DNA of 64,000 nucleotides from positions 1 to 64,000 of the forward strand of contig JAJRXT010000085.1 in the NCBI GenBank assembly GCA_024276125.1. Direction: 5' to 3'. Every line of letters begins with the position of its first letter. Positions within the stretch are counted from its first letter, which is position 1. Made by a program: the position numbers and the translations under genes. Under the pieces are notes generated by a model. The model worked only from the letters and a program-made list of their open reading frames with translations, did not search any database and was not told where the DNA came from. Positions 1 to 64,000 of this stretch are shown piece after piece. The stretch comes from a bacterium. Its GTDB lineage: Bacteria > SZUA-182 > SZUA-191 > JAJRXT01.

Positions 1-1
1 A

Positions 2-1579
2 AATTATCTGCTGATAATTTATCTCAGTTTTTTTATTATAAAAGATATACTGCGGCAGAAAGAGCAGTTAAAAACATTTATGCTGGCGTTGCTTTTCTCT
101 ACGCTTGCGTTGGCTGTTATCGGTCTTATCCAGTACCTGGCATACCGTGGTATAATAAAACGCTTTCCTTATTTTCCCATCCCATATAAACAAGCAGCGG
201 ACAGACTTTATGGTAATAGAGTCTATTCTACCTATGGACAGCCTAACAATCTGGGGTTGTATGTATCTTTGGGGCTGCTGGTATCATTTTATCTCCTGCT
301 TGAGACAAGGGCGAAATCAATATGGGCTAACCGCTTAATCTGGGGCGGCCTATTGGCGGCTTGCAGTTTATTAATTTTTGTAATTGATGCAAGCGGCGGT
401 TTGGGCTTATATTGTGCATTATTCAGTCTGGGTATTTATTTGGTTTTGGGAGTTATTTTTAATGGCGGAGGCTGGTTTAGCCGGCATAAAATAAAAATAT
501 CCTCATTTATATTAGTAATGTTTTTAGTCTTATCAGCTTCTCAGGTAGCGCTTTCAAAGACATCTTCCTTAAGCAGAACGGTTGATTCCATTGAATATTT
601 AACCGGTAAGAAAAATACGGCAGGCAGTATAACCAATCGGCTGATCTATTGGTGGAACAGCTTGGAGATGTTTAAGGATTCACCCGTTTTTGGTGTGGGG
701 CTGGGGCAGTTTCCGGTTAATTATACTCAGTCTTTAGCCAAACTTATAAAGCGTACTGATTCGGAATTTTTAAAACGGCATGCTTATCCGGCTAGTTATG
801 CCCATAATGAATTTTTACAATTTTTGGCAGAAACCGGTATTTTGGGATTTTTGGCTTTTGTCTTTATTTGGTTTATAGTCTTTAAAAACAGCCTAAGCGC
901 TTTAAAGAAAAAATTCTCCCCGCTTTTACTTTTAACGCTTGTATTATTTATTCCATTTTTAATTCAGGCTCTTTTGTCGCTGCCTTTTCGCAGATTATCG
1001 CTTATTTTGATATTTGTATTTTTACTGGCCGTTTGGATTAGGCAGATACCGGTTTATCAATGTAAGCGATATAAAATATCAACCGGTATGGGGTGGATTA
1101 TGCTGCCTATGGCGTTACTTTTTTCTGTTAGCCTGGGAATTAGAACATATGATAACTGGCAGGCTGGGCATGTTATATATAACAAATTAAAAACTACAGA
1201 TAAAACTGAGCTGATTGACCCGAAATTAATACAAGAACTTGGCGTAAATCCTTATTTTAAATTGGATGTGACTAATATCGTAGCTAAAAATGCCCTAAGA
1301 CAAGGTATTGACAAAAAATGGTTTGATTGGATACAATTGTCTTATGAGTTGTTTAAACAAACAATAGAGGTACAGCCCAATTCCAAACGCTGCCGCAATA
1401 TGGCTATTGCCTGTTTTTATTTGGGCAGAAATGATGAGGGTGCAGCTTATTTACTTCAGGGACTAAGTTATGTTCCCTGGAACACTAAACTTATGGAAAT
1501 GTTGGCGGAGTATTATAAAACTCAGTTACGTTTCGATGAAGTGGAATATTGGCAAAAACAGATTGAGAAATATTCATAA
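2..1579 (+). CDS. O-antigen ligase/polymerase (Wzy_C-like) membrane protein, 5' end truncated by window edge
   Basis: Frame open from base 2 through the listed ORF at 80; hydrophobic segments; 'GVGLGQFP...SYAHNEFLQFLAETGILGF' typical of Wzy_C/O-antigen ligase; C-terminal TPR-like region. Confidence 0.8.
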   Translation, partial: NYLLIIYLSFFIIKDILRQKEQLKTFMLALLFSTLALAVIGLIQYLAYRGIIKRFPYFPIPYKQAADRLYGNRVYSTYGQPNNLGLYVSLGLLVSFYLLLETRAKSIWANRLIWGGLLAACSLLIFVIDASGGLGLYCALFSLGIYLVLGVIFNGGGWFSRHKIKISSFILVMFLVLSASQVALSKTSSLSRTVDSIEYLTGKKNTAGSITNRLIYWWNSLEMFKDSPVFGVGLGQFPVNYTQSLAKLIKRTDSEFLKRHAYPASYAHNEFLQFLAETGILGFLAFVFIWFIVFKNSLSALKKKFSPLLLLTLVLFIPFLIQALLSLPFRRLSLILIFVFLLAVWIRQIPVYQCKRYKISTGMGWIMLPMALLFSVSLGIRTYDNWQAGHVIYNKLKTTDKTELIDPKLIQELGVNPYFKLDVTNIVAKNALRQGIDKKWFDWIQLSYELFKQTIEVQPNSKRCRNMAIACFYLGRNDEGAAYLLQGLSYVPWNTKLMEMLAEYYKTQLRFDEVEYWQKQIEKYS

Positions 1580-1875
1580 GGGGGCGTGGGCGCTCCGGCC
1601 AATTTAAGGGGGGCTTCCCAATGTTGTTGACTTAGGGTAATTGTCATTCTGTAAGCGAAGCGAAGAATCTGCCTCCATATGCGAGTAGATTCTTCGGCCT
1701 CCGGCATTAAGAATGACAGGCTAAAAAAAGCTTTTCATTATAGTATAAAAGCTTAACTTAATGGCATTGAGGGTTTTAAATTTGCCCCTACAGTTAATAA
1801 ATTCAATGAGTTTTATGTCGAATTCAGGTTAGGTTGGGGACTCTCACAGAGTCCCGAGAAGTATCAATCCTATAA

Positions 1876-3018
<1,143 letters not shown>

Positions 3019-3020
3019 TT

Positions 3021-3359
3021 TTGGTGTTTGGTTTGGTATGGGCGATGGGTGCGGCGGGTCAGCAGCAGGTTGCGGCAGGCCAGGGAGATATGTTGACCAC
3101 TGTGGTGCAGTTTGCGCCGATGATATTGATTTTTTTCGTATTTTACCTGTTAATTATTCGTCCTCAACAAAAAAAACAACGTGCGGTTCAGGATATGGTC
3201 GCTAATCTTAAAAAGGGCGATAAAGTAATAACCTCCAGTGGTATGTATGCTGTTGTAACTGCGATTAAAAAAAACACAGTGGTTTTAAAAATAAGCGATA
3301 ATACAAAAGTTGAGTTTTTGAAAAGCGCTGTTTCCGGTCTGCAAAAATCCGAAAAATAA
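3021..3359 (+). CDS. yajC: Preprotein translocase subunit YajC (TTG start)
   Basis: 'MILIFFVFYLLIIRPQQKKQ...KKGDKVITSSGMYAVV'; sits between tgt and secDF. Confidence 0.93.
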   Translation: MVFGLVWAMGAAGQQQVAAGQGDMLTTVVQFAPMILIFFVFYLLIIRPQQKKQRAVQDMVANLKKGDKVITSSGMYAVVTAIKKNTVVLKISDNTKVEFLKSAVSGLQKSEK

Positions 3360-3369
3360 AAATAGGACA

Positions 3370-3627
3370 ATGAAAACATCAAGCCAACAACTGATAGAAA
3401 TTAGCTTGGAAAATGAGAATTTGGCCAGGATAAAGTATTTGCAAGGAAAGCTTCATATTTTCAGAAAGTTGCTTTAGTCAGGCTTGCCTTACTTAAATTA
3501 GAAGAAGCGCTGAAAAAAGAAAATAGACCAAGGAATAAAGGGATATACTGAAATTCCCGAGTCAGAAAATGAGATGAAACCATTTCTCAGGCTAGTTGAA
3601 TCTACTATTGAATCTGAGGACTGGTAA
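3370..3627 (+). pseudogene. Degraded MazE-like antitoxin remnant
   Basis: ATG at 3370 opens MKTSSQQLIEISLENENLARIKYLQGKL then stops; coding-like pieces continue in other frames (VRLALLKLEEALKKENRPR, EIPESENEMKPFLRLVESTIESEDW*), ending TAA 3625-3627 overlapping the ATG of the next remnant. Confidence 0.45.
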
Positions 3628-3896
3628 TGTAAAGAGGTGATATATTGGATTTGCAGCTTCGAGGACGAGCAGAAGAAAACCTGCCAGTGGTTATTCTTAG
3701 CCGCAATGAGCCGTGTGAAGTGCGAAAAAATGTCACTGTAGCTATAGTTACTCATACAATTCGGAATATACCTACTGAAATAGCCATTGGCTCCGAGGAA
3801 GGATTGGCAGGTTCTGGGGTAATTAATGTAGGTGATATTTATGCAACACCCAAAGACTATTTAATGCGCAAAAACAGGCAGCCTTTCAGAAAATAA
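3627..3896 (+). pseudogene. MazF/PemK-like toxin with a stop at codon 2
   Basis: ATG TAA AGA GGT GAT ATA ... = M*RGDILDLQLRGRAEENLPVVILSRN..TVAIVTHTIRNIPTEIAIGSEEGLAGSGVINVGDIYATPK; MazF-like PVVILSRN and T.IR..P.E/I signature. Confidence 0.6.
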
Positions 3897-4005
3897 ATTA
3901 CTACTGTTGCGACAAGCTGTCAATTTTGCCTTGGGATTGGATTAAAATTAACCAGCGACAAAGCTTTAACTTAAATAATAAATTATAATTGATTAGGAAG
4001 TTAGC

Positions 4006-5595
4006 ATGAAACAAGCAACCTGGAAAAAATGGTTTATATTGTTTTTATTTGTAATGGCGGTACTCTATTTGGCGCCGACGGTTTCAAAAACATTGCCCGG
4101 CTGGTGGCCGGATTTTTTTCCGCAGGATAAAATTCATCTGGGATTGGACTTGCAAGGCGGAATGCACTTGATTTTAGGGGTTCAAACCCAACAAGCGGTA
4201 AATAGCGCCATACAGCAAATTAGCGAAGATTTAAAGGAAGAATTATTAAAAAATCATATTCCCTATAATTCTTTGGTATTAACCAACGCTAATATAATAG
4301 AGCTTAAATTGGTCAACAATAAATTTAAGGATAAATTGAATGAGCTGTTGGAGGATTATCCACAGCTTGAATCGCAAGTTATGGGAAGCGCTGAACAACC
4401 CCTTGTTCGACTTACATTTACTGAAGCGGAAACTAAAAGAATACAAGAGTATGCAGTAAGCCAGGGGCTTGAGATAATCCGCAACCGGGTTGATGAATTT
4501 GGCGTAAGCGAGCCGACTATTCAGCGGCAGGGTGACGACCGCATTCTTGTCCAGCTGCCGGGTATAAAAGATACCAAGCGGGCGATAAAGCTTATCGGCA
4601 AAACGGCGATGCTGGAATTTAAGCTGGTGGATGACGAACACAGTCTGGATGATGCGCTAAAGGGTAAAGTCCCGGCAGGAAGCGAAATTTTATATGAAAA
4701 ATCAATCGATCCAGCCACCGGAAGGGTAATTAAAACCCCTTATCTAATTAAGAAAAAGCTTTTGATGAGCGGCGAGGTGATTACTGAGGCTAGAATGGGT
4801 TTTGATCAGATGAATCAGGCGTTGGTAACTATGGATTTTGATAAACGCGGTACCAAAATGTTTGCCAGAATTACCGAGGCTAATGTAAAACGCCGGCTGG
4901 CTATTGTGCTGGATGGCAGCGTATATTCCGCGCCGGTTATACAAGAGAAGATTCCCGGTGGACAGGCCAGGATTACGGGTCGCTTTACTGAAGATGAGGC
5001 TCGTGATTTAGCCGTGGTGTTGCGGGCTGGCTCTCTGCCTGCGCCGGTGGAAATATTGGAAGAACGTACTGTCGGGCCTTCGCTGGGGCATGATTCTATC
5101 CGGCAGGGTTTGCGTTCTATTTTAATCGGCGGTATTGTGGTAATAATATTTATGGTTTTATACTATCGATTATGCGGTATTGTGGCAGATATAGCCTTAA
5201 TACTTAATTTAATATTTTTACTTGCTATACTGGCCGCTTTTAAAGCTACCCTTACCTTACCCGGTATTGCAGGTATCGTGCTTACCGTAGGTATGGCAGT
5301 GGATGCAAACGTACTTATATTTGAGCGCATAAGAGGAGAACTGGCTTTGGGCAAGACGGTAAGAGCGGCTATTGACGGCGGTTATTCCAAGGCATTTTTA
5401 ACTATATTGGATGCTAATATTACTACTTTAATTGCCGCTTTGGTGCTGTTTCAATATGGAACAGGGCCGATTAAGGGCTTTGCGGTTACTTTGTCTTTAG
5501 GTATCCTTGCCAGTATGTTTACCGCCATAGTAGTTACCCGCATGATTTTTAACTTGGCTTTAGGTAATAGACGCATAACTAAATTGAGTATATAA
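4006..5595 (+). CDS. secD: Protein translocase subunit SecD
   Basis: '[15 protein letters not shown]', '[30 protein letters not shown]', C-terminal TM domain '[20 protein letters not shown]'-like. Confidence 0.97.
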   Translation: [529 protein letters not shown]

Positions 5596-5596
5596 T

Positions 5597-6565
5597 ATGA
5601 AATTTTTAAAAAAGCAGACAAATTTTAAATTTATTTCCATGCGCTATATGGCGTTTATTTTTTCAGCGATATTAATTTTATCCGGGATAACTTCTCTTAT
5701 AATAAAAGGGGGACCTAATTACGGAATAGATTTTGTCGGTGGAACCATGGTGCAGGTTAAGTTCAACAAAGACGGCATATCCCTAAAACAGATTAGAAAT
5801 ATTTTAGATGAACTAAATTTAGGTGACTGCCTTATTCAGCAGTTTGGTGAAAAAGAGGATAATGAAGTGCTTATCAGGGTGGAGCAATCCTCTTCCGATT
5901 TAGAGGGATTAAGTGATACGATCACTCAAAAATTGGCCGAAGTTTTTTCTGTCGATGCCTTTGAGGTTAGACGGGTTGAGATGGTGGGGCCTCAGGTGGG
6001 TAAGGATTTGCGCAGGAAGGGAATCCTTGCTATATTTTATGCTCTTTTTGGTATTTTATTGTACGTAGCCTGGCGCTTTGAGTTAAAATTTGCAGTAGGT
6101 GCAATAATAGCCCTTTTTCACGATATTATTATTACAATAGGTATTTTTTCCATTACTGATAAAGAGTTTAATTTGCCCATAGTAGCGGCGCTGCTTACAA
6201 TTGCCGGTTACTCGATTAATGATACCATCGTTGTATTTGATCGTTTCAGGGAGAATTTCAGATTATTTAGGCGTAAAACATATGAAGAAATTTTGGATAC
6301 AAGTATTAATCAGACATTGTCACGTACGATTTTAACCTCTTTAACCACTCTTTTGGTTACTGCTTGTCTGCTTATATTTGGCGGCGGCGTAATTCGGGAT
6401 TTTGCCTTGGCTTTGACTATAGGGGTTTTAGTAGGTACATATTCTTCTATTTTTATAGCAAGTCCTGTAGTCTTTATATGGCATAGCTTTTTGGGGAAAA
6501 AGGAAAAAGAGGGGAATTTACTGGCCAGTAAAAATGCCGCACTAAATAAAAAACACAGAAGCTAA
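5597..6565 (+). CDS. secF: Protein translocase subunit SecF
   Basis: 'GPNYGIDFVGGTMVQVKF', 'GYSINDTIVVFDRFREN'; 1-bp gap from secD. Confidence 0.97.
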   Translation: MKFLKKQTNFKFISMRYMAFIFSAILILSGITSLIIKGGPNYGIDFVGGTMVQVKFNKDGISLKQIRNILDELNLGDCLIQQFGEKEDNEVLIRVEQSSSDLEGLSDTITQKLAEVFSVDAFEVRRVEMVGPQVGKDLRRKGILAIFYALFGILLYVAWRFELKFAVGAIIALFHDIIITIGIFSITDKEFNLPIVAALLTIAGYSINDTIVVFDRFRENFRLFRRKTYEEILDTSINQTLSRTILTSLTTLLVTACLLIFGGGVIRDFALALTIGVLVGTYSSIFIASPVVFIWHSFLGKKEKEGNLLASKNAALNKKHRS

Positions 6566-7113
6566 TCCTTAGAATAGCTCCGAAAAAGATTATATTCTGT
6601 TATTCTGAGGCCATAAGCCGAAGAATCTAGTTTGACAGTATAGGGAATCCAATTTTAAGGCTAAAGAAAACAACCCGTTATGTGCTACCGGATTCTCAAT
6701 AGGTGTCAGATCTGAGAATCTGACACCACCAGTCTGCCCCGACAGGTGCGATAAGTTCTAGGGGGGGGACAAGCCCAGGGCTGGTACTTTGGGTCGTCCC
6801 TGACCCAAAAGCCTTCAGGCGTCGGGCTTAAGAGACGAGCCCGACTACCGTAACCGTTGTCATTCTTAAGAAGATGCTTCGCTTCAGAATGACAGAAACT
6901 AAATATTTTTAAAGTAGAAGTGAACGGCCCTGGGGACAATCCGCCGCCCCTGCAAGGCAATAAAATCAACAATTTTTATGTCGAACTCAGGTTATACTAA
7001 GTTGCATTCAAAAAGACACTAATTTGGAAAGTCCCTGACCCGGAGTTTTAGATGTCGGGCTTTAAGCGACGGGGTCAAAAAACCTACTCTCGACTACCAT
7101 GATATTTTGATTA

Positions 7114-8907
7114 CTACAAATCAGCCTTAAAATATGGGTGCAGACGCTGGCCTTTATATAAAAAAGCATAAGCGGTATCCTTATTTAATGCAGCTAACTT
7201 TTCTTTATCTTCATTATAAAGTAGAATAGGCTTTAAATCATAGTCATCATAAATCCAATTAAAAAATTGTCCAGCCTGGGTAAAAGACCAAAAATTATAT
7301 AATTCCTGTGCAGAATCTCCCTGAACAATATAAACCTTAGCTCCTTTTGGTAATTTAGGATATATCTTTTTTACATCCTGGCTGCATTGTTTTAATATGT
7401 TCCCGCTTATAATAAACCACCTCGTAGTAATGTGATCGCTTTTAAATTCAAAAGAAAATGCAGTAATAATTCCCACAAAAAATATAACCGAAAATATTGC
7501 AGCCAGCGCCGGACTCTTTTTGGATATACTTACCTTAAAAACATATAGTAAAGCAGCTAAAAATACCGAACCGACAACCAATGGAATATATACAAAATAT
7601 TCCTGCGTCCATGCTTTTAAAAAAAGATAGGGCAATAGACTCATAAAAAACCAGCCGGCGGAAAAAACAAATATTTTTTTTAAATTAACATTTGTTTGGG
7701 TTTTATCTGTTATTAATAGTTTTTTTCTAAAAAGCAAGATTGCCGATAATATAATGAGCAATAATAATGGATCATAATTGCTGTTAAAGGGTATAGTAAG
7801 GTATTTTAATAGCCCTCTTATAACATTAAGACCGAATCCCATGGCATAAGTACCTTGTTGTTCTGTTGAAGATGAGGTGATTCGCGTAAGGTTAAAAATC
7901 AGGTAGGCACAAGAAATAATTATGTACAGCCATATTTTTTTAAATACCTCTAATATCTTCTTAAAATTTAAGCGGCTATCCAAATTTATGGTTATTTCAT
8001 ATAAAAATATTAATGCCGGTATAATAATGGGCGGTTCTTTACAGGCAAGCGCCAAAATAAAAGCCGTTAAAGATAACAGGCGAAAAGCAATAGAGTCTTT
8101 TTTAATATATAAATAAAATGACAGTATAAAAAAGAAGCTCATCTGCCGGGTTGTTTGTAAGGCTGTAAAATATATGGGTTGTACAAATGCCGCTCTGGTT
8201 GCAAAAATAATTGCCGACCAAAATGCGATATACTTGTTTTTCAATAACTCAAAAGCTACCAGATAAACCAGGAGACAATTTAGAGTATGAAGTATAATAC
8301 TGGCTATATGATAATTTCCGGGATTCTTACCTAATATAAATCTGGCTGCCAAAAAGAAGATATCTATCATTGGCCATAGACGATGCGGGTCCATTGACTG
8401 GAAAAATTTACCCTTATGCAAAATTAGTTGCGGAAGTTCACTCAAAGAGCTAAATCTGGCTGCGCGAATGATAAAAGCATAATCGTCATTTACAAACATA
8501 TGGTTTATATAAGAAGAAAAGGTGGTAAACAGGATTAAACTGATAATAATGGTAAGCCATAACAAATTGTTTTGTTTAAATAGCTTGAATTTGTCGGGGT
8601 CTTCAATTTGGTTATAAATTTTATCTAGTCTTTTCTGTAAGGAAAAATTGTTTTGGAAAAGAGTATAGACTGCATAAGCAGTCAATAATATTATGGCATA
8701 ATATAAAAAGGCTATAGGGATGGTTTTAACTACGTCCAGGCTTCGATGGCTGATCTCCAAATCATCTGATACATAGTTGATTAAAAATGATTGTAAATAT
8801 GGTATAAGCCCAAATAGCGCCAGACTGATAAGTGAAAAAATAAATGCTATTTTAGTTATATCATTTGCAAATCGGTTATTTTTTTTGGACATAATATTTT
8901 CTGGCAA
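7114..8907 (-). CDS. GT-C-like polytopic membrane protein (glycosyltransferase-type)
   Basis: About 12 hydrophobic segments; 'FVNDDYAFIIRAA' acidic loop and 'ALACKEPPIIIPAL' resemble PMT/GT-C membrane transferases; start likely at ATG of MSKKNN. Confidence 0.5.
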   Translation of the reverse strand: MPENIMSKKNNRFANDITKIAFIFSLISLALFGLIPYLQSFLINYVSDDLEISHRSLDVVKTIPIAFLYYAIILLTAYAVYTLFQNNFSLQKRLDKIYNQIEDPDKFKLFKQNNLLWLTIIISLILFTTFSSYINHMFVNDDYAFIIRAARFSSLSELPQLILHKGKFFQSMDPHRLWPMIDIFFLAARFILGKNPGNYHIASIILHTLNCLLVYLVAFELLKNKYIAFWSAIIFATRAAFVQPIYFTALQTTRQMSFFFILSFYLYIKKDSIAFRLLSLTAFILALACKEPPIIIPALIFLYEITINLDSRLNFKKILEVFKKIWLYIIISCAYLIFNLTRITSSSTEQQGTYAMGFGLNVIRGLLKYLTIPFNSNYDPLLLLIILSAILLFRKKLLITDKTQTNVNLKKIFVFSAGWFFMSLLPYLFLKAWTQEYFVYIPLVVGSVFLAALLYVFKVSISKKSPALAAIFSVIFFVGIITAFSFEFKSDHITTRWFIISGNILKQCSQDVKKIYPKLPKGAKVYIVQGDSAQELYNFWSFTQAGQFFNWIYDDYDLKPILLYNEDKEKLAALNKDTAYAFLYKGQRLHPYFKADL

Positions 8908-9260
8908 ATCAATTTTGATTTCAACCCCTAATTCGGGATATCAACAATAATTACGTTGCAACATGCTGATTTTAAACATATTTAGGTGAGTTTGTAAAAC
9001 CGTTATATTTTGAGATTTTTTTGTTAATGGTATGTGAAAACCTAACTGAACATTACAGAAAGCATAGATACTACAATTATACTAAAACCAGCTCATAAAT
9101 AATGATTTCCAAAAGAACTAAAACATAAATTAACCACAAAGGTATGCAAAGAATTATCAAGAACCCCTGTATTTCTCAATTATAGTTGTTTTTATATCGA
9201 ATATCCAGTTTTTTTTACGGACAATTTTTTGTGTGGAATAATTTGTAAGTATTATGCTGA

Positions 9261-10532
9261 TTAACCTGATATGGAATTGAATTTTAGAAAGATTTTACTC
9301 AAGCAGTTTTTTAGATTAGGCAGTAGATAATATAGATATGCTAATTTGTTATCTTCTGAGAAGGGATAATATAATACCAACTCCCACGATGGAGGGAAAA
9401 ATATTAAACGCAGAAGTCCCAATTTGGTTTTTAGATCAGTTATCATACGCAGGCGAATCAAGGTTTCTACTACCTTGGAACCATCTGCTATAAGCATTTT
9501 ATCCTTAACCCGCCCTAACCATTTCAACTGAGACCTAGAGCAATGAACACGAAACAAATCAAGTACATCAAGAGGAATAATATCAAAAATAATACTCTTG
9601 GTAAGCCATAAGCCGGCATATACGATAAAGGAAAGTTTATATTTAGCGGCTAATTTATCCAGATTATGCCAGTTAATATTATCCTTATTGTGCTTTACGA
9701 TTTCCGCTAAATCGCAAAATGCCTGTAAGCCAATATTAAGATAATGATTATACAGCGTATGCAAACAGAAAAATAAGATCATATCCTCCACACATAAAGT
9801 ATAGGTGGATATATCGGCTATGATTACTTTCTTGCGCCTGTTCCAGACCTCTTCCATTTTAATAGAAAAAGGGCTGTTAGTTTTAGTAAGGCTCCAATGC
9901 AGGTCTATTTTTAGTCCCAAACCGGATTTAATATGAGAAATAGAACCCAAAGACCAGCCTAATGAAAATTTTTCCTTTTCATGTTTAAAGCCTAAACTGT
10001 TAAGCAGGTGGTTGGCTTTTAAAAAATCTTCTTTTCTAATTAAAAGATCAATATCAGACATACTGCGAAGCGCAATATTTTTATAAAATTGTTCAGCCCA
10101 CAGCCCGCCTTTTACTATAATTACATCAATACCGGCTTTGTCGAATTCATGTATAATTTCTTCTAAGCGCTGATAAAAACATAAATTGTAAAATCCGGCG
10201 GTATGTGCGCTTTTGGCAAATTGTTCGTTTATTTCAGTCGGTACCAAATTATTAAATTCACGCAGATGATGATAAAGCAAAGCGGCAATACGATTGCACA
10301 TTGCTGCTTCTAATATGTAATCCCAATCAAGCGGCGCTTCTAACAGGTCTTTTATACTAGATTTTTCTTTATCCGATAATTGCGTTCTTGCCAAACTAAT
10401 TAATAATTCATTCTCCAGTTTAAAATTATTCATAACGTCTTCGCCCGCATTATTCATAAATTTTGCTAAAATTAAGCCAGACCAATTACAAAACAAGATG
10501 ACAGGCCAGCCTCCTAAAAAAAATAGTTGCAA
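9261..10532 (-). CDS. Nucleotidyltransferase family protein (putative nucleotidyltransferase type)
   Basis: 'IDVIIVKGGLWAEQFYKNIALRSMSDIDLLIRKEDFLKANHLLNSLGF' matches the K-G..R..DIDLL pattern; true start may be an internal ATG (MNNFKLENELL). Confidence 0.8.
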   Translation of the reverse strand: MQLFFLGGWPVILFCNWSGLILAKFMNNAGEDVMNNFKLENELLISLARTQLSDKEKSSIKDLLEAPLDWDYILEAAMCNRIAALLYHHLREFNNLVPTEINEQFAKSAHTAGFYNLCFYQRLEEIIHEFDKAGIDVIIVKGGLWAEQFYKNIALRSMSDIDLLIRKEDFLKANHLLNSLGFKHEKEKFSLGWSLGSISHIKSGLGLKIDLHWSLTKTNSPFSIKMEEVWNRRKKVIIADISTYTLCVEDMILFFCLHTLYNHYLNIGLQAFCDLAEIVKHNKDNINWHNLDKLAAKYKLSFIVYAGLWLTKSIIFDIIPLDVLDLFRVHCSRSQLKWLGRVKDKMLIADGSKVVETLIRLRMITDLKTKLGLLRLIFFPPSWELVLYYPFSEDNKLAYLYYLLPNLKNCLSKIFLKFNSISG

Positions 10533-10615
10533 AAAGCAATCAATTGGAAGCTGACCAACGCCTTATTTTAAATCAGATATCATATGGCTTAAGGTTAATT
10601 CCCTAATTATTGGGG

Positions 10616-11863
10616 TTAGTTCTGTTGATGTAACAGGTGGTTATACTTGGTGGAAACATAGTTTAAAATTTGTTGGTAAGCTTGACAAAAATGGTCTCCA
10701 CCGTCTTTACCGCCGCCGTTGATTAGACGGTGATAAGTGCATCCTCCCCGACAAATATGGTTCCATTTACACTCAGAGCATCTCTTGGGCAGCGTACCAA
10801 AATTGTTTTTAAACTTTTGATATTTTCTGCCGGTTAATACATATTTCAAACTGTTTTGTTCAATATTTCCGAAATTATACTCTTTGTAAGGTAAATAGCG
10901 ATCGCAGCACGGCCATATGCTGCCTTCCTGATCAACCCGAATAATTTTGTGACAATTGCCGTTTAACCAGCAGATATCGTTCCGATAACCCAAAAAAGCT
11001 TTTATCAGGCTGTCGAGTAAATTTATTTTCAATTCATCTATACCGCTGTCTAACCAAAGATCGAATAATTGGCAGACAAAATCCGCATAATACTCTACAG
11101 ATGAATTTGTAACATACAAGTCAGGATTGACGCTTAGATTATGTAAATTGTTTTTAACGAAAAAATCTAAAAATTCTTCAGGCGAACAAAAATTGTTTTT
11201 ATTTATGACAGAAATAACGCCAAAAGATTTATTGTTAAGGTTTAGGCGCTTTATTGCCCGCATTACATTGTTAAAACTGCCTTTTTGCGAAGGATATTTA
11301 CGATGAGAATCATGTATTTTTTTCGGACCGTCCAAACTGATGCCAATTTCAAAATTATTTTTTTTGAAGAAATTGATCCATTTTTCAGTAAGTAAAGTTG
11401 CATTGGTCTGAACGACATTCCTTATTCTGCTATATGTGGAGGCGTATTTTTTTTGTAATTTTAATGCCTTTTCATAAAAATCTATACCGGCTAAAAGCGG
11501 TTCCCCTCCATGCCATACAAATACCAGATTATTAGAGATGCTCATAGCCTGCCAAATAATCTTTGAAAGCATTTGTTCAGACATTATGGCCTTATTTTTA
11601 GAAAAAGCCTTGTGTCCGGGACTGTTAAAGCAGTAATCGCAATTTAAATTACAGCGATAATCTACCGGTGTAATTATGATTGTATTTAATAAGTCAGCTT
11701 TTCTAAAAGAAGCGGATTCTGTTAGGGCGCTATTTCTTTTTATTGACAAAAAGGCGCTTAGCTCATCGGCTTCTTGTTCCTGATGATGCGCTATCAGTTC
11801 TTTTAAGCGTTGATGCTGATTTTTATGCTGGTTTGCGTTTTTATAAAGTACATTTGTTTTCAT
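10616..11863 (-). CDS. Radical SAM protein with SPASM domain (peptide/sulfatase-maturase-like)
   Basis: CxxxCxxC motif 'CNLNCDYC', 'VWHGGEPLLAG', C-terminal SPASM-type cysteines 'CCDRY...CSECKWNHICRGGC...C'. Confidence 0.92.
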   Translation of the reverse strand: MKTNVLYKNANQHKNQHQRLKELIAHHQEQEADELSAFLSIKRNSALTESASFRKADLLNTIIITPVDYRCNLNCDYCFNSPGHKAFSKNKAIMSEQMLSKIIWQAMSISNNLVFVWHGGEPLLAGIDFYEKALKLQKKYASTYSRIRNVVQTNATLLTEKWINFFKKNNFEIGISLDGPKKIHDSHRKYPSQKGSFNNVMRAIKRLNLNNKSFGVISVINKNNFCSPEEFLDFFVKNNLHNLSVNPDLYVTNSSVEYYADFVCQLFDLWLDSGIDELKINLLDSLIKAFLGYRNDICWLNGNCHKIIRVDQEGSIWPCCDRYLPYKEYNFGNIEQNSLKYVLTGRKYQKFKNNFGTLPKRCSECKWNHICRGGCTYHRLINGGGKDGGDHFCQAYQQILNYVSTKYNHLLHQQN

Positions 11864-12125
11864 TGTGTAATAAACCCAAGTTTGAAAAATCGGTTATAAT
11901 TTTTTCTAAATCCTTTTTTACATCATGGTCAAAGCTTAATTTATAGGTACTTTTTAATTTTCTTTCAACTTCATCCAGCCTGGTGGTTCCGTCACAGCAG
12001 TCCCATACTATTTCAGCGGTAAGGTTCAAAATATGTACGGTTTCCTGGTTGGTGTCATACAGCATGGCTTCATTGCCTATTTTACGTCTTAATATTCCTG
12101 ATTTTTGTTTTGGCAGTGTCTGCAT
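11841..12125 (-). CDS. PqqD-like peptide chaperone / RRE protein
   Basis: 94 aa; 'GNEAMLYDTNQETVHILNLTAEIVWDCCDGTTRLDEVERKL' PqqD fold signature; overlaps both neighbours. Confidence 0.85.
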   Translation of the reverse strand: MQTLPKQKSGILRRKIGNEAMLYDTNQETVHILNLTAEIVWDCCDGTTRLDEVERKLKSTYKLSFDHDVKKDLEKIITDFSNLGLLHNENKCTL

Positions 12126-12645
12126 TTGGTGTCTCCTTGTCTCTTTTTACTGGTGTATTATTATTATGCTGTTTAATTATTGGTGGTTTTTCTTTGGTTA
12201 AATAAACAGCTTTTGAATATGAATAAATCGCCATAAAAAAATTTAAACTACGCCAAAACAAGCAATTGCAATTAATGGTGAAAACAGGCGTTATTATTTT
12301 TTCAACCTTGCCCAAAATATTTTCTTTTGACAATACCAGCTGATCAAATTGTTTATTAAAATCTCCTTTGGTTAGATAGAGTGAAAATAATGGTGTTTTT
12401 TTGATGCGTTTGACTACGCGGTGTGCGATCAATCTGTCTTGGTGGTGAAAAACGACAATCTCGCCCAGCCTGATTTTATTTAAGTTGTGCTCAACAACCA
12501 ATCTACTGCCCGGTTTAATAAATGGCCACATGCTAAAGCCGGAGAGGGTGGAGGCGCTGTTTTCTCCCAATTTGCCCCAAATTTCTGTTATTGCTTTTAT
12601 TTGCAGGGCTGTAGGTCTTTTTTCTACATTTGAGGTCTTTAACAT
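12082..12645 (-). CDS. S24/S26-type signal peptidase-like protein
   Basis: 'GFSMWPFIKPGSRLVVE..IRLGEIVVFHHQDRLIAHRVVKR' peptidase S24/S26 signature; overlaps pqqD-like ORF. Confidence 0.8.
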   Translation of the reverse strand: MLKTSNVEKRPTALQIKAITEIWGKLGENSASTLSGFSMWPFIKPGSRLVVEHNLNKIRLGEIVVFHHQDRLIAHRVVKRIKKTPLFSLYLTKGDFNKQFDQLVLSKENILGKVEKIITPVFTINCNCLFWRSLNFFMAIYSYSKAVYLTKEKPPIIKQHNNNTPVKRDKETPNADTAKTKIRNIKT

Positions 12646-12650
12646 ACCGA

Positions 12651-13679
12651 TTATTGTTCTATTACTTCTTTGATTAAATCAAGTGTTTTTTCTAAAGAGC
12701 CCGGCAACAGGAAGTAGCATTTTAGATCATTGAATATCGGCGTTAGTGAAAAGAGTGTTTTTGCAGGTTCGTCAATTCGGACGTAGGAAGATGACATGGT
12801 ATATTGGAGGGCGTCTCTGGCCTTGGCGTTTTTTACTTGGGGTTCTTCTTTAAAGCCTTTTAAAATGAAAAAATGGGCTGCGCGACAATGCTGGTTATTG
12901 GCGCCCATATTCAAATCCCTTGGATTTATAAGCCAACGCTGTTTACCGTCGCTGCCTTGGTAAATTTGTTGTTTTTCAGAAAGAATCGGTTTAAAAAAAT
13001 CTATTGAATTCTCTCTTAGGCAAATACTTTTGGGAAAAGGGCGCAATTTATGGGTATCAAGTTCAAAACAGACCACCTCGTCGGAGAGAAAATCAAAGCC
13101 CTTATTAGCCAGCCCAAGGCTTAGAGTGCTTTTTCCGCTCATAGTTTCACCGGCGAGTATTATTCCCTGGCCATTATAAGAAAGGCTGGCTGCATGAAAG
13201 AAAAAGCATTCTTTTGACATACTTGCAATAAGTATGGTAATCAAAAATTCGGCAATAGAATATAGCTGTTCATTATCGTCTTGGTTGTCTAAAATATTTA
13301 TTTCCGTAAGCGGCGGTTTGGTTTTGGGACTCACTCCCAGATAAGCCAGATTAGCTTCTTTTTGTTGTGAATCTTTGTAGATACTTATAATACCATTGTC
13401 TGTTTTGTATATGAAATGAGTGCAAAAAGGGGACTGTAGTATAAGGTGAGAGTTGAGCTGACCATTTTCAAAAAAATTAATTTCTATAGTATTAATAGTA
13501 TCTTTTTTAGAAAAATAAGAAAATAATTGTTCTAATACTTGCAACAAATGAGGTGAGTTAGATTTAAACTTAATTTTTAAATCAAAGAAATTATAAGAAT
13601 TATGAAAAGGTAAACCGACTTTGTTTAAATCAGCTATATTATATTGTTTAATTTTTTCGTAAATACTGGCTAGTTTCAT
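12651..13679 (-). CDS. HPr kinase-related P-loop protein
   Basis: 'FFHAASLSYNGQGIILAGETMSGKSTLSLGLANKGFDFLSDEVVCFE' (HprK-like Walker A and DE motif). Confidence 0.82.
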   Translation of the reverse strand: MKLASIYEKIKQYNIADLNKVGLPFHNSYNFFDLKIKFKSNSPHLLQVLEQLFSYFSKKDTINTIEINFFENGQLNSHLILQSPFCTHFIYKTDNGIISIYKDSQQKEANLAYLGVSPKTKPPLTEINILDNQDDNEQLYSIAEFLITILIASMSKECFFFHAASLSYNGQGIILAGETMSGKSTLSLGLANKGFDFLSDEVVCFELDTHKLRPFPKSICLRENSIDFFKPILSEKQQIYQGSDGKQRWLINPRDLNMGANNQHCRAAHFFILKGFKEEPQVKNAKARDALQYTMSSSYVRIDEPAKTLFSLTPIFNDLKCYFLLPGSLEKTLDLIKEVIEQ

Positions 13680-14008
13680 AACTTATTTTATGAATTTAAG
13701 GTGGTATATTTACTTAAAACAACATCCTGAATAATTGCTTTAAGTGGACATAAATATTATTTGCAATGATTTGTGGCAAACCTGTGCTATAACGACACCC
13801 CCGCATCATTTTGGGTGTTGCTTGTTCATCGCCACAACATGTAGTATGGTAGCTTATCCATGTCTACAATGTCAAGGAAAAAAATAAAAAATTTGCAGCT
13901 ATTGCTAAAGTTCCGGCAGGCATGTGCCGTTTTGTTTTTAAACAGCATAAAAAACATAAATTCTCTGCTAAAGATTAACGCCCGAATTATTCGGGCTATT
14001 GCTATTTT

Positions 14009-14190
14009 GGCTTAAGAAAAAATAACTTCCACATTTTCGCATCTAATCTTCTAAGTCATATTCAAATGATCTTCAAAAGCAACATCATCGAATTAGCGCT
14101 GCTAGTCCTCAAATTTTGCTTTAATCAGATCGTTTTGGGTCTAACCCAAATTTTAGCGCGAAAATGCGCAACTTATTTTTTTCTTAAGCC
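14009..14190. repeat. MITE-like element family B, copy 2 (variant termini)
   Basis: ggcttaagaaaaaataacttccacattttcgcatctaatctt...cctcaaattttgct...gcgaaaatgcgcaacttatttttttcttaagcc; shares interior with copy 1. Confidence 0.7.
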
Positions 14191-14680
14191 CTTTGTTGTT
14201 GCTTTCATTATAAGGTTGATATTGTTTTTGTGAATAAATCCGAATATTCTTTTTATATACAATTTTTATACCATTAAAAAAAATGGAATATTTCCACCTA
14301 TTGAGAGTATCATTATTACAAAAGGCACGGTTGCTGATTAATGTCTTTTGGGTGAAGGTGTGGTTAATCTCACTGTGGCTCGTTTGTACATGACTGATAT
14401 GGTTGATTGTGAAAAATGGTATAACTAGTTGAAAATTATCATGAATAACTTGTCTTTTACCTGTTTTCTTGTTATACTATAAAATATAGGTGGTTTTGTT
14501 GTATTATTTTTATGAGGCGCTTGATATGATGTATCCTTCCCGCTCAAAAAAACCATAATAAAACTTAATTTCTTGTGCAAGCGATAATATATTCGACTAT
14601 TGGCGTTCGTGTTGTTTTGTCTGATTGATTGTCGCCTTGGGTATGGATTTAGAACGCCTACGAGTACGGCGCTGCGTCAG

Positions 14681-14698
14681 TTTTTTTTTGGGGGGGGG
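14681..14698 (+). repeat. T9G9 homopolymer tract upstream of giant surface protein gene
   Basis: tttttttttggggggggg read directly, about 140 bp before the ATG at 14840. Confidence 0.9.
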
Positions 14699-14839
14699 TA
14701 GCTTATGTTGTAGCTATGATGGCTTTAGAATGATAGTGAAAAAACTGATGTTTTTAAGCATGGAACATAGCGAAACATAAATAAATTTTTCGGGTTTATG
14801 TAAAAGGTGCATCTTTTTATTTAAATGAGGTAGTGATCT

Positions 14840-17800
14840 ATGTATAGGTCTGTTGTTAAGAATATTGGGTATAGGTTTACCTGTTGGGCTGTCTTATTCG
14901 GCTTGGCAGGTTTTTTTATAAATACCCCTGCGTATGCGGTGGATTATACAGTACCCGGTACTCATGCGGATTTACAGAGCGCTATATACAGTGCGGCGGC
15001 CGACGGCGCCAACAGTAACATAACTATTACGGCGGCAGGAGTGTATAACGGCCCCTTTGTGGTGCCGTATACCGCATCCGAGCGTTCATACGAGTTAAAC
15101 ATAATCGGTACCTCATCACTTAGCCGCGATCAGATTATCTTAGATAATCCTACCGCAGGTATTGCCCGCGGTATTCCCATACCCGCCGTAATAGCTGCTG
15201 AATTCGACGTTATAGGCACCATGCAGGTTACTGGTATGCCCATGAAATTAAGCCATTTAACCATTACCGCATCGGAAATATTACAAAACGGCGGCATGGA
15301 AGGAACATATAGCGCAGGACTTGCCCCCGACTGGGCTAAAAGCGGCGCCATATCTGTTTCTGAAGTAACCTATGATACCATGGCCGCACTTGAAGTCTTA
15401 GACGGCGACCAGGCCCAAGCCTTTACCAATTCCGATATCAATAACTATATCTATACAGTAATCCCCGGCGCCAGTTTAGGCACAGAGCGTACCTATACCT
15501 TCAGTATATGGTTCAGGCGCACCGGCGGCGCCGGTAATGTTATCGCCCAATTAATCGGCGCAGCCACGGCCAGCCTATCCACATCAATAGTAAATTACCC
15601 GGATATGTATAATCAGTTAACCTATACATTTACCACCCCGGCCATAGCTGCCGACTTAACTATCAAACTTTACTGTTCTGATACCGCAACCTCTGCGGTG
15701 GCTGACGGTGCGGCAATAGCCTCGCCGCTTACAGCCGGCGTATTTTTTAAAGGACCGGCCGCAGCCAATAGCTTACAAGGCGTATCAGACTGTGTGGTGC
15801 GCAATATCGGCCATATATCCAAAAAAGCAGGCAATGCTTACCAGCCGGCCAGCTGGGCGGATTTGGATGACCCCATGATAGGCTATGGCGATGATGTACA
15901 CGGTAACGCTATTGTAGCCTTTTCCGGCTCCACTCCGCTTATTACAGATAATGATATCCGCTATAATTACGATGGCGTAAGCATTGCCGATAATACCTTA
16001 GGCTCAAGCGGAGTACAAGGCGATAACCCGCGCTTGTGGAGTACCGATTATGCCGATTATACCTACTGGCAGATGGGGCAGCGCATCCGCTATAATGCCC
16101 GCTTTGGCGTTGCCGTGCGAAACGGCGCAACACCGTATATTGGTATGCGCGACGGCGGCGGCGCTTGGCCGCTTGATTATGCAAATGATATATCCGCTAA
16201 CGGCTTCGCCAATATCGCCATGCAGGATGATTCGGCTCCGCGGATTTATTATAATTTTATTCAGGGTAATTTCGATTATTTATATGACCTGTATTATGCC
16301 GGAGAGCGCAATCCCAGCGGACGCGGGATAATCGGCAGAGAGAATTCGGCGGCTATAATCGTCGGCAACTGGATATTCGACCATAATAAGGCGGGTGTTG
16401 CTGTCCGTGACAATGCAACGCCGCAGGTGGGCTATGCTGCAAGCTGGCTTACCGATCCCACCGATGTTAGAGTCAATAATATATATGGCAATAATTACTA
16501 CAGCGTATTAGACGTATCCGATCCGGATTATATCGCCTGTACGCACGGAGCCTTTGATAATATAGATTGTGCGGCCGTCGGTTCCATGGACGGAGCGCAG
16601 GCTGATGTATACAACAATTATATAAACTACAATTATTTTGCCGGAGTGGGCTCGCGTGACTGGGCGGCGCCTGATGTGCGCAGCAATTGGCTTGAGGGCA
16701 ATGTACTGGGCATGTCGTTTATGTCGGTACGCGACTCATCCACTGTCGCGGCGCGCATTGGCGGCTCTGCCGCAGGCGAAGGCAATGAAATGTACTATAA
16801 TGAAATCGGTATTGCCATAAGAAACAGCGGTAACCGAGTAAACCGCGTACTGATTGAAGGCAACCAGATTTATGAAAATGTGGATACCGGCCGCGGAGTT
16901 GGTATTGCCGTTAATAATTCATATGTCAATATAACCGATAATACGATCTCATCCAATGCTTATGCCGATCTGCCTTCGGGCAGAAAATCGGCTATTGCCT
17001 TATTCAATAGTTCAGACGCTAAAATTACCTATAACCGCATATTAAATAACTTAGGCGTGGGAATATCCGCTCAGGATTCGGTAGTGGAGATTGAAAACAA
17101 CCTGATTGCCGATAATTTTAGCGGTACTTACGGCTACGGGGTAATGTTGGGCGGCGTAGACGGCGATGATTATATTGGTTATTTATTTAACGGCGGGTTT
17201 GAAGACGAGCAATTAGGTTCTGAGACCTGCTGCTACAGCGTAGCGCCGGAATGGAAAATGGCCGGCAGCATCTGGGCGACTGAAAATACTGCTGATACGC
17301 TGGTAGGCAGTTCTTCTCAGGAATTCGGCGTAGGCGGCGCAAACAGCAGTTATTTATACTATCCTGCAATGGTTGCCGCCGGCTATCAGTATCATTTCAG
17401 CGGTTTTTTATATAAAACAGCGGGTACGGGTACGCTTTATGTACAATTATCGGAACCTGCATATAACAGCGTATATACTACGCTTAGCGTATCCGGCGCC
17501 GGCTGGACTCAAATTTCGCATACATTTCAGGCTGTATCTGATGATCTATACGTAAAAATTTATGCAACAGGCGCCGGAACCAAGGGCGTGGCTGATGATT
17601 TTGAGCTTATAAAGACTAAACCCGGCAGCTTAGTTAAAAAGTTTAATCATAACCTGATGGTAGGCGACGCTTGGTATTTCGGGCGGTATGATACCAATTT
17701 GGTCTATATTGAAGGTAATACCAATGTACGGGAATTAAAGCATAATATACTGGGTCGCTGCCGATTGGGCGTGTTGGTTGAACCGGGACAATCTGAGCAT

Positions 17801-20800
17801 ACAGGCTCTCTGCCGGTACAAGGCGCTCTGGCGGCTAATGAGATAAAGCTGGCAGCAGGCGCCTCCAGCGTGGATGATGCTTATGTTGGCATGGTTTTGG
17901 TAATTGATGCCTCAAGTTCCGCTATCCCCAAAGAGGCGGTTGTAACCGCCTATAACGGCACAACGCAAGTTGCTGCGATTGAATATCCTGTATGGGTTAC
18001 TGCGCCGGCTGCCGGTGAGACCTACACACTATATAGTCGTAGAGGACGGCCTGATCCGGGGAGTATAGATTATAACTTGGTATATGCCTGGGCCGCGGGC
18101 GCTGATACGGACGGTGTATCAGACGGTTATATGCTAAACGGTCTGTTGCCGGGCGAGAATACCTATTATTACGGCGAGTATTACGGTAGTCCAGTTGCCG
18201 CATTTTTTAAGGATTCCAATCACGAAAACGCATTGGTGCAGGATTATCATGTACAAGAGGATGCGCCGATATACAGTTATACGTATAGAAACGGCGCTTA
18301 TGATTGCAATGGCACGCATTTGGGACCTGATTGTAATTTCACCTATCCGCCGGTTGATTATCCTTATTATTGGCCGACGGATACCCCCTTTCCGGCAGCG
18401 CCCGCCGCAGATAGCGCCGCGCCGCAGCTTATTTCTATAAATCCAGCGGACGGATACGCTACAGCCTCAGCTAACACCAGAATTACCATATACCTACAGG
18501 ATCAGGGTACTGGGACGGCTAACAGCGGGTTCTCAGCAGGCGGGATTACCCGCAGCAGTCTACAGGTACAAATAAACAGTCCAACCTACAGCGCTGTATA
18601 TACCTATGGAGATCCTGAGTTAAGCATACTGCCGGATTATAACAATGCCTCGCAATATAACGTATTATTTACTCCGTCTGGCTCACTGGGAATCGGTACG
18701 GTTAATGTGGGGATTTCTGTTGCTGACGTACAGGGGAATATTTACAGCACAGGCACGCCGTATAGTTTTACTACGGTAAGCGGCGATGCGGCTGCTCCGC
18801 AAATTGTAGATTTCTTTCCAAAAGCTGAAAACAGTTGTATTACTTCACACTTACAGCCGGCTGATATACCGATTCAATTTGACCTAGTAGATACTGCATC
18901 CGGGGTTGATATAGAAAGCGGCTCTCTTACAGTACAGACTTGGACTGCCGGCGGCGCCTTGCCCCAGAGCCTATATAATGGGTCTATTTATTCTTATACT
19001 GTAACCAAAAATACTCCGCTATATTCCAGTTATACGGTTTTTTACCGCCCGGACTGCGATTATGATAACAGTGTAGTGGTAAGCGCAACTGTAGCGGCTT
19101 ATGATCAGGAAAACAACATACTTTCTACGCGCCGTAAATTTTGTATAGCGGCAGATACTACGCCGCCGGAAGATGTCGCTTATTTTAAGGCAAAGGTAGT
19201 TGCCCAAGCGGTGGTTTCCTTAACTTGGGATGCCAGCGTGGACAGCCCGTTATATGACGGTTCGCGCCCTGATCCATGCGATACCGGCGATTTGAGCCAC
19301 TATGAGCTTTGGGTATGCGGCGCTGATATTACAGACAGCCTGATATGCACTTTCGGCGACTGGCAGTTGTGGAGAACCGGTATCAGCAATGTTGCTGTCA
19401 GCCTTGATTTATACGATCTGCCTGAGGGTAAATATAAGTTCAGGCTGCGGGGCGTGGATAATGCGGGCAATAAGAGTATTGGCGCCTTAAGCAATAAAAA
19501 TGTATTTTATCCGTATGGCGAGCCGGTTACCCTTTATACGGGCTATTTTGATGATAATTATGATGGTATGAGCGATGATTTTTCCGGGATGTATTTAAGT
19601 AACTGGCTGCATCTAGGCGACGGAGCTTTCAATATAAGCGCTTCTAAGCTGGCGGTCTCAAGCAGTGATGCGGAGCTATTGGCTCATGATTTTAGCGCCG
19701 GTAATTTTGAATATACGGCAGATTTAACATTGGGCGCCGGCGAGGCCGGTTATCTGCTTATGCGTAAGCTTGAAGACAGCGAGGTGGGTTCCACCGGTTA
19801 TGCGGCGTTTGTGGATTTGGCAAACAGCCGTATCGGTATTTATCATTTAGGCGATGCTGCGGTGGTAGCCCAAACGGCGATTACGCCCAATACGGGTACC
19901 TATAATATGAAAGTAACTGCTGTCGGTAACCAGATAAGCCTTACCGTAACAGGCGCCGCCAGCGGCAGTACCAGCTATAATACTGCTACGACTTACAGTT
20001 TTGGGCAGGTTGGTATATGGCAGCCGGATACGGGAAGCGGTTTGACGGTTTCTGTGGTGGAATTTGACGATATAGTAATTAAAGACTATACCGACCGTTG
20101 GAGTTCTACCGGTTCATGGAATACTACGGGTACAGTCGGCGGAAGTTACAGCATGCAGCCATTATCTGATAATCAGGATATACAGGTAACTGATTTGGCG
20201 CTGCCGGACAGCTTTATTTTGCAAGCCGATGTAACTATAGGGGCGGAAGGCTCTGAAGGCTGCCTGATGTTTAATAAAGAAAATGAGGGTTCGGTTGTAA
20301 CCAGCGGTTATATGGCCTGTATTGAGACTACAGTTACCTCAGATTATGTAAGAATATACCGCAAAGACGGTAATCTTGCCACCCCGATAGCTACTACCAC
20401 TTCGCAAACGATTGATACCGGAACTACTTATCATTTAAAATTAATGGTATCCGGCTCTACTATAGCCTTATACGGATCATCTACCGCGGTAAAGCCGTAT
20501 GATTATGACCGCTGGGCGGTAGCCTCTGATTCTACTTATAGTAACGGAGCGGCGGGTTTCTGGCAGCAGACCGGTAAAGGCGCCGATGTAACCTATGACA
20601 ATTTAACCTTTGGCGAGACGTCTGCTTTTAGAATACCAGATTCATCTTTAGGCAATCAGTATATAGTAACTTATTATGCTGGTAATCCCACTCAGCAGTA
20701 TAATACTATTCAGAGCAAGATAAACAATGCTTCATATGGTGATTATCTATATTTTGCCGGTTGTAACCCGTCTCAGGTTATTTATGATATCGGAGATAAT

Positions 20801-23800
20801 ATTATTCAGTTAAAACGCGGGGTGAGTTTGCTGGGCGACGGTCCTAGTTGTACGATGATTCGCGGCAGCGGCCTTGCGGTTATTACGGCGTCAAATGAAA
20901 GCACTATTGAGGGTATAAGAATAAGCGGTACAAACAAAAAACCCGTTGGGATATATTGCGGTAATACATCTCCTATGCTGATTGATAATGAAATAGTTAG
21001 TTGTCACGATGGTATCCGAATCGGTGGAGTTGACGGTACGCAGCCTACTATTACCGGCTGTGCGATTTATGGTAACGGGCGCATGGGGATTGGTAATAAT
21101 GTATTTTCCGCCGCTTGGATTTTTGATAATAAAATTTGGGGCAACGCCCTGCTGGGCATCGGTTCCCGCGATAATGCACATCCGCGGATAGAGGATAATC
21201 TAATCGGCTCAGCCGGCGCGGCATCTCAGCCGTGGCAGCAGGGTAATGGTTATGTGGGTATAGGCAACCGCGGCAGCTCATTTGCTAAAGTGGTGCGTAA
21301 CCGCATTAAGCAGAATTATGGTTTAGGCATAGGTTCCCGCGCTGACTCAGCGCCTACTATAGAGCGAAATATTGTAAATGATAATTCCGTTCATGGAATA
21401 GGCAGCTACAAAAACAGTACGCCCACTATAATAAGCAACCGCGTATATAATAACAGTCGTATAGGTATAGGCTCTCACGATGATGTACAGGCGGTTATTT
21501 CGTATAATACGGTATACAGCAACCTGGATCGTATTGGTATTGCCACACTGGAACAGGCTGTCGTAACCATAAATAATAATATAGTCTATAATAATAAGGG
21601 AATCGGTATTGGCTTTGGCGATGGTTCTCCGGCTTTTACCGGTACGGCCACTGTATACGGAAATCAGATTTTTGCCAACGGCGATAGCCCTAATGATTCC
21701 GGCGGGATAGGAGCGCAAGGTCTTACCGGAAATGCCAGTATAACTATTAAAAACAACAGGATTTATTCACAATATTATCAAAATGCCATAGGATTTTTAA
21801 ACCTCAATCCGTCGGGTAATGATCAGGCGAATATTACCATTCAGAATAATATAATAGATAATTCTACTGTAACCAGTAACGGCGATTTTGGCATAGAAGT
21901 ATACGGCGGTTACGGCTATACGGTGAGTATTACCGGCAATACAATAAGAAACTTCGGACGCTCGGGTATGCGGCTTATGAATTTAAGTACGGCCAGCGCA
22001 GTAACCGTACAGAATAATAATATTACCAGTTGCGGCGCCAAGGATTATGTTTATGCCTACAATGCTAATATGACATGGACTAACAGCGTGATTTACTCCT
22101 GTCCAGATACAGACGGCTGTCCCGCCGCCATGGGCGTACAACTGACCGACTCTCATCTGTCAACTTCCAGCGTAACTGGCAATACCATAGCCTACAATAC
22201 TTATTCAGGTATTGGTATGCGCAATACGGATGGTTTTATTAATGCCAGCAATCAGGTTTATGAAAACGGTAATCTGTATACAGTGCCCGGTACGGGCGGA
22301 GGAGATATCTGTCCTCGCTGCGATCCTCTGGGCGCCGGCGCTTCAAGCGGAGATGGCGGAGTGACAGTAACGGCGTTGCCCGGCGGTGAAGAGCTTCGTA
22401 TTTATGAAAACGGCAATGAAATATACAACAACAATGTAGGCGATATTAGGATCAAACCGGGAACTCTCGGTACTGTTTACTTGAATGATTCGCAGGTACC
22501 CGGAGGTTCCAGCGGCGGTCAACTTAATGGTTACGGGGTGGTGTATGACTGCTTTGATTCGGCTGATGCAAGCCCCGGCGGAGAGTGTAATACTACTGTA
22601 ACCGGCATGACCTTTTCCGGTAATGATCGCTATGGAATACTTGTTCGCGGCCCGTATTCGCAGAATCTGATTATTGAAAATAACATTATTCAAAGCAATA
22701 TGACTGTCTCGAACAGTAACAATATTATTTGCGCCGGCACGGCTAATGAAGATCATGTCGGCGGCGGTATAGCCTTAACTTGCGGTGCGCGTCCGGTTAT
22801 CAGAGATAATATTATAAGAAATAACGGAGCAGATTTGCGTTCCGAGGGCAAAGGCAGTCATTCCGGGATTAACATGTGGCAGGCCGGCGATACTCAGATT
22901 TACAGTAATGAAATATACGGTAATGCTAATGACGGCATAGATTTGCGGGATACGCCTATTGTCACCACTGATCCAAAATATGTCGGAGTAGGTCCGCCTC
23001 AAATCGGCGTAGCCGGGCAGACTGCCAATAAAATACGCAACAATGCCCGCTTCGGAATTGGCGCTACTGACGCCAGCAGTCTGGAGGCGGGTTATAATGA
23101 ATTATATGAAAACCAAAGCGGCGGTATAGGTTTTTATCAGTTGACCGGTACGGCCAATATTTACAGCAATTCCATTTACAGTAATACCGGCAGTTCCTTA
23201 TCCGAGGTGGGCGGAATCGGGATGAAGTACCTTTCCGGTACGGTCAATATTCGTAACAACATTATCAGGCACAATGTATATACAAACAGTTATGATTATC
23301 CGGCGGGGATTGGTGTGTATCGGCCTACTGGCGGTTCTTTGACCATTGAGGGTAATACGATCACATCTAATCAAGCGCACAGTTATTCGGATGCCGGCGG
23401 AATTGGCTTAAAGGGGCTTTCCTCTGCTAGTAAGGGGACTTTAAGCAATGTCTATATTACCAGCAACCGTATTAGTCATCACAAGTACGGCACGGGCAAT
23501 CAGGCGGCTGTATCCTTTAAATGGCTTGATTTGTCTTCCGGCAACATCACCATCCGCAACAACAAAAAGGATGGTATGGGGCTTTACGACAATGCTACGG
23601 GGGTAAGGTTCAAGGAGTTAACCAATGCCAATGTAACTATCAACGATAATCTCATCCAGAGCAATATCAATCCTTCAGGAGAGGGCGCTTCGGCAGTGGG
23701 ATTCAGGGGGTATAGCAGCGGCTCTCCGATGACGGGCGTTAAAGTGGATATAAATAATAACATAATGTCAAACAATAGGTTTACGTATACCGCTTATGAT

Positions 23801-26800
23801 AAGGCTTCGGTAACCTTTAAATATTGTAAATTATACAGCAGCGATTATATAAAAGTACGGGGCAACCGGATCAACAATACAGGTAATAACGGCATAGAAT
23901 TCCGTTATGTGGGCGGAGTGACCGGTCATGTAGCCCATGTGTATATTGGCACCGACGCTGAGGCCCCGGGCGCCAGCAATGATATCCTGAACATTCCGGC
24001 CTCGCATAACGGTATCCGCTTTGAAGACTGCACTTATGGCGACGGGGTGCAGATGAATATCCTGAATAACAACAATGTTGAGGGTGGAATCGTATTTCGG
24101 GACACCAAGCTGACAGGCTTGTATATTAAGGGTAACGCCAATATTTATGATGGACATACTCCCGGCGGTATGGGCGGTATGATGGGAGTGTGCGAGTGCG
24201 GTATGGGTATGCCGGATTGGGACAATAACGGCATACAGGGCAAGGTGAACACCTATGCTTACGGCAGCGGCGGAGTGATACCCATTGAGATTAACAACAA
24301 CGGCATCCGCAACAACGGCAAACTGGGTGTTTTTCTGCCTATAAAGAATGATGTCGGAACAGTAGCTCTGAATGTGGAGGGTAATACCTTCGAGCATAAT
24401 GGCTGGGCGGGCTTTTTCAGCCCCAGCGGCTCTTCCGCCTGCCTTGATTCGTTCATTTTCAGCGGCAACACGATATACGACAACGGTTTGATAGGCGGCA
24501 ACAGCCCCGGTTATGATTCAGACGGAGTGGTGATGAGGTGTTTGTCTGCTTCGGTGGGCGCCAAGTTTACCAATAACATTATTCACAGCAACAAGGTTAA
24601 CGGTCTGAGTCTCAGGGACTGCGACGGGGTGACTGTTTCCGGCGGTAAATTTTATAGTAACGGCATTCGCGGCATTGGCAGCAGAAATTTTAGCAATTTT
24701 ACTGTTGAGGGCGGCGCATGGATATATAGTAATGGCAAGCTGGCCGGCAGCGAAGACGATTGGTGCGGGGTTGGTTTTGATGACGCTACTGTTACGGTAA
24801 GGGACAGCTTTGTATATGGAAATTACGGAGCCGGCATTGCGCTGCGGGACGTGGTTAACGGAACCATTGTTAGCAATCAGATTTATGACAATCGGAAAAC
24901 GGGGATTAAATTCTTGCGCTCTAACTCTACCTTGACTATTCGGAACAATACGATTGTAAGTAATGGTCAGGATGATTACATAGATAATTCCGGCTTGAGG
25001 GATGCTTCAGGTCTGCGTGCCAAGGACAGCACCTTTGCAAATATAACCGATAATATTTTCAGAAACAACAAGTTTTCCGGTATTGCCTCTTATAATACCG
25101 ACGGTTACATCGGTCCAAACAATGAAATCCGGTATAATGGAGATACCGCTAAAGGCGGCGGCGACTGCGGTGGTTTACAGGGTCCCGGCAGCGGCGACGG
25201 AGGGGTGGCCGTACGGAACTTGGGTACATACGATACCCTGATCGTATCCGGTAACACTGTGGAAAGCAATTATCTGGGTTCGGTGAGCCGCAAGGACTGC
25301 AAGGGTACGGTGAGATTAGACGGTCAAGGCGTAGACTGCGCCCCTTATTGGGATAGGGCTGACGCTAAGGTTTACGTGGGGCCTGATGGAGTGTATGTAA
25401 ACAATAGCTTCCGCAGCAGTAGTTTTACGGTGGATTGTACTGATCCCCTCTATAATGATCTGGCTGGCGGTATTACCGGCGGCAAGGTTTGGGGCGTTGC
25501 TATAGTCGGCGGGATCAAGAATGTAATCTTCAGGAATTGTACGGTAAACAATAATATGACTACCGATAATAACCTAGGCGATCAGGGAATCTCTGTGGGC
25601 GGCGGCGTTTTAGTAGGCCCTGGGGTTGAAGCTGAGGTATATAATAATACAATCTATAATAATGGTTTTGAAATAGCGCAGGGTTCCGGCGCTCTTGCAG
25701 TGGATGGCAGCTATACAACCGAATGGATGACACCGACTGATGATACGGTAGAGCCGCATTGGATTAAGTTTGATACAGGTACTTCCAGCCAGACAATAAC
25801 CAAAGTGCAGATATATGCGGCAGCCGGCAGCGTAGCCCGCAGTTGGGATGTATATGTACATAACAGCACCAATTGGAATAATATAGGTAATGTATTGGAT
25901 ACCTTTACGGCAGGCGGTTCCGGCGCCGGCTGGTATGAATCGGCTACCTTTAGCGGCTCGGGACGTTATATTACCTTAAAATCTTCCGGCGGCTCGGTTA
26001 GTGACGGTGATTTTGCGGAATTTCAGTATTATAATGGCGCAAGTTATGTTACGCCGGATTTTCATCAGGTATGCGCTTCATTATTGGGCGGTAATTCTGG
26101 AGTGACGCTGCGTTGTGTAGGAAATGTAAATATTCATGATAACAACATTTACAGCAACTGGAATCAGGGTATTGAAGGACGTAATGTCATAGGTACAATC
26201 GGACCTAATAATTTAGTGCACGATCACACGAAAGCCAACAGAGTGATAGGCTTTAGGAACTATATAAACGCTACTATATATTCCAATGAGGTTTACAATA
26301 ACAATTATGGCGGAATCGGCGTCAATTCCATAATAGGTACGGTTATAATCGACAAAAATTATGTGCACGACGGCGGCAATAATATCTTTCCAGGTATAGG
26401 TATGTCCAATAATGACGGTACTGCTGTCTTTATTGCTAGGAATAATACGGTTGAAGGACATAAACAGAGTTTTGAAGCACAAAAAAGCGAAGGCGCTTAT
26501 CCTTTAGATATACAGATTTACTCCAATACAGCCGATGTGGAGCCAAACGGCGCCGGCTGGAATGGTGTACGTTTCAGGCAGTTAAAGGGCGCCAGTATAT
26601 CCGTTAGAAATAATGTGTTAACCGGCGGCGCGTCTTCTTCGAGATTCGGTATTATGTTTCAGGATAATGGTTGGTACAGCACTAGTGAGCATACCGATAT
26701 AACCATTTATTCCAATACAATCTTAAATTTCAAAAGAACGGGAATCAGAACCCAGGATAATGTCAACACCACCATTACGATAAGTAAAAACAACATTACC

Positions 26801-28840
26801 GGCAACGGCGGCGGAGCGCCTAATGACAATACCCGCGACGGCATCCATTTCCGCTATAATATCAATTCAGATATAAATGTAACCAATAATAATGTTTCCA
26901 GTAATGTAAAACGCGGTATACGTTTTCATGACAACGCGGGCATTGATGTGGTGATTGCCTCCAATACCATCAGAAACAATACCTATCAGGGACTGGAGTT
27001 CGGGGATAATTACCTGAGCACTACGGCAGGGGCTACGGCTACGGTGGCGGTTCGCAATAATTATATTGAGCGTAATGATTATACCGGCATACAGTTTAAG
27101 GATAATTATGACCTAGACGACATTCTGCTGTATTCAAATTATATATTCAGCAATTCGCCGGTGGATAATTGGGGCGGGGTATGGCTGCATCATTCCGATA
27201 ATGTGCGCTTAGAGAAAAATTATATTGTAAGTAATTCCGGTATAGGGCTTAGAATACAAGATTGTTCGCCTGTAATAGGCGCTGCTGATTATGTTTTCAC
27301 TATAAGCGATCCGGCTTGCTGGAGCGGGCAGACCAAAAACTATATGGTGGATATATATAACCACAGCCAGCCCTACGACTGGACGCCGTGTTCCGGCAGA
27401 TACTGGCTGCGGGATAAGATGGAAACCGAATCTGTAGCTAAAGGCGGTAATGTTATTCGCCAGAATAGCTCCTGGGGGGTACAGACCCGCGGCGAGCAAA
27501 ACGGCAGGGCGGCTCAAGTCTATGATAATGATACCTCAACCGATTGGAGTACCTCCACGCTGAATGATTCACATGTTGGCTCGCATTGGATTTATTTTGA
27601 TTTGGGCAGCTCTAAGGCGATAACCAAAGTACGCGTATATGCCAGATACAATGAAACCACCTGGGATGTGTATATATCTAACAGTACCAGCGCTTGGGGC
27701 GCTAAAGTAACCACCTTTACTACAGGCGGCGAGCTTATCCCGGGTTGGGATGAGACCAACGCATCCGGTACGGGTCAGTATATTAAGCTGGAGTCTACAG
27801 GCGGTATTGACGGTAAAATAAAGGCTGATATATTTGAATTTGAATATGATGCAGGTTCAGGCTGGGCTGATCCGATAGGCGGCGCTACGTGTAGTAAGTT
27901 AAGCGATGATAATGACGGTATAGCGGCAAGTACCAGAGACGGGAATACGTCTACTCAATGGCGCACTCATCCGGGCGATATTACAGAGCCTCATTGGATT
28001 AATTATGATCTTGGCGATTATGATAATCCGGTAAGCAAACTGCGTATATTTACCGGTACGAGCGATACCCGCACTTGGAAGGTGTATTTATCTGATCGCA
28101 AATATGAAACCTTAAGAAGCCCGCCGGCGGATGACTTGCTTTATTCCGGCTGGGTGGTAGGCGGCAGCGGCGCTTATGAGACTTCAATTGTATTTAGTTA
28201 TCAAAATATTACTCCGACTAACGGCGCAGCCTACTGGAAATTTGATGATGGAGCAGGTAGCAGCGCGGCAGATAGTATCGGCGCAAATACCGGTACATTA
28301 GTAAATACTCCGGTATGGACCAGCTCTTCTGCCTTCTGGAAACCGGGTCAGTATTCGCTTGCTTTAAACGGCGCTACTCAATTGGTAGAAGTAGCTGATT
28401 CTACTGATGTTGATTTTGGTCCGTCGGTTAATTTTACAATTGAGGCTTGGATTAAGGTTAATTCCGGCGGCTCCGGTATTATCCTTAAGAAAAACGGGGC
28501 AGGCTGGAGTCCTGATCCGGGCGGGGAAGAAAAAGCATATTATTCCCTGTACACTACTACTAACAAAACGGTGGTATTTGATATTCGCGATAATACCAAT
28601 TATAAATATCAGACCCTTACTTCGATTAATTCTATAAAACCGGGACGCTGGCATCATATTGTGGTTGTAAGGGATATTGCTAATTCTCAGTTAAAAATGT
28701 ACGTAAACGGCGTTCACATGGTAAGCCGCAGCCTGACCGAATCAGGCGATATAAGTAATGGCAATCGTTTGATTATAGGCGCAGGTGAAGCTGACGGCTC
28801 TGCATCTTATGAGAATTATTTTGACGGGCAGGTTGACTAG
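14840..28840 (+). CDS. Giant right-handed parallel beta-helix (NosD/PbH1-like) secreted protein, part 1 (ends at in-frame TAG within a LamG domain)
   Basis: Signal peptide 'FTCWAVLFGLAGFFINTPAYA'; long series of 'NxIxxNxxxGIGxxxxxxPxIxxNxIxxN' turns; F5/8-type-C-like 'HWIYFDLGSSKAITKVRVYA' modules; LamG interrupted at '...YFDGQVD*'. Confidence 0.9.
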   Translation: MYRSVVKNIGYRFTCWAVLFGLAGFFINTPAYAVDYTVPGTHADLQSAIYSAAADGANSNITITAAGVYNGPFVVPYTASERSYELNIIGTSSLSRDQIILDNPTAGIARGIPIPAVIAAEFDVIGTMQVTGMPMKLSHLTITASEILQNGGMEGTYSAGLAPDWAKSGAISVSEVTYDTMAALEVLDGDQAQAFTNSDINNYIYTVIPGASLGTERTYTFSIWFRRTGGAGNVIAQLIGAATASLSTSIVNYPDMYNQLTYTFTTPAIAADLTIKLYCSDTATSAVADGAAIASPLTAGVFFKGPAAANSLQGVSDCVVRNIGHISKKAGNAYQPASWADLDDPMIGYGDDVHGNAIVAFSGSTPLITDNDIRYNYDGVSIADNTLGSSGVQGDNPRLWSTDYADYTYWQMGQRIRYNARFGVAVRNGATPYIGMRDGGGAWPLDYANDISANGFANIAMQDDSAPRIYYNFIQGNFDYLYDLYYAGERNPSGRGIIGRENSAAIIVGNWIFDHNKAGVAVRDNATPQVGYAASWLTDPTDVRVNNIYGNNYYSVLDVSDPDYIACTHGAFDNIDCAAVGSMDGAQADVYNNYINYNYFAGVGSRDWAAPDVRSNWLEGNVLGMSFMSVRDSSTVAARIGGSAAGEGNEMYYNEIGIAIRNSGNRVNRVLIEGNQIYENVDTGRGVGIAVNNSYVNITDNTISSNAYADLPSGRKSAIALFNSSDAKITYNRILNNLGVGISAQDSVVEIENNLIADNFSGTYGYGVMLGGVDGDDYIGYLFNGGFEDEQLGSETCCYSVAPEWKMAGSIWATENTADTLVGSSSQEFGVGGANSSYLYYPAMVAAGYQYHFSGFLYKTAGTGTLYVQLSEPAYNSVYTTLSVSGAGWTQISHTFQAVSDDLYVKIYATGAGTKGVADDFELIKTKPGSLVKKFNHNLMVGDAWYFGRYDTNLVYIEGNTNVRELKHNILGRCRLGVLVEPGQSEHTGSLPVQGALAANEIKLAAGASSVDDAYVGMVLVIDASSSAIPKEAVVTAYNGTTQVAAIEYPVWVTAPAAGETYTLYSRRGRPDPGSIDYNLVYAWAAGADTDGVSDGYMLNGLLPGENTYYYGEYYGSPVAAFFKDSNHENALVQDYHVQEDAPIYSYTYRNGAYDCNGTHLGPDCNFTYPPVDYPYYWPTDTPFPAAPAADSAAPQLISINPADGYATASANTRITIYLQDQGTGTANSGFSAGGITRSSLQVQINSPTYSAVYTYGDPELSILPDYNNASQYNVLFTPSGSLGIGTVNVGISVADVQGNIYSTGTPYSFTTVSGDAAAPQIVDFFPKAENSCITSHLQPADIPIQFDLVDTASGVDIESGSLTVQTWTAGGALPQSLYNGSIYSYTVTKNTPLYSSYTVFYRPDCDYDNSVVVSATVAAYDQENNILSTRRKFCIAADTTPPEDVAYFKAKVVAQAVVSLTWDASVDSPLYDGSRPDPCDTGDLSHYELWVCGADITDSLICTFGDWQLWRTGISNVAVSLDLYDLPEGKYKFRLRGVDNAGNKSIGALSNKNVFYPYGEPVTLYTGYFDDNYDGMSDDFSGMYLSNWLHLGDGAFNISASKLAVSSSDAELLAHDFSAGNFEYTADLTLGAGEAGYLLMRKLEDSEVGSTGYAAFVDLANSRIGIYHLGDAAVVAQTAITPNTGTYNMKVTAVGNQISLTVTGAASGSTSYNTATTYSFGQVGIWQPDTGSGLTVSVVEFDDIVIKDYTDRWSSTGSWNTTGTVGGSYSMQPLSDNQDIQVTDLALPDSFILQADVTIGAEGSEGCLMFNKENEGSVVTSGYMACIETTVTSDYVRIYRKDGNLATPIATTTSQTIDTGTTYHLKLMVSGSTIALYGSSTAVKPYDYDRWAVASDSTYSNGAAGFWQQTGKGADVTYDNLTFGETSAFRIPDSSLGNQYIVTYYAGNPTQQYNTIQSKINNASYGDYLYFAGCNPSQVIYDIGDNIIQLKRGVSLLGDGPSCTMIRGSGLAVITASNESTIEGIRISGTNKKPVGIYCGNTSPMLIDNEIVSCHDGIRIGGVDGTQPTITGCAIYGNGRMGIGNNVFSAAWIFDNKIWGNALLGIGSRDNAHPRIEDNLIGSAGAASQPWQQGNGYVGIGNRGSSFAKVVRNRIKQNYGLGIGSRADSAPTIERNIVNDNSVHGIGSYKNSTPTIISNRVYNNSRIGIGSHDDVQAVISYNTVYSNLDRIGIATLEQAVVTINNNIVYNNKGIGIGFGDGSPAFTGTATVYGNQIFANGDSPNDSGGIGAQGLTGNASITIKNNRIYSQYYQNAIGFLNLNPSGNDQANITIQNNIIDNSTVTSNGDFGIEVYGGYGYTVSITGNTIRNFGRSGMRLMNLSTASAVTVQNNNITSCGAKDYVYAYNANMTWTNSVIYSCPDTDGCPAAMGVQLTDSHLSTSSVTGNTIAYNTYSGIGMRNTDGFINASNQVYENGNLYTVPGTGGGDICPRCDPLGAGASSGDGGVTVTALPGGEELRIYENGNEIYNNNVGDIRIKPGTLGTVYLNDSQVPGGSSGGQLNGYGVVYDCFDSADASPGGECNTTVTGMTFSGNDRYGILVRGPYSQNLIIENNIIQSNMTVSNSNNIICAGTANEDHVGGGIALTCGARPVIRDNIIRNNGADLRSEGKGSHSGINMWQAGDTQIYSNEIYGNANDGIDLRDTPIVTTDPKYVGVGPPQIGVAGQTANKIRNNARFGIGATDASSLEAGYNELYENQSGGIGFYQLTGTANIYSNSIYSNTGSSLSEVGGIGMKYLSGTVNIRNNIIRHNVYTNSYDYPAGIGVYRPTGGSLTIEGNTITSNQAHSYSDAGGIGLKGLSSASKGTLSNVYITSNRISHHKYGTGNQAAVSFKWLDLSSGNITIRNNKKDGMGLYDNATGVRFKELTNANVTINDNLIQSNINPSGEGASAVGFRGYSSGSPMTGVKVDINNNIMSNNRFTYTAYDKASVTFKYCKLYSSDYIKVRGNRINNTGNNGIEFRYVGGVTGHVAHVYIGTDAEAPGASNDILNIPASHNGIRFEDCTYGDGVQMNILNNNNVEGGIVFRDTKLTGLYIKGNANIYDGHTPGGMGGMMGVCECGMGMPDWDNNGIQGKVNTYAYGSGGVIPIEINNNGIRNNGKLGVFLPIKNDVGTVALNVEGNTFEHNGWAGFFSPSGSSACLDSFIFSGNTIYDNGLIGGNSPGYDSDGVVMRCLSASVGAKFTNNIIHSNKVNGLSLRDCDGVTVSGGKFYSNGIRGIGSRNFSNFTVEGGAWIYSNGKLAGSEDDWCGVGFDDATVTVRDSFVYGNYGAGIALRDVVNGTIVSNQIYDNRKTGIKFLRSNSTLTIRNNTIVSNGQDDYIDNSGLRDASGLRAKDSTFANITDNIFRNNKFSGIASYNTDGYIGPNNEIRYNGDTAKGGGDCGGLQGPGSGDGGVAVRNLGTYDTLIVSGNTVESNYLGSVSRKDCKGTVRLDGQGVDCAPYWDRADAKVYVGPDGVYVNNSFRSSSFTVDCTDPLYNDLAGGITGGKVWGVAIVGGIKNVIFRNCTVNNNMTTDNNLGDQGISVGGGVLVGPGVEAEVYNNTIYNNGFEIAQGSGALAVDGSYTTEWMTPTDDTVEPHWIKFDTGTSSQTITKVQIYAAAGSVARSWDVYVHNSTNWNNIGNVLDTFTAGGSGAGWYESATFSGSGRYITLKSSGGSVSDGDFAEFQYYNGASYVTPDFHQVCASLLGGNSGVTLRCVGNVNIHDNNIYSNWNQGIEGRNVIGTIGPNNLVHDHTKANRVIGFRNYINATIYSNEVYNNNYGGIGVNSIIGTVIIDKNYVHDGGNNIFPGIGMSNNDGTAVFIARNNTVEGHKQSFEAQKSEGAYPLDIQIYSNTADVEPNGAGWNGVRFRQLKGASISVRNNVLTGGASSSRFGIMFQDNGWYSTSEHTDITIYSNTILNFKRTGIRTQDNVNTTITISKNNITGNGGGAPNDNTRDGIHFRYNINSDINVTNNNVSSNVKRGIRFHDNAGIDVVIASNTIRNNTYQGLEFGDNYLSTTAGATATVAVRNNYIERNDYTGIQFKDNYDLDDILLYSNYIFSNSPVDNWGGVWLHHSDNVRLEKNYIVSNSGIGLRIQDCSPVIGAADYVFTISDPACWSGQTKNYMVDIYNHSQPYDWTPCSGRYWLRDKMETESVAKGGNVIRQNSSWGVQTRGEQNGRAAQVYDNDTSTDWSTSTLNDSHVGSHWIYFDLGSSKAITKVRVYARYNETTWDVYISNSTSAWGAKVTTFTTGGELIPGWDETNASGTGQYIKLESTGGIDGKIKADIFEFEYDAGSGWADPIGGATCSKLSDDNDGIAASTRDGNTSTQWRTHPGDITEPHWINYDLGDYDNPVSKLRIFTGTSDTRTWKVYLSDRKYETLRSPPADDLLYSGWVVGGSGAYETSIVFSYQNITPTNGAAYWKFDDGAGSSAADSIGANTGTLVNTPVWTSSSAFWKPGQYSLALNGATQLVEVADSTDVDFGPSVNFTIEAWIKVNSGGSGIILKKNGAGWSPDPGGEEKAYYSLYTTTNKTVVFDIRDNTNYKYQTLTSINSIKPGRWHHIVVVRDIANSQLKMYVNGVHMVSRSLTESGDISNGNRLIIGAGEADGSASYENYFDGQVD

Positions 28841-31800
28841 GTGGTTATTTACAAACGCGCCTTACCTGCTTCAGAGATTGCACAGCGTTTTGAGCAGGCT
28901 ATGACTACCCGTCATATTAGATTAGAGGCTGTCGGCGGCGATATTACTGATCATTTATATGAATTCCAGTATCAGCAATCAGGGATAGCTAGTTGGATAA
29001 CCCCGCCGTCTTCCGGTATTGCGGCCTGCAGCTATGATCTGAGTTATAAGTATAAACCCATATTCCGCGGCGGTCAGTTAAGGGGTAATGCTTCCACGCA
29101 GATGGGAGTATTGGGTTCATATAATGATGTGTTCGTCTATGGTATGTATGTCGGCGGCGGCGTGGAGACCGTATCGGCGCAGGATTATGCTACGGTTACG
29201 GTGGAAAACAGCGCTTCTCAGGGCAATAACGCCTTGCAGGCCAAAACTCAGGCTACCATAAATATTATAAATAAAAACTTTATTAACCAAATAGTGCGCG
29301 CTACCGATCCCGGTACCACCATAAATATCTTATATGGTAATAGACTGTCGTGTCTTAATCATTGCGATTCCAATAATCCAAGCTATGCCGGTAATAGCGC
29401 TGAATTTAACATGATCGACAGCAATTGGGCCGGCACCACCATTTCCATGTACAGCCATACTTTTAAGGCCAGACAGAATAATGAAATGACCCCCGGCTTT
29501 GTAGTATCAGGCTTAGCCCAAGTATACCTGTGGTGGGGTAATAAGATGAAGAACATGAAAAAGCGGGACTCCTCGCAGATATGGTGGGTGGGGTATACCG
29601 GTTTTGACCCGGCCGACAAATGGAATACCTATACCGATGGGGCGCAGGCGACCAATACATTTAGCGGACGTATCCTGGGCGCTGATTATACTTGGGTGTA
29701 TTTTGCCGGTAATTCGGGTAGCCTGGGCTCGGTGACGGTGGATCGCGGTGTAGCGCAGTTACTCAGTAATAACCTTACCAATGCCGCGTTTAATTTTAGC
29801 TGGTATGATGCTCAAGGTAGCTTTACTGCCACTGATAATGTGCTTACGGGGTTTGATTTGGGATTTAAGGTCTGCGAGAGCGGCTGTCCTACTACCGTAG
29901 CCCGCAATACCTTCTATGATATGACCACAGGTTTCCAGACGGCAGGCAGCGGCAATACCTACGATAATGTATTTGAGGGCTGCGGTATAGGTGGACGGGC
30001 TAAATGGAACACTATGAATGTACACGATAATGTGTTCTACAACAATACTAATGGCTTTAAGTCACAGGGCAATGCCAGTGTTTATAATAATACTTTCCGC
30101 TATAATAGTATAGGCTATGCCAGCAAGGGCTCTAGCGCCAATGTATACGATAATACCTTCTACAACAACACTACATCCGGCGCACAGAAGTTAGGCGGTA
30201 CGCTGACCTTTACCGGCAACCTTTTATACTCAAACGGCTCGGGTAATGCCATTACGGCTCCGGGCGACCGGCCCGATGCAGGAGTGCGCGCTTTGGCCTG
30301 TGATGCTACGGTAACCAATAATACTTTCTTAGATAATAATGCGATAGCTATAGGTTTTGCCGATCAGAATTCGCTTCAAACAGTAACCATAAGCAGCAAC
30401 AGCATTACTGATAACTATTTAGGCGGTATTGGTATTGGGGTATATAATGGCGCCTCCGCTCTTATAGACGGAAATGTTACTACTACACAATGGGTGACCA
30501 ATAGCGCTGATGTAACCTTACCCCATTGGGTATACTTTGACCTAGACGATACTACTACGGTAAGTCAGGTTAAAATATATGCCGGAGCTGAGGTTCTGAG
30601 TTGGGATGTGTATATATCTGATGATACGCAAAACTGGGGCGCTAAAGTAGATACCTTCAGCGCCGGCGGCGGTTCCGGCTGGTATTATTCTACGAATAAA
30701 TTAGGGAATTCCGGGCGTTATCTTAAATTACAAAGCAACGGCGGGGCTGATAATAGAATAAACGGCGATTTTTTTGAGATTGAATATATTGAATCGCCTA
30801 TTGGCACCGGTATAACATGGGAAAGTCCGTCTGACGGTGTTGTATGCAGTCTGCCGCCCAATGAAGGCGCAATAGTTATAGACAACAGCGTATCTACAAA
30901 TATTATACGCGATAACGGCAGATCAGGTATATCATTTGCCGACGCTACTAATGTAACTATACAAAACAACTTTATTGTAAGCAATGGTACAGCCGGATAT
31001 GAAGACTCACAAGGTTATCCCGACGCCTCCGGTATACGGGCTAAAAATGCTGTCTATGTACAGAATCAAATAACCAGCAATATTATCAGGTACAATACAT
31101 TCTCAGGATTTGCGTCCTACGGCAGCGCCGGTTATATAGGGCCTAATAATGAAATAACATATAATGGCGATAATGTACTGGGATTTATCTGTAATGACCT
31201 AAAGGGCGGCGCCGGCAGCGGTAATGGCGCGGTAAGCGTGCGCAATTTGGATGTTGCCGATACCTTAATTGTATCCGGTAATGTTATTGAAAATAATATT
31301 CTAAATACTATTGCCAGAAGGGATTGCAATGGTACTGTACGCTTGGATGGCGCGCTTTGGTCGGATTGCGGACAAGGCAGTTGGGATAAGAGCGATGCCG
31401 TTGTATTTATTGATGATGACGGAATTTACGTAAACGGCGTATTCCGTACGGCAAGTCTTATTTTGGATTGCTCTGATATGCTGTTTTCCGATTTAAACAG
31501 CGGTATCTCCAGCGGAGCCGCCGCTTGGGGTGTATCTGTAGCCGCCGGCGTATCCGGCGCTGCTATCAGAAACTGCGATATTAATTATAATAATACCAGC
31601 TGCAATACTTATGGCCTTGGTTCCGCTAATATGGGCGGCGGTATATTTGTAGGCCCCGGGGGCGAGGCGCAAATATACAGTAATACCATACGCTATAATG
31701 GCTGTGAAAAACCGGCCTATGGTAATGGCGGCAGCGCCGGAATCGTTATGCGCTGTGTCGATTCAAACGTGATAGTAAGTAATAATGATATTTTCAATAA

Positions 31801-34800
31801 CAAAGGCGACGGTATAGATGTAAAGGGCGGTCAAGGTACTATCGGCGTATCCGGCGCGCCCAATAATATCTACAACAACGGACGCCACGGAGTGGGTATG
31901 GCCAGCAACACTACGGCCACGCTGGCGTATAACAATATCTACAATAATACGGATCAGGGCGTTGGTATACAAGAGTCCGCCGCGCCTACGGTTCAGTTTA
32001 ATACTGTATACTCTCATACTGCGTACAGGCATTCGGGAATCGGTGTTATAGATACAGCCTCGCCTTATATTTATTCCAATACTCTTTACAATAATGAGAC
32101 CGGAATCGGTTTTGGCACGGGCAGCGCTGAGCGCAGCAATAATTTGGGAGATCAGACCGGTTTAGGCGCAACGCAAGTCAAATTGGACGGCGGCGCTAAC
32201 AACAATGACGACTACTATAACGGTATGATACTGGTATTGGGCGAGAGCTCTCTTGCCAGTCCAAAAGAGGTTTTAATTACGGATTATATTGGTACCAGTT
32301 ATTTGGCCACGGTTAGCCCAAGCTGGGATACTAATCCGTCAACCGGCGAGGCCTACACTATTTATGATATGTCGTATGCCGGTACGACTACTATAGATAA
32401 AAACTACATCTATAACAGCGAGTGGGGCGGTATTGGAGTATGGGGTACATCTAACGCCAATATTAATATCGTAAGTAACACACTGACCGGTAACAGCCAA
32501 GCTGGAATCGGTATGCAGTTTAATAACGGCGGGACTATAACCATACGCAATAATCCCAATATTTTTAATCACACCCGCGGTATAAGGCTGCAAAATAACA
32601 CTAATACCAATTTCTTTATTTTAAATAACAATTATATTGGTTCCAGTGCAAACGGCGGTATTTCGGCAGAGGATAATGTGGGTATTGATTTTACGGTTAA
32701 TGATAATACCATTGCCAGCAATGCCCACGGCGGGGTTAATATGCGCAATAATGACGGCGCCGGTAAATTGATTTTTAATAGAAATTCAATCAGAAACAAT
32801 ACAACGCAAGCCGGTATACAAATAGAAAATGCCGGAACGACTACTATGTTGGAAGAGGTTACTTTCTACTCCAATACCATTTATAATAATGCAAATCAAG
32901 CCGGTATCAGAATGAGAAATATACACATTAACGGCGTTTATACGGCGCTAAGTAATGTTATTACCAGTAACGGTCATTTGGGTATTGGTTTTGAAAACAG
33001 CACCGCCGCCAATGGCGTTATCGTAAGCAATAATAACCTGTCAGATAATACGGCAGGCGGCATAGGTATCCGCAATCCCAATGCCCAAAGCAATGGCATC
33101 AGCTTTATTCGCGGCACTAATAATGTAATTACCAGCAACGGCAATGTTCACGGCGCTTTTATGGTGGAAAGTATCCCCGGATTAACCTATGTGAGGGTGT
33201 ACTCCAACCGCATTAATAACAATGCCAATGGCGGCGTACTTATGCGCTATAATGCAATTACCGATAATCTTATTATAAGCGCTAATACCATTACCAATAA
33301 TACCGATTGGGGTATTGCACTGGATTCCAATAATGTAGATACTATTAATTCATTGAGGGTACAAAATAATACCTTAACCGCCAACAGAGGCGCTCTGGCG
33401 TTTAGAAGTAATCCGATAACCAGTATTAATATAAGCTATAACACCATGAACAGTAATATTAGCAGCGGCGCTATAGCGGCTGATAATAATACGGCGTTAG
33501 CGGATGTGCTTATTCACTCTAATATCATGCGCTATAATACCAGCCGCATGATAAAATACAGAAACAATTACGGAGCAAAGCTTACTGTAAGCAATAATAT
33601 TATCTCAAGTATGCAGGGTACCTCCGAAGGTATTCTACTTATGCAGGATAATACTATCCCCAGCTTCTACTTTATTAATAATATTATAACCAGCAATAAC
33701 TGCACTAAGGGCGCTATATCTACGCAAACCAATGTATTCACCGATCTGTTGATAGATAATAATGATTTTCGTAAAAACGGGCAACTGCCTTTTGTATCTG
33801 ACGATGATTTTAATAATCTTACCTTTGTGAATAATACTATTGCCAGTCACACGGAATCCGGTCTTAAAATTGACGGCAGCAGGATAAACATAACCAATAC
33901 CCTGTTGGTGAGCAACAACACCTTCCGCTTTAACGGCGGCAGTGACTCATCTGACCAACCGGGTGGAATCAGCATTAAAAACTTTAATGATGCGCTCACC
34001 ATAGCTCATAATATTATTCATTCAAATACGGCTACTTCTGTTACTACCGGCGCCCCTGGCGGTATTGGAATTGATGATTATTACGGTACGGCGCTTAATA
34101 TATACGATAATACTGTACGCTTTAATACGGGCGCCGGATTAGGCGTGGGCGGTATTGGGATAAGTGATAACAGCGGCGCTACCCCCGGTACGATTACTAT
34201 TTATGAGAATAATATCTACTCAAATATTGGTTCGGGCGGCGGAGCCGGCGGCGTTGGGCTTAGGGAAAACGCCGGAACGTTTATTTTAGAGCGCAATAAG
34301 ATTTATAATAATACAGGCGCCTCCCCCGGCGGTGAAGGCGTGGGAGTTAATTTATATCAGACTGATACCGGAGACGCCCCGGTTATCAGAAATAATATAG
34401 TCTATAAGAACAATCCATACGGCATTAAGATCAACCAAACCGGCAGTTCCGGCGTATATATATATCATAATACAGTAGCCTTTAATACCAATTATGGAAT
34501 AGACAGTTACGATTCGAGCACTCCGGCTACCGCGGTTGTTACTAATAATATTGTATGGAGTAATGGTATAGACTTATCTGCTTCAATCGGCGGGACGCCG
34601 TTTGCGGTTACTTATTGTGATGTGGAAGACGGTGCGATAGGAACCGGTAATATCAGCGATGATCCGCTTTTTTCCAATGCGGCGGCGGATGATTATCATA
34701 TATTAAGCAGCTCGCCTTGTGTTGATGCGGGAACTGATGTTGGTATTACCAATGACTATGATTTGGATACAAGACCTAGTAATTGGGGCTATGATATGGG

Positions 34801-34828
34801 CGCAGACGAGGTTGTTATTACAAAATGA
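28841..34828 (+). CDS. Giant beta-helix protein, part 2 (same frame, directly after the TAG)
   Basis: Same reading frame; 'VVIYKRALPASEIAQRF' is the continuation of the LamG C-terminus; beta-helix turns resume; ends DYDLDTRPSNWGYDMGADEVVITK*. Confidence 0.85.
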   Translation: MVIYKRALPASEIAQRFEQAMTTRHIRLEAVGGDITDHLYEFQYQQSGIASWITPPSSGIAACSYDLSYKYKPIFRGGQLRGNASTQMGVLGSYNDVFVYGMYVGGGVETVSAQDYATVTVENSASQGNNALQAKTQATINIINKNFINQIVRATDPGTTINILYGNRLSCLNHCDSNNPSYAGNSAEFNMIDSNWAGTTISMYSHTFKARQNNEMTPGFVVSGLAQVYLWWGNKMKNMKKRDSSQIWWVGYTGFDPADKWNTYTDGAQATNTFSGRILGADYTWVYFAGNSGSLGSVTVDRGVAQLLSNNLTNAAFNFSWYDAQGSFTATDNVLTGFDLGFKVCESGCPTTVARNTFYDMTTGFQTAGSGNTYDNVFEGCGIGGRAKWNTMNVHDNVFYNNTNGFKSQGNASVYNNTFRYNSIGYASKGSSANVYDNTFYNNTTSGAQKLGGTLTFTGNLLYSNGSGNAITAPGDRPDAGVRALACDATVTNNTFLDNNAIAIGFADQNSLQTVTISSNSITDNYLGGIGIGVYNGASALIDGNVTTTQWVTNSADVTLPHWVYFDLDDTTTVSQVKIYAGAEVLSWDVYISDDTQNWGAKVDTFSAGGGSGWYYSTNKLGNSGRYLKLQSNGGADNRINGDFFEIEYIESPIGTGITWESPSDGVVCSLPPNEGAIVIDNSVSTNIIRDNGRSGISFADATNVTIQNNFIVSNGTAGYEDSQGYPDASGIRAKNAVYVQNQITSNIIRYNTFSGFASYGSAGYIGPNNEITYNGDNVLGFICNDLKGGAGSGNGAVSVRNLDVADTLIVSGNVIENNILNTIARRDCNGTVRLDGALWSDCGQGSWDKSDAVVFIDDDGIYVNGVFRTASLILDCSDMLFSDLNSGISSGAAAWGVSVAAGVSGAAIRNCDINYNNTSCNTYGLGSANMGGGIFVGPGGEAQIYSNTIRYNGCEKPAYGNGGSAGIVMRCVDSNVIVSNNDIFNNKGDGIDVKGGQGTIGVSGAPNNIYNNGRHGVGMASNTTATLAYNNIYNNTDQGVGIQESAAPTVQFNTVYSHTAYRHSGIGVIDTASPYIYSNTLYNNETGIGFGTGSAERSNNLGDQTGLGATQVKLDGGANNNDDYYNGMILVLGESSLASPKEVLITDYIGTSYLATVSPSWDTNPSTGEAYTIYDMSYAGTTTIDKNYIYNSEWGGIGVWGTSNANINIVSNTLTGNSQAGIGMQFNNGGTITIRNNPNIFNHTRGIRLQNNTNTNFFILNNNYIGSSANGGISAEDNVGIDFTVNDNTIASNAHGGVNMRNNDGAGKLIFNRNSIRNNTTQAGIQIENAGTTTMLEEVTFYSNTIYNNANQAGIRMRNIHINGVYTALSNVITSNGHLGIGFENSTAANGVIVSNNNLSDNTAGGIGIRNPNAQSNGISFIRGTNNVITSNGNVHGAFMVESIPGLTYVRVYSNRINNNANGGVLMRYNAITDNLIISANTITNNTDWGIALDSNNVDTINSLRVQNNTLTANRGALAFRSNPITSINISYNTMNSNISSGAIAADNNTALADVLIHSNIMRYNTSRMIKYRNNYGAKLTVSNNIISSMQGTSEGILLMQDNTIPSFYFINNIITSNNCTKGAISTQTNVFTDLLIDNNDFRKNGQLPFVSDDDFNNLTFVNNTIASHTESGLKIDGSRINITNTLLVSNNTFRFNGGSDSSDQPGGISIKNFNDALTIAHNIIHSNTATSVTTGAPGGIGIDDYYGTALNIYDNTVRFNTGAGLGVGGIGISDNSGATPGTITIYENNIYSNIGSGGGAGGVGLRENAGTFILERNKIYNNTGASPGGEGVGVNLYQTDTGDAPVIRNNIVYKNNPYGIKINQTGSSGVYIYHNTVAFNTNYGIDSYDSSTPATAVVTNNIVWSNGIDLSASIGGTPFAVTYCDVEDGAIGTGNISDDPLFSNAAADDYHILSSSPCVDAGTDVGITNDYDLDTRPSNWGYDMGADEVVITK

Positions 34829-37286
34829 TGCAGTCAACCAAACCGCACAGCGCACAGACGGCAGTCTGCTGGTGGATGTACGTCATCAGGGACGCGATTT
34901 GGACGGAAATTCTGTAGCTTATGTGCTTACGGATTCTGAATTCTCTAGTAATGGCTCAACCTGGGTTGATATGTCAAACAGTATGGGTATGCAGAATTTT
35001 ACTTCCAGTTGGGCGGATTACAGCTTTGTTTGGAGCGTGGGAGTTGATTTGCCCAATACTGAGGATAGTACGGTTTATGCCAGACTGCGCGTACAAGACC
35101 CGCTTAATCAGAGTAACCAGTGGACGGAAAGCGTTTTTGCGGTGGATACCAAAGCGCCGGGCTCTCCGTCTCCATTACAGGATACCGTAAGGACTACCAA
35201 TACGATTGATCTTAGCTGGACGGCTTCCAGTGACGGCAATTGGTTACAATATGAGATTATATACACTACTGCCAGTCCGGTACAGCGGCCTTGTGCAGCT
35301 TGCGGGTTAGAGACGGTTTTAGGCGCAAGTACAGTAAGCAGCGCTATTGCCGGCTTGCAGCCGAATACTACCTATTATATGAACATCTGGGCGGTGGACA
35401 GCTTTGGCAATACCGCCTCTGCGACTGAAATCAGTACCACCACCTGCGGCCTGCCGGCCTCGGCGGTAGGCGGTAATAAATTTGAACCGGCCAGCGGGGC
35501 TACAGGAGTATCCGTTATGGGGCTTGACTTAAAATGGGTGGCCGCAAGCGGCGCCGCATCATATGACGCTATTTTCAGTTCCAATAAAACAGCGGTGACT
35601 AATGGTACGGCCATATTGTGTGATGACACTGTAAACACCAATTGCAGCGTGGGTTATACCCTGCAAACCAGTACCACTTACTGGTGGAAAGTCAACAGTA
35701 ATACCAACTGCGGTGATACTACCGTGGATACGAGTATTTACAGCTTTAGTACAACAAGTGCTGTAAGTTGTAATTTTACGGTATGTACGGAAGCGCATTG
35801 TAATAATCCGGGTTCCGGTTATTATCAGAGTATACAAGGCGCAATAGATGCCTCCAGTAATACTGATACAATTTGCGTATCCAATGGCGCTTATACGGAG
35901 AATATCGACTTTAAGGGTAAGGCTATTACCGTACAGTCTATGAACGGGGCGGCTAATGCCATAATTCAGGCTAATACTAATGATTCGGTGGTGCATTTTA
36001 TGACTGGTGAGACCTCGACCAGCATATTAGACGGATTTACCGTTAAAGGCGGAACTTATGGCCACGGCGGTGTCGGCGGCGGGATTTATATAGGCAATGG
36101 ATCGCCTACCATTCAAAACTGTACAATTAGGGATAATTATACTACTACTTACAGTAATGGCGGCGGCGGTATATTTGTAGATACCAGCGGTTATGTTACG
36201 CTTACCAATTGCAACATATTAAGTAATAAGAGCAGATACGGCGGCGGACTAAGGCTCATGGGTACGGCCACTGATTCTACCATTACCAGTTGTCTGTTTA
36301 GGAATAACAGCGGCGATCCGGCTGCCAGCGGTATGGGCGGCGGGCTTTATGCCAGCGGTAATGTAACTGTTGACAGTTCTATTTTTACCGATAACTTAGC
36401 CGGTCAGAATGGCGGCGGTATATACTTAACTAACAGTAAAACACTTACGATTACTAATACTAGGATCAGCGGTAATTATACCTCTCAGTTTGACGGCGGC
36501 GGTTTCTATCTGGATGATAATACTTTGGTCACCATGTCTAATACCATTATTACCAGTAATTACGCTCGTTACGGCGGCGGTATACTTGGCGACCCGGGCG
36601 CAGATATGAAGATATACAGTTGCAGCTTAAGAAATAATATGGCTTCAATAAGCGGTCTTGACGGCGTGGCGATTAAGCTAAACGGCGGTGATTTTGTACT
36701 CAAAGATTCTGTGTTATACAGTAATGCGGCCAGAGGCGGCGGCGGTATCTATATGAGCGGAACATTTTCTGTTGCGGCTGTTATTGAGAATACAACCTTT
36801 GGCAGGAATAGGACTAAATACAGCACTTCTGCCTGGCCTAGAGGCGGCGGTATTAACCTTAGTGATGCAACTTTGAATATTACAAATTGTACCTTTAGTG
36901 AAAACTGGGCATTTGGCGGCGGCGGAGCTATTAAGGTAAACAGCGGTACGCTGACTGTTAAGAATTCTATATTGTACGGGGATACGGCGGATAACGGCTC
37001 TGCTGAAATAGAGGGTACGGCAACAGTGACCTATTCGGATGTTCAAGGCGGGTATACCGGTACTGGTAATATTAATTCTGATCCGCTGTTTGTAGGCAGC
37101 GGGGATTATCATATAGTATGCAGCGATCCGGTCAACAATTGTTCGCCGTGTATAGACAGAGCGACCAGTACCGGAGCGCCGGATCATGATATTGATAAAG
37201 AGGCCAGACCGTATGATTATAATGACACTTACAGACCGAATAATCCATCTGCATACGATATGGGCTCAGATGAATACAGACCATAG
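34827..37286 (+). CDS. Giant beta-helix protein, part 3 (+1 frame relative to part 2): FnIII-like and beta-helix domains
   Basis: The provided ORF begins at 34719, but its first ~36 residues are an out-of-frame reading of part 2; coding character starts at 'DAVNQTAQRTDGSLLVDVRH'; contains FnIII-like 'APGSPSPLQDTVRTTNTIDLSWTAS' and beta-helix ending 'YDMGSDEYRP'. Confidence 0.75.
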   Translation, partial: DAVNQTAQRTDGSLLVDVRHQGRDLDGNSVAYVLTDSEFSSNGSTWVDMSNSMGMQNFTSSWADYSFVWSVGVDLPNTEDSTVYARLRVQDPLNQSNQWTESVFAVDTKAPGSPSPLQDTVRTTNTIDLSWTASSDGNWLQYEIIYTTASPVQRPCAACGLETVLGASTVSSAIAGLQPNTTYYMNIWAVDSFGNTASATEISTTTCGLPASAVGGNKFEPASGATGVSVMGLDLKWVAASGAASYDAIFSSNKTAVTNGTAILCDDTVNTNCSVGYTLQTSTTYWWKVNSNTNCGDTTVDTSIYSFSTTSAVSCNFTVCTEAHCNNPGSGYYQSIQGAIDASSNTDTICVSNGAYTENIDFKGKAITVQSMNGAANAIIQANTNDSVVHFMTGETSTSILDGFTVKGGTYGHGGVGGGIYIGNGSPTIQNCTIRDNYTTTYSNGGGGIFVDTSGYVTLTNCNILSNKSRYGGGLRLMGTATDSTITSCLFRNNSGDPAASGMGGGLYASGNVTVDSSIFTDNLAGQNGGGIYLTNSKTLTITNTRISGNYTSQFDGGGFYLDDNTLVTMSNTIITSNYARYGGGILGDPGADMKIYSCSLRNNMASISGLDGVAIKLNGGDFVLKDSVLYSNAARGGGGIYMSGTFSVAAVIENTTFGRNRTKYSTSAWPRGGGINLSDATLNITNCTFSENWAFGGGGAIKVNSGTLTVKNSILYGDTADNGSAEIEGTATVTYSDVQGGYTGTGNINSDPLFVGSGDYHIVCSDPVNNCSPCIDRATSTGAPDHDIDKEARPYDYNDTYRPNNPSAYDMGSDEYRP

Positions 37287-37300
37287 AGGCTGTGTTGTAA

Positions 37301-37526
37301 TTAACCTGAGTTCGGTATAAGTACACCAACATATTGTTATATATCAACGTGAGTTCGACATAAGAAATATTAAAATATTATTACATATCAACTAATTGAT
37401 GTAAATCAATGTAGGGGAGGGGCTTGTCCCCTCCCGCGCTGGTGCGGCTTGTCTAATCCCATAGGACAAGCCGTAAGCCCCTACAAATTAATAAAATCAA
37501 CAAATTTTATGTCGAACTCAGGTTAA
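37301..37526. repeat. MITE-like element (family C) with TIR TTAACCTGAGTTCG..ATAA / TTATGTCGAACTCAGGTTAA
   Basis: Inverted termini read at 37301 and 37526; right-end sequence also at about 1786-1836 and 6950-7000. Confidence 0.6.
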
Positions 37527-37784
37527 TTAGAAAAATTATTATTTCCTGTCATTCCCACGAAAACGGGAATCCATAAGTTCATAGTATAGTAAATCCAATT
37601 TTAAAGCTAAAGAAAACAATCCGTTTCTTATAGCCTAACAAGTGTCAGATTTTTAGAATCTGATACCACAAGTCTGCACCAAAGGTGCGATATCTTCTTG
37701 AAAAAACTGGATTCCTGCCTTTGAAATATCTATTAACCAAGAGCATGTCAAACAGTTTTATCCTGGCAAAAAGATTATGTAGCT

Positions 37785-37877
37785 CTATTGAGTAAGGTTT
37801 TTTTGGTCAGCCAGTTTTTTGTTAAGTTCTTGAGCTGGAGTTTGCATGTTAATTCCTCCATGAGGGCGTTGGCAGTT
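37785..37877 (-). pseudogene. C-terminal fragment of IS3/IS481-type rve transposase
   Basis: NCQRPHGGINMQTPAQELNKKLADQKNLTQ*, the usual 'N..RPH.GL...TPAE' transposase end; interrupted upstream by a palindrome. Confidence 0.55.
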
Positions 37878-37943
37878 ATCACGGTAGTCGGGCTCGTCCC
37901 TGAGCCTGACTACCGTGTGTTTTTGAATGCAACTTGGTATTAG

Positions 37944-38090
37944 TTAGCTTGCGAAAAAGTAACTCTTGGGCACGATGGCACAAGCTGTTACTAGGCGCTC
38001 AAAGAGCCGCCCTTCCCATTTTCAACGATTAAAGCGATAACAAAATTCATCTAAATAATCTTGTAAATGTTTGCGGTCTATGCCATGAAA
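37944..38090 (-). pseudogene. C-terminal fragment of IS1595-type transposase with internal TGA
   Basis: FHGIDRKHLQDYLDEFCYRFNR*KWEGRLFERLVTACAI; typical HGVs.KHLQ.YLDEF.YRFNRR end with R->TGA. Confidence 0.7.
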
Positions 38091-38094
38091 AGGT

Positions 38095-38253
38095 ATGAAA
38101 AGTGCAAGAGCATTAACAAGAACTAAAATACTTCTTCTTATTAATAAAGGAGATAGCAAAACAACAACAAGCATTCTGGATATAAGCAGGCATACTGTTT
38201 CTTATATCAAAGAAAAATATAGGAATGAAGGCTTAAGGCCGCATATTTCATAA
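38095..38253 (+). pseudogene. N-terminal HTH fragment resembling IS630-type transposase
   Basis: MKSARALTRTKILLLINKGDSKTTTSILDISRHTVSYIKEKYRNEGLRPHIS*. Confidence 0.5.
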
Positions 38254-38641
38254 AACATTGCAATTGTTTGTTAAAATGGCTTATAAAACAATAGAATAAG
38301 CCAATATCTAAGAAAATATAATTTGTATTTTTACGCTTCCAATAGAAAGTTTGTAAAATACAAACTATATTTTAAAGAACCTCTGTAAGTATATATAAAA
38401 GGTATTGTATGTAAAATAATCTGTGCAAAAATTAAACATGTAAAGATGCTAGACAGCGCTTTATAAATAAATAGGATTATACTCTGCGCTTTAAAATGAC
38501 ATATTAGGATAAAATAAACGCAAAGACTTACAAAAGGATGTACTGGTTCTTGATAATAGGTACAACGCGTACATAAAAGTTTCTGTACCTCAATGCAAGT
38601 TGTTATGGATTTGATTAGCAAAATCAATGAGAGGTAAAGCG

Positions 38642-40000
38642 ATGAAAAATTACCTGTGGTTTAGCAAAAAAATTGTAGGAAAAATTTTTTGCGTTTGTAT
38701 TATATACATTTTATTTACACCTTGTACATCTTTAAGCGCAGAGGCTGTACCCAAAACTTTTGAAGTTGCTTTTGAGCAAGACCCTTATGAATTGGTAATG
38801 ACGGCGGAAAAATACCGCATGGAATTTGTTAAAGATGATCTGGAAAAAAATTTCTACGATACCTATTTTGATAATGCCTTGAAATTATATGATAAAGCGC
38901 TGTTTAGAGACCCTAATTTTGGCTATGGTTACTTAAGTTATGGCTACTTATATTTGCTGGGCGCCGAGTATTATAATAAAAAGAAGGATGCTTTATATAA
39001 AAAAGCTGAGGCATGTTTTATACAGTCGGCAAGTGTAAGACCGAGCTATATTGAGCCCTATTATTATTTATTTCAAGTTTATACATTACAAGAGAAGTGG
39101 GATAAGGCTGATGAGATTCTGTTAAAATATAGCAATAAAAGCCAGTTTGATTCATATTATTATGCCTGGCTGGGGTACCGTATTATCTTGGAAAATGATG
39201 ATAATAAGCAGGCGGCTTATAAAGAGTATAAAAAAGCAATAAAGCTTAATACCCATCCGGCGCCGTTTAATTGGGCTAATAAGTACATTAACAAATCATG
39301 GGGGTATATACCGCATCCTCCATTTCCAATTCCTACTTTATTAAAAAGAGAGATTCACCCTTCTTCATTAAATATGACGCTTGAAATTAACTTGTTTGAA
39401 GATCAAACAAGGAAGGTAAGAAACTTAAAAAAGGTTGTCCCTAGGCTGCTTGCTACTGTCCTCTTTAAAAGAGGACGCTTTGAGATAGTTCAAAGCAATA
39501 TAATCAAGGATAAACAAAGCGCCGATTTGGATGCGGTTATTATCGGAGATTTTGTCCGTATAAATACACAAAAAAAAGAACTTCTATTGGACATCAAGGC
39601 GGTTAATCCTCAAACAGGGCAGGTTTTATTGGCCGAGTCTCTAAGCATGCCATACACAGAAAAGGGCAAAGAAGTGGAGGTCAGTCAAAAGGAAATTGAA
39701 AAAACGGCTGATATGATAGAGATAAAACTGGCCAAAATGGAAGGCAGAATTATACGTATTAAAGGCGAATATATTACCGTAAATATGGGAAAACAACAAG
39801 GGATAAAATCCGGCCTTAAAGCATATATTCTGGATAAGGAACTTAGAATTTCCGACCCTCAGGCAATGGAAATACTAAATAAAGAAATATTCATCGGAGA
39901 GATTATATTTGAAGTAGTAGGAGATGAAATTTCCGAAGCCAAACTACTAACCAAGGGAAGAATTTCTGCTAAAATAGGCAATATAGTAATTCTCAAGTGA
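38642..40000 (+). CDS. Secreted TPR protein with FlgT_C-like C-terminal domain
   Basis: N-terminal hydrophobic signal; TPR-like helices (residues ~80-230); C-terminal 'GRIIRIKGEYITVNMGKQQGIKSGLKAYIL' resembles FlgT C-terminal domain. Confidence 0.5.
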   Translation: MKNYLWFSKKIVGKIFCVCIIYILFTPCTSLSAEAVPKTFEVAFEQDPYELVMTAEKYRMEFVKDDLEKNFYDTYFDNALKLYDKALFRDPNFGYGYLSYGYLYLLGAEYYNKKKDALYKKAEACFIQSASVRPSYIEPYYYLFQVYTLQEKWDKADEILLKYSNKSQFDSYYYAWLGYRIILENDDNKQAAYKEYKKAIKLNTHPAPFNWANKYINKSWGYIPHPPFPIPTLLKREIHPSSLNMTLEINLFEDQTRKVRNLKKVVPRLLATVLFKRGRFEIVQSNIIKDKQSADLDAVIIGDFVRINTQKKELLLDIKAVNPQTGQVLLAESLSMPYTEKGKEVEVSQKEIEKTADMIEIKLAKMEGRIIRIKGEYITVNMGKQQGIKSGLKAYILDKELRISDPQAMEILNKEIFIGEIIFEVVGDEISEAKLLTKGRISAKIGNIVILK

Positions 40001-40049
40001 ATTATTGTATGTTAAGGTAAGTTTGGCATAATTAACTTATTTATAAAGG

Positions 40050-40268
40050 ATAAAACCTTGGGGGAAACCCTTCTTAAAAGAAGGGTTATCCCCCAAACCC
40101 CCTTCCCAAGAACTTTAATTCAAGGAATTTGGGTGGCGGCACATATTATCTTGCAATAATATTTATAACTGTCATTATTGTGCCGCCAGCCAAATTCCTT
40201 TAGATTGAAAGTTTTTGGGAGGAGTGTGAGGAACACTTTTTTCAAAAAGGGTTGCTCACGGTTTTGTC
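40050..40268. repeat. About 220-bp imperfect palindrome
   Basis: Inner arms aaggaatttgggtggcggcaca (40122-40143) / tgtgccgccagccaaattcctt (40179-40200), extended outward on both sides to taaaacc.../...ggttttg. Confidence 0.75.
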
Positions 40269-40503
40269 TTTTACAAATAAATTTAATCAATCATGCCGAA
40301 TTCACGTTTTTTCAACATCCTCCACAAAATCCGCAGGTAAAAATGTATAACAAATAATTTCCCCTGCTTTCTGGCCGATATGCTCTATCCTGAAGGTACA
40401 CATTGAGTCAGATTAACTCCCGAATTGTTCGGGCGATTAATCAACCAATGTTTATTTTGGGGAAAGTATTTGACATTAAATACTCTAAATGGTAATATTA
40501 TAA

Positions 40504-40519
40504 CTGAACAGTTGTTCAG
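40504..40519. promoter_or_regulatory. SmtB/CadC-type operator CTGAACAGTTGTTCAG
   Basis: Perfect inverted repeat TGAACA-GT-TGTTCA, resembles SmtB/ArsR-family metal operators; upstream of holin-like and arsR-type genes. Confidence 0.8.
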
Positions 40520-40568
40520 ACGTTAAATTGTATGCTCTCGCAAATTAAGATAGCTGGAGGTATTAAAG

Positions 40569-40835
40569 ATGTACAAACTAAATGTAAAGGCGCTGGCTGT
40601 TGCGCTAGGCGTTTTATGGTCGGTTTGTATGTTATTTGCCGGTTGGGGCTCCATGTTTGGCTGGGGAGGAAAACTTGTTGAAGTGATGGCTTCTGTTTAT
40701 ATTGGGTACACACCGACTTTTTGGGGCGCTCTGATCGGAGCAATGTGGGGATTTATTGACGGCGCAATCGGGGGAGCAATAATCGCTTTTGTCTATAATA
40801 TTATTGCCCGGGAAAAAACAGCTGCTCGTGTATAA
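40569..40835 (+). CDS. Small two-TM holin-like membrane protein
   Basis: 88 aa; 'YIGYTPTFWGALIGAMWGFIDGAIGGAIIAFVYN' typical of proteins annotated as bacteriophage holin-like. Confidence 0.65.
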   Translation: MYKLNVKALAVALGVLWSVCMLFAGWGSMFGWGGKLVEVMASVYIGYTPTFWGALIGAMWGFIDGAIGGAIIAFVYNIIAREKTAARV

Positions 40836-40853
40836 AAGGGAGAATAAGTGCTG

Positions 40854-41213
40854 ATGAAAAAAAACAAGGATACCTGCGAAATAAAGTTTGTTGATAAAGA
40901 AAAAGTAGATAGAGCCAGAAAATTAATGCGTTCAGATGATATCATCATCCGGCTGGCAGAGACATTTAAGGTTTTGGGCGACCCCACCAGAACCAAAATA
41001 ATATCAGCCTTGTTGGCCGAAGAGCTGTGTGTTTGTGATATTGCCAATCTTCTTAATATGAGCGATTCGGCCATATCACATCAACTGCGTATCTTGAGAA
41101 ATCTTAGGTTGGTAAAGTATCGCAGAGAAGGGAAGATGGCCTTCTATTCACTGGATGATCGGCATATAAATGAACTGTTTGAACACGGTTTGGAGCATGT
41201 AAGCGAAAGATAA
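40854..41213 (+). CDS. ArsR/SmtB/CadC-family metal-sensing repressor
   Basis: 'ELCVCDIANLLNMSDSAISHQLRILRNLRLVKYRREGKMAFYSLDDRHINELFEHGLEHVSE': wHTH, CVC motif, and D-x-H...H-x-x-E alpha5 site. Confidence 0.93.
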   Translation: MKKNKDTCEIKFVDKEKVDRARKLMRSDDIIIRLAETFKVLGDPTRTKIISALLAEELCVCDIANLLNMSDSAISHQLRILRNLRLVKYRREGKMAFYSLDDRHINELFEHGLEHVSER

Positions 41214-41230
41214 TTTTTTTGCAAAATTGA

Positions 41231-41246
41231 TTGAACAGTTGTTCAA
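41231..41246. promoter_or_regulatory. Second SmtB/CadC-type operator TTGAACAGTTGTTCAA
   Basis: Same 14-bp core TGAACAGTTGTTCA, between the regulator and permease genes. Confidence 0.8.
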
Positions 41247-41275
41247 GCATAACGATAATAATTGGGAGAGACCAT

Positions 41276-42331
41276 ATGCTGGAAGTCTTGAAAGAGATTG
41301 TCTTGGCAACCATACAAATTTTTAATGAAGCCGCTATTTACATCCTGTTCGGCTTCTTCATAGCTGGGCTGTTATATATATATTATCCTAAGGAAAAGGT
41401 GGTTAAGAGCCTGGGTAAAAAAGGATTTGGCTCGACTTTCAGAGCAGCTGTTATGGGAATACCCCTGCCGCTGTGTTCCTGCGGTGTAATCCCCACCGCT
41501 TTGTCTTTAAGGAAACAGGGAGCCAGCCGGGGCGCTACCCTCTCCTTTCTCATTTCCACCCCGGAAACAGGGGTGGATTCCATTGCCATAACCTATGCCT
41601 TAGTCGATCCCATAATGACCGTTTTTAGGCCAATGGCTGCCTTCTTGACCGCCATGTTTGCCGGCATTGCCGAAAACATATTTGTTTCTTCGGAGGATGA
41701 GGCGTCTGATATAGATTCTCATCAGTGTTCTACTTGTGGAAATTCAGATGCGGATAATCATACTCATAGCCATAAGGTAAAATTTAAAAAAGCTATGGAA
41801 TATGCTTTTGTGGATTTAGTGGGCGATATATCCAAGTGGCTTATTATCGGCATAGTGTTATCCGGCATTATTTCCGCCGCCATACCCAAAGGTTTTTTTG
41901 AAAACTATCTGGGCAGCGGAATATTATCCATGCTGGTTATGTTGGTGGTGGGTATCCCTTTATACATATGCGCCACCGCCTCCACGCCAATTGCGGCCGT
42001 TCTGATTTTAAAGGGGTTATCCCCCGGCGCAGCTTTAGTGCTCTTGTTGGCCGGCCCGGCTACCAATATGGCCACCATTCTGGTCATCGGCAAAGAAATG
42101 GGCAAAAAAACACTTGCTATTTATTTAAGCAGTATTGCATTTATGAGTATTTTTTTTGGCTTATTGTTAAACCAGGTCTATTCTTATCTGGGGGTCAATG
42201 TTTTGGCCAGTGTTGGTAAAGCCAGCGAGGTTATTCCAGGTATTATAAAAATTGTGGGTTCAGTCATTCTGGCGGGGCTAATGGCCTATAGCATGAGCAG
42301 AAGGAAAAGGCATTGCGGCAAGCAAGAATAA
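41276..42331 (+). CDS. ArsP/SO_0444-type permease (heavy-metal efflux)
   Basis: 'GFGSTFRAAVMGIPLPLCSCGVIPTALSLRKQGASRGATLSFLISTPETGVDSI'; metal-rich loop 'CSTCGNSDADNHTHSH'; ATG at 41276 preferred to the TTG at 41231 because the TTG lies in the operator. Confidence 0.88.
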   Translation: MLEVLKEIVLATIQIFNEAAIYILFGFFIAGLLYIYYPKEKVVKSLGKKGFGSTFRAAVMGIPLPLCSCGVIPTALSLRKQGASRGATLSFLISTPETGVDSIAITYALVDPIMTVFRPMAAFLTAMFAGIAENIFVSSEDEASDIDSHQCSTCGNSDADNHTHSHKVKFKKAMEYAFVDLVGDISKWLIIGIVLSGIISAAIPKGFFENYLGSGILSMLVMLVVGIPLYICATASTPIAAVLILKGLSPGAALVLLLAGPATNMATILVIGKEMGKKTLAIYLSSIAFMSIFFGLLLNQVYSYLGVNVLASVGKASEVIPGIIKIVGSVILAGLMAYSMSRRKRHCGKQE

Positions 42332-42649
42332 GGGATTAAGCAAAATTTTAGATGCAAAAATGTGGGAGTTAGCGTTTTTTGTTTTAGTCTTCGTGCAGGT
42401 AATGGAAACAATGCCGTCTGTTACGCTAGGGTGCAGGTAGGTAGACTACCATATGTGGCAGGTAGTTTTTGCAAACTATGTAAACGGTAAATTTTATCAA
42501 GAGGGCTTACGACACAGTCTTTTCATTCAGAATGACAACTATAGAAGTGAACAGCCCTGTAAAATAATCTTAAACTATTTGTGTCTTTTGCGGTAAAAAA
42601 AGCTATTACTACTGCACAAGATATGACCTTGTGTAGTATAACCATTCTT

Positions 42650-43102
42650 TTAATCGGCAGCGTGTTTTGCTAAAAAGCTGTCAAGTTGATTTGCAAAAGC
42701 CTGGTGATCTTTTTTGCAAAATGGCGGCGAGCCGCTGATTATTTCTCCGGCGCTTCTTAGCTCATGCATGAAATTGCGAATAGACAGATATTCAGAAACA
42801 TTATCTTGCGTATATAGCTTTCCTCTAGGGTTAAGCGCATAGCCGCCTTTTTTGATAACCTCTGCGGCAAGGGGAATATCCGCTGTAATAACCAGGTCCC
42901 CCCGTTGTACTTTTCGTACGATTTCCTTATCCGCTTCATCAAAACCGGCGCGGACCTGGATAGTCTCAATGTAAGGCGACAGCGGAGTTCGCAAAGCACA
43001 ATTAGCCAATAATATAACGGATATTTTTAACCTATCGGCGGCACGAAATAGAATCTCTTTAATAACTTTGGGGCAGGCATCTGCGTCAACCCATATTTGC
43101 AT
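42650..43102 (-). CDS. YaiI/YqxD (UPF0178/DUF188) family protein
   Basis: '[24 protein letters not shown]', '[26 protein letters not shown]'. Confidence 0.95.
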
Positions 43103-43734
43103 CTAATTTTCTCCAAATAAAGAAGGTCTTTCTGTGATAGTTCCTTATATAGCGCCTTTTTCGGCTATAATCAGTATACTATCATTCATGTTACACGTCA
43201 ATTTGAACAGAGATTATTTCACTTGAAAGTTATTATAAATCTGCTGACACTCATAGTCAGTTTGAATTAAATAGCTGGGTATTCTAACGATACAGGCAAT
43301 AATATCAATATGATAAGTAATGCCTGTTTGTGTTAAGCAGTGGGTCAGGCACAAAATGCTTTTCTTAAGAGCTTGAGAGGTTTTAGTTTGCGATTTATGC
43401 CAAAATCGAAGCAAAACGACTATCACAAACAATGGACAAAGAATATCAGAAAGTAGATAAAATCCCGTAACCTTTTATAAATATTATACAAATAAAAAAA
43501 GGCCACGGCTATTGTCTAACCATGACCTTTTGTTAAATATACTGATTATGTATTTATAATCAACAAGTTACTGGCTACCTAGGGCAAGCCTTCTTATTAA
43601 TGACTCTCTGTTTTTTGACTCATTAAAAAGACAACGCGTTTAAATCAAAACTATTTTGGTCACATTGCCAAATTTAACTCATTCAGCGGGAATGAACAAC
43701 GCCATTATTAATCAATAATTACAACCGATTAAGA

Positions 43735-43822
43735 TGGTGCCGGAGGTCGGAATCGAACCGACACGGACGCAAGGTCCGCGGGATTTTGAGTCCCGTGCGT
43801 CTACCAATTTCACCACTCCGGC
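43735..43822 (-). tRNA. tRNA-Leu (anticodon CAA), CCA encoded
   Basis: Reverse complement GCCGGAGTGGTGAAATTGGTAGACGCACGGGACTCAAAATCCCG...GGTTCGATTCCGACCTCCGGCACCA; acceptor GCCGGAG/CTCCGGC; loop CTCAAAA; long variable arm. Confidence 0.95.
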
Positions 43823-43910
43823 TTACTAATTACCTAAAACACCAAGATATTTCATGTATTATTTATAAAGCAAAATGACTATTGAGTTAGCCAGCTAAAC
43901 ACTTTATCTT

Positions 43911-44065
43911 AGAGACTGTGTCATAATTAGAAAAATCGCTTTTTTCCTGTCATTCCTGCGGAGGTAGGAATCCATAACTCATTTAAAAGACTGAATTCCT
44001 GCCTCCGCAGGAATGACAATTTGAGAGCATTTTTCAGGTTATGGGCAGTTGTGACGCAACCTCTT
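43911..44065. repeat. MITE-like palindromic element family A, copy 1
   Basis: gagactgtgtcataattagaaaaatcg...tcattcctgcggagg...cctccgcaggaatgaca...gttgtgacgcaacctc. Confidence 0.75.
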
Positions 44066-44381
44066 AGGGCTTGGTTAAATTAACAGTACAAATTTACACA
44101 ATGTATCAAAACATAACCTGCACTATCTTTTATCGAAGAGAAGCTGGCGTTAGTTTGCTGGAAATAACGCAACTTTAAGCCTAAAAAATATTAGGTTTTC
44201 TGATAGTTTCTTAAAACCAGCATACATTCTGAAAAACACATCTACAGGGACATAGTCTGTTCAGTTCATCAAAAAAAATATTCCCAAATACTGCCTAAGT
44301 TTAACATTCTGAATTTAAGGAATCAAGTAAAAAGTAATTATACAAATAGAAACCATCAAGAATAAATACAATATAATATGT

Positions 44382-45353
44382 TTATGCGGCAGGCTGGTAT
44401 AATGGTTCACCATTGGAATTATAGGCATTTATCAGAGCATTTTTAAAATTATACATATTATCGTTTTTTGTACTCAAATCAATCCCTTTTTTGTGTAGCA
44501 GCTGGGTTATTTGTTGCGGTAATGATTTATCTGCAGCTAATTGACTTAAGCAGGATGCAGCATCTTCCAGATATTCATCTCTGATTACGCTAAAACGTAT
44601 GACCATATATAACCCTACTTTTTTTATTGTTTTTACCTCAAATAACATTTGAGGCCGCCGTGTATTGATTATTTCCACCAACCCCATAATAGGTAAATAA
44701 TTTTGTAGATTAAGGCTGTCAGATAATACTAATTCTATAGTCGGCATGGATTTAAACAATATCTCAAACTGCCCGGGAGACAAATTCTGCCTGCTCTTGT
44801 TTTTGACCGTTTTATCCCAGGCGCTGTTACAATTATATATGTGTTCGGCTATAATACCTTCTATACGCCAGCCAACATGAGAAATACCCCATATATTGGC
44901 GCCGGTAATATTTGTACCGCGAAGGTCTGCTTTATCCAGTACAGCATCGGAAAGATCAACGTCAATAAGTTCAACCCCTCTTAAATCGGCGCCTTCTAAG
45001 TCCACTTCTCTAAGATCTGCTTGGTTTAATTGGGCGCGGCTTAGATTGGCAACGCTAAGATCGGCCTCTCTTAAGTCGGCTTTGTTTAAGTTGGCTTTTC
45101 TAAGATAAGCCCCTCCTAAATTAGCTCCCCATAAATCAGCGCCTTCTAAATCGGCATTTTTAAGATCAGCTTCAGCAAGGTTAGCTCCCCGCAAATAGGC
45201 GCCTTTTAGATTTGTACCTCTTAAATTGGCTCCCCACAAATCTGCCTTTTCAAGGTTTGCCCCCCATAAATCAAGCCCTTGGAGGTTTGCTCCTTCTAAA
45301 CTAATACCTGTTTTTATTTTTTCAATAACTTCTTTTCTGGTATACTGGCTCAT
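44382..45353 (-). CDS. Pentapeptide-repeat protein with C-terminal non-repeat domain
   Basis: About 25 A(D/N)LxX repeats ('ADLREADLSVANLSRAQLNQADL') followed by a ~140-aa unique region. Confidence 0.92.
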   Translation of the reverse strand: MSQYTRKEVIEKIKTGISLEGANLQGLDLWGANLEKADLWGANLRGTNLKGAYLRGANLAEADLKNADLEGADLWGANLGGAYLRKANLNKADLREADLSVANLSRAQLNQADLREVDLEGADLRGVELIDVDLSDAVLDKADLRGTNITGANIWGISHVGWRIEGIIAEHIYNCNSAWDKTVKNKSRQNLSPGQFEILFKSMPTIELVLSDSLNLQNYLPIMGLVEIINTRRPQMLFEVKTIKKVGLYMVIRFSVIRDEYLEDAASCLSQLAADKSLPQQITQLLHKKGIDLSTKNDNMYNFKNALINAYNSNGEPLYQPAA

Positions 45354-45494
45354 TTTTTATCCCAATTTGGTTTAGTTATAGGGGATGGGTTTATCAGTGT
45401 AAGACCCGAATCATGCTGACTTAGGAACTGCTAATACAGTGTGTTGCAAATATACTGCAAGGGTTCATAACTGTGATTTGTAAGTGTATGTTTG

Positions 45495-45570
45495 TATGTT
45501 TCGGGGCGTCCCACCTCGAAACTAATTGCTTAAAGCGCAGGTGTTTCGGGATGAAACATCCCAAAACATA
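45495..45570. repeat. Palindromic repeat family E copy 1 (tatgtttcgggg...)
   Basis: tatgtttcggggcgtccc...gtgtttcgggatgaaacatcccaaaacata. Confidence 0.55.
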
Positions 45571-46099
45571 AAATCATTCTTTATAAACTTCTTGAGTATA
45601 GTTTGGTTTATCCTGCTTCAATTTGTTATTTACATGAAGCTTGTCCTTGTGAAAACGGGGAACGGGAATTTAGATTGAAAAAATGGATTCCTGCTTCCTC
45701 AGGAATGACAGATAAGTATAAAACCTGTTATTTACGAAACACTATACTAGCTAAATATATCAAAAAAAATTTTTTTTTGCAAGTTTAGTTTAACCATATT
45801 TTTTTTTGAATATATATTCAAAAAATCCATAAATAGCGCTTCAAAGAAGAGGAATTCAGAAGACAGAATTCAGGAGTCAGAAGTCAGGAGATAAAAGAAC
45901 CTCTTACCTAAGGAGCTGTCACAAAATAACTTGTACATTTTCGCATCTAATCTTTTGCAGTATAGGCATGTTCATACAGCTTATTGTATATGCCTATTAT
46001 AGTTAAAAAAATGCTCGGCAAAGATAAACGGCACAATGTGTGCATATTTGATATCAAAACTATTGTTAGCGAGACCTTATGTTTACCAGAGGAATTTAT

Positions 46100-49000
46100 A
46101 TGACTAAACTTATAAATTGGATAAGAGCATATAAAAAATATCTTGCACCATTTATAACCATCTTGTTAACCCTGTTCATTACAACCCTGCTTTATACTAC
46201 TACAACAGCTCATGCAGCTCTTTCTAAGCAATACAGTAAAAAGCCCAAAACCAGCCTAAAAAACAACTGGCAGGAGAAGATTCCCGCGATCTTAAAAAAA
46301 TGGATCCCCTGGATATTAAGAGACTATAATAAAAAAAACGCCCCTTTTTCGTATAATAATTTTAATGATAAAACATATATCCTGCCCTATAAATTAAACC
46401 TTTCGGTTAATGATAAAAACGGTAAATTTATACTAAAAGTCAAAATTTATAAAAAAGGCTGGGTAATTATCCCGGGAAATGCCAAATGCTGGCCTCAACA
46501 AGTGAAATCAAACTATCTGCCTGTTCCAGTTATTCCCAAAGGCAATCTGCCTGCTGTTTATCTTTATCCGGGAGACTACCAAATAAACGGAGAGTTTAAC
46601 TGGCAAAACCCGCCGGAGGCGCTAAAACTGCCGCAGAATCTGGGATTAATTAATTTAAAAGTAAACGGAGAAAAAGTCCCGCATCCCAATTTAGATAAGC
46701 AAGGCAGATTGTGGATCAAACAAAAAACCGCTAAAACCACCGATGCCGATACATTGGATATTAAGGTATTCAGGCATATTACTGATGATATACCATTTAT
46801 GCTCGATACCAAAATTATGTTGAATGTATCGGGTAAAAACCGTGAAATCATACTCGATAATGTATTATTACCAAATTTTATAGCGCTAAAACTAGCCGGC
46901 AGACTGCCCGTCCGTTTAGAAGATAACGGCAGCCTGTATATAAAACTGCGTCCCGGCAAATGGATAATAGATATAAGCTCATATTGCAATAAACCCGTCT
47001 ACTCGCTTACGCTGCCCCCTGCTATTCCGCCCTGGCCCAAAGAAGAAATATGGGTGTTTAACGCCAAAAACAACCTGCGTACCGTGAATATTGAAGGCGT
47101 ACCCTCAATTGATTCAAGACAGACCGAGCTGCCGCGCAAGTGGAGCAGGCTGCCCGCTTATTATCTTAAACCGGATGATGAGCTAAAACTTATAGAAAAA
47201 AAGAGGGGCGATGATAAAACACAGCCGAATATGCTTAATCTATCCCGCAATATATGGCTGGATTTTGATGGAGCAGGCTATACCATAGCCGATACCATAA
47301 CAGGCAGAATAAACAATAATTAGCGTCTTATAGTAAATAAGGATACCAAACTTGGCAGAGTAAATATTAACGGAGTTGACCAATTTATAACAAAATTAAA
47401 CAAGAAAAAAGCAACGGGAGTGGAGGTTAGAAAAGGAGAGCTTAATCTAACCGCAGAAGGACGTATTGAAAAAAATATAAACCAAATAAATGCCGCCGGC
47501 TGGATGCACGATTTTAAGTCAGTAAGCTGCAATCTGCACCTGCCGCCCGGCTGGAGGCTTTTTTTTGCCAAACGCGTTGATCGAATATCAAACACATGGA
47601 TAAACAAATGGAGCTTATTTGATATATTTTTAACGCTCTTTATTGCCGCCGCTATGTATAAACTAATGGGTATACCCGCCGGTATTACCGCTCTTATTAC
47701 CCTGACTCTGGTTCATACGGAATTTACAGGCCTGTCTTGGGTTATTCTTATCCTGCTGGGCGCTATCGCCCTAAACCGCGTTATTCCGGCGGGAATGTTT
47801 AAAAATATTATAAATCTATGCCGGCGCATTACTCTTTTGGGACTTATTCTGCTTTTGCTTCCCCTTATATTTTTTCATATACGCAATGCCGTATATCCTC
47901 AGCTTGAGGGATTCTAATATGGAACCGGCTATTCTCATCCGATTTATTACGGCAGAGTATCAGACAAAATGGCCGATGAGGAAACCTTGTTTGAGTCCGA
48001 AAAAAAAGAGCGGTTGTTTGCAAAAGATAAAATGGATATAAAAAACGAAGCCGGTGAATTCCCCGCAAAAGCCCTAAGAAAAGCTAGAATACCCCTAAGA
48101 CAAAAAATAAATACTCCACGGCAGGCATCCGGTATAGATCAGATTTATCAATATGATCCCAATACAGCGGTACAAACCGGTTACGGTCTTTCAAACTGGA
48201 TGGGTAAAAACATATTCTTAAGCTGGAGCGGACCTGTAACAGCCGCTCAGAATATACAATTATGGTTTATGCCGCCTTTATTAAATCTTGGGCTGGCTTT
48301 TGCAAGGATGATTCTATTGGTTTTATTGGTTGGGTTTTTATCGGAAATTAAACCGTTTAATCCATTTAAAAAAATAAACCGCAAAGCCGCCGCTGCTGGT
48401 TTTATCCTGATATTTTTATTATGTGCAAATTTGCATAATGCGCATGCCGATGATACGGAGATTCCGCCGGATGCCATACTAAAAGAACTTAAGACATATG
48501 TAATATCCAATATGGAGAAGCAGCCCGACTGCCTGCCGGATTGCGGCAGTATTTCCCGTATGAAACTGCAAGTTACCGGAAAACAACTGTCTTTAAGAAT
48601 GCAGGTTCAGATAAAATCAGAGGCGGCGGTACCCCTGCACAAAGTGGTATCTAATAAAAAAATAAACTGGAGACCGGATGCCGTATCAGTAGACGGCTCG
48701 GCGGAAGGCGTGTTTTTATCTACTAAGAACGGTTATTTGTGGATAATACTCAAAGAGGGCGTGCATCAGGTTATTATTACCGGACAAGTGCCGGATATGG
48801 ACGCATTGTCTATTAATTTCCTGCTTAAGCCGTATTATTCCGAATATGAGACTGTCGGCTGGAATCTATTCGGTATTTATAATAACGGCGAGACGGATTC
48901 TAATATACAACTGGTACGCATAAAGGCGGTTGATGAGGATGATGAAGATAGTGAGGATGAAAGTTTTGAAAAGAGCAAACTCCCCCCGCTTCTTAAGGTA

Positions 49001-50551
49001 CAGCGCAACATTTTATTCGGCACGTCTTGGACTGTAAATACGCAAGTTACCAGAATATCGCCGCAGGGTTCGGGAGTGGCGGTTAATATACCGCTCTTAA
49101 ATGGCGAGTCGGTTACTACCCCCGGAATAAGGGTAAAGGATAAGGCCGCCATGATCAATATGAGCGCCGGCGCCTCGCGGGTTAGCTGGGATTCCGTATT
49201 AAAAATAACCCCTGATTTATCATTAAGCGCTCCTGAGACTCTACCCTGGACGGAAATATGGAAACTAAATGTAACCAATTTGTGGCATATGAGCTATAAG
49301 GGGATACCCAAAATTTATACAGATTCTAATATATTAGAATGGCGTCCATGGCCGGGGGAGAGCCTTGATATCTCACTTACCAAGCCGCAGGGCATAGCCG
49401 CGCCCACCAAAACTATTGACAATGTATGGCTGACCGTAAATAGTGGTCAAAGAAGCCTGAATGCTGAGCTTAAATTAAAAATAAGAAGCAGTATAGGCGG
49501 GCAGCATAATATAAAACTGCCCAAAGACGCACAAATACAACAGATAATAATAAATAACCGCAATCAGCCCATACAACAAAACAAGGGTAATGTTCCTATA
49601 TTTTTAAGCCCGGGTACACAAAATATACAGATTTCATGGAAACAGACCAAGGGAATCTCTGAATTATTCAAGGTACCTGCGGTTTCATTAGGTCTTAAAG
49701 CGGTTAATATTGAAACCGTACTAACCCTGCCGCATGATCGTTGGGCGCTTTTTACCAAAGGACCCATAATCGGCCCGGCTGTACTTTTTTGGGGTAGTCT
49801 TGCAGTTATCGTCTTATTAGCTTTCCTTCTGGGACTAAGCAAGGTTACTCCGCTTAAGATACATCACTGGCTGTTGCTTATGATCGGTTTGAGTCAAACC
49901 GATCTTAGCGTAAATCTTATTGTAATTGGCTGGCTGTTGGTTATGGGCTGGAGGAAAAAAGATACCATGCCGGAGGCGTACAACGGCCTATTCGATTTAA
50001 GGCAGATAATTTTGGCGCTATGGGGTATAACCGCTATTATATGTATTTTTACGGCTATAAAGCACGGGCTGTTGGGCTCGCCAAACATGAAAATCCTAGG
50101 TAACGGCTCAAGCGCTTATTACCTTAAATGGTTTCAGGATATTGCAGATTCTGTCCCTATGCGCCCATGGGTATTATCAATAGATTTGATATACTATCGT
50201 ATATTAATGCTCATATGGGCGCTTTGGCTGGCTTTTGCCTTTACGTCCTGGCTCAAATGGGGCTGGATATGTTTTTCTGAAGGCGGTCTGTGGAAATTTA
50301 ATAAGAAAAACAGGAAAAAAAATAAAACAGAAGAAGAGCATGTTGTTTTTGAGGAAGGGGAAATGGCGGTTGAATCTGAAGCGCCGCTTAGCTATCCTGA
50401 TGAAGCGCCCGTTGATTTTGTGGAATTACCGGTTGAATTTGACGAATCACCAGTTGGCGCGGAGGATACGGCTGTTTATTCTGAGGACTCAGTTATTGGT
50501 TCTGATGAGGGGACTATTGATTATGAAGAGCTGCCGATTGATTTTGACTAA
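46100..50551 (+). pseudogene. Large membrane protein gene (about 1.48k codons) interrupted by in-frame TAG 47321-47323 and TAA 47915-47917
   Basis: ORFs at 46079, 47420 and 47969 share one frame with coding-like sequence through both stops (INNN*RLIVNKDTKLGRVNINGVDQF; YPQLEGF*YGTGYSHPIYYGRVSDKMADEE); RBS agagga before ATG 46100. Confidence 0.75.
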
Positions 50552-50674
50552 AGATAAGTATAGCTCAACTTTAAGGTACGAACTATCCCCTGTAGCAGAC
50601 GACCTTTAGGTCGGCTGGGTCAGCCATGTGGCGGGTTTAAAAACCCTCGGCTACAAAGGAAAAAATATACTATT

Positions 50675-50743
50675 TATGTTTCGGGGTGTCTCACCCCTAA
50701 ACACTATATTATCCGGTTTCGGGATGAGACATCCCGAAACATA
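50675..50743. repeat. Palindromic repeat family E copy 2
   Basis: tatgtttcggggtgtctcacccc...ggtttcgggatgagacatcccgaaacata. Confidence 0.6.
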
Positions 50744-50835
50744 GTTTATTAGTCAACCTAAAGGTTGACAACTACAGAAATCGTCCGCACCGAGGGTGCG
50801 TTAAGTTCAGCTTACCCTACAGTATAATGTTTGAA

Positions 50836-51486
50836 CTAAAGGGTTTCCTGCTTGGTATAGTTGATTAATCTATAGTTTTTAAGTACGCGACGGCTGTATT
50901 TTCGGGGGATACGCGTCTTGGAAAGCATAAGCCGGCCTACAGCGGTGGGTCCCATATTATAGGCAGTTAGAGCGGTTTCCAGCCGCCTGAAACGCTGGAT
51001 CATTTTAGCTAAATAGTATGTGCCCATTTTTATGTTTGTCTTTGGATCATGCAGGCTTGGAGCTTTATTCCAGTCAATCCCCATTTCCTTAGCGATTCCT
51101 ATAGCGGTAAGAAGTCTGATTTGCATTAACCCACGGGCGCCGGCTGAAGATAAGGCATTATTATTAAAGGAGCTTTCTGTTTGTATAAGAGCGACAACCA
51201 ATTGCGGATCAAGCATATGCTCTTGGCATTCTTTATAAATTAGTTCGACGAGCGACCATTTATTCTTTATTGAAAGTTTACCGGCCATCTTATCTAAGGC
51301 TGTTAGAATTTTCTTTTTTTTAGCCTGTACTACCTGTATACGCGTATTTATAACCAAACCGTCATTTCCATCCAAAAAATTATATACATCTTTATTACGG
51401 CATGCCGGTTCAAAGCTTATAATTCCGGCTGATAGTAAAGGAATCATCAAAGGGGTCAGCCAATTGTGTGCAAATTTAAAACTCAT
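50836..51486 (-). CDS. Lytic transglycosylase (SLT domain)
   Basis: 'LDPQLVVALIQTESSFNNNALSSAGARGLMQIRLLTA...NIKMGTYYLAKMIQRFRRLETALTAYNMGP'. Confidence 0.93.
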   Translation of the reverse strand: MSFKFAHNWLTPLMIPLLSAGIISFEPACRNKDVYNFLDGNDGLVINTRIQVVQAKKKKILTALDKMAGKLSIKNKWSLVELIYKECQEHMLDPQLVVALIQTESSFNNNALSSAGARGLMQIRLLTAIGIAKEMGIDWNKAPSLHDPKTNIKMGTYYLAKMIQRFRRLETALTAYNMGPTAVGRLMLSKTRIPRKYSRRVLKNYRLINYTKQETL

Positions 51487-51561
51487 AAAAAAAATCGCCT
51501 TTTAAAGTCTTACTCGCGCAAGCAGTAATTCAGGTTACAAATAGGTTGCTGCTTTCGCTTT

Positions 51562-51752
51562 TAGGAACTGTCACGAAATAATTTGTACATTTTCGCATCT
51601 AATCTTTTGCTCATCTTCAGGCGATCTTCAAATAAGCAAAATCATTGAATTAGCGCCGCTAGCTAGTCCTCAAATTTTGCTTTTATCAGACCGCCTGAAT
51701 CTAAGCTAAATCTTAGCGCTAAAATGCACAACTTATTTTGTGACAGTTCCTG
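51562..51752. repeat. MITE-like element family B, copy 1
   Basis: TIR taggaactgtcacgaaataatttgtacattttcgc / gctaaaatgcacaacttattttgtgacagttcctga. Confidence 0.75.
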
Positions 51753-51915
51753 AGTATGACAGATTAAGAGTTTAAGAAATAGAGTGGAGTTCTGCTATTT
51801 CATATTACGAAATACATAAACATGTAGGTATAGATATTGTTTTATAGTCGTAAACCCACCATAATCTCATATAAGGGGTCTGGTGGATTCGGAGTAATCA
51901 TATCGTAGTTCTCCC

Positions 51916-52073
51916 TAAGAAGTTGCGTCATAATTGCTTATAACCTGAAGAATGCTTTCAATTTGTCATTCCTGCGGAGGCAGGAATCCAGTTTTTAAAG
52001 CAACTTATAGATTCCTGCCTCTGCAGGAATGACAGGAAAAGGGTAGTTTTTCTAGTTACGACACAGCCTCTAA
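51916..52073. repeat. MITE-like element family A, copy 2 (inverted relative to copy 1)
   Basis: taagaagttgcgtcataattgc...tcattcctgcggaggcaggaatcc...cctgcctctgcaggaatgaca...agttacgacacagcctc. Confidence 0.75.
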
Positions 52074-52320
52074 GTATAGTAATTTCGTAAAAAGTTTTAA
52101 TTTAACCATGCTGCTGTTATGTTATGAGTTATTCACTTTGTTGACTTATATGCAAAAACCTAACCGGACAGCGCCGATGCTATCAAAAAATAAAGCTATA
52201 TTACAGTAGAGATTAAGATATATGTTTTTCTACTAATTTTGTATTAATATACGGTTTTTTTTATATTTGTAAAGTGCAAAGTAGATAGTTTTATACTAAG
52301 GAACAGATCAGATGAACTTC

Positions 52321-54909
52321 TTATCTCGCCGAAAAAAAATAGGAAAACTTGCGGTAGATAATATCAACAAAGAATAAAAAAAGCGCAATTAGCAAACAAA
52401 CAGTATCCAGGGCGGTATATGCTTTTTCTTCCCTTTGAGGAATTTGCAATATATTATCGTCTATATTCAGTACATTGCCGGCAGTAATCGAGGCTGTTGT
52501 ATCTAATAGTCGATAATTTATACTCTTATCCATTGCTTCTGCGCTATAGGCTGCAACAAAACCTGCGCTGGCCGATTCCACTACCTTATCGCCCTCAAGC
52601 TGAAGTATCTTTACCAGATAATTACCCTTATCTTTAACGGCAGCTTGCGCCTCATATCTACCCGGCGCTGTCTGCTTTAGCCTGAGCTTTTTCACGCTTA
52701 AATCAGGATAAATAATATTGGCGGCAAGGGAAAGTTTATTTTTAAATTCACCGCTATCATCCAATACATCCAGCCAGATATTAAGTCTGTCCGCTTGCAG
52801 AACAAAATTTGGAATAAGTCTTGTATTCTGATTAATACTTGAGGCGCTCCAGTTAAAAATCTGCCGCCAAAACAGCTTAAAATACGGCCAAGTGAGCCAA
52901 TTAGCGCTATTTGCGGTAAATACCGCCGCTTTGCCTAAGCCATAATTACCAACCGACAATATCGGTTCGCCTTGTTCGCTTACCAGAATATTCTGTGCAT
53001 CAGATTTGACCGTAGTCGCCACATAAGTCATAATCTGCGGAAATGGAGGATTTATCCCTTTTATTATTGGGTGATTATTTTTTATTACCACCTTAGTCTG
53101 TTTATCTCTAATAAAGGATTGAGTGGCAATCTGTAAATCCTTAAAAAATATTTTCTCCAGTTGATGATAATCTTCAGTTAAAAACAGCCTGCCGGAACCG
53201 CGTTTCGATATTTCAGCCAGTAGTTCTTTATCGCAATCAGCGCCTATACCCACACTGCTTACAGTAATACCGGCACCGGCGATATCATTAAGTAACAAAC
53301 TAAAATCGGTTTTAGCCGATTTTCCGTCGGATAATAAAAGAATATGTTTTTTATCCGCTTTTATATTTTTTAACCAGTTATAGGCTAAGGCAAGCCCCGG
53401 TTTTATATTGGTTTTACCTTTAGGCTCTATTGATTTAACCGCTTGTATTATCTCATCTTTTTTATCTCCGCCGGTAAGCGGTAAAATTGTCCTTGCCTGC
53501 ATATCAAAAGCCGCGACACCTATCATATCTTGTGCCTTAAACCAATTTAAGCCGGCTATAACAGCATCTGTGGCTATCTCCAATTTGCTTTGTGCCCCTA
53601 TTGTATAGCCCATGCTCTCTGATTTATCCAGTACCAATACCATAGCTATCCTGCTTTTGCGGTTCTTATCCTCTATATACATATTAACCGGTAAAATTTT
53701 TTCTAAGGGTGTATCCAAATATCCGCCCGGCCCCAAGCTTTTGTCCCCGCCGATTACTATTAAGCCCTTACCCAAATCATGTACCCAGGCTTTAAGCATT
53801 CTCATCTGAGCGCCGGTTAGGCTGAACGCTGAAATATTATCAAGTATGATATGAGAATAATTTTGGTACGCAAGGGGCGTTTCTTCCAACTGAGTTGCTG
53901 AGATTATATCTATAGACGATTGCTGCGGTAAGTGCGAAAACAACGGGCTGGGCGATTGGGGATTCCGGCTCACATAAAGCAAGCGCGATTGCCCGTAAGA
54001 ACTCATCCAGCAGGCGCCATAATTATTCTCAGATATACTATCGCCTATTGCAGAAACCTTAGCCGATATAATATAAGCCCCCGGCTTATTTATGGTAACA
54101 GGATATCTTACAAGCTGTGAGCGCTTATCGTCCAGAATTACCGGTATACCGGCGGCTATTGGCTGTTTATTTAAAAACAAAGACAATTCGGCTTTTTTAA
54201 TTAAAGATGCCCCCAATTTTATTTCAATATCAACCGGTTTTCCTAAAGTTGCCTGATGCGGTATATATACCGCATCTATCCATACATCCGGTTTTTCATG
54301 AACATCCCCTAAGGGTAATACATTGACCCTAATCTTACCAGAACGCAAATTTATAAGCTGCGGGGTCAAATCACTCCAGTGATGATTGCCGTCTGATAAT
54401 AAGACCAGCTTTTTTTTATAATCCGGCGGATAAAGATAGCCAGCTTTTTTTAAAACAGCGCCTATATCAGTATCCCATATCTTATTTTCGTTAGTAATTT
54501 TTCCGCTTAGTTTTTTAAGGTATTTTTTAAAGGTTTTATAATTATAATCAATCGGTTTTAAGATTGCTTTAGCTTCAGTATCGAATAATATCAAACCGGC
54601 TATATCGCCTTTTTTCAATTCGGATAAATTATTATCAATCCATTTAATACCTTGGATAATATCATTGTCGCTCATACTAGCAGACACATCCAAAGCGAAG
54701 ATATAACAATTTCTTGATAATGAACGTATCGTATAGGGTTTAGTCAGCGCCAGCGCTAAAAACAATACAATAAGACATTTAAAGACCAATTGCTGTCTTA
54801 AGCTCACCGGCTCTACATTGTGGCGGTTTCGCTTATATATCAAATAAAGCGGTATAAAAATCAGCAGAAGGCTCAAAAAATACGGCCGTTCAAAGCTAAT
54901 ATACGGCAT
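52321..54909 (-). CDS. VWA-domain membrane protein, 862 aa
   Basis: Two VWA-like segments 'IFALDVSASMSDNDI' and 'MVLVLDKSESMGYTIG', 'GKGLIVIGGDKSLGPGGYLDTPLEKILPV' glutamine-amidotransferase-like motif. Confidence 0.85.
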   Translation of the reverse strand: MPYISFERPYFLSLLLIFIPLYLIYKRNRHNVEPVSLRQQLVFKCLIVLFLALALTKPYTIRSLSRNCYIFALDVSASMSDNDIIQGIKWIDNNLSELKKGDIAGLILFDTEAKAILKPIDYNYKTFKKYLKKLSGKITNENKIWDTDIGAVLKKAGYLYPPDYKKKLVLLSDGNHHWSDLTPQLINLRSGKIRVNVLPLGDVHEKPDVWIDAVYIPHQATLGKPVDIEIKLGASLIKKAELSLFLNKQPIAAGIPVILDDKRSQLVRYPVTINKPGAYIISAKVSAIGDSISENNYGACWMSSYGQSRLLYVSRNPQSPSPLFSHLPQQSSIDIISATQLEETPLAYQNYSHIILDNISAFSLTGAQMRMLKAWVHDLGKGLIVIGGDKSLGPGGYLDTPLEKILPVNMYIEDKNRKSRIAMVLVLDKSESMGYTIGAQSKLEIATDAVIAGLNWFKAQDMIGVAAFDMQARTILPLTGGDKKDEIIQAVKSIEPKGKTNIKPGLALAYNWLKNIKADKKHILLLSDGKSAKTDFSLLLNDIAGAGITVSSVGIGADCDKELLAEISKRGSGRLFLTEDYHQLEKIFFKDLQIATQSFIRDKQTKVVIKNNHPIIKGINPPFPQIMTYVATTVKSDAQNILVSEQGEPILSVGNYGLGKAAVFTANSANWLTWPYFKLFWRQIFNWSASSINQNTRLIPNFVLQADRLNIWLDVLDDSGEFKNKLSLAANIIYPDLSVKKLRLKQTAPGRYEAQAAVKDKGNYLVKILQLEGDKVVESASAGFVAAYSAEAMDKSINYRLLDTTASITAGNVLNIDDNILQIPQREEKAYTALDTVCLLIALFLFFVDIIYRKFSYFFSAR

Positions 54910-56800
54910 CCGCTTTCTCCTTTCTATACCACCATTTAAATACTATCAAACCTAATGCCAAGAAGGTAAGTAACATCCGGCTTTCTATGTGACCTAAGAT
55001 TATCCGCCATATTCCAGGCTTACTACTGTGAGATACGGCGGAAAACCCGGGATTTATATGCGATTCACCCTGCGGCATACTTACTACAAAATCAGTCTTT
55101 ATATCTTTAAAAACAAATTGATATCGTCCTGCATATTGCGGGTTATAATAATTATCCTCATCCTTATATAAGGGAATAGTCTTTTTAATACCGTCAGGCT
55201 GGATTATAAAGGCGGTAGTATCTTCGGTTAGGGCTTGTTTTGGTATTGGTATTAAATATGGTTCGCCGACCTCCAATTTAACCGCTTTTTGATTATTGCC
55301 TTGCCCCGCAAAAAAATCCATTACATTAAATAAAAACATGGGGAAAGACGGCTGTAAGGTAAAATCAGTGTCCTTAAAGGCAAAACCCAGCCGTAGCAGA
55401 TTGTATCCCGGGAAGCTGTCATATACCAGTATGGGAATTTGCCCGCTTTTGATTAATATCCGGCTTTGCGGATATAGCTTCAGCCGATTTACCCGCTTTA
55501 TCTGTAGGCCGGACAGCTCAAGATAGTTCATTACAGGATGAGTCCGCTGCCAGCTTAAGGGTTTAATTATCTTTACCGGCGATTTACCCTGCGGATTTAT
55601 TATCAGGTTTTGGCTAGATAGTAGTCTATCCGGTGTAAATCCGTAAAAAAGCGCTATATCAAAGCTTAGATACGGCTGCTCTTCTGCCAGTTTTTCATAT
55701 TGTTTTTTGCTTAAGGCGGTGATTTTTAAGCGGGGTAACACGCCAAGCGCTTTTTTTAGGCGTTTGTTATTTACATTTACTGCTAGCAATGAAATATCGT
55801 ATAAATCAGATAAGATGTCATAGCCTTTATTATCGGTATTAAAAGCATCATCCCCCTCACCCAAACCCTCTCCCCGCTGGGGAGAGGGCAGGGTGAGGGG
55901 AGTTTGCACCATAAGGTGCGTTAACTCGCAGCTTATAATTCCTCCCATCTCAGATCGCCCTTGTATAATTATGCTTTTTTCCTCATTAGCGCCTAAATGT
56001 ATTTTTCTATTATCCAAAGGGGTATTGTTTAATTGAGTCTGTAAATTAACCATTTTGGCGCCGGCGGCATAATTAGCCAAGCGAATCATTATCTGATAAT
56101 CTACGGGAGACAAGATTTTCCGCCTAGCCTGCACATTTAATATCGCCGAATTATCAGCCTGCCCGCCTATGCCTATAAGCCGTACTTCGGGATAATTCTT
56201 TGATAAACCGGCAATATCAGGGCTGGACATATCGCTTATAATATATATTTTGGTTTTTTTGGGTAAATTTGAGATTAAGACAGGTAAAAGTTGCGGAAAA
56301 TTATCTGCTGCATCAGTAGATGAAATTTTATTTATTTGGTTTATTGCGGAAGCTGTCGTATCTGTAAAATTAAATGAGTCATTATTATTTGCGCTTATGG
56401 CTGAAATTATCAGATATTTGCTATTCCCTAAATTATTTATCAGCTCTATAGCCTGTTTTTTAGCCAGCGCCAGCCGGGTTGTATCACCTTGCTTGGTATT
56501 CATACCGGCTGAATTATCAATTAAGATTACAACTGGCTCATCCGCTGAGACTCCTTGCGTAAATTTGGGCTTAGCTATCGCCAGCGCCAAGAATAAGACA
56601 ATTAATATCTGTAACAACAAGGTTAAGTTGCGGATTAGCTGCTGCCAGACTGTTTTTGGGCGGGCTTGTTCGGCTATTTGTACCCATAAAAAATAGGCGG
56701 GGGTCTTTAAGGTGATTTTTTGGGATTTTATAAAATAAAGGGCAATAATAAGCGGAATAAGAAACAGCAAATATAAGGACAGGGGATATTGAAAACTCAT
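54896..56800 (-). CDS. BatA/VWA-domain membrane protein, 634 aa
   Basis: N-terminal 'MSFQYPLSLYLLFLIPLIIALYF' BatA-like TM, 'VVILIDNSAGMNTKQGDTTRLALAKK' VWA; overlaps the downstream VWA gene by 14 bp. Confidence 0.85.
   Translation of the reverse strand: MSFQYPLSLYLLFLIPLIIALYFIKSQKITLKTPAYFLWVQIAEQARPKTVWQQLIRNLTLLLQILIVLFLALAIAKPKFTQGVSADEPVVILIDNSAGMNTKQGDTTRLALAKKQAIELINNLGNSKYLIISAISANNNDSFNFTDTTASAINQINKISSTDAADNFPQLLPVLISNLPKKTKIYIISDMSSPDIAGLSKNYPEVRLIGIGGQADNSAILNVQARRKILSPVDYQIMIRLANYAAGAKMVNLQTQLNNTPLDNRKIHLGANEEKSIIIQGRSEMGGIISCELTHLMVQTPLTLPSPQRGEGLGEGDDAFNTDNKGYDILSDLYDISLLAVNVNNKRLKKALGVLPRLKITALSKKQYEKLAEEQPYLSFDIALFYGFTPDRLLSSQNLIINPQGKSPVKIIKPLSWQRTHPVMNYLELSGLQIKRVNRLKLYPQSRILIKSGQIPILVYDSFPGYNLLRLGFAFKDTDFTLQPSFPMFLFNVMDFFAGQGNNQKAVKLEVGEPYLIPIPKQALTEDTTAFIIQPDGIKKTIPLYKDEDNYYNPQYAGRYQFVFKDIKTDFVVSMPQGESHINPGFSAVSHSSKPGIWRIILGHIESRMLLTFLALGLIVFKWWYRKEKADAVY
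55852..55928. repeat. Palindromic repeat inserted in frame in the BatA-like gene
   Basis: ccctcacccaaaccctctccccgctggggagagggcagggtgaggg plus gcaccataaggtgcgttaact; encodes ELTHLMVQTPLTLPSPQRGEGLGEG. Confidence 0.85.
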
Positions 56801-57018
56801 CTAGTACATTATGTTATTATGTTATATTAAGGAAAATAGTAGGGTGGGTCAAGCCCATATTACGAACGACAAAAAAAATGTGTCGGATATACATTATCTG
56901 AGAGTTGCGGACCCACCACACCCGCAATTGCTTAAGCGCAGGTGTGGTGGAACCGCCTTAGGCTTGTTCCACCCTACACTGATTTTGGGTTGGCACTCTA
57001 GGTCGTCCCTGACTTAAC

Positions 57019-58389
57019 TTAAGCCTTGCAGTACAAAATAGCTTCCTTAAAATATCCAAAAGCTTCTTCTACCTTATCCAGACTTTCGTAACTATAGGCT
57101 ATCCTGAATTGCCGTTTGCCTATTTCAACCAGATCGCCTTTGGGATGCACGCACAGATTGCCGGGGATATATGAAACCATAGGTTTTTTCTCTCCATTAT
57201 CCGCACAATCAACGCTCCTGTCTCCGGTAGAACGGCTCATAAAATGATAAAAACGTGAGCCTTCGTAGGTGTGCATACCTTCAGGCAGGGTAAGATAATA
57301 ATAAAAAGTAGCCTGCCCTCCGCAATAGGTTACGCCCAATGGTTTTAATTGTTCGTCTATATATCGGCTGATAGCCACGGCTTTTACGCGATAGCCGTGA
57401 TTTACTTTTTTAATTTGCTCAGATATATGATAATCCAGTATATAACTTGCGATCTCCTGAGTAATCAAGGGGCAACTGAATCCCGCATCACTAGTTCTTT
57501 GGACCATAGCCTGTATGAATTTACCCGGCGGTCCCATTAGATAGCCTACCCGCAAAGAGGGCGCTACAATTTTAGATAACGTACCCACTTCATATACAAT
57601 ATCAAGCTCATCATATATTAATGAAGACTCAAGCGGCGTAACCGCGGGGTCATGTATTAAAAGCTCATAGGCTTTATCAAAAATTATAGGGATTTTTTTG
57701 TTTAATTTACGGCAGAGTTTGTTTACTATAGATACAATTTTCCTGCGGCGTTCATTTTTTAATATGGAACCGGTGGGATTATTTATGGTTACAATATAAA
57801 CAAAGCTTATCTCATCTTGGCGCGGCCCTAATGAAGCCAGTTTTTTCTCTAAAAGTTCCGGTTGTATACCATGGCAATCTTCAGGTACGGTGAGCAGCTC
57901 ATATCCAGAGCGCTCCAAAAAACTGGTATATATAAAATATTTAGGGTCGCTGGTTATAACAATACCTTTTTTAAAGATATGCGCCATACCTTCTAACAGG
58001 CTGGTGGCGCCGTTTGGACCTATTATAATTTGTTTTTTATCCAGTATATCTTTGGTTAGTCCGCCGATATTATATTTTATATGAAAATCATACAAGGACT
58101 GAATCAAATTGGGCGAGCCTTTGGGTCCTCCATAATTTAGCGCTACCCTGTATTTCACCGGATCAGCCAATACATGCGTCATAGCATTTTTGATTAAATC
58201 CCGGGGTATAGTTTCCTCGTCTACATAACCCACGCCCAGATTTATATCCACCCCGTCTCTAAAAGTAGAGGCGAATTTGACCATCATACGATTAATCGGC
58301 GCCGGTATATTACAGGCGGCGCCGTATGAAGATAATTCAGGGTCTACCAATTGCACATTACCCCCCTTAAATATAATATTATTACGCAT
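57019..58389 (-). CDS. PLP-dependent aminotransferase (class I/II)
   Basis: 'FVYIVTINNPTGSILKNERR', 'IIFDKAYELLIHD', 'YEVGTLSKIVAPSLRVGYLMGP' (Schiff-base Lys context). Confidence 0.9.
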   Translation of the reverse strand: MRNNIIFKGGNVQLVDPELSSYGAACNIPAPINRMMVKFASTFRDGVDINLGVGYVDEETIPRDLIKNAMTHVLADPVKYRVALNYGGPKGSPNLIQSLYDFHIKYNIGGLTKDILDKKQIIIGPNGATSLLEGMAHIFKKGIVITSDPKYFIYTSFLERSGYELLTVPEDCHGIQPELLEKKLASLGPRQDEISFVYIVTINNPTGSILKNERRRKIVSIVNKLCRKLNKKIPIIFDKAYELLIHDPAVTPLESSLIYDELDIVYEVGTLSKIVAPSLRVGYLMGPPGKFIQAMVQRTSDAGFSCPLITQEIASYILDYHISEQIKKVNHGYRVKAVAISRYIDEQLKPLGVTYCGGQATFYYYLTLPEGMHTYEGSRFYHFMSRSTGDRSVDCADNGEKKPMVSYIPGNLCVHPKGDLVEIGKRQFRIAYSYESLDKVEEAFGYFKEAILYCKA

Positions 58390-58620
58390 CTGCCTGCCAA
58401 TGCTATAAGAGCCGATGGCGGGAGGAAACGCTATAAAGAGTTAAAGGCTTATACTAAATTTGCCGAACATACTCCATATTTTAATATTATATTATACCAG
58501 ACAGCCAAAATCCAGCAAAAAGCACACTTTCCCGAAAAACCCCAATATTATAGAAACATCCAGCAGGTTCCGGTTAGGTTTTTGCATAAACTGCAAAATG
58601 CTTTTTTTAGTCCTCTTGTT

Positions 58621-58784
58621 CCTCTGAGGCTGTGTCGTAACTGGAACAATCGCCTTATTCTGTCATTCCTGCGAAGACAGGAATACATAAGTTACTGTAA
58701 AAGACTGGATTCCTGCCTTCGCTCAGAATGACAGGTTGAAAGTATTTTTTCAAATTATAGACGGTTACGGTACAGTCTCAGAGG
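58621..58784. repeat. MITE-like element family A, copy 3
   Basis: cctctgaggctgtgtcgtaactgg...tcattcctgcgaagacagg...cctgccttcgctcagaatgaca...ggtacagtctcagagg. Confidence 0.75.
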
Positions 58785-58930
58785 GGAGATAAGGAACAAT
58801 CTATTTGAAACTTACCTGAATTATTGATTTTTCCGATATGCAAAAACCTAACCGGACACTACTGAAAAACATCAGAACGCTCAGTTTAATTTAATGTTTA
58901 GGAATTTCAAAGTTCTCATGTTTACATCTT

Positions 58931-59749
58931 TTATTGATAAGGACATCCGCCATTACATTTAAAGGTGTAATCCAGCCCGTGGCGGGCAATAAGACTGTGC
59001 TTGGATATGAAATTTTCTCTGGAGGCATCCTCTGTAACTCTTCCTTGTTCCAAGACAATAAAACGCTCACATAACTGAAACAAAAGTAATAGATCATGAC
59101 TTACGATTATTTTGGTAGTCTTAATAGCGGAGACCAACTCCATAAATAAACGTTCATTGCGAGGGTCCAAATTACTAGTCGGCTCATCCAATACCAGTAT
59201 TTGTGGCTGCATGGATAAAACCGTAGCCAGCGCCACGCGTTTGCGTTGACCGAATGATAAATGATGAGCCGGACGATTCTTAAGACCGGAAAGTCCTACA
59301 TCTTTTAATGTCCGCTCTACCCGCGTTTTGACCGCCTCATTATCCCACCCCATGTTCATCAGACCAAAAGCAACATCATCATATACAGTAGGACAAAAAA
59401 GCTGATCATCAGGATGCTGAAACACCATACCCACCAAGCGGCGAATCTTTTTTATATTGAGAGCATTTATGGCCAAGCCGCCGATGCTTATTTCACCTGT
59501 TCCTCGTAAAATACCGTTTAAGTGTTTAATCAGGGTTGATTTACCGGCGCCGTTATGACCTACAATTGCTACTGATTCTCCCTCATAAACAGTTAGGTTT
59601 AATCCCTGTAGAGCGGCAGTGCCGTCGGGGTAATTATAATATAAATTGTTTATCTCCACCGCTGCTTTTTTAAGCTGCGGCTTGGGCTGCTGCGAGTATT
59701 CATAATGCTCATCTTCTTTGATGGCCGTATTAAATTGATGCGGAGGCAT
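58931..59749 (-). CDS. ABC transporter ATPase, CbiO/EcfA-like
   Basis: 'GHNGAGKSTLIKHLNGIL' Walker A, 'VGMVFQHPDDQLFCPTVYDDVAFG', 'LSFGQRKRVALATVLSMQPQILVLDEPTSNLDP'. Confidence 0.93.
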   Translation of the reverse strand: MPPHQFNTAIKEDEHYEYSQQPKPQLKKAAVEINNLYYNYPDGTAALQGLNLTVYEGESVAIVGHNGAGKSTLIKHLNGILRGTGEISIGGLAINALNIKKIRRLVGMVFQHPDDQLFCPTVYDDVAFGLMNMGWDNEAVKTRVERTLKDVGLSGLKNRPAHHLSFGQRKRVALATVLSMQPQILVLDEPTSNLDPRNERLFMELVSAIKTTKIIVSHDLLLLFQLCERFIVLEQGRVTEDASRENFISKHSLIARHGLDYTFKCNGGCPYQ

Positions 59750-59757
59750 GGCTTTAA

Positions 59758-62355
59758 TTATTCCTTACTGGTAATTGGTATCTGAGATTTTCCATTTTTA
59801 TATCTAAGCAGCCGGCTGGAATTTAAAATTACCCCGATGCTGTTTAAAATATGCAATATCCCGCCGGTAAGCGGAGAGATTATCCCGCCTGCTCCCAATG
59901 TAATCCCGACAGCATTCATAGCCATGGAATAGGTATAATTTTGTTTAATAATAGCCATCGTATGCAGGCTCAGCCGCCGCAGGCTCAATATATCTTCTAA
60001 ATTATCCCTGCTTAAGGAAATATCGGCGGTCTCAACCGCCAGTTCCGAGCCGCCTGCTCCCATGGCTATACCTAAACGCGATTGAGACAGAGCCAGGGCG
60101 TCGTTTACTCCGTCTCCAACCATAGCAACCTCAGCGCCCGCCTTACTCAGCTTATCAATTAAAGCAGCCTTTTCCTCCGGCAGCATTTCATAATAATACT
60201 CATCCAGATCAAGCATTCTGCTTACAGCCTGCGCCGAACGCTTATTATCGCCGGTAATTAAGACTATCTTTTTTATACCCGTTTCTCTTAACTGCCGGAT
60301 AGTCTCTTTGGCCTCAGGCCTTAAATTGTCCCTTATACCAATTGCGCCAATAAGTTGTGTATCTTTAGCTACATATACAACAGTTTCGCCTCTATCCATT
60401 AACTCGGAAATCTCTCCATTCAGCTTTTCCACATCTATATCTATCTCTGTCATCAGACGGTGGCTGCCTACGGCAATAGTTACGCAGTCTTCCATAACTG
60501 CCAGAATACCTTTTCCAGTACGCATTTCACAAGACTTATGCTCAGGCGTAGCAACTCCAAGTTTTTCCGCATGCGCCATAATGGCTAGACCAAGGGGATG
60601 TTTATAGTGCATCTCAGCGCAAGCAGCCAGCGCCAGTACATCTTCAACAGATGCAGTATCCGTGCGGTTAATTACCGTCTCTACAGTAGGTTTGCCGGCT
60701 GTAAGCGTGCCAGTTTTATCCAGACATAGGGTATCGATACGGCTTGCTTCCTCTAAATATCGTCCGCCTTTAACCAGAATATTATTTCTGGCGGCATTGC
60801 CAATCGCTGCGCTTACCGCAGTGGGGGTGGCAATAGCGGCGGCACATGGACAGGCTGTTACTAATACCGTCATGGCGCGGTAAAAATCTCTGGTAACTAC
60901 ATATACCCCAATAGAAAAAATAAAGGCAAATGGTACAAATTTAGCGGCAAACTGATCGGCTATACTTTCAATCGGGGCTCTGGTTTCCAAAGACTCTTCC
61001 ACCAGATGTATCACCCGCGCAAGATATGTGTCATCGCCTACTTTGGCCGCCTTTACTTGAAGATATCCCTCTTCCAGCACAGTACCGGCATACACCGTAT
61101 CTTCAGCTTTTTTGTATACCGGGATTGATTCGCCGGTAATAGAAGCCTGATTTACCGAACCCTCGCCGGATACAATCTCACCGTCTACAGATATTTTCTC
61201 GCCGGTATGAATACAAACAACAGCATCTATAGGAACCTGATCCAATGGTATTCTGACTTCCACATCGTCAACCAGCATCCAAGCCTCATCCTCGCCTAAC
61301 TGAATCAACTCATGAATAGCGCGTCTTGATTTATCCGCAGTATACTCTTCTAAAAGAGTTCCGCAGTTCATAAGCCAGATAACCTCTAGGGCGGTAAGCC
61401 CCTCGCCCATAACAATGGACATAATAGCCGCCATGCTTACCAGAAAATCCAGGCTGAGCTTTTTGTGCTCAATCATATAGGTTATGCCTTCCTTAAATAC
61501 CGGTATACCGGCGACTAAAGCAGTAACTGAAGCCATTTTATTTACTACCGGCAAGGAAAACGGACCGCGTTTGAATATAACTTTTACCAAGGATACGGCC
61601 AAAATAACCCCGGTAGCGACTATACCTAAAAACGGTAAGGCTAAGTCAGATTCCTGATTGTCCTTTTTAGGGCAGCATATTATGTTGTTGTTGTTTTTTA
61701 TTGCTTTAGCCGATTGTACTTTAGACAGGGTGGCGATAATTTCTTCAGGGGTAATTTGTTTTTGGTCATAAAAGACCAATGCCGAACCGGTAATAATGTT
61801 GGTAGTTAAGGATTTGATATTTTTATGATTTTCAGCTTCCCGTTCAAAAGCCTGCGCAATAAGGGGTCTTCTTTTTAATGAATTAATATAAAACCTGACT
61901 CTTCCCGGCAAAAGATGACCAATTGTGTAATCTATCAGTTTTACCTGAGCAGTCTTTTCTTGGGCTGTATTTTGTGCATTATCTTCTGAAGTCTTTTTTT
62001 CTGATATGTTGTCAGTTGATGCGGCTTCTTCTTCTGTCTTGTTGTTTGGCGTTGAGACTTTATTTTTTTGCATACTGGTTTTTTTTTCTTTTATCAGGGT
62101 TACGGGTGGATTTTTATCAGGCTTGCTGTTTTTCTTAGCATAAGCCATAATTTTACAGATAGGCGGGCGGGCATTAGGAGCTATTTCTACCAGATCGAGC
62201 TTTGCCTTACGGGCTAATTCCAGGGCTTTATCCAGAGGAACCACATTTAGATTTTCACCCGAAGCATTAATCAGGCGTACTTTTTTTTGCTTGATCTCTT
62301 TATTTATTTTGGGCGGTTCTTTGGAATTAAAAGATTTTTTTTTAATATTTATCAC
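59758..62355 (-). CDS. IF-3 N-domain / HMA-like domain / P1B-type metal ATPase fusion (GTG start)
   Basis: N-term 'KINKEIKQKKVRLINASGENLNVVPLDKALELARKAKLDLVEIAPNARPPICKIMAYAKKN' = IF3_N; 'GHLLPGRVRFYI' HMA_2-like; 'TACPCAAAIATPTA', 'CLDKTGTLT', 'MVGDGVNDALAL' P1B ATPase motifs; no stop between domains. Confidence 0.92.
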   Translation of the reverse strand: MINIKKKSFNSKEPPKINKEIKQKKVRLINASGENLNVVPLDKALELARKAKLDLVEIAPNARPPICKIMAYAKKNSKPDKNPPVTLIKEKKTSMQKNKVSTPNNKTEEEAASTDNISEKKTSEDNAQNTAQEKTAQVKLIDYTIGHLLPGRVRFYINSLKRRPLIAQAFEREAENHKNIKSLTTNIITGSALVFYDQKQITPEEIIATLSKVQSAKAIKNNNNIICCPKKDNQESDLALPFLGIVATGVILAVSLVKVIFKRGPFSLPVVNKMASVTALVAGIPVFKEGITYMIEHKKLSLDFLVSMAAIMSIVMGEGLTALEVIWLMNCGTLLEEYTADKSRRAIHELIQLGEDEAWMLVDDVEVRIPLDQVPIDAVVCIHTGEKISVDGEIVSGEGSVNQASITGESIPVYKKAEDTVYAGTVLEEGYLQVKAAKVGDDTYLARVIHLVEESLETRAPIESIADQFAAKFVPFAFIFSIGVYVVTRDFYRAMTVLVTACPCAAAIATPTAVSAAIGNAARNNILVKGGRYLEEASRIDTLCLDKTGTLTAGKPTVETVINRTDTASVEDVLALAACAEMHYKHPLGLAIMAHAEKLGVATPEHKSCEMRTGKGILAVMEDCVTIAVGSHRLMTEIDIDVEKLNGEISELMDRGETVVYVAKDTQLIGAIGIRDNLRPEAKETIRQLRETGIKKIVLITGDNKRSAQAVSRMLDLDEYYYEMLPEEKAALIDKLSKAGAEVAMVGDGVNDALALSQSRLGIAMGAGGSELAVETADISLSRDNLEDILSLRRLSLHTMAIIKQNYTYSMAMNAVGITLGAGGIISPLTGGILHILNSIGVILNSSRLLRYKNGKSQIPITSKE

Positions 62356-62654
62356 CTTCCCTGGATAGTCTCTCTGGCTTTATATGCTTCGATAAGTTCT
62401 TCCAAATGTTCTTTTTGTTTAATAATTTCCTGTAATGATACCTTGTTGTTATTATCAAAGCTTAATCTTTTTGCCAGCGAAGGATTATCTTTTAACATAG
62501 CCAGAATAAACTGTACAGAAGATGCTCCCAAGAGAAAATTTATCGCCGGCCCCCCTTTAGAATGGGTAAAATAGCCGAAAACAGCCCCTTTGGCAGCATG
62601 AATAAACTGATAGAACATGTTATCCCAAACGGAATTACGAAAACCTAACAGCAT
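62352..62654 (-). CDS. Small membrane-associated protein, P-ATPase-coupled (100 aa)
   Basis: GTGA overlap with the downstream ATPase start; 'GPAINFLLGASSVQFILAML...SLQEIIKQKEHLEELIE'; paralogous to the 74-aa neighbour. Confidence 0.8.
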   Translation of the reverse strand: MLLGFRNSVWDNMFYQFIHAAKGAVFGYFTHSKGGPAINFLLGASSVQFILAMLKDNPSLAKRLSFDNNNKVSLQEIIKQKEHLEELIEAYKARETIQGR

Positions 62655-62878
62655 TATTCTTTCCCTGTACTTTCTTTGGCTGCCGCTTCCTCAATTAAAT
62701 CTTCCAGATGTTCTTTTTCTTTGATTAAATCTTCCAGGCTTTTCTCACAGGAGGTTTTTTTCTTAAGCTCCGCTATCATATCTTGATCGAAAAGAGTTAA
62801 AACCAGCCGCATAGCTGATGCGCCCCAGAAAAAATTTGCGACAGGCCCCCACCCGATATTTTTCCACTTGGAAACCAC
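62654..62878 (-). CDS. Small membrane-associated protein, paralogue of the 100-aa ORF (74 aa)
   Basis: TAATG overlap with the downstream ORF; 'GPVANFFWGASAMRLVLTLF...SLEDLIKEKEHLEDLIE'. Confidence 0.8.
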   Translation of the reverse strand: MVSKWKNIGWGPVANFFWGASAMRLVLTLFDQDMIAELKKKTSCEKSLEDLIKEKEHLEDLIEEAAAKESTGKE

Positions 62879-62916
62879 TTATTCGTCCTCCGTTTTATGA
62901 TTATATGTTTTCTGTA

Positions 62917-63150
62917 TTATTCCTGACCGGACGGTTTTTGCGTCACAGCCTCAGCTTTTAAATCTTCAAATGTTTCCTTCCCTTTTTCCAGTAAGACCTT
63001 GCTTTCGTCGGCTATTTGGTAACCGGTTTTAATTAAACCCACTATAGCCGGTCTGGCCTTTTTCATAATAGTAGGTAAAAACTCATAAACTAGCACCGCT
63101 CCGGCGCCAACCCAAAAAGATTTAGAATAAAAAATACCTTTTATCGCCAT
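62917..63150 (-). CDS. Small TM protein resembling DUF5132/DUF1490 (P-ATPase-associated) family (77 aa)
   Basis: One TM followed by amphipathic 'KARPAIVGLIKTGYQIADESKVLLEKGKETFEDLKAEA'. Confidence 0.6.
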   Translation of the reverse strand: MAIKGIFYSKSFWVGAGAVLVYEFLPTIMKKARPAIVGLIKTGYQIADESKVLLEKGKETFEDLKAEAVTQKPSGQE

Positions 63151-63229
63151 AACTGTTTCCCCCTTTAAATTGAAGTTATTATTTTCGTTATATCTAACAT
63201 GGGCATATTTAATTTATCTGTAGCACAAC

Positions 63230-63607
63230 TTATTTAGTGACAGTTTCTAAATGGTCTTTTGCAGCTTCCGGTTTCAGCTCGCCTGTCAGCAATTTATCAG
63301 TAAAAATATTAAGGTTTTCCGTAATGACTTTTTTATGAGCAGACATATGCAGGGGTATATTTACCATAAGGATAATATCTGAGCGATTAATTGCCAAAGA
63401 ACCCTTAACGCCGGTAAGTTTGCTGTTCAAAGTAAAGTTAAGCCTGTTATGATGTTTATTCCAAGCGTAAGAAATGATATTTACAGACTCCGCTAAAGCG
63501 CCTTTTGTTTCTATCAGATAACGATTTATCAATAAATAGAGTTCTTGGGCGGTTTTATGAGTATGTTTACATAGAATTATTTTTTGCATATTAGATACAT
63601 GTACCAT
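63230..63607 (-). CDS. Polyhydroxyalkanoic acid system family (PHA_gran_rgn-like) protein
   Basis: 'WNKHHNRLNFTLNSKLTGVKGSLAINRSDIILMVNIPLHMSAHKKVITENL'; provided ORF starts at TTG 63619, ATG at 63607 or 63589 more likely. Confidence 0.6.
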   Translation of the reverse strand: MVHVSNMQKIILCKHTHKTAQELYLLINRYLIETKGALAESVNIISYAWNKHHNRLNFTLNSKLTGVKGSLAINRSDIILMVNIPLHMSAHKKVITENLNIFTDKLLTGELKPEAAKDHLETVTK

Positions 63608-64000
63608 TAGCCCGAACAATTCGGGAGTTAATCTGATTTTAATTTTATTAAATTAAATAAGGACAATATATATTGTAAAAGGTAGCCGAGGGTTAGTCAA
63701 TTCCACTTGCACCGGCAGCTAGCTGTTGCAACAAGTTTTGTTACGCTTATAATTATAAAACTAATATAGACAATTCACGTAACTTTCGTGTGCGTTTATA
63801 GGAATAAGCATACCCTCTTATAAGAGGCTGTCACCAAATAGGGGGAATACCTACAAACTTTAAAATTATTCTTTAAAACTTGTTGATAAAAAAGGGGGAG
63901 CAACAACGTATACATAGGGGGGGATACCCCTAAATCGGCTTGGGAAAGGCGCCCCTTAACGGCCGAATTATATACCCTGAATTATATTCTTTTCAATATA

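Follow-up and report, generated by a model that had tools for sequence, protein, structure and literature searches.

A probable LPP-like RiPP maturation cassette with an added SPASM radical SAM enzyme and its candidate precursor peptides

What does a cassette of five genes, encoding an HprK-like kinase, an S24/S26-type protease, a PqqD-family protein, a SPASM radical SAM enzyme and a nucleotidyltransferase, act upon, and is the giant secreted protein encoded beside it the substrate? The window analysed here is a 64,000-nucleotide stretch of bacterial DNA from a 94%-complete genome, G000, in which the cassette lies on contig C26 (90.9 kb; Table 1). All five genes sit on the minus strand where the original prediction had placed them, although they do not all overlap as it had described. 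The kinase and protease genes are 5 nt apart, overlaps of 44 nt and 23 nt follow, and the radical SAM gene is separated by 83 nt from the TTG start of the NTP_transf_5 gene. That open reading frame spans 9261-10532, and alignment with the homologue places its true start at the ATG at 10433, ~180 nt from the radical SAM gene. The same five genes occur in the same order at G003:C4 (locus L028), with 37-56% identity, and the set is therefore more than a chance grouping. The gene set turned up in one further genome only, G003, which belongs to the same class as G000.

Table 1. Positions of the cassette genes and adjoining features in the window.
Feature	Coordinates	Strand	Remarks
HprK-like kinase	12651..13679	-	342 aa; cassette gene 1; 40-41% identity to G003 homologues
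S26B (SipW/Sec11-type) soluble serine protease, probable leader peptidase	12082..12645	-	
PqqD-family discrete RRE	11841..12125	-	94 aa; 55-56% identity to G003:C4
Radical SAM/SPASM peptide maturase (putative)	10616..11863	-	415 aa
NTP_transf_5 nucleotidyltransferase	9261..10433	-	~390 aa; longest ORF start 10532
Intergenic region, kinase to giant gene	13680..14839	.	precursor site in relatives; no precursor detected here
Giant secreted right-handed beta-helix protein	14840..28840	+	divergent neighbour; linked

The kinase matches Hpr_kinase_C weakly (21 bits, below the cut-off) and carries H162, the Walker A motif GETMSGKST (K183), SDE and D200; its subtype was present in two genomes among 145, G000 and G003. 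The protease passed the cut-off of the archaeal-type signal peptidase I model TIGR02228 (56.6 bits against 51.85), and its closest PDB sequences are Sec11A/C. It has a candidate S38/H75/D102 triad, an invariant D95 and an N-terminal helix, but no evident membrane anchor at the N-terminus, and this S26B-like protein is probably the leader peptidase. Similarly, the PqqD-family protein (PF05402, 32 bits against a cut-off of 23.4) is probably an RRE that binds YxxP leaders. The nucleotidyltransferase scored 192.8 bits against PF14907 and contains a KGG...DxD motif. Searching PDB sequences with the NTP transferase and with the PqqD protein gave no match. The HPr-rel-A system, to which the cassette had earlier been likened, involves kinase and PqqD proteins of the same superfamilies, but membership did not hold up: the kinase reaches 66.8 bits against HprK_rel_A (TIGR04352, cut-off 200), which indicates similarity only, and the PqqD protein 22.6 bits against TIGR04353 (cut-off 35), both far under the curated thresholds.

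In G003, small open reading frames for peptides of 48-56 aa lie just upstream of the kinase gene in all three cassettes, with purine-rich stretches ahead of their start codons. When 290 genomes were searched with the precursor profile, G000 gave matches at three loci and G003 at four; these are the two genomes with the cassette, and the other genomes gave none. In G000 the peptide genes lie away from C26, on C114, C146 and C69, the C69 copy being interrupted by a stop and left out of the profile. None was found on the cassette contig, and within the region 13680-14839 the broader precursor profile gave a best score of 0.4 bits, with 788 of 1000 shuffles as good. A local open reading frame at 14425-14580(-) (TTKPPIFYSITRKQVKDKL) was rejected; its 5.7 bits with a two-sequence profile were matched by 17 of 1000 shuffles, and the subtype profile gave 3.8 bits only. 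The earlier remark that there was no obvious precursor is correct for the cassette contig but not beyond it, with precursors in trans in G000 and beside the kinase gene in G003; they had been missed because they are encoded elsewhere in the genome.

The leaders of these peptides carry YxxP and their cores the motif G-x-[T/S]-x-F-x-D; the combined pattern reads SYxxEELxxEFKxLxGx[TS]xFxD. The Thr or Ser is found in all seven and YxxP in six, with YxxS in the remaining one, and in four precursors this Thr or Ser is the sole hydroxyl residue past the leader helix. Counting from it as position i, Phe at i+2 and Asp at i+4 are present in all three G000 precursors, in that of G003:C2 and in an orphan on G003 C122. 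The G003:C2 peptide adjoins an intact radical SAM gene. The G003:C4 precursor has Lys at i+2, and the radical SAM protein of its cassette is degenerate, having lost CxxxCxxC; the G003 C142 precursor has neither Phe nor Asp, and its cassette is without a radical SAM gene. Because F-x-D tracks the intact enzyme in G003, we propose it as the radical SAM target.

The gene set recalls that for the linear polyphosphorylated peptides (LPP), lppAKBSDN of Paenibacillus alginolyticus, published in 2026, whose toolkit comprises an RRE, an HprK-like kinase, a SipW/Sec11-type leader peptidase and an NTP transferase (PMC13381572). As in that system, we find genes for an HprK-like kinase, an NTP transferase, a discrete RRE and a signal peptidase I-like (SipW-type) peptidase with candidate Ser/His/Asp residues, no macrolactam cyclase in the cassette, and precursors with a YxxPx[hydrophobic] leader (here YxxPx[I/V]) and a variable C-terminus. 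The cassette differs in its additional radical SAM enzyme and in having its precursors in trans, and the LPP study restricts such systems to Bacillota (PMC13381572) whereas G000 belongs to a small, little-sampled phylum. Of the window ORFs that were scanned with Pfam, none is an MsbA-like transporter. The LPP precursor motif YxxPxVLxHQxIxFETxxS is not matched by our peptides, and because HQxIxFETxxS is absent we do not file the cassette as an LPP member, although judged by its sequences it would function in the manner of one. Paeninodin-like phosphorylated lasso peptides (PadeK; PsmK/PsmN; PMC9266682) likewise involve an HprK-like kinase, an RRE, a nucleotidyltransferase and [Y/W]xxP-type leaders. 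They differ in having a macrolactam synthase and a B2 protease, both absent among the five genes and the scanned neighbours. Elsewhere in the genome, G000:C41 has its own lasso-like cluster (L030), which includes a B2-like protein.

The radical SAM protein passed the cut-offs for PF04055 (64.7 bits) and PF13186 (36.9 bits). It has an intact CxxxCxxC motif, a PCCD motif and an N-terminal helical extension of ~60 aa, and nine Cys in its C-terminal half are invariant across three relatives. In the tree it forms a clade of its own (support 100/100). The contig search with this protein returned one distant match, from Bacteroidota. Several cyclophane makers are among its best NCBIfam matches, all below cut-off, and against the GrrM/OscB cyclophane-maturase model it scored 168.6 bits (cut-off 310). 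The triceptide, or three-residue cyclophane, radical SAM enzymes include OscB/GrrM, XncB and YxdB, with W-x-D, F-x-N and Y-x-D as known cyclophanes (PMC11002830). They share with our system the SPASM radical SAM enzyme and an aromatic-x-polar tripeptide in the core, here the F-x-D of three precursors from G000 and two from G003, the cross-link itself being predicted. Our system departs from them in the F-x-D motif, the chemistry of which is putative, and in the added kinase, RRE, protease and NTP transferase. An F-x-D product was not found among those described.

The cassette is most likely an LPP-type RiPP maturation system, with kinase, RRE, Sec11/SipW-like peptidase and NTP transferase, that additionally includes a SPASM radical SAM enzyme. 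We consider it probable that it acts on the precursors encoded in trans, a confidence that applies to the reading as a whole and not to single chemical steps. The original prediction of a peptide-modifying system with its own leader peptidase is supported. The PqqD/RRE protein would bind the YxxP leader, and the radical SAM enzyme would act on the core F-x-D, most likely forming a Phe-Asp three-residue cyclophane or otherwise modifying Phe or Asp. The kinase would then phosphorylate the conserved Thr or Ser two residues ahead of the F-x-D Phe, the RRE-guided protease would cut off the leader, and the NTP transferase would place a nucleotide- or sugar-derived group on the phosphate. The roles of these four partners of the radical SAM enzyme are drawn from their relatives. 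We infer both the order of steps and the pairing of the cassette with precursors in trans, the pairing from two genomes and seven peptides. That the Thr or Ser is the kinase target seems to us nearly an even call, and the F-x-D chemistry is somewhat more tentative. The Thr or Ser could be a protease site instead, because the phosphosite in LPP is not the Thr that precedes the cleavage site; a Thr variant of the LPP phosphosite is also not phosphorylated (PMC13381572).

It is also conceivable, if unlikely, that the system makes LPP-type phosphopeptides and that its radical SAM enzyme is accessory or targets a different residue, F-x-D being only a recognition or protease feature. LPP requires no radical SAM enzyme (PMC13381572), and G003 retains cassettes in which this gene is degenerate or absent. 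The SPASM half of the degenerate protein is as conserved as that of the intact pair (50-53% versus 54%), which suggests a binding role for it. However, no cluster cysteine is missing from the G000 and G003:C2 proteins, and the presence of F-x-D follows that of these intact enzymes.

The giant secreted protein had been put forward as a substrate or co-regulated product, and here the linkage fared better than the substrate idea. If a TAG and a shift of frame are passed over, its reading continues to ~37286. G000 has two giant (>4000 aa) beta-helix genes, paralogues of one another, which are the divergent neighbours of the cassette (C26) and of a precursor (C69). Directly upstream of the three cassettes of G003 lie the genes for that genome's three best-scoring long PPC/dockerin proteins. 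This adjacency looks non-random, on probabilities that are rough and post hoc and take loci as independent though the giants are paralogous. A blastn comparison of the sequences that precede the two giant genes, on C26 and C69, revealed no convincing DNA homology. Such an arrangement would suit direct modification of the giant protein, or part of it, but it is small YxxP precursors that accompany the cassette, and these remain conserved while the secreted neighbours differ between the genomes, making this very unlikely.

Least credible, to the point of being highly improbable, is that the enzyme is an anaerobic sulfatase maturase unrelated to the genes around it. Its top NCBIfam model is the sulfatase maturase TIGR03942, which also counts against our main reading, but the score of 290.2 bits is below the curated cut-off of 349.45. 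The top PDB match is 4k37, a plasmid tblastn returned sulfatase-maturase relatives at ~30% identity, and a conserved Asp after the SPASM Cys aligns with Asp277 of anSME, the catalytic base of that enzyme. Against this stand the separate clade, with its PCCD insertion and N-terminal extension, and the grouping of the gene with those for the RRE and kinase, with the kinase in G003 too. The [C/S]-x-P-x-R motif was absent from the only sulfatase-family protein found in the 94%-complete G000 genome and from the G003 matches, leaving a sulfatase-maturase role unsupported.

On our preferred reading, phosphorylation of the LPP/paeninodin type and modification by a SPASM radical SAM enzyme would come together on one precursor family, a combination of RiPP chemistries for which we found no description. 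The LPP-type toolkit was already known (2026); a radical SAM enzyme alongside it has not been reported. The peptides offer concrete, testable substrates and residues (Thr/Ser, Phe and Asp), and the radical SAM gene, intact in some cassettes, degenerate in one and missing from another, provides a natural series with matching precursor cores. More speculatively, and rather doubtfully as a whole, scattered genes of a little-sampled phylum may yield doubly modified RiPPs, in which the radical SAM enzyme cross-links F-x-D while the neighbouring Thr or Ser is phosphorylated and afterwards receives a nucleotide or sugar. These peptides would partner the giant secreted beta-helix or PPC/dockerin proteins whose genes adjoin the cassette or the peptide gene, and in one variant a pseudo-radical-SAM protein, through its SPASM half only, would act as a binding scaffold. 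The linkage to large secreted proteins is a lead on what LPP-like peptides do.

The original prediction of five minus-strand genes, from kinase to nucleotidyltransferase, was borne out in gene content and coordinates, in an assembly (G000) of 2.98 Mb that is 94% complete; the window is positions 1-64000 of its contig C26. The genes had been described as overlapping, which holds at two junctions; in kinase-to-NTP_transf_5 order the spacing is 5 nt, a 44-nt overlap, a 23-nt overlap and an 83-nt gap. The protease is of the Sec11/SipW type (S38/H75/D102), and a structure predicted with moderate confidence (mean pLDDT 67.5) places a helix, 13-26, where the N-terminal membrane anchor would be. The linear polyphosphorylated peptide (LPP) toolkit consists of a SipW-like peptidase LppS, the RRE protein LppB, HprK-like LppK, NTP transferase LppN and transporter LppD (PMC13381572, 2026). 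LppB binds YxxP and hands the leader to LppS (S29/H68/D93), which cuts after T-1, and LppK places several phosphates onto Ser3 (PMC13381572); PsmN adds hexoses to the phospho-Ser of pseudomycoidin (PMC9266682). By analogy, we take this to be a RiPP cassette that would work like LPP with an added radical SAM enzyme, although by precursor and transporter tests it is not an LPP member. We found no joint description of an HPr kinase, a radical SAM enzyme and such a precursor in the open-licence literature; one 2014 genome-mining paper (PMC4289311) contains all three terms.

Features of the cassette, its relatives and neighbouring loci
Feature	Location	Position	Strand	Remark
HprK-like kinase	window	12651-13679	minus	
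S26-type protease	window	12082-12645	minus	
PqqD	window	11841-12125	minus	
Radical SAM/SPASM	window	10616-11863	minus	
NTP_transf_5	window	9261-10532	minus	start probably ATG 10433
Giant beta-helix gene	window	about 14840-37286		whole reading
MITE-like element	window	about 14009-14190; 51576-51739		
IF-3/P-type ATPase ORF	window	59758-62355		
Precursor copy	L118 (G000 C69)	1047-1223		
Giant paralogue	L118	2076-14999		
Pseudo-radical-SAM	L028	7883-9046		
Small secreted proteins	L027; L060	5496-6155; 9487-10062		
Second-subtype precursors	L063; L064; L065; L066	8803-8976; 8611-8775; 9300-9545; 2238-2399		upstream of HprK/PqqD/radical SAM operons, G005-G007
Shorter subtype match	L119 (G000 C158)	11546-11713		
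Tyr/Trp-tailed secreted proteins	L063; L065; L064	3360-5057; 4331-5923; 8817-9641		by radical SAM/HprK operons; ...WYLYPCCWYWM; ...WYSIPEWYLWM; ...SQLWPYWYW
Lasso-like cluster	L030 (G000 C41)	2574-5896		
Protease-NTP_transf_5 fusion	L029 (G000 C155)	469-2205		

Among the other genomes searched, close homologues of the cassette occur in G003 alone, a member of the same class, and across 145 genomes the cassette-type kinase is confined to G000 and G003. Locus L028 (G003 C4) carries all five genes in the window's order, L027 (C2) only kinase and radical SAM, and L060 (C142) kinase and PqqD. The distribution is patchy, since nearer relatives of G000, from its family and order, have no close kinase or PqqD homologue; the phylum contributes only nine genomes to the searched set.

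Immediately upstream of each of these three G003 kinases lies a small ORF (L027, ...YDKPRIVASYTQKELHEEFRGLRGLTFFVDLKKP; L028, ...YTKPRIVISYTKETLKEEFKELKGATVKFDLF; L060, ...YEKPLVVARYTEEELKDQFRELRGQSFHPIVEPGF), the last detected by a profile of the first two (E 5e-10); a fourth G003 member is on C122. Profile searches located the same family in G000 on C114 (...YKKPEIEVSYSKEELKKEFKGLQGQTTFMDDTGHGVLFQDKFKEE), C146 (...YIRPEIVVSFDRLTLRNEFKQLHGQTLFYDMLPPSTVMEIDESYAAFGEL) and C69 (YEKPQIIT*YSRQELKNTFKGLQGQTSFIDVPGPPFGGG...), where a TAA breaks the reading. A six-member profile matched 2 of 290 genomes, G000 and G003. Of its seven matches (E 1e-11 to 1e-24), six are sequences from which it was built and only C69 lies outside it; the informative part is that the other 288 genomes gave no match at E 0.001. 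The family is thus found in just the cassette-bearing genomes, yet no member could be detected on the contig of the cassette itself (90.9 kb), so most likely the cassette has precursors encoded in trans in G000. The earlier remark of no obvious precursor fits the contig but probably not the genome.

Elsewhere in the phylum this toolbox accompanies another subtype of precursor, whose end reads ...SYSEEELLEE.GPIQACSGF... (in G005, G006 and G007, with shorter matches from G002 and G000), in operons that include secreted proteins, three with Tyr/Trp-rich tails, possibly modification or sorting signals. These are systems separate from the cassette. G000 also holds a lasso-like cluster with PqqD, a B2-like protein, a second HprK-like kinase and a 65-aa precursor-like ORF (KKYNPPTMRIYSS...TCFCTDVSCPVYC...), and a single 578-aa protein fusing an S26-type protease to NTP_transf_5.

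Cyclophane SPASM enzymes link an aromatic residue to the one two positions further on, W-x-D, F-x-N and Y-x-D included (PMC11002830). Numbering the conserved T/S after L-x-G-x as i, position i+2 is F and position i+4 is D in all three G000 precursors and those of G003 C2 and C122; the C4 peptide has K at i+2 and retains D, and that of C142 has H and I instead. In the L028 enzyme CxxxCxxC and the GGEP motif are gone, and the radical SAM core is down to 33-42% conserved, against 51% between intact enzymes, while its SPASM half keeps 50-53% against 54%. In this small sample, three cassette-linked G003 cases plus G000, F-x-D thus accompanies radical SAM genes that are intact and does not occur beside the degenerate one or where, as in L060, there is none. 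The enzyme may also act in trans on precursors of other loci. In four precursors the leader helix is followed by no hydroxyl residue other than the T/S, which makes it, from sequence, the best candidate kinase target; it could instead mark leader cleavage. That the radical SAM is a sulfatase maturase is unsupported: of all single models this one scored highest, yet it stayed under its cut-off, and a search of G000 found no sulfatase bearing the motif that such an enzyme requires.

Direct modification of the neighbouring giant secreted protein, proposed originally as a candidate substrate, is not supported; the linkage is notable all the same. The window giant has an in-frame TAG at 28838-28840 within a LamG domain (DGQVD*VVIYKRAL) and a frame change at about 34826-34828, either assembly errors or decay. 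Its paralogue on C69 is 57% identical over 2433 aa, and both giants have cassette or precursor in divergent upstream position. The window also contains two copies of a MITE-like inverted-repeat element of about 165-180 bp, 81% identical, and an ORF that encodes both an IF-3 N-terminal domain and a P-type ATPase, either a true fusion or an assembly artefact. In G003, each of the three cassettes has as its upstream neighbour one of the three long PPC/carboxypeptidase-regulatory/dockerin proteins that score best. Searched with one another, these show 39-43% identity over about 410-440 aa, with remaining matches short stretches; that of L060 is divided between two ORFs. Homologous small secreted proteins (39% identity) adjoin two of these cassettes, the L027 one passing a PEP-CTERM model, and G003 C32 has a 13,481-aa open reading frame with beta-helix repeats. 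A rough post hoc estimate puts the probability of the linkage to the giants in G000 at 5e-6 by chance, and that of the linkage to the PPC/dockerin proteins in G003 at 1e-9. One reading is that an ancestral locus of giant gene, precursor and cassette was duplicated and later lost in part.

Follow-up and report, generated by a model that had tools for sequence, protein, structure and literature searches.

Two kinds of described system come close to the gene analysed here. The CtpC-type ATPases are P1B6-like zinc pumps with PacL/DUF1490 partner proteins; PacL1 interacts with CtpC at its N-terminal region, and both CtpC abundance and zinc resistance depend on PacL1 (PMC9374683). The other system is translational: IF3 represses the non-canonical starts of E. 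coli infC and of Streptomyces sigR, starts that are often misannotated to neighbouring canonical codons (PMC5472188). In the window, by which we mean the whole stretch of 64,000 nucleotides analysed, one gene joins the N-terminal domain of IF3 (IF3_N) to a metal ATPase.

This fusion is real at the sequence level. Counted from a GTG, the longest frame at 59758-62355 (minus strand) comprises 865 codons with no internal stop, and its stop codon lies within these coordinates. The IF3_N domain (residues 17-75; 62131-62307, minus strand) matches PF05198 with an E-value of 3.9e-23 and 81.8 bits (cut-off 26.9); the match reaches from position 1 to position 59 of the 70 in the profile, where the IF3 linker helix has its base, and the first 85 residues alone also passed the NCBIfam infC model. 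There follow, all on the same strand, a charged, low-complexity and apparently disordered linker of about 60 residues (approximately residues 80-139; 61939-62118), which has no domain match and mostly low model confidence; an HMA_2 domain (PF19991; residues 145-214; 61714-61923; E 6.7e-13) that lacks CxxC; and a P1B ATPase core (residues 303-849; 59809-61449) matching the TIGR01525 heavy-metal P-ATPase model (E 1.6e-165). The translation of the core contains TGES, CPC (in TM6), DKTGT, HP and GDGVND, the full catalytic set. No IF3_C domain was found in the fused protein by profile search, and in this genome it occurs only in a separate infC. An earlier note on this DNA had described an IF-3 N-domain at residues ~1-85, an uninterrupted frame leading through a linker and an HMA-like domain into a complete CPC-type P-ATPase, and the absence of the IF-3 C-domain; the profile searches bear out this description throughout.

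What that note passed over was the type of the pump, along with the small membrane-protein genes upstream. In a tree of 28 ATPases, the pump groups (support 100/98) with same-phylum HMA_2 ATPases and with the DUF1490-linked L072 and L073, which are Rhodococcus and Pseudonocardia pumps located beside DUF1490 (PacL) genes. Its position in the tree thus makes it an HMA_2-clade P1B ATPase related to the PacL/DUF1490-linked (CtpC-type) enzymes. With the latter it has in common the HMA_2 domain, CPC in TM6, QNY..N in TM7, NSSRL in TM8 and the presence of small TM-plus-charged-helix genes upstream. The fused pump differs in its IF3_N head and linker, which add about 140 residues, and in TM8, where the HN motif of the CtpC-type metal-site helix is missing and HI takes its place (LHILNS, as against LHNASS in L072 and L073 and LHIVHT or LHILHT in L159-L161). 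To judge from clade and motifs, the pump probably exports metal, with zinc-like divalent ions as the likely substrates. Orthologous HMA_2 ATPases in two other phyla (L154 in genome G126, and L159-L161) are 38-45% identical to it across the pump, and they begin at HMA_2 and have no IF3_N; the ancestral form was therefore an HMA_2-ATPase to which the IF3 head was added. Many of the strong matches listed in the whole-protein search open at query residues 132-147, directly after the IF3 part and linker. Three of the same-phylum HMA_2 ATPases (L041, L042 and L046) have VDYGTG in place of CPC and keep DKTGT and GDGIND, and are thus pumps without the usual metal-site cysteines.

Directly upstream of the fused gene, on the minus strand, lie genes for two small predicted membrane proteins of 100 amino acids (62352-62654) and 74 amino acids (62654-62878). 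They are tandem paralogues (39% identical, E 6e-14) that share a GPxxNFxxGAS membrane segment and a KEHLExLIE tail, and neither has a family match above cut-off. The next gene (62917-63150, minus strand) encodes a small protein with a TM segment and a charged helix, whose match to DUF5132 is weak (E 0.014, 15.9 bits, below the cut-off of 25). Hydrophobic and charged-helix segments occur in all three of these upstream genes. This protein is 29-32% identical to the DUF5132 or similar proteins found beside same-phylum pumps, and in two such loci (L042 and L046) a DUF5132 or similar gene precedes the HMA_2 ATPase. It is possible, on this evidence, that its product is a PacL-like partner of the pump, although the upstream proteins, unlike those of CtpC-type systems, show no match to DUF1490 and only the weak one to DUF5132. 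The orthologous pump L154, which is 45% identical, adjoins a small membrane protein ending in a long His-rich tail, HGHHHHHHGHDHGHAH, and this neighbour is likely to be a metal-binding PacL-like partner in another phylum. On the downstream side, a CbiO-like ABC ATPase (CbiO/ECF-type; 58931-59749, minus strand) lies 8 bp beyond the fused gene and is possibly co-transcribed with it. The next gene downstream is an aminotransferase, and no CbiM/CbiQ partner was seen in the frames nearby. In L161, too, the related pump has an ABC ATPase frame just upstream of it.

The separate full infC for which the earlier note had proposed a search is indeed present elsewhere in the genome: it is the only infC there, has an intact IF3_C and adjoins thrS. 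Over residues 2-81 the fused N-domain is 55% identical to this gene and at most 49% identical to the infC of relatives, among all those compared. In a tree of 37 infC N-domains plus the fused one, the fused copy falls inside the infC family (90/87) as sister to its own infC, with a support of 93/76 that is below the starred level yet consistent, and its branch has a length of 1.5, compared with 0.44 for infC. Between the fused domain and its own infC, dN is 0.37 and dS is saturated (not computable); 21 of the 26 infC-conserved positions are kept, an estimate of constraint that partly reflects infC itself. Since 55% is closer than the identity to any other infC tested, the head derives from an old, partial duplication of infC in this lineage and not from an assembly that joined the resident gene to the pump.

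The duplication appears to have included the infC initiation signal. The start region is GGAGGTATAGAT-ATC-AAA-AAA-AAA in the genome's own infC and GGAAGGTGATAAAT-ATT-AAA-AAA-AAA in the fused gene. The full layout of its start is GGAAGGTG-ATAAAT-ATT-AAA-AAA-AAA, in which the Shine-Dalgarno GGAAGGTG (62353-62360, minus strand) contains the alternative GTG and ends 6 nt before the ATT (AUU; 62344-62346, minus strand). In each of the phylum's ten infC genes the start codon is ATA, ATC or ATT, 7-9 nt past the GG of a GGAGG-type Shine-Dalgarno, and the fused gene has the same arrangement, with an AUU-class codon correctly spaced at 8 nt. For the ATT, the Shine-Dalgarno is predicted to pair with the 16S tail at -8.7 kcal/mol and has a spacing of 6 nt; for the GTG at 62355 the values are only -4.6 kcal/mol and 0 nt. 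Translation therefore probably starts at the ATT at 62346, whose position matches the infC starts and which suits the Shine-Dalgarno in energy and spacing, and probably not at the GTG at 62355 assumed by the earlier note, which is itself part of the Shine-Dalgarno; the protein would then have 862 residues (59758-62346). Like sigR and infC, the gene may have had its start misannotated to a nearby canonical codon. No leader RNA was detected with Rfam near either the fused gene or infC. From these comparisons the pump gene appears to have taken the infC front end along with its initiation signal, including the class of codon that IF3 represses, and this start region, which the earlier note did not consider, suggests an explanation in terms of translational control.

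With infC, then, the fused gene has in common the N-domain sequence and fold, the Shine-Dalgarno and the AUU-class start, but it has neither linker helix nor C-domain, is not beside thrS and is joined to a membrane pump. With sigR, which has an IF3-repressed GTC start (PMC5472188), it shares the combination of a stress gene and a non-canonical start of the IF3-repressed kind; in contrast, the sigR protein has no IF3 domain, and its control by IF3 is experimental whereas that of the fused gene is inferred.

The head is predicted to retain its fold. In an AlphaFold model of the N-terminal part made with an alignment, residues 11-70 have a pLDDT of 96-98, and Foldseek matches the model to the IF3 N-domains 1tif, 5lmn and 6o6d with a probability of 1.00, so that the modelling suggested in the earlier note comes out in favour of an IF3-N fold. 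For the HMA_2 part of this model the alignment contained no relatives, and we do not rely on that part; single-sequence AlphaFold of the full-length protein gave a pLDDT of only 36. As for the ribosome, IF3 contacts 16S rRNA through residues 63-70, 86-97 and 101-105, and most of its NTD lies away from the rRNA (PMC5037330). Among these blocks the fused head keeps only 63-70, with Asp69 changed to Ala; Gly71 has also become Ala and Tyr75 has become Ser. Equivalents of E. coli residues 63-68 and of Tyr70 form a patch that is retained with the conservative changes V64I and R66K. With the IF3 linker, the CTD, Asp69 and Tyr75 all lost, tight 30S binding by the head is unlikely.

The fusion was seen in a single genome, so that its arrangement cannot be called conserved. 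A whole-protein search of ~650 genomes gave no second IF3_N-pump pairing among the matches listed; in its two large runs the best 2-4 candidates per genome were scored, so that the search may have overlooked a fusion to some unrelated protein, but an orthologous fusion would rank first. A PF05198 search of 64 genomes found the pairing in this genome only, and no such fusion turned up in the phylum's other nine genomes. PF05198 was also searched around genomes G024 and G050, whose phyla are tiny. In 85,462 species genomes, compared by exact 8-residue patterns only, the whole protein has no close relatives. Among the matches listed in an alignment scan with the N-domain, at least 586 stretches were infC genes, none of them running into an ATPase, and in the plasmid and phage collections the listed N-domain matches were infC or unannotated, those of the whole protein to ATPases starting at residue 138 or later. 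We found no description of an IF3_N-ATPase fusion in open-access papers, and an earlier description or database entry may exist outside them. One further genome, the 9-Mb G036, has two IF3 genes (G036:C28 and G036:C22) with open frames of 243 and 268 amino acids, both above the usual length.

Our preferred interpretation, to which we would give an even chance, is that an HMA_2-clade metal-efflux ATPase of this lineage acquired a duplicate of the infC 5' end, comprising the Shine-Dalgarno, an AUU-type start and the N-domain. Initiation at AUU would allow IF3 to keep synthesis of the pump low, and synthesis would rise when IF3 activity is low; we infer this control from the start region. Translation of the upstream gene, which ends 5 nt before the AUU, may be coupled to that of the pump, and the N-domain would most likely be folded and lie in the cytosol as a module flexibly tethered beside HMA_2, with a weak affinity for the ribosome at most. 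The earlier note had proposed co-option of the domain as a cytosolic regulatory or localisation module. Co-option as a cytosolic module agrees with the predicted fold, the 21 of 26 positions and the identity that persists despite saturated silent sites, but nothing speaks for regulation or localisation as such. It is also conceivable, though on balance rather improbable, that the capture was an accident in which all that the gene gained from the infC front end was a soluble leader and a strong start of translation, with no specific role for the domain. The restriction to a single genome, the orthologous pumps without an IF3 head, a branch that is faster than that of infC and the apparent retention of the infC start region all fit such an accident, but an unconstrained leader of 75 residues should have lost its fold by the time that silent sites were saturated, and the predicted IF3-N fold persists, as do 21 of the 26 conserved residues. 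About as unlikely, if not slightly more so, is a start at GTG 62355, which would put the pump outside IF3 control and leave the infC-like start region as a relic. GTG ranks among the normal start codons, and here it overlaps the upstream stop (GTGA), an arrangement that is common in operons, but its weak pairing at zero spacing compares poorly with that of the ATT.

We doubt that the pump is docked to ribosomes, with its head binding the 30S platform (uS11/h23) or the elbow of the initiator tRNA and thereby tethering ribosomes or competing with IF3. The retained fold and 63-68/Tyr70 patch would permit this, residues 63-70 being among the rRNA contacts, but the contact residues 86-97 and 101-105 are missing, positions 69, 71 and 75 are altered and the bulk of the NTD is distant from 16S rRNA in the published structure (PMC5037330). 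Slightly more doubtful still is a feedback circuit with infC, in which the AUU start would tie pump synthesis inversely to IF3 and the IF3-N head would act back on initiation at the membrane, via the 30S subunit or initiator tRNA, to link metal efflux with translation. Finally, that the gene is an assembly chimera of infC and an ATPase gene is extremely improbable. The genome is fragmented (159 contigs) and the fusion was seen in no second genome, but the gene sits in the middle of a 90.9-kb contig, its frame continues through the linker and the small-protein genes upstream look like the neighbours expected for a pump. A join to the resident infC is excluded because its sequence would be near-identical, and a foreign partner is improbable, no foreign infC closer than the resident one having been found. 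If the preferred interpretation of a duplicated infC front end is correct, its interest would be twofold. IF3-repressed AUU-type starts are known for very few genes besides infC (pcnB and sigR), and a stress-type pump that apparently copied the front end of infC and so gained one would illustrate how IF3 control can be transferred between genes. Reuse of a core initiation-factor domain outside translation also seems rare, and the fusion appears to be one such case.

Elsewhere in the window, the region 14840-37286 (plus strand) encodes very large surface-type proteins, in frames of 4666, 1995 and 855 amino acids, with beta-helix/NosD, F5/8 type C, Laminin_G_3 and fn3 domains. These frames adjoin or overlap at 28840/28841 and 34719/34828 and may represent one gene split by frameshifts. 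A BatA/VWA protein (54896-56800, minus strand) contains the peptide LTLPSPQRGEGLGEG, which looks like a dispersed repeat element inserted in the coding frame.
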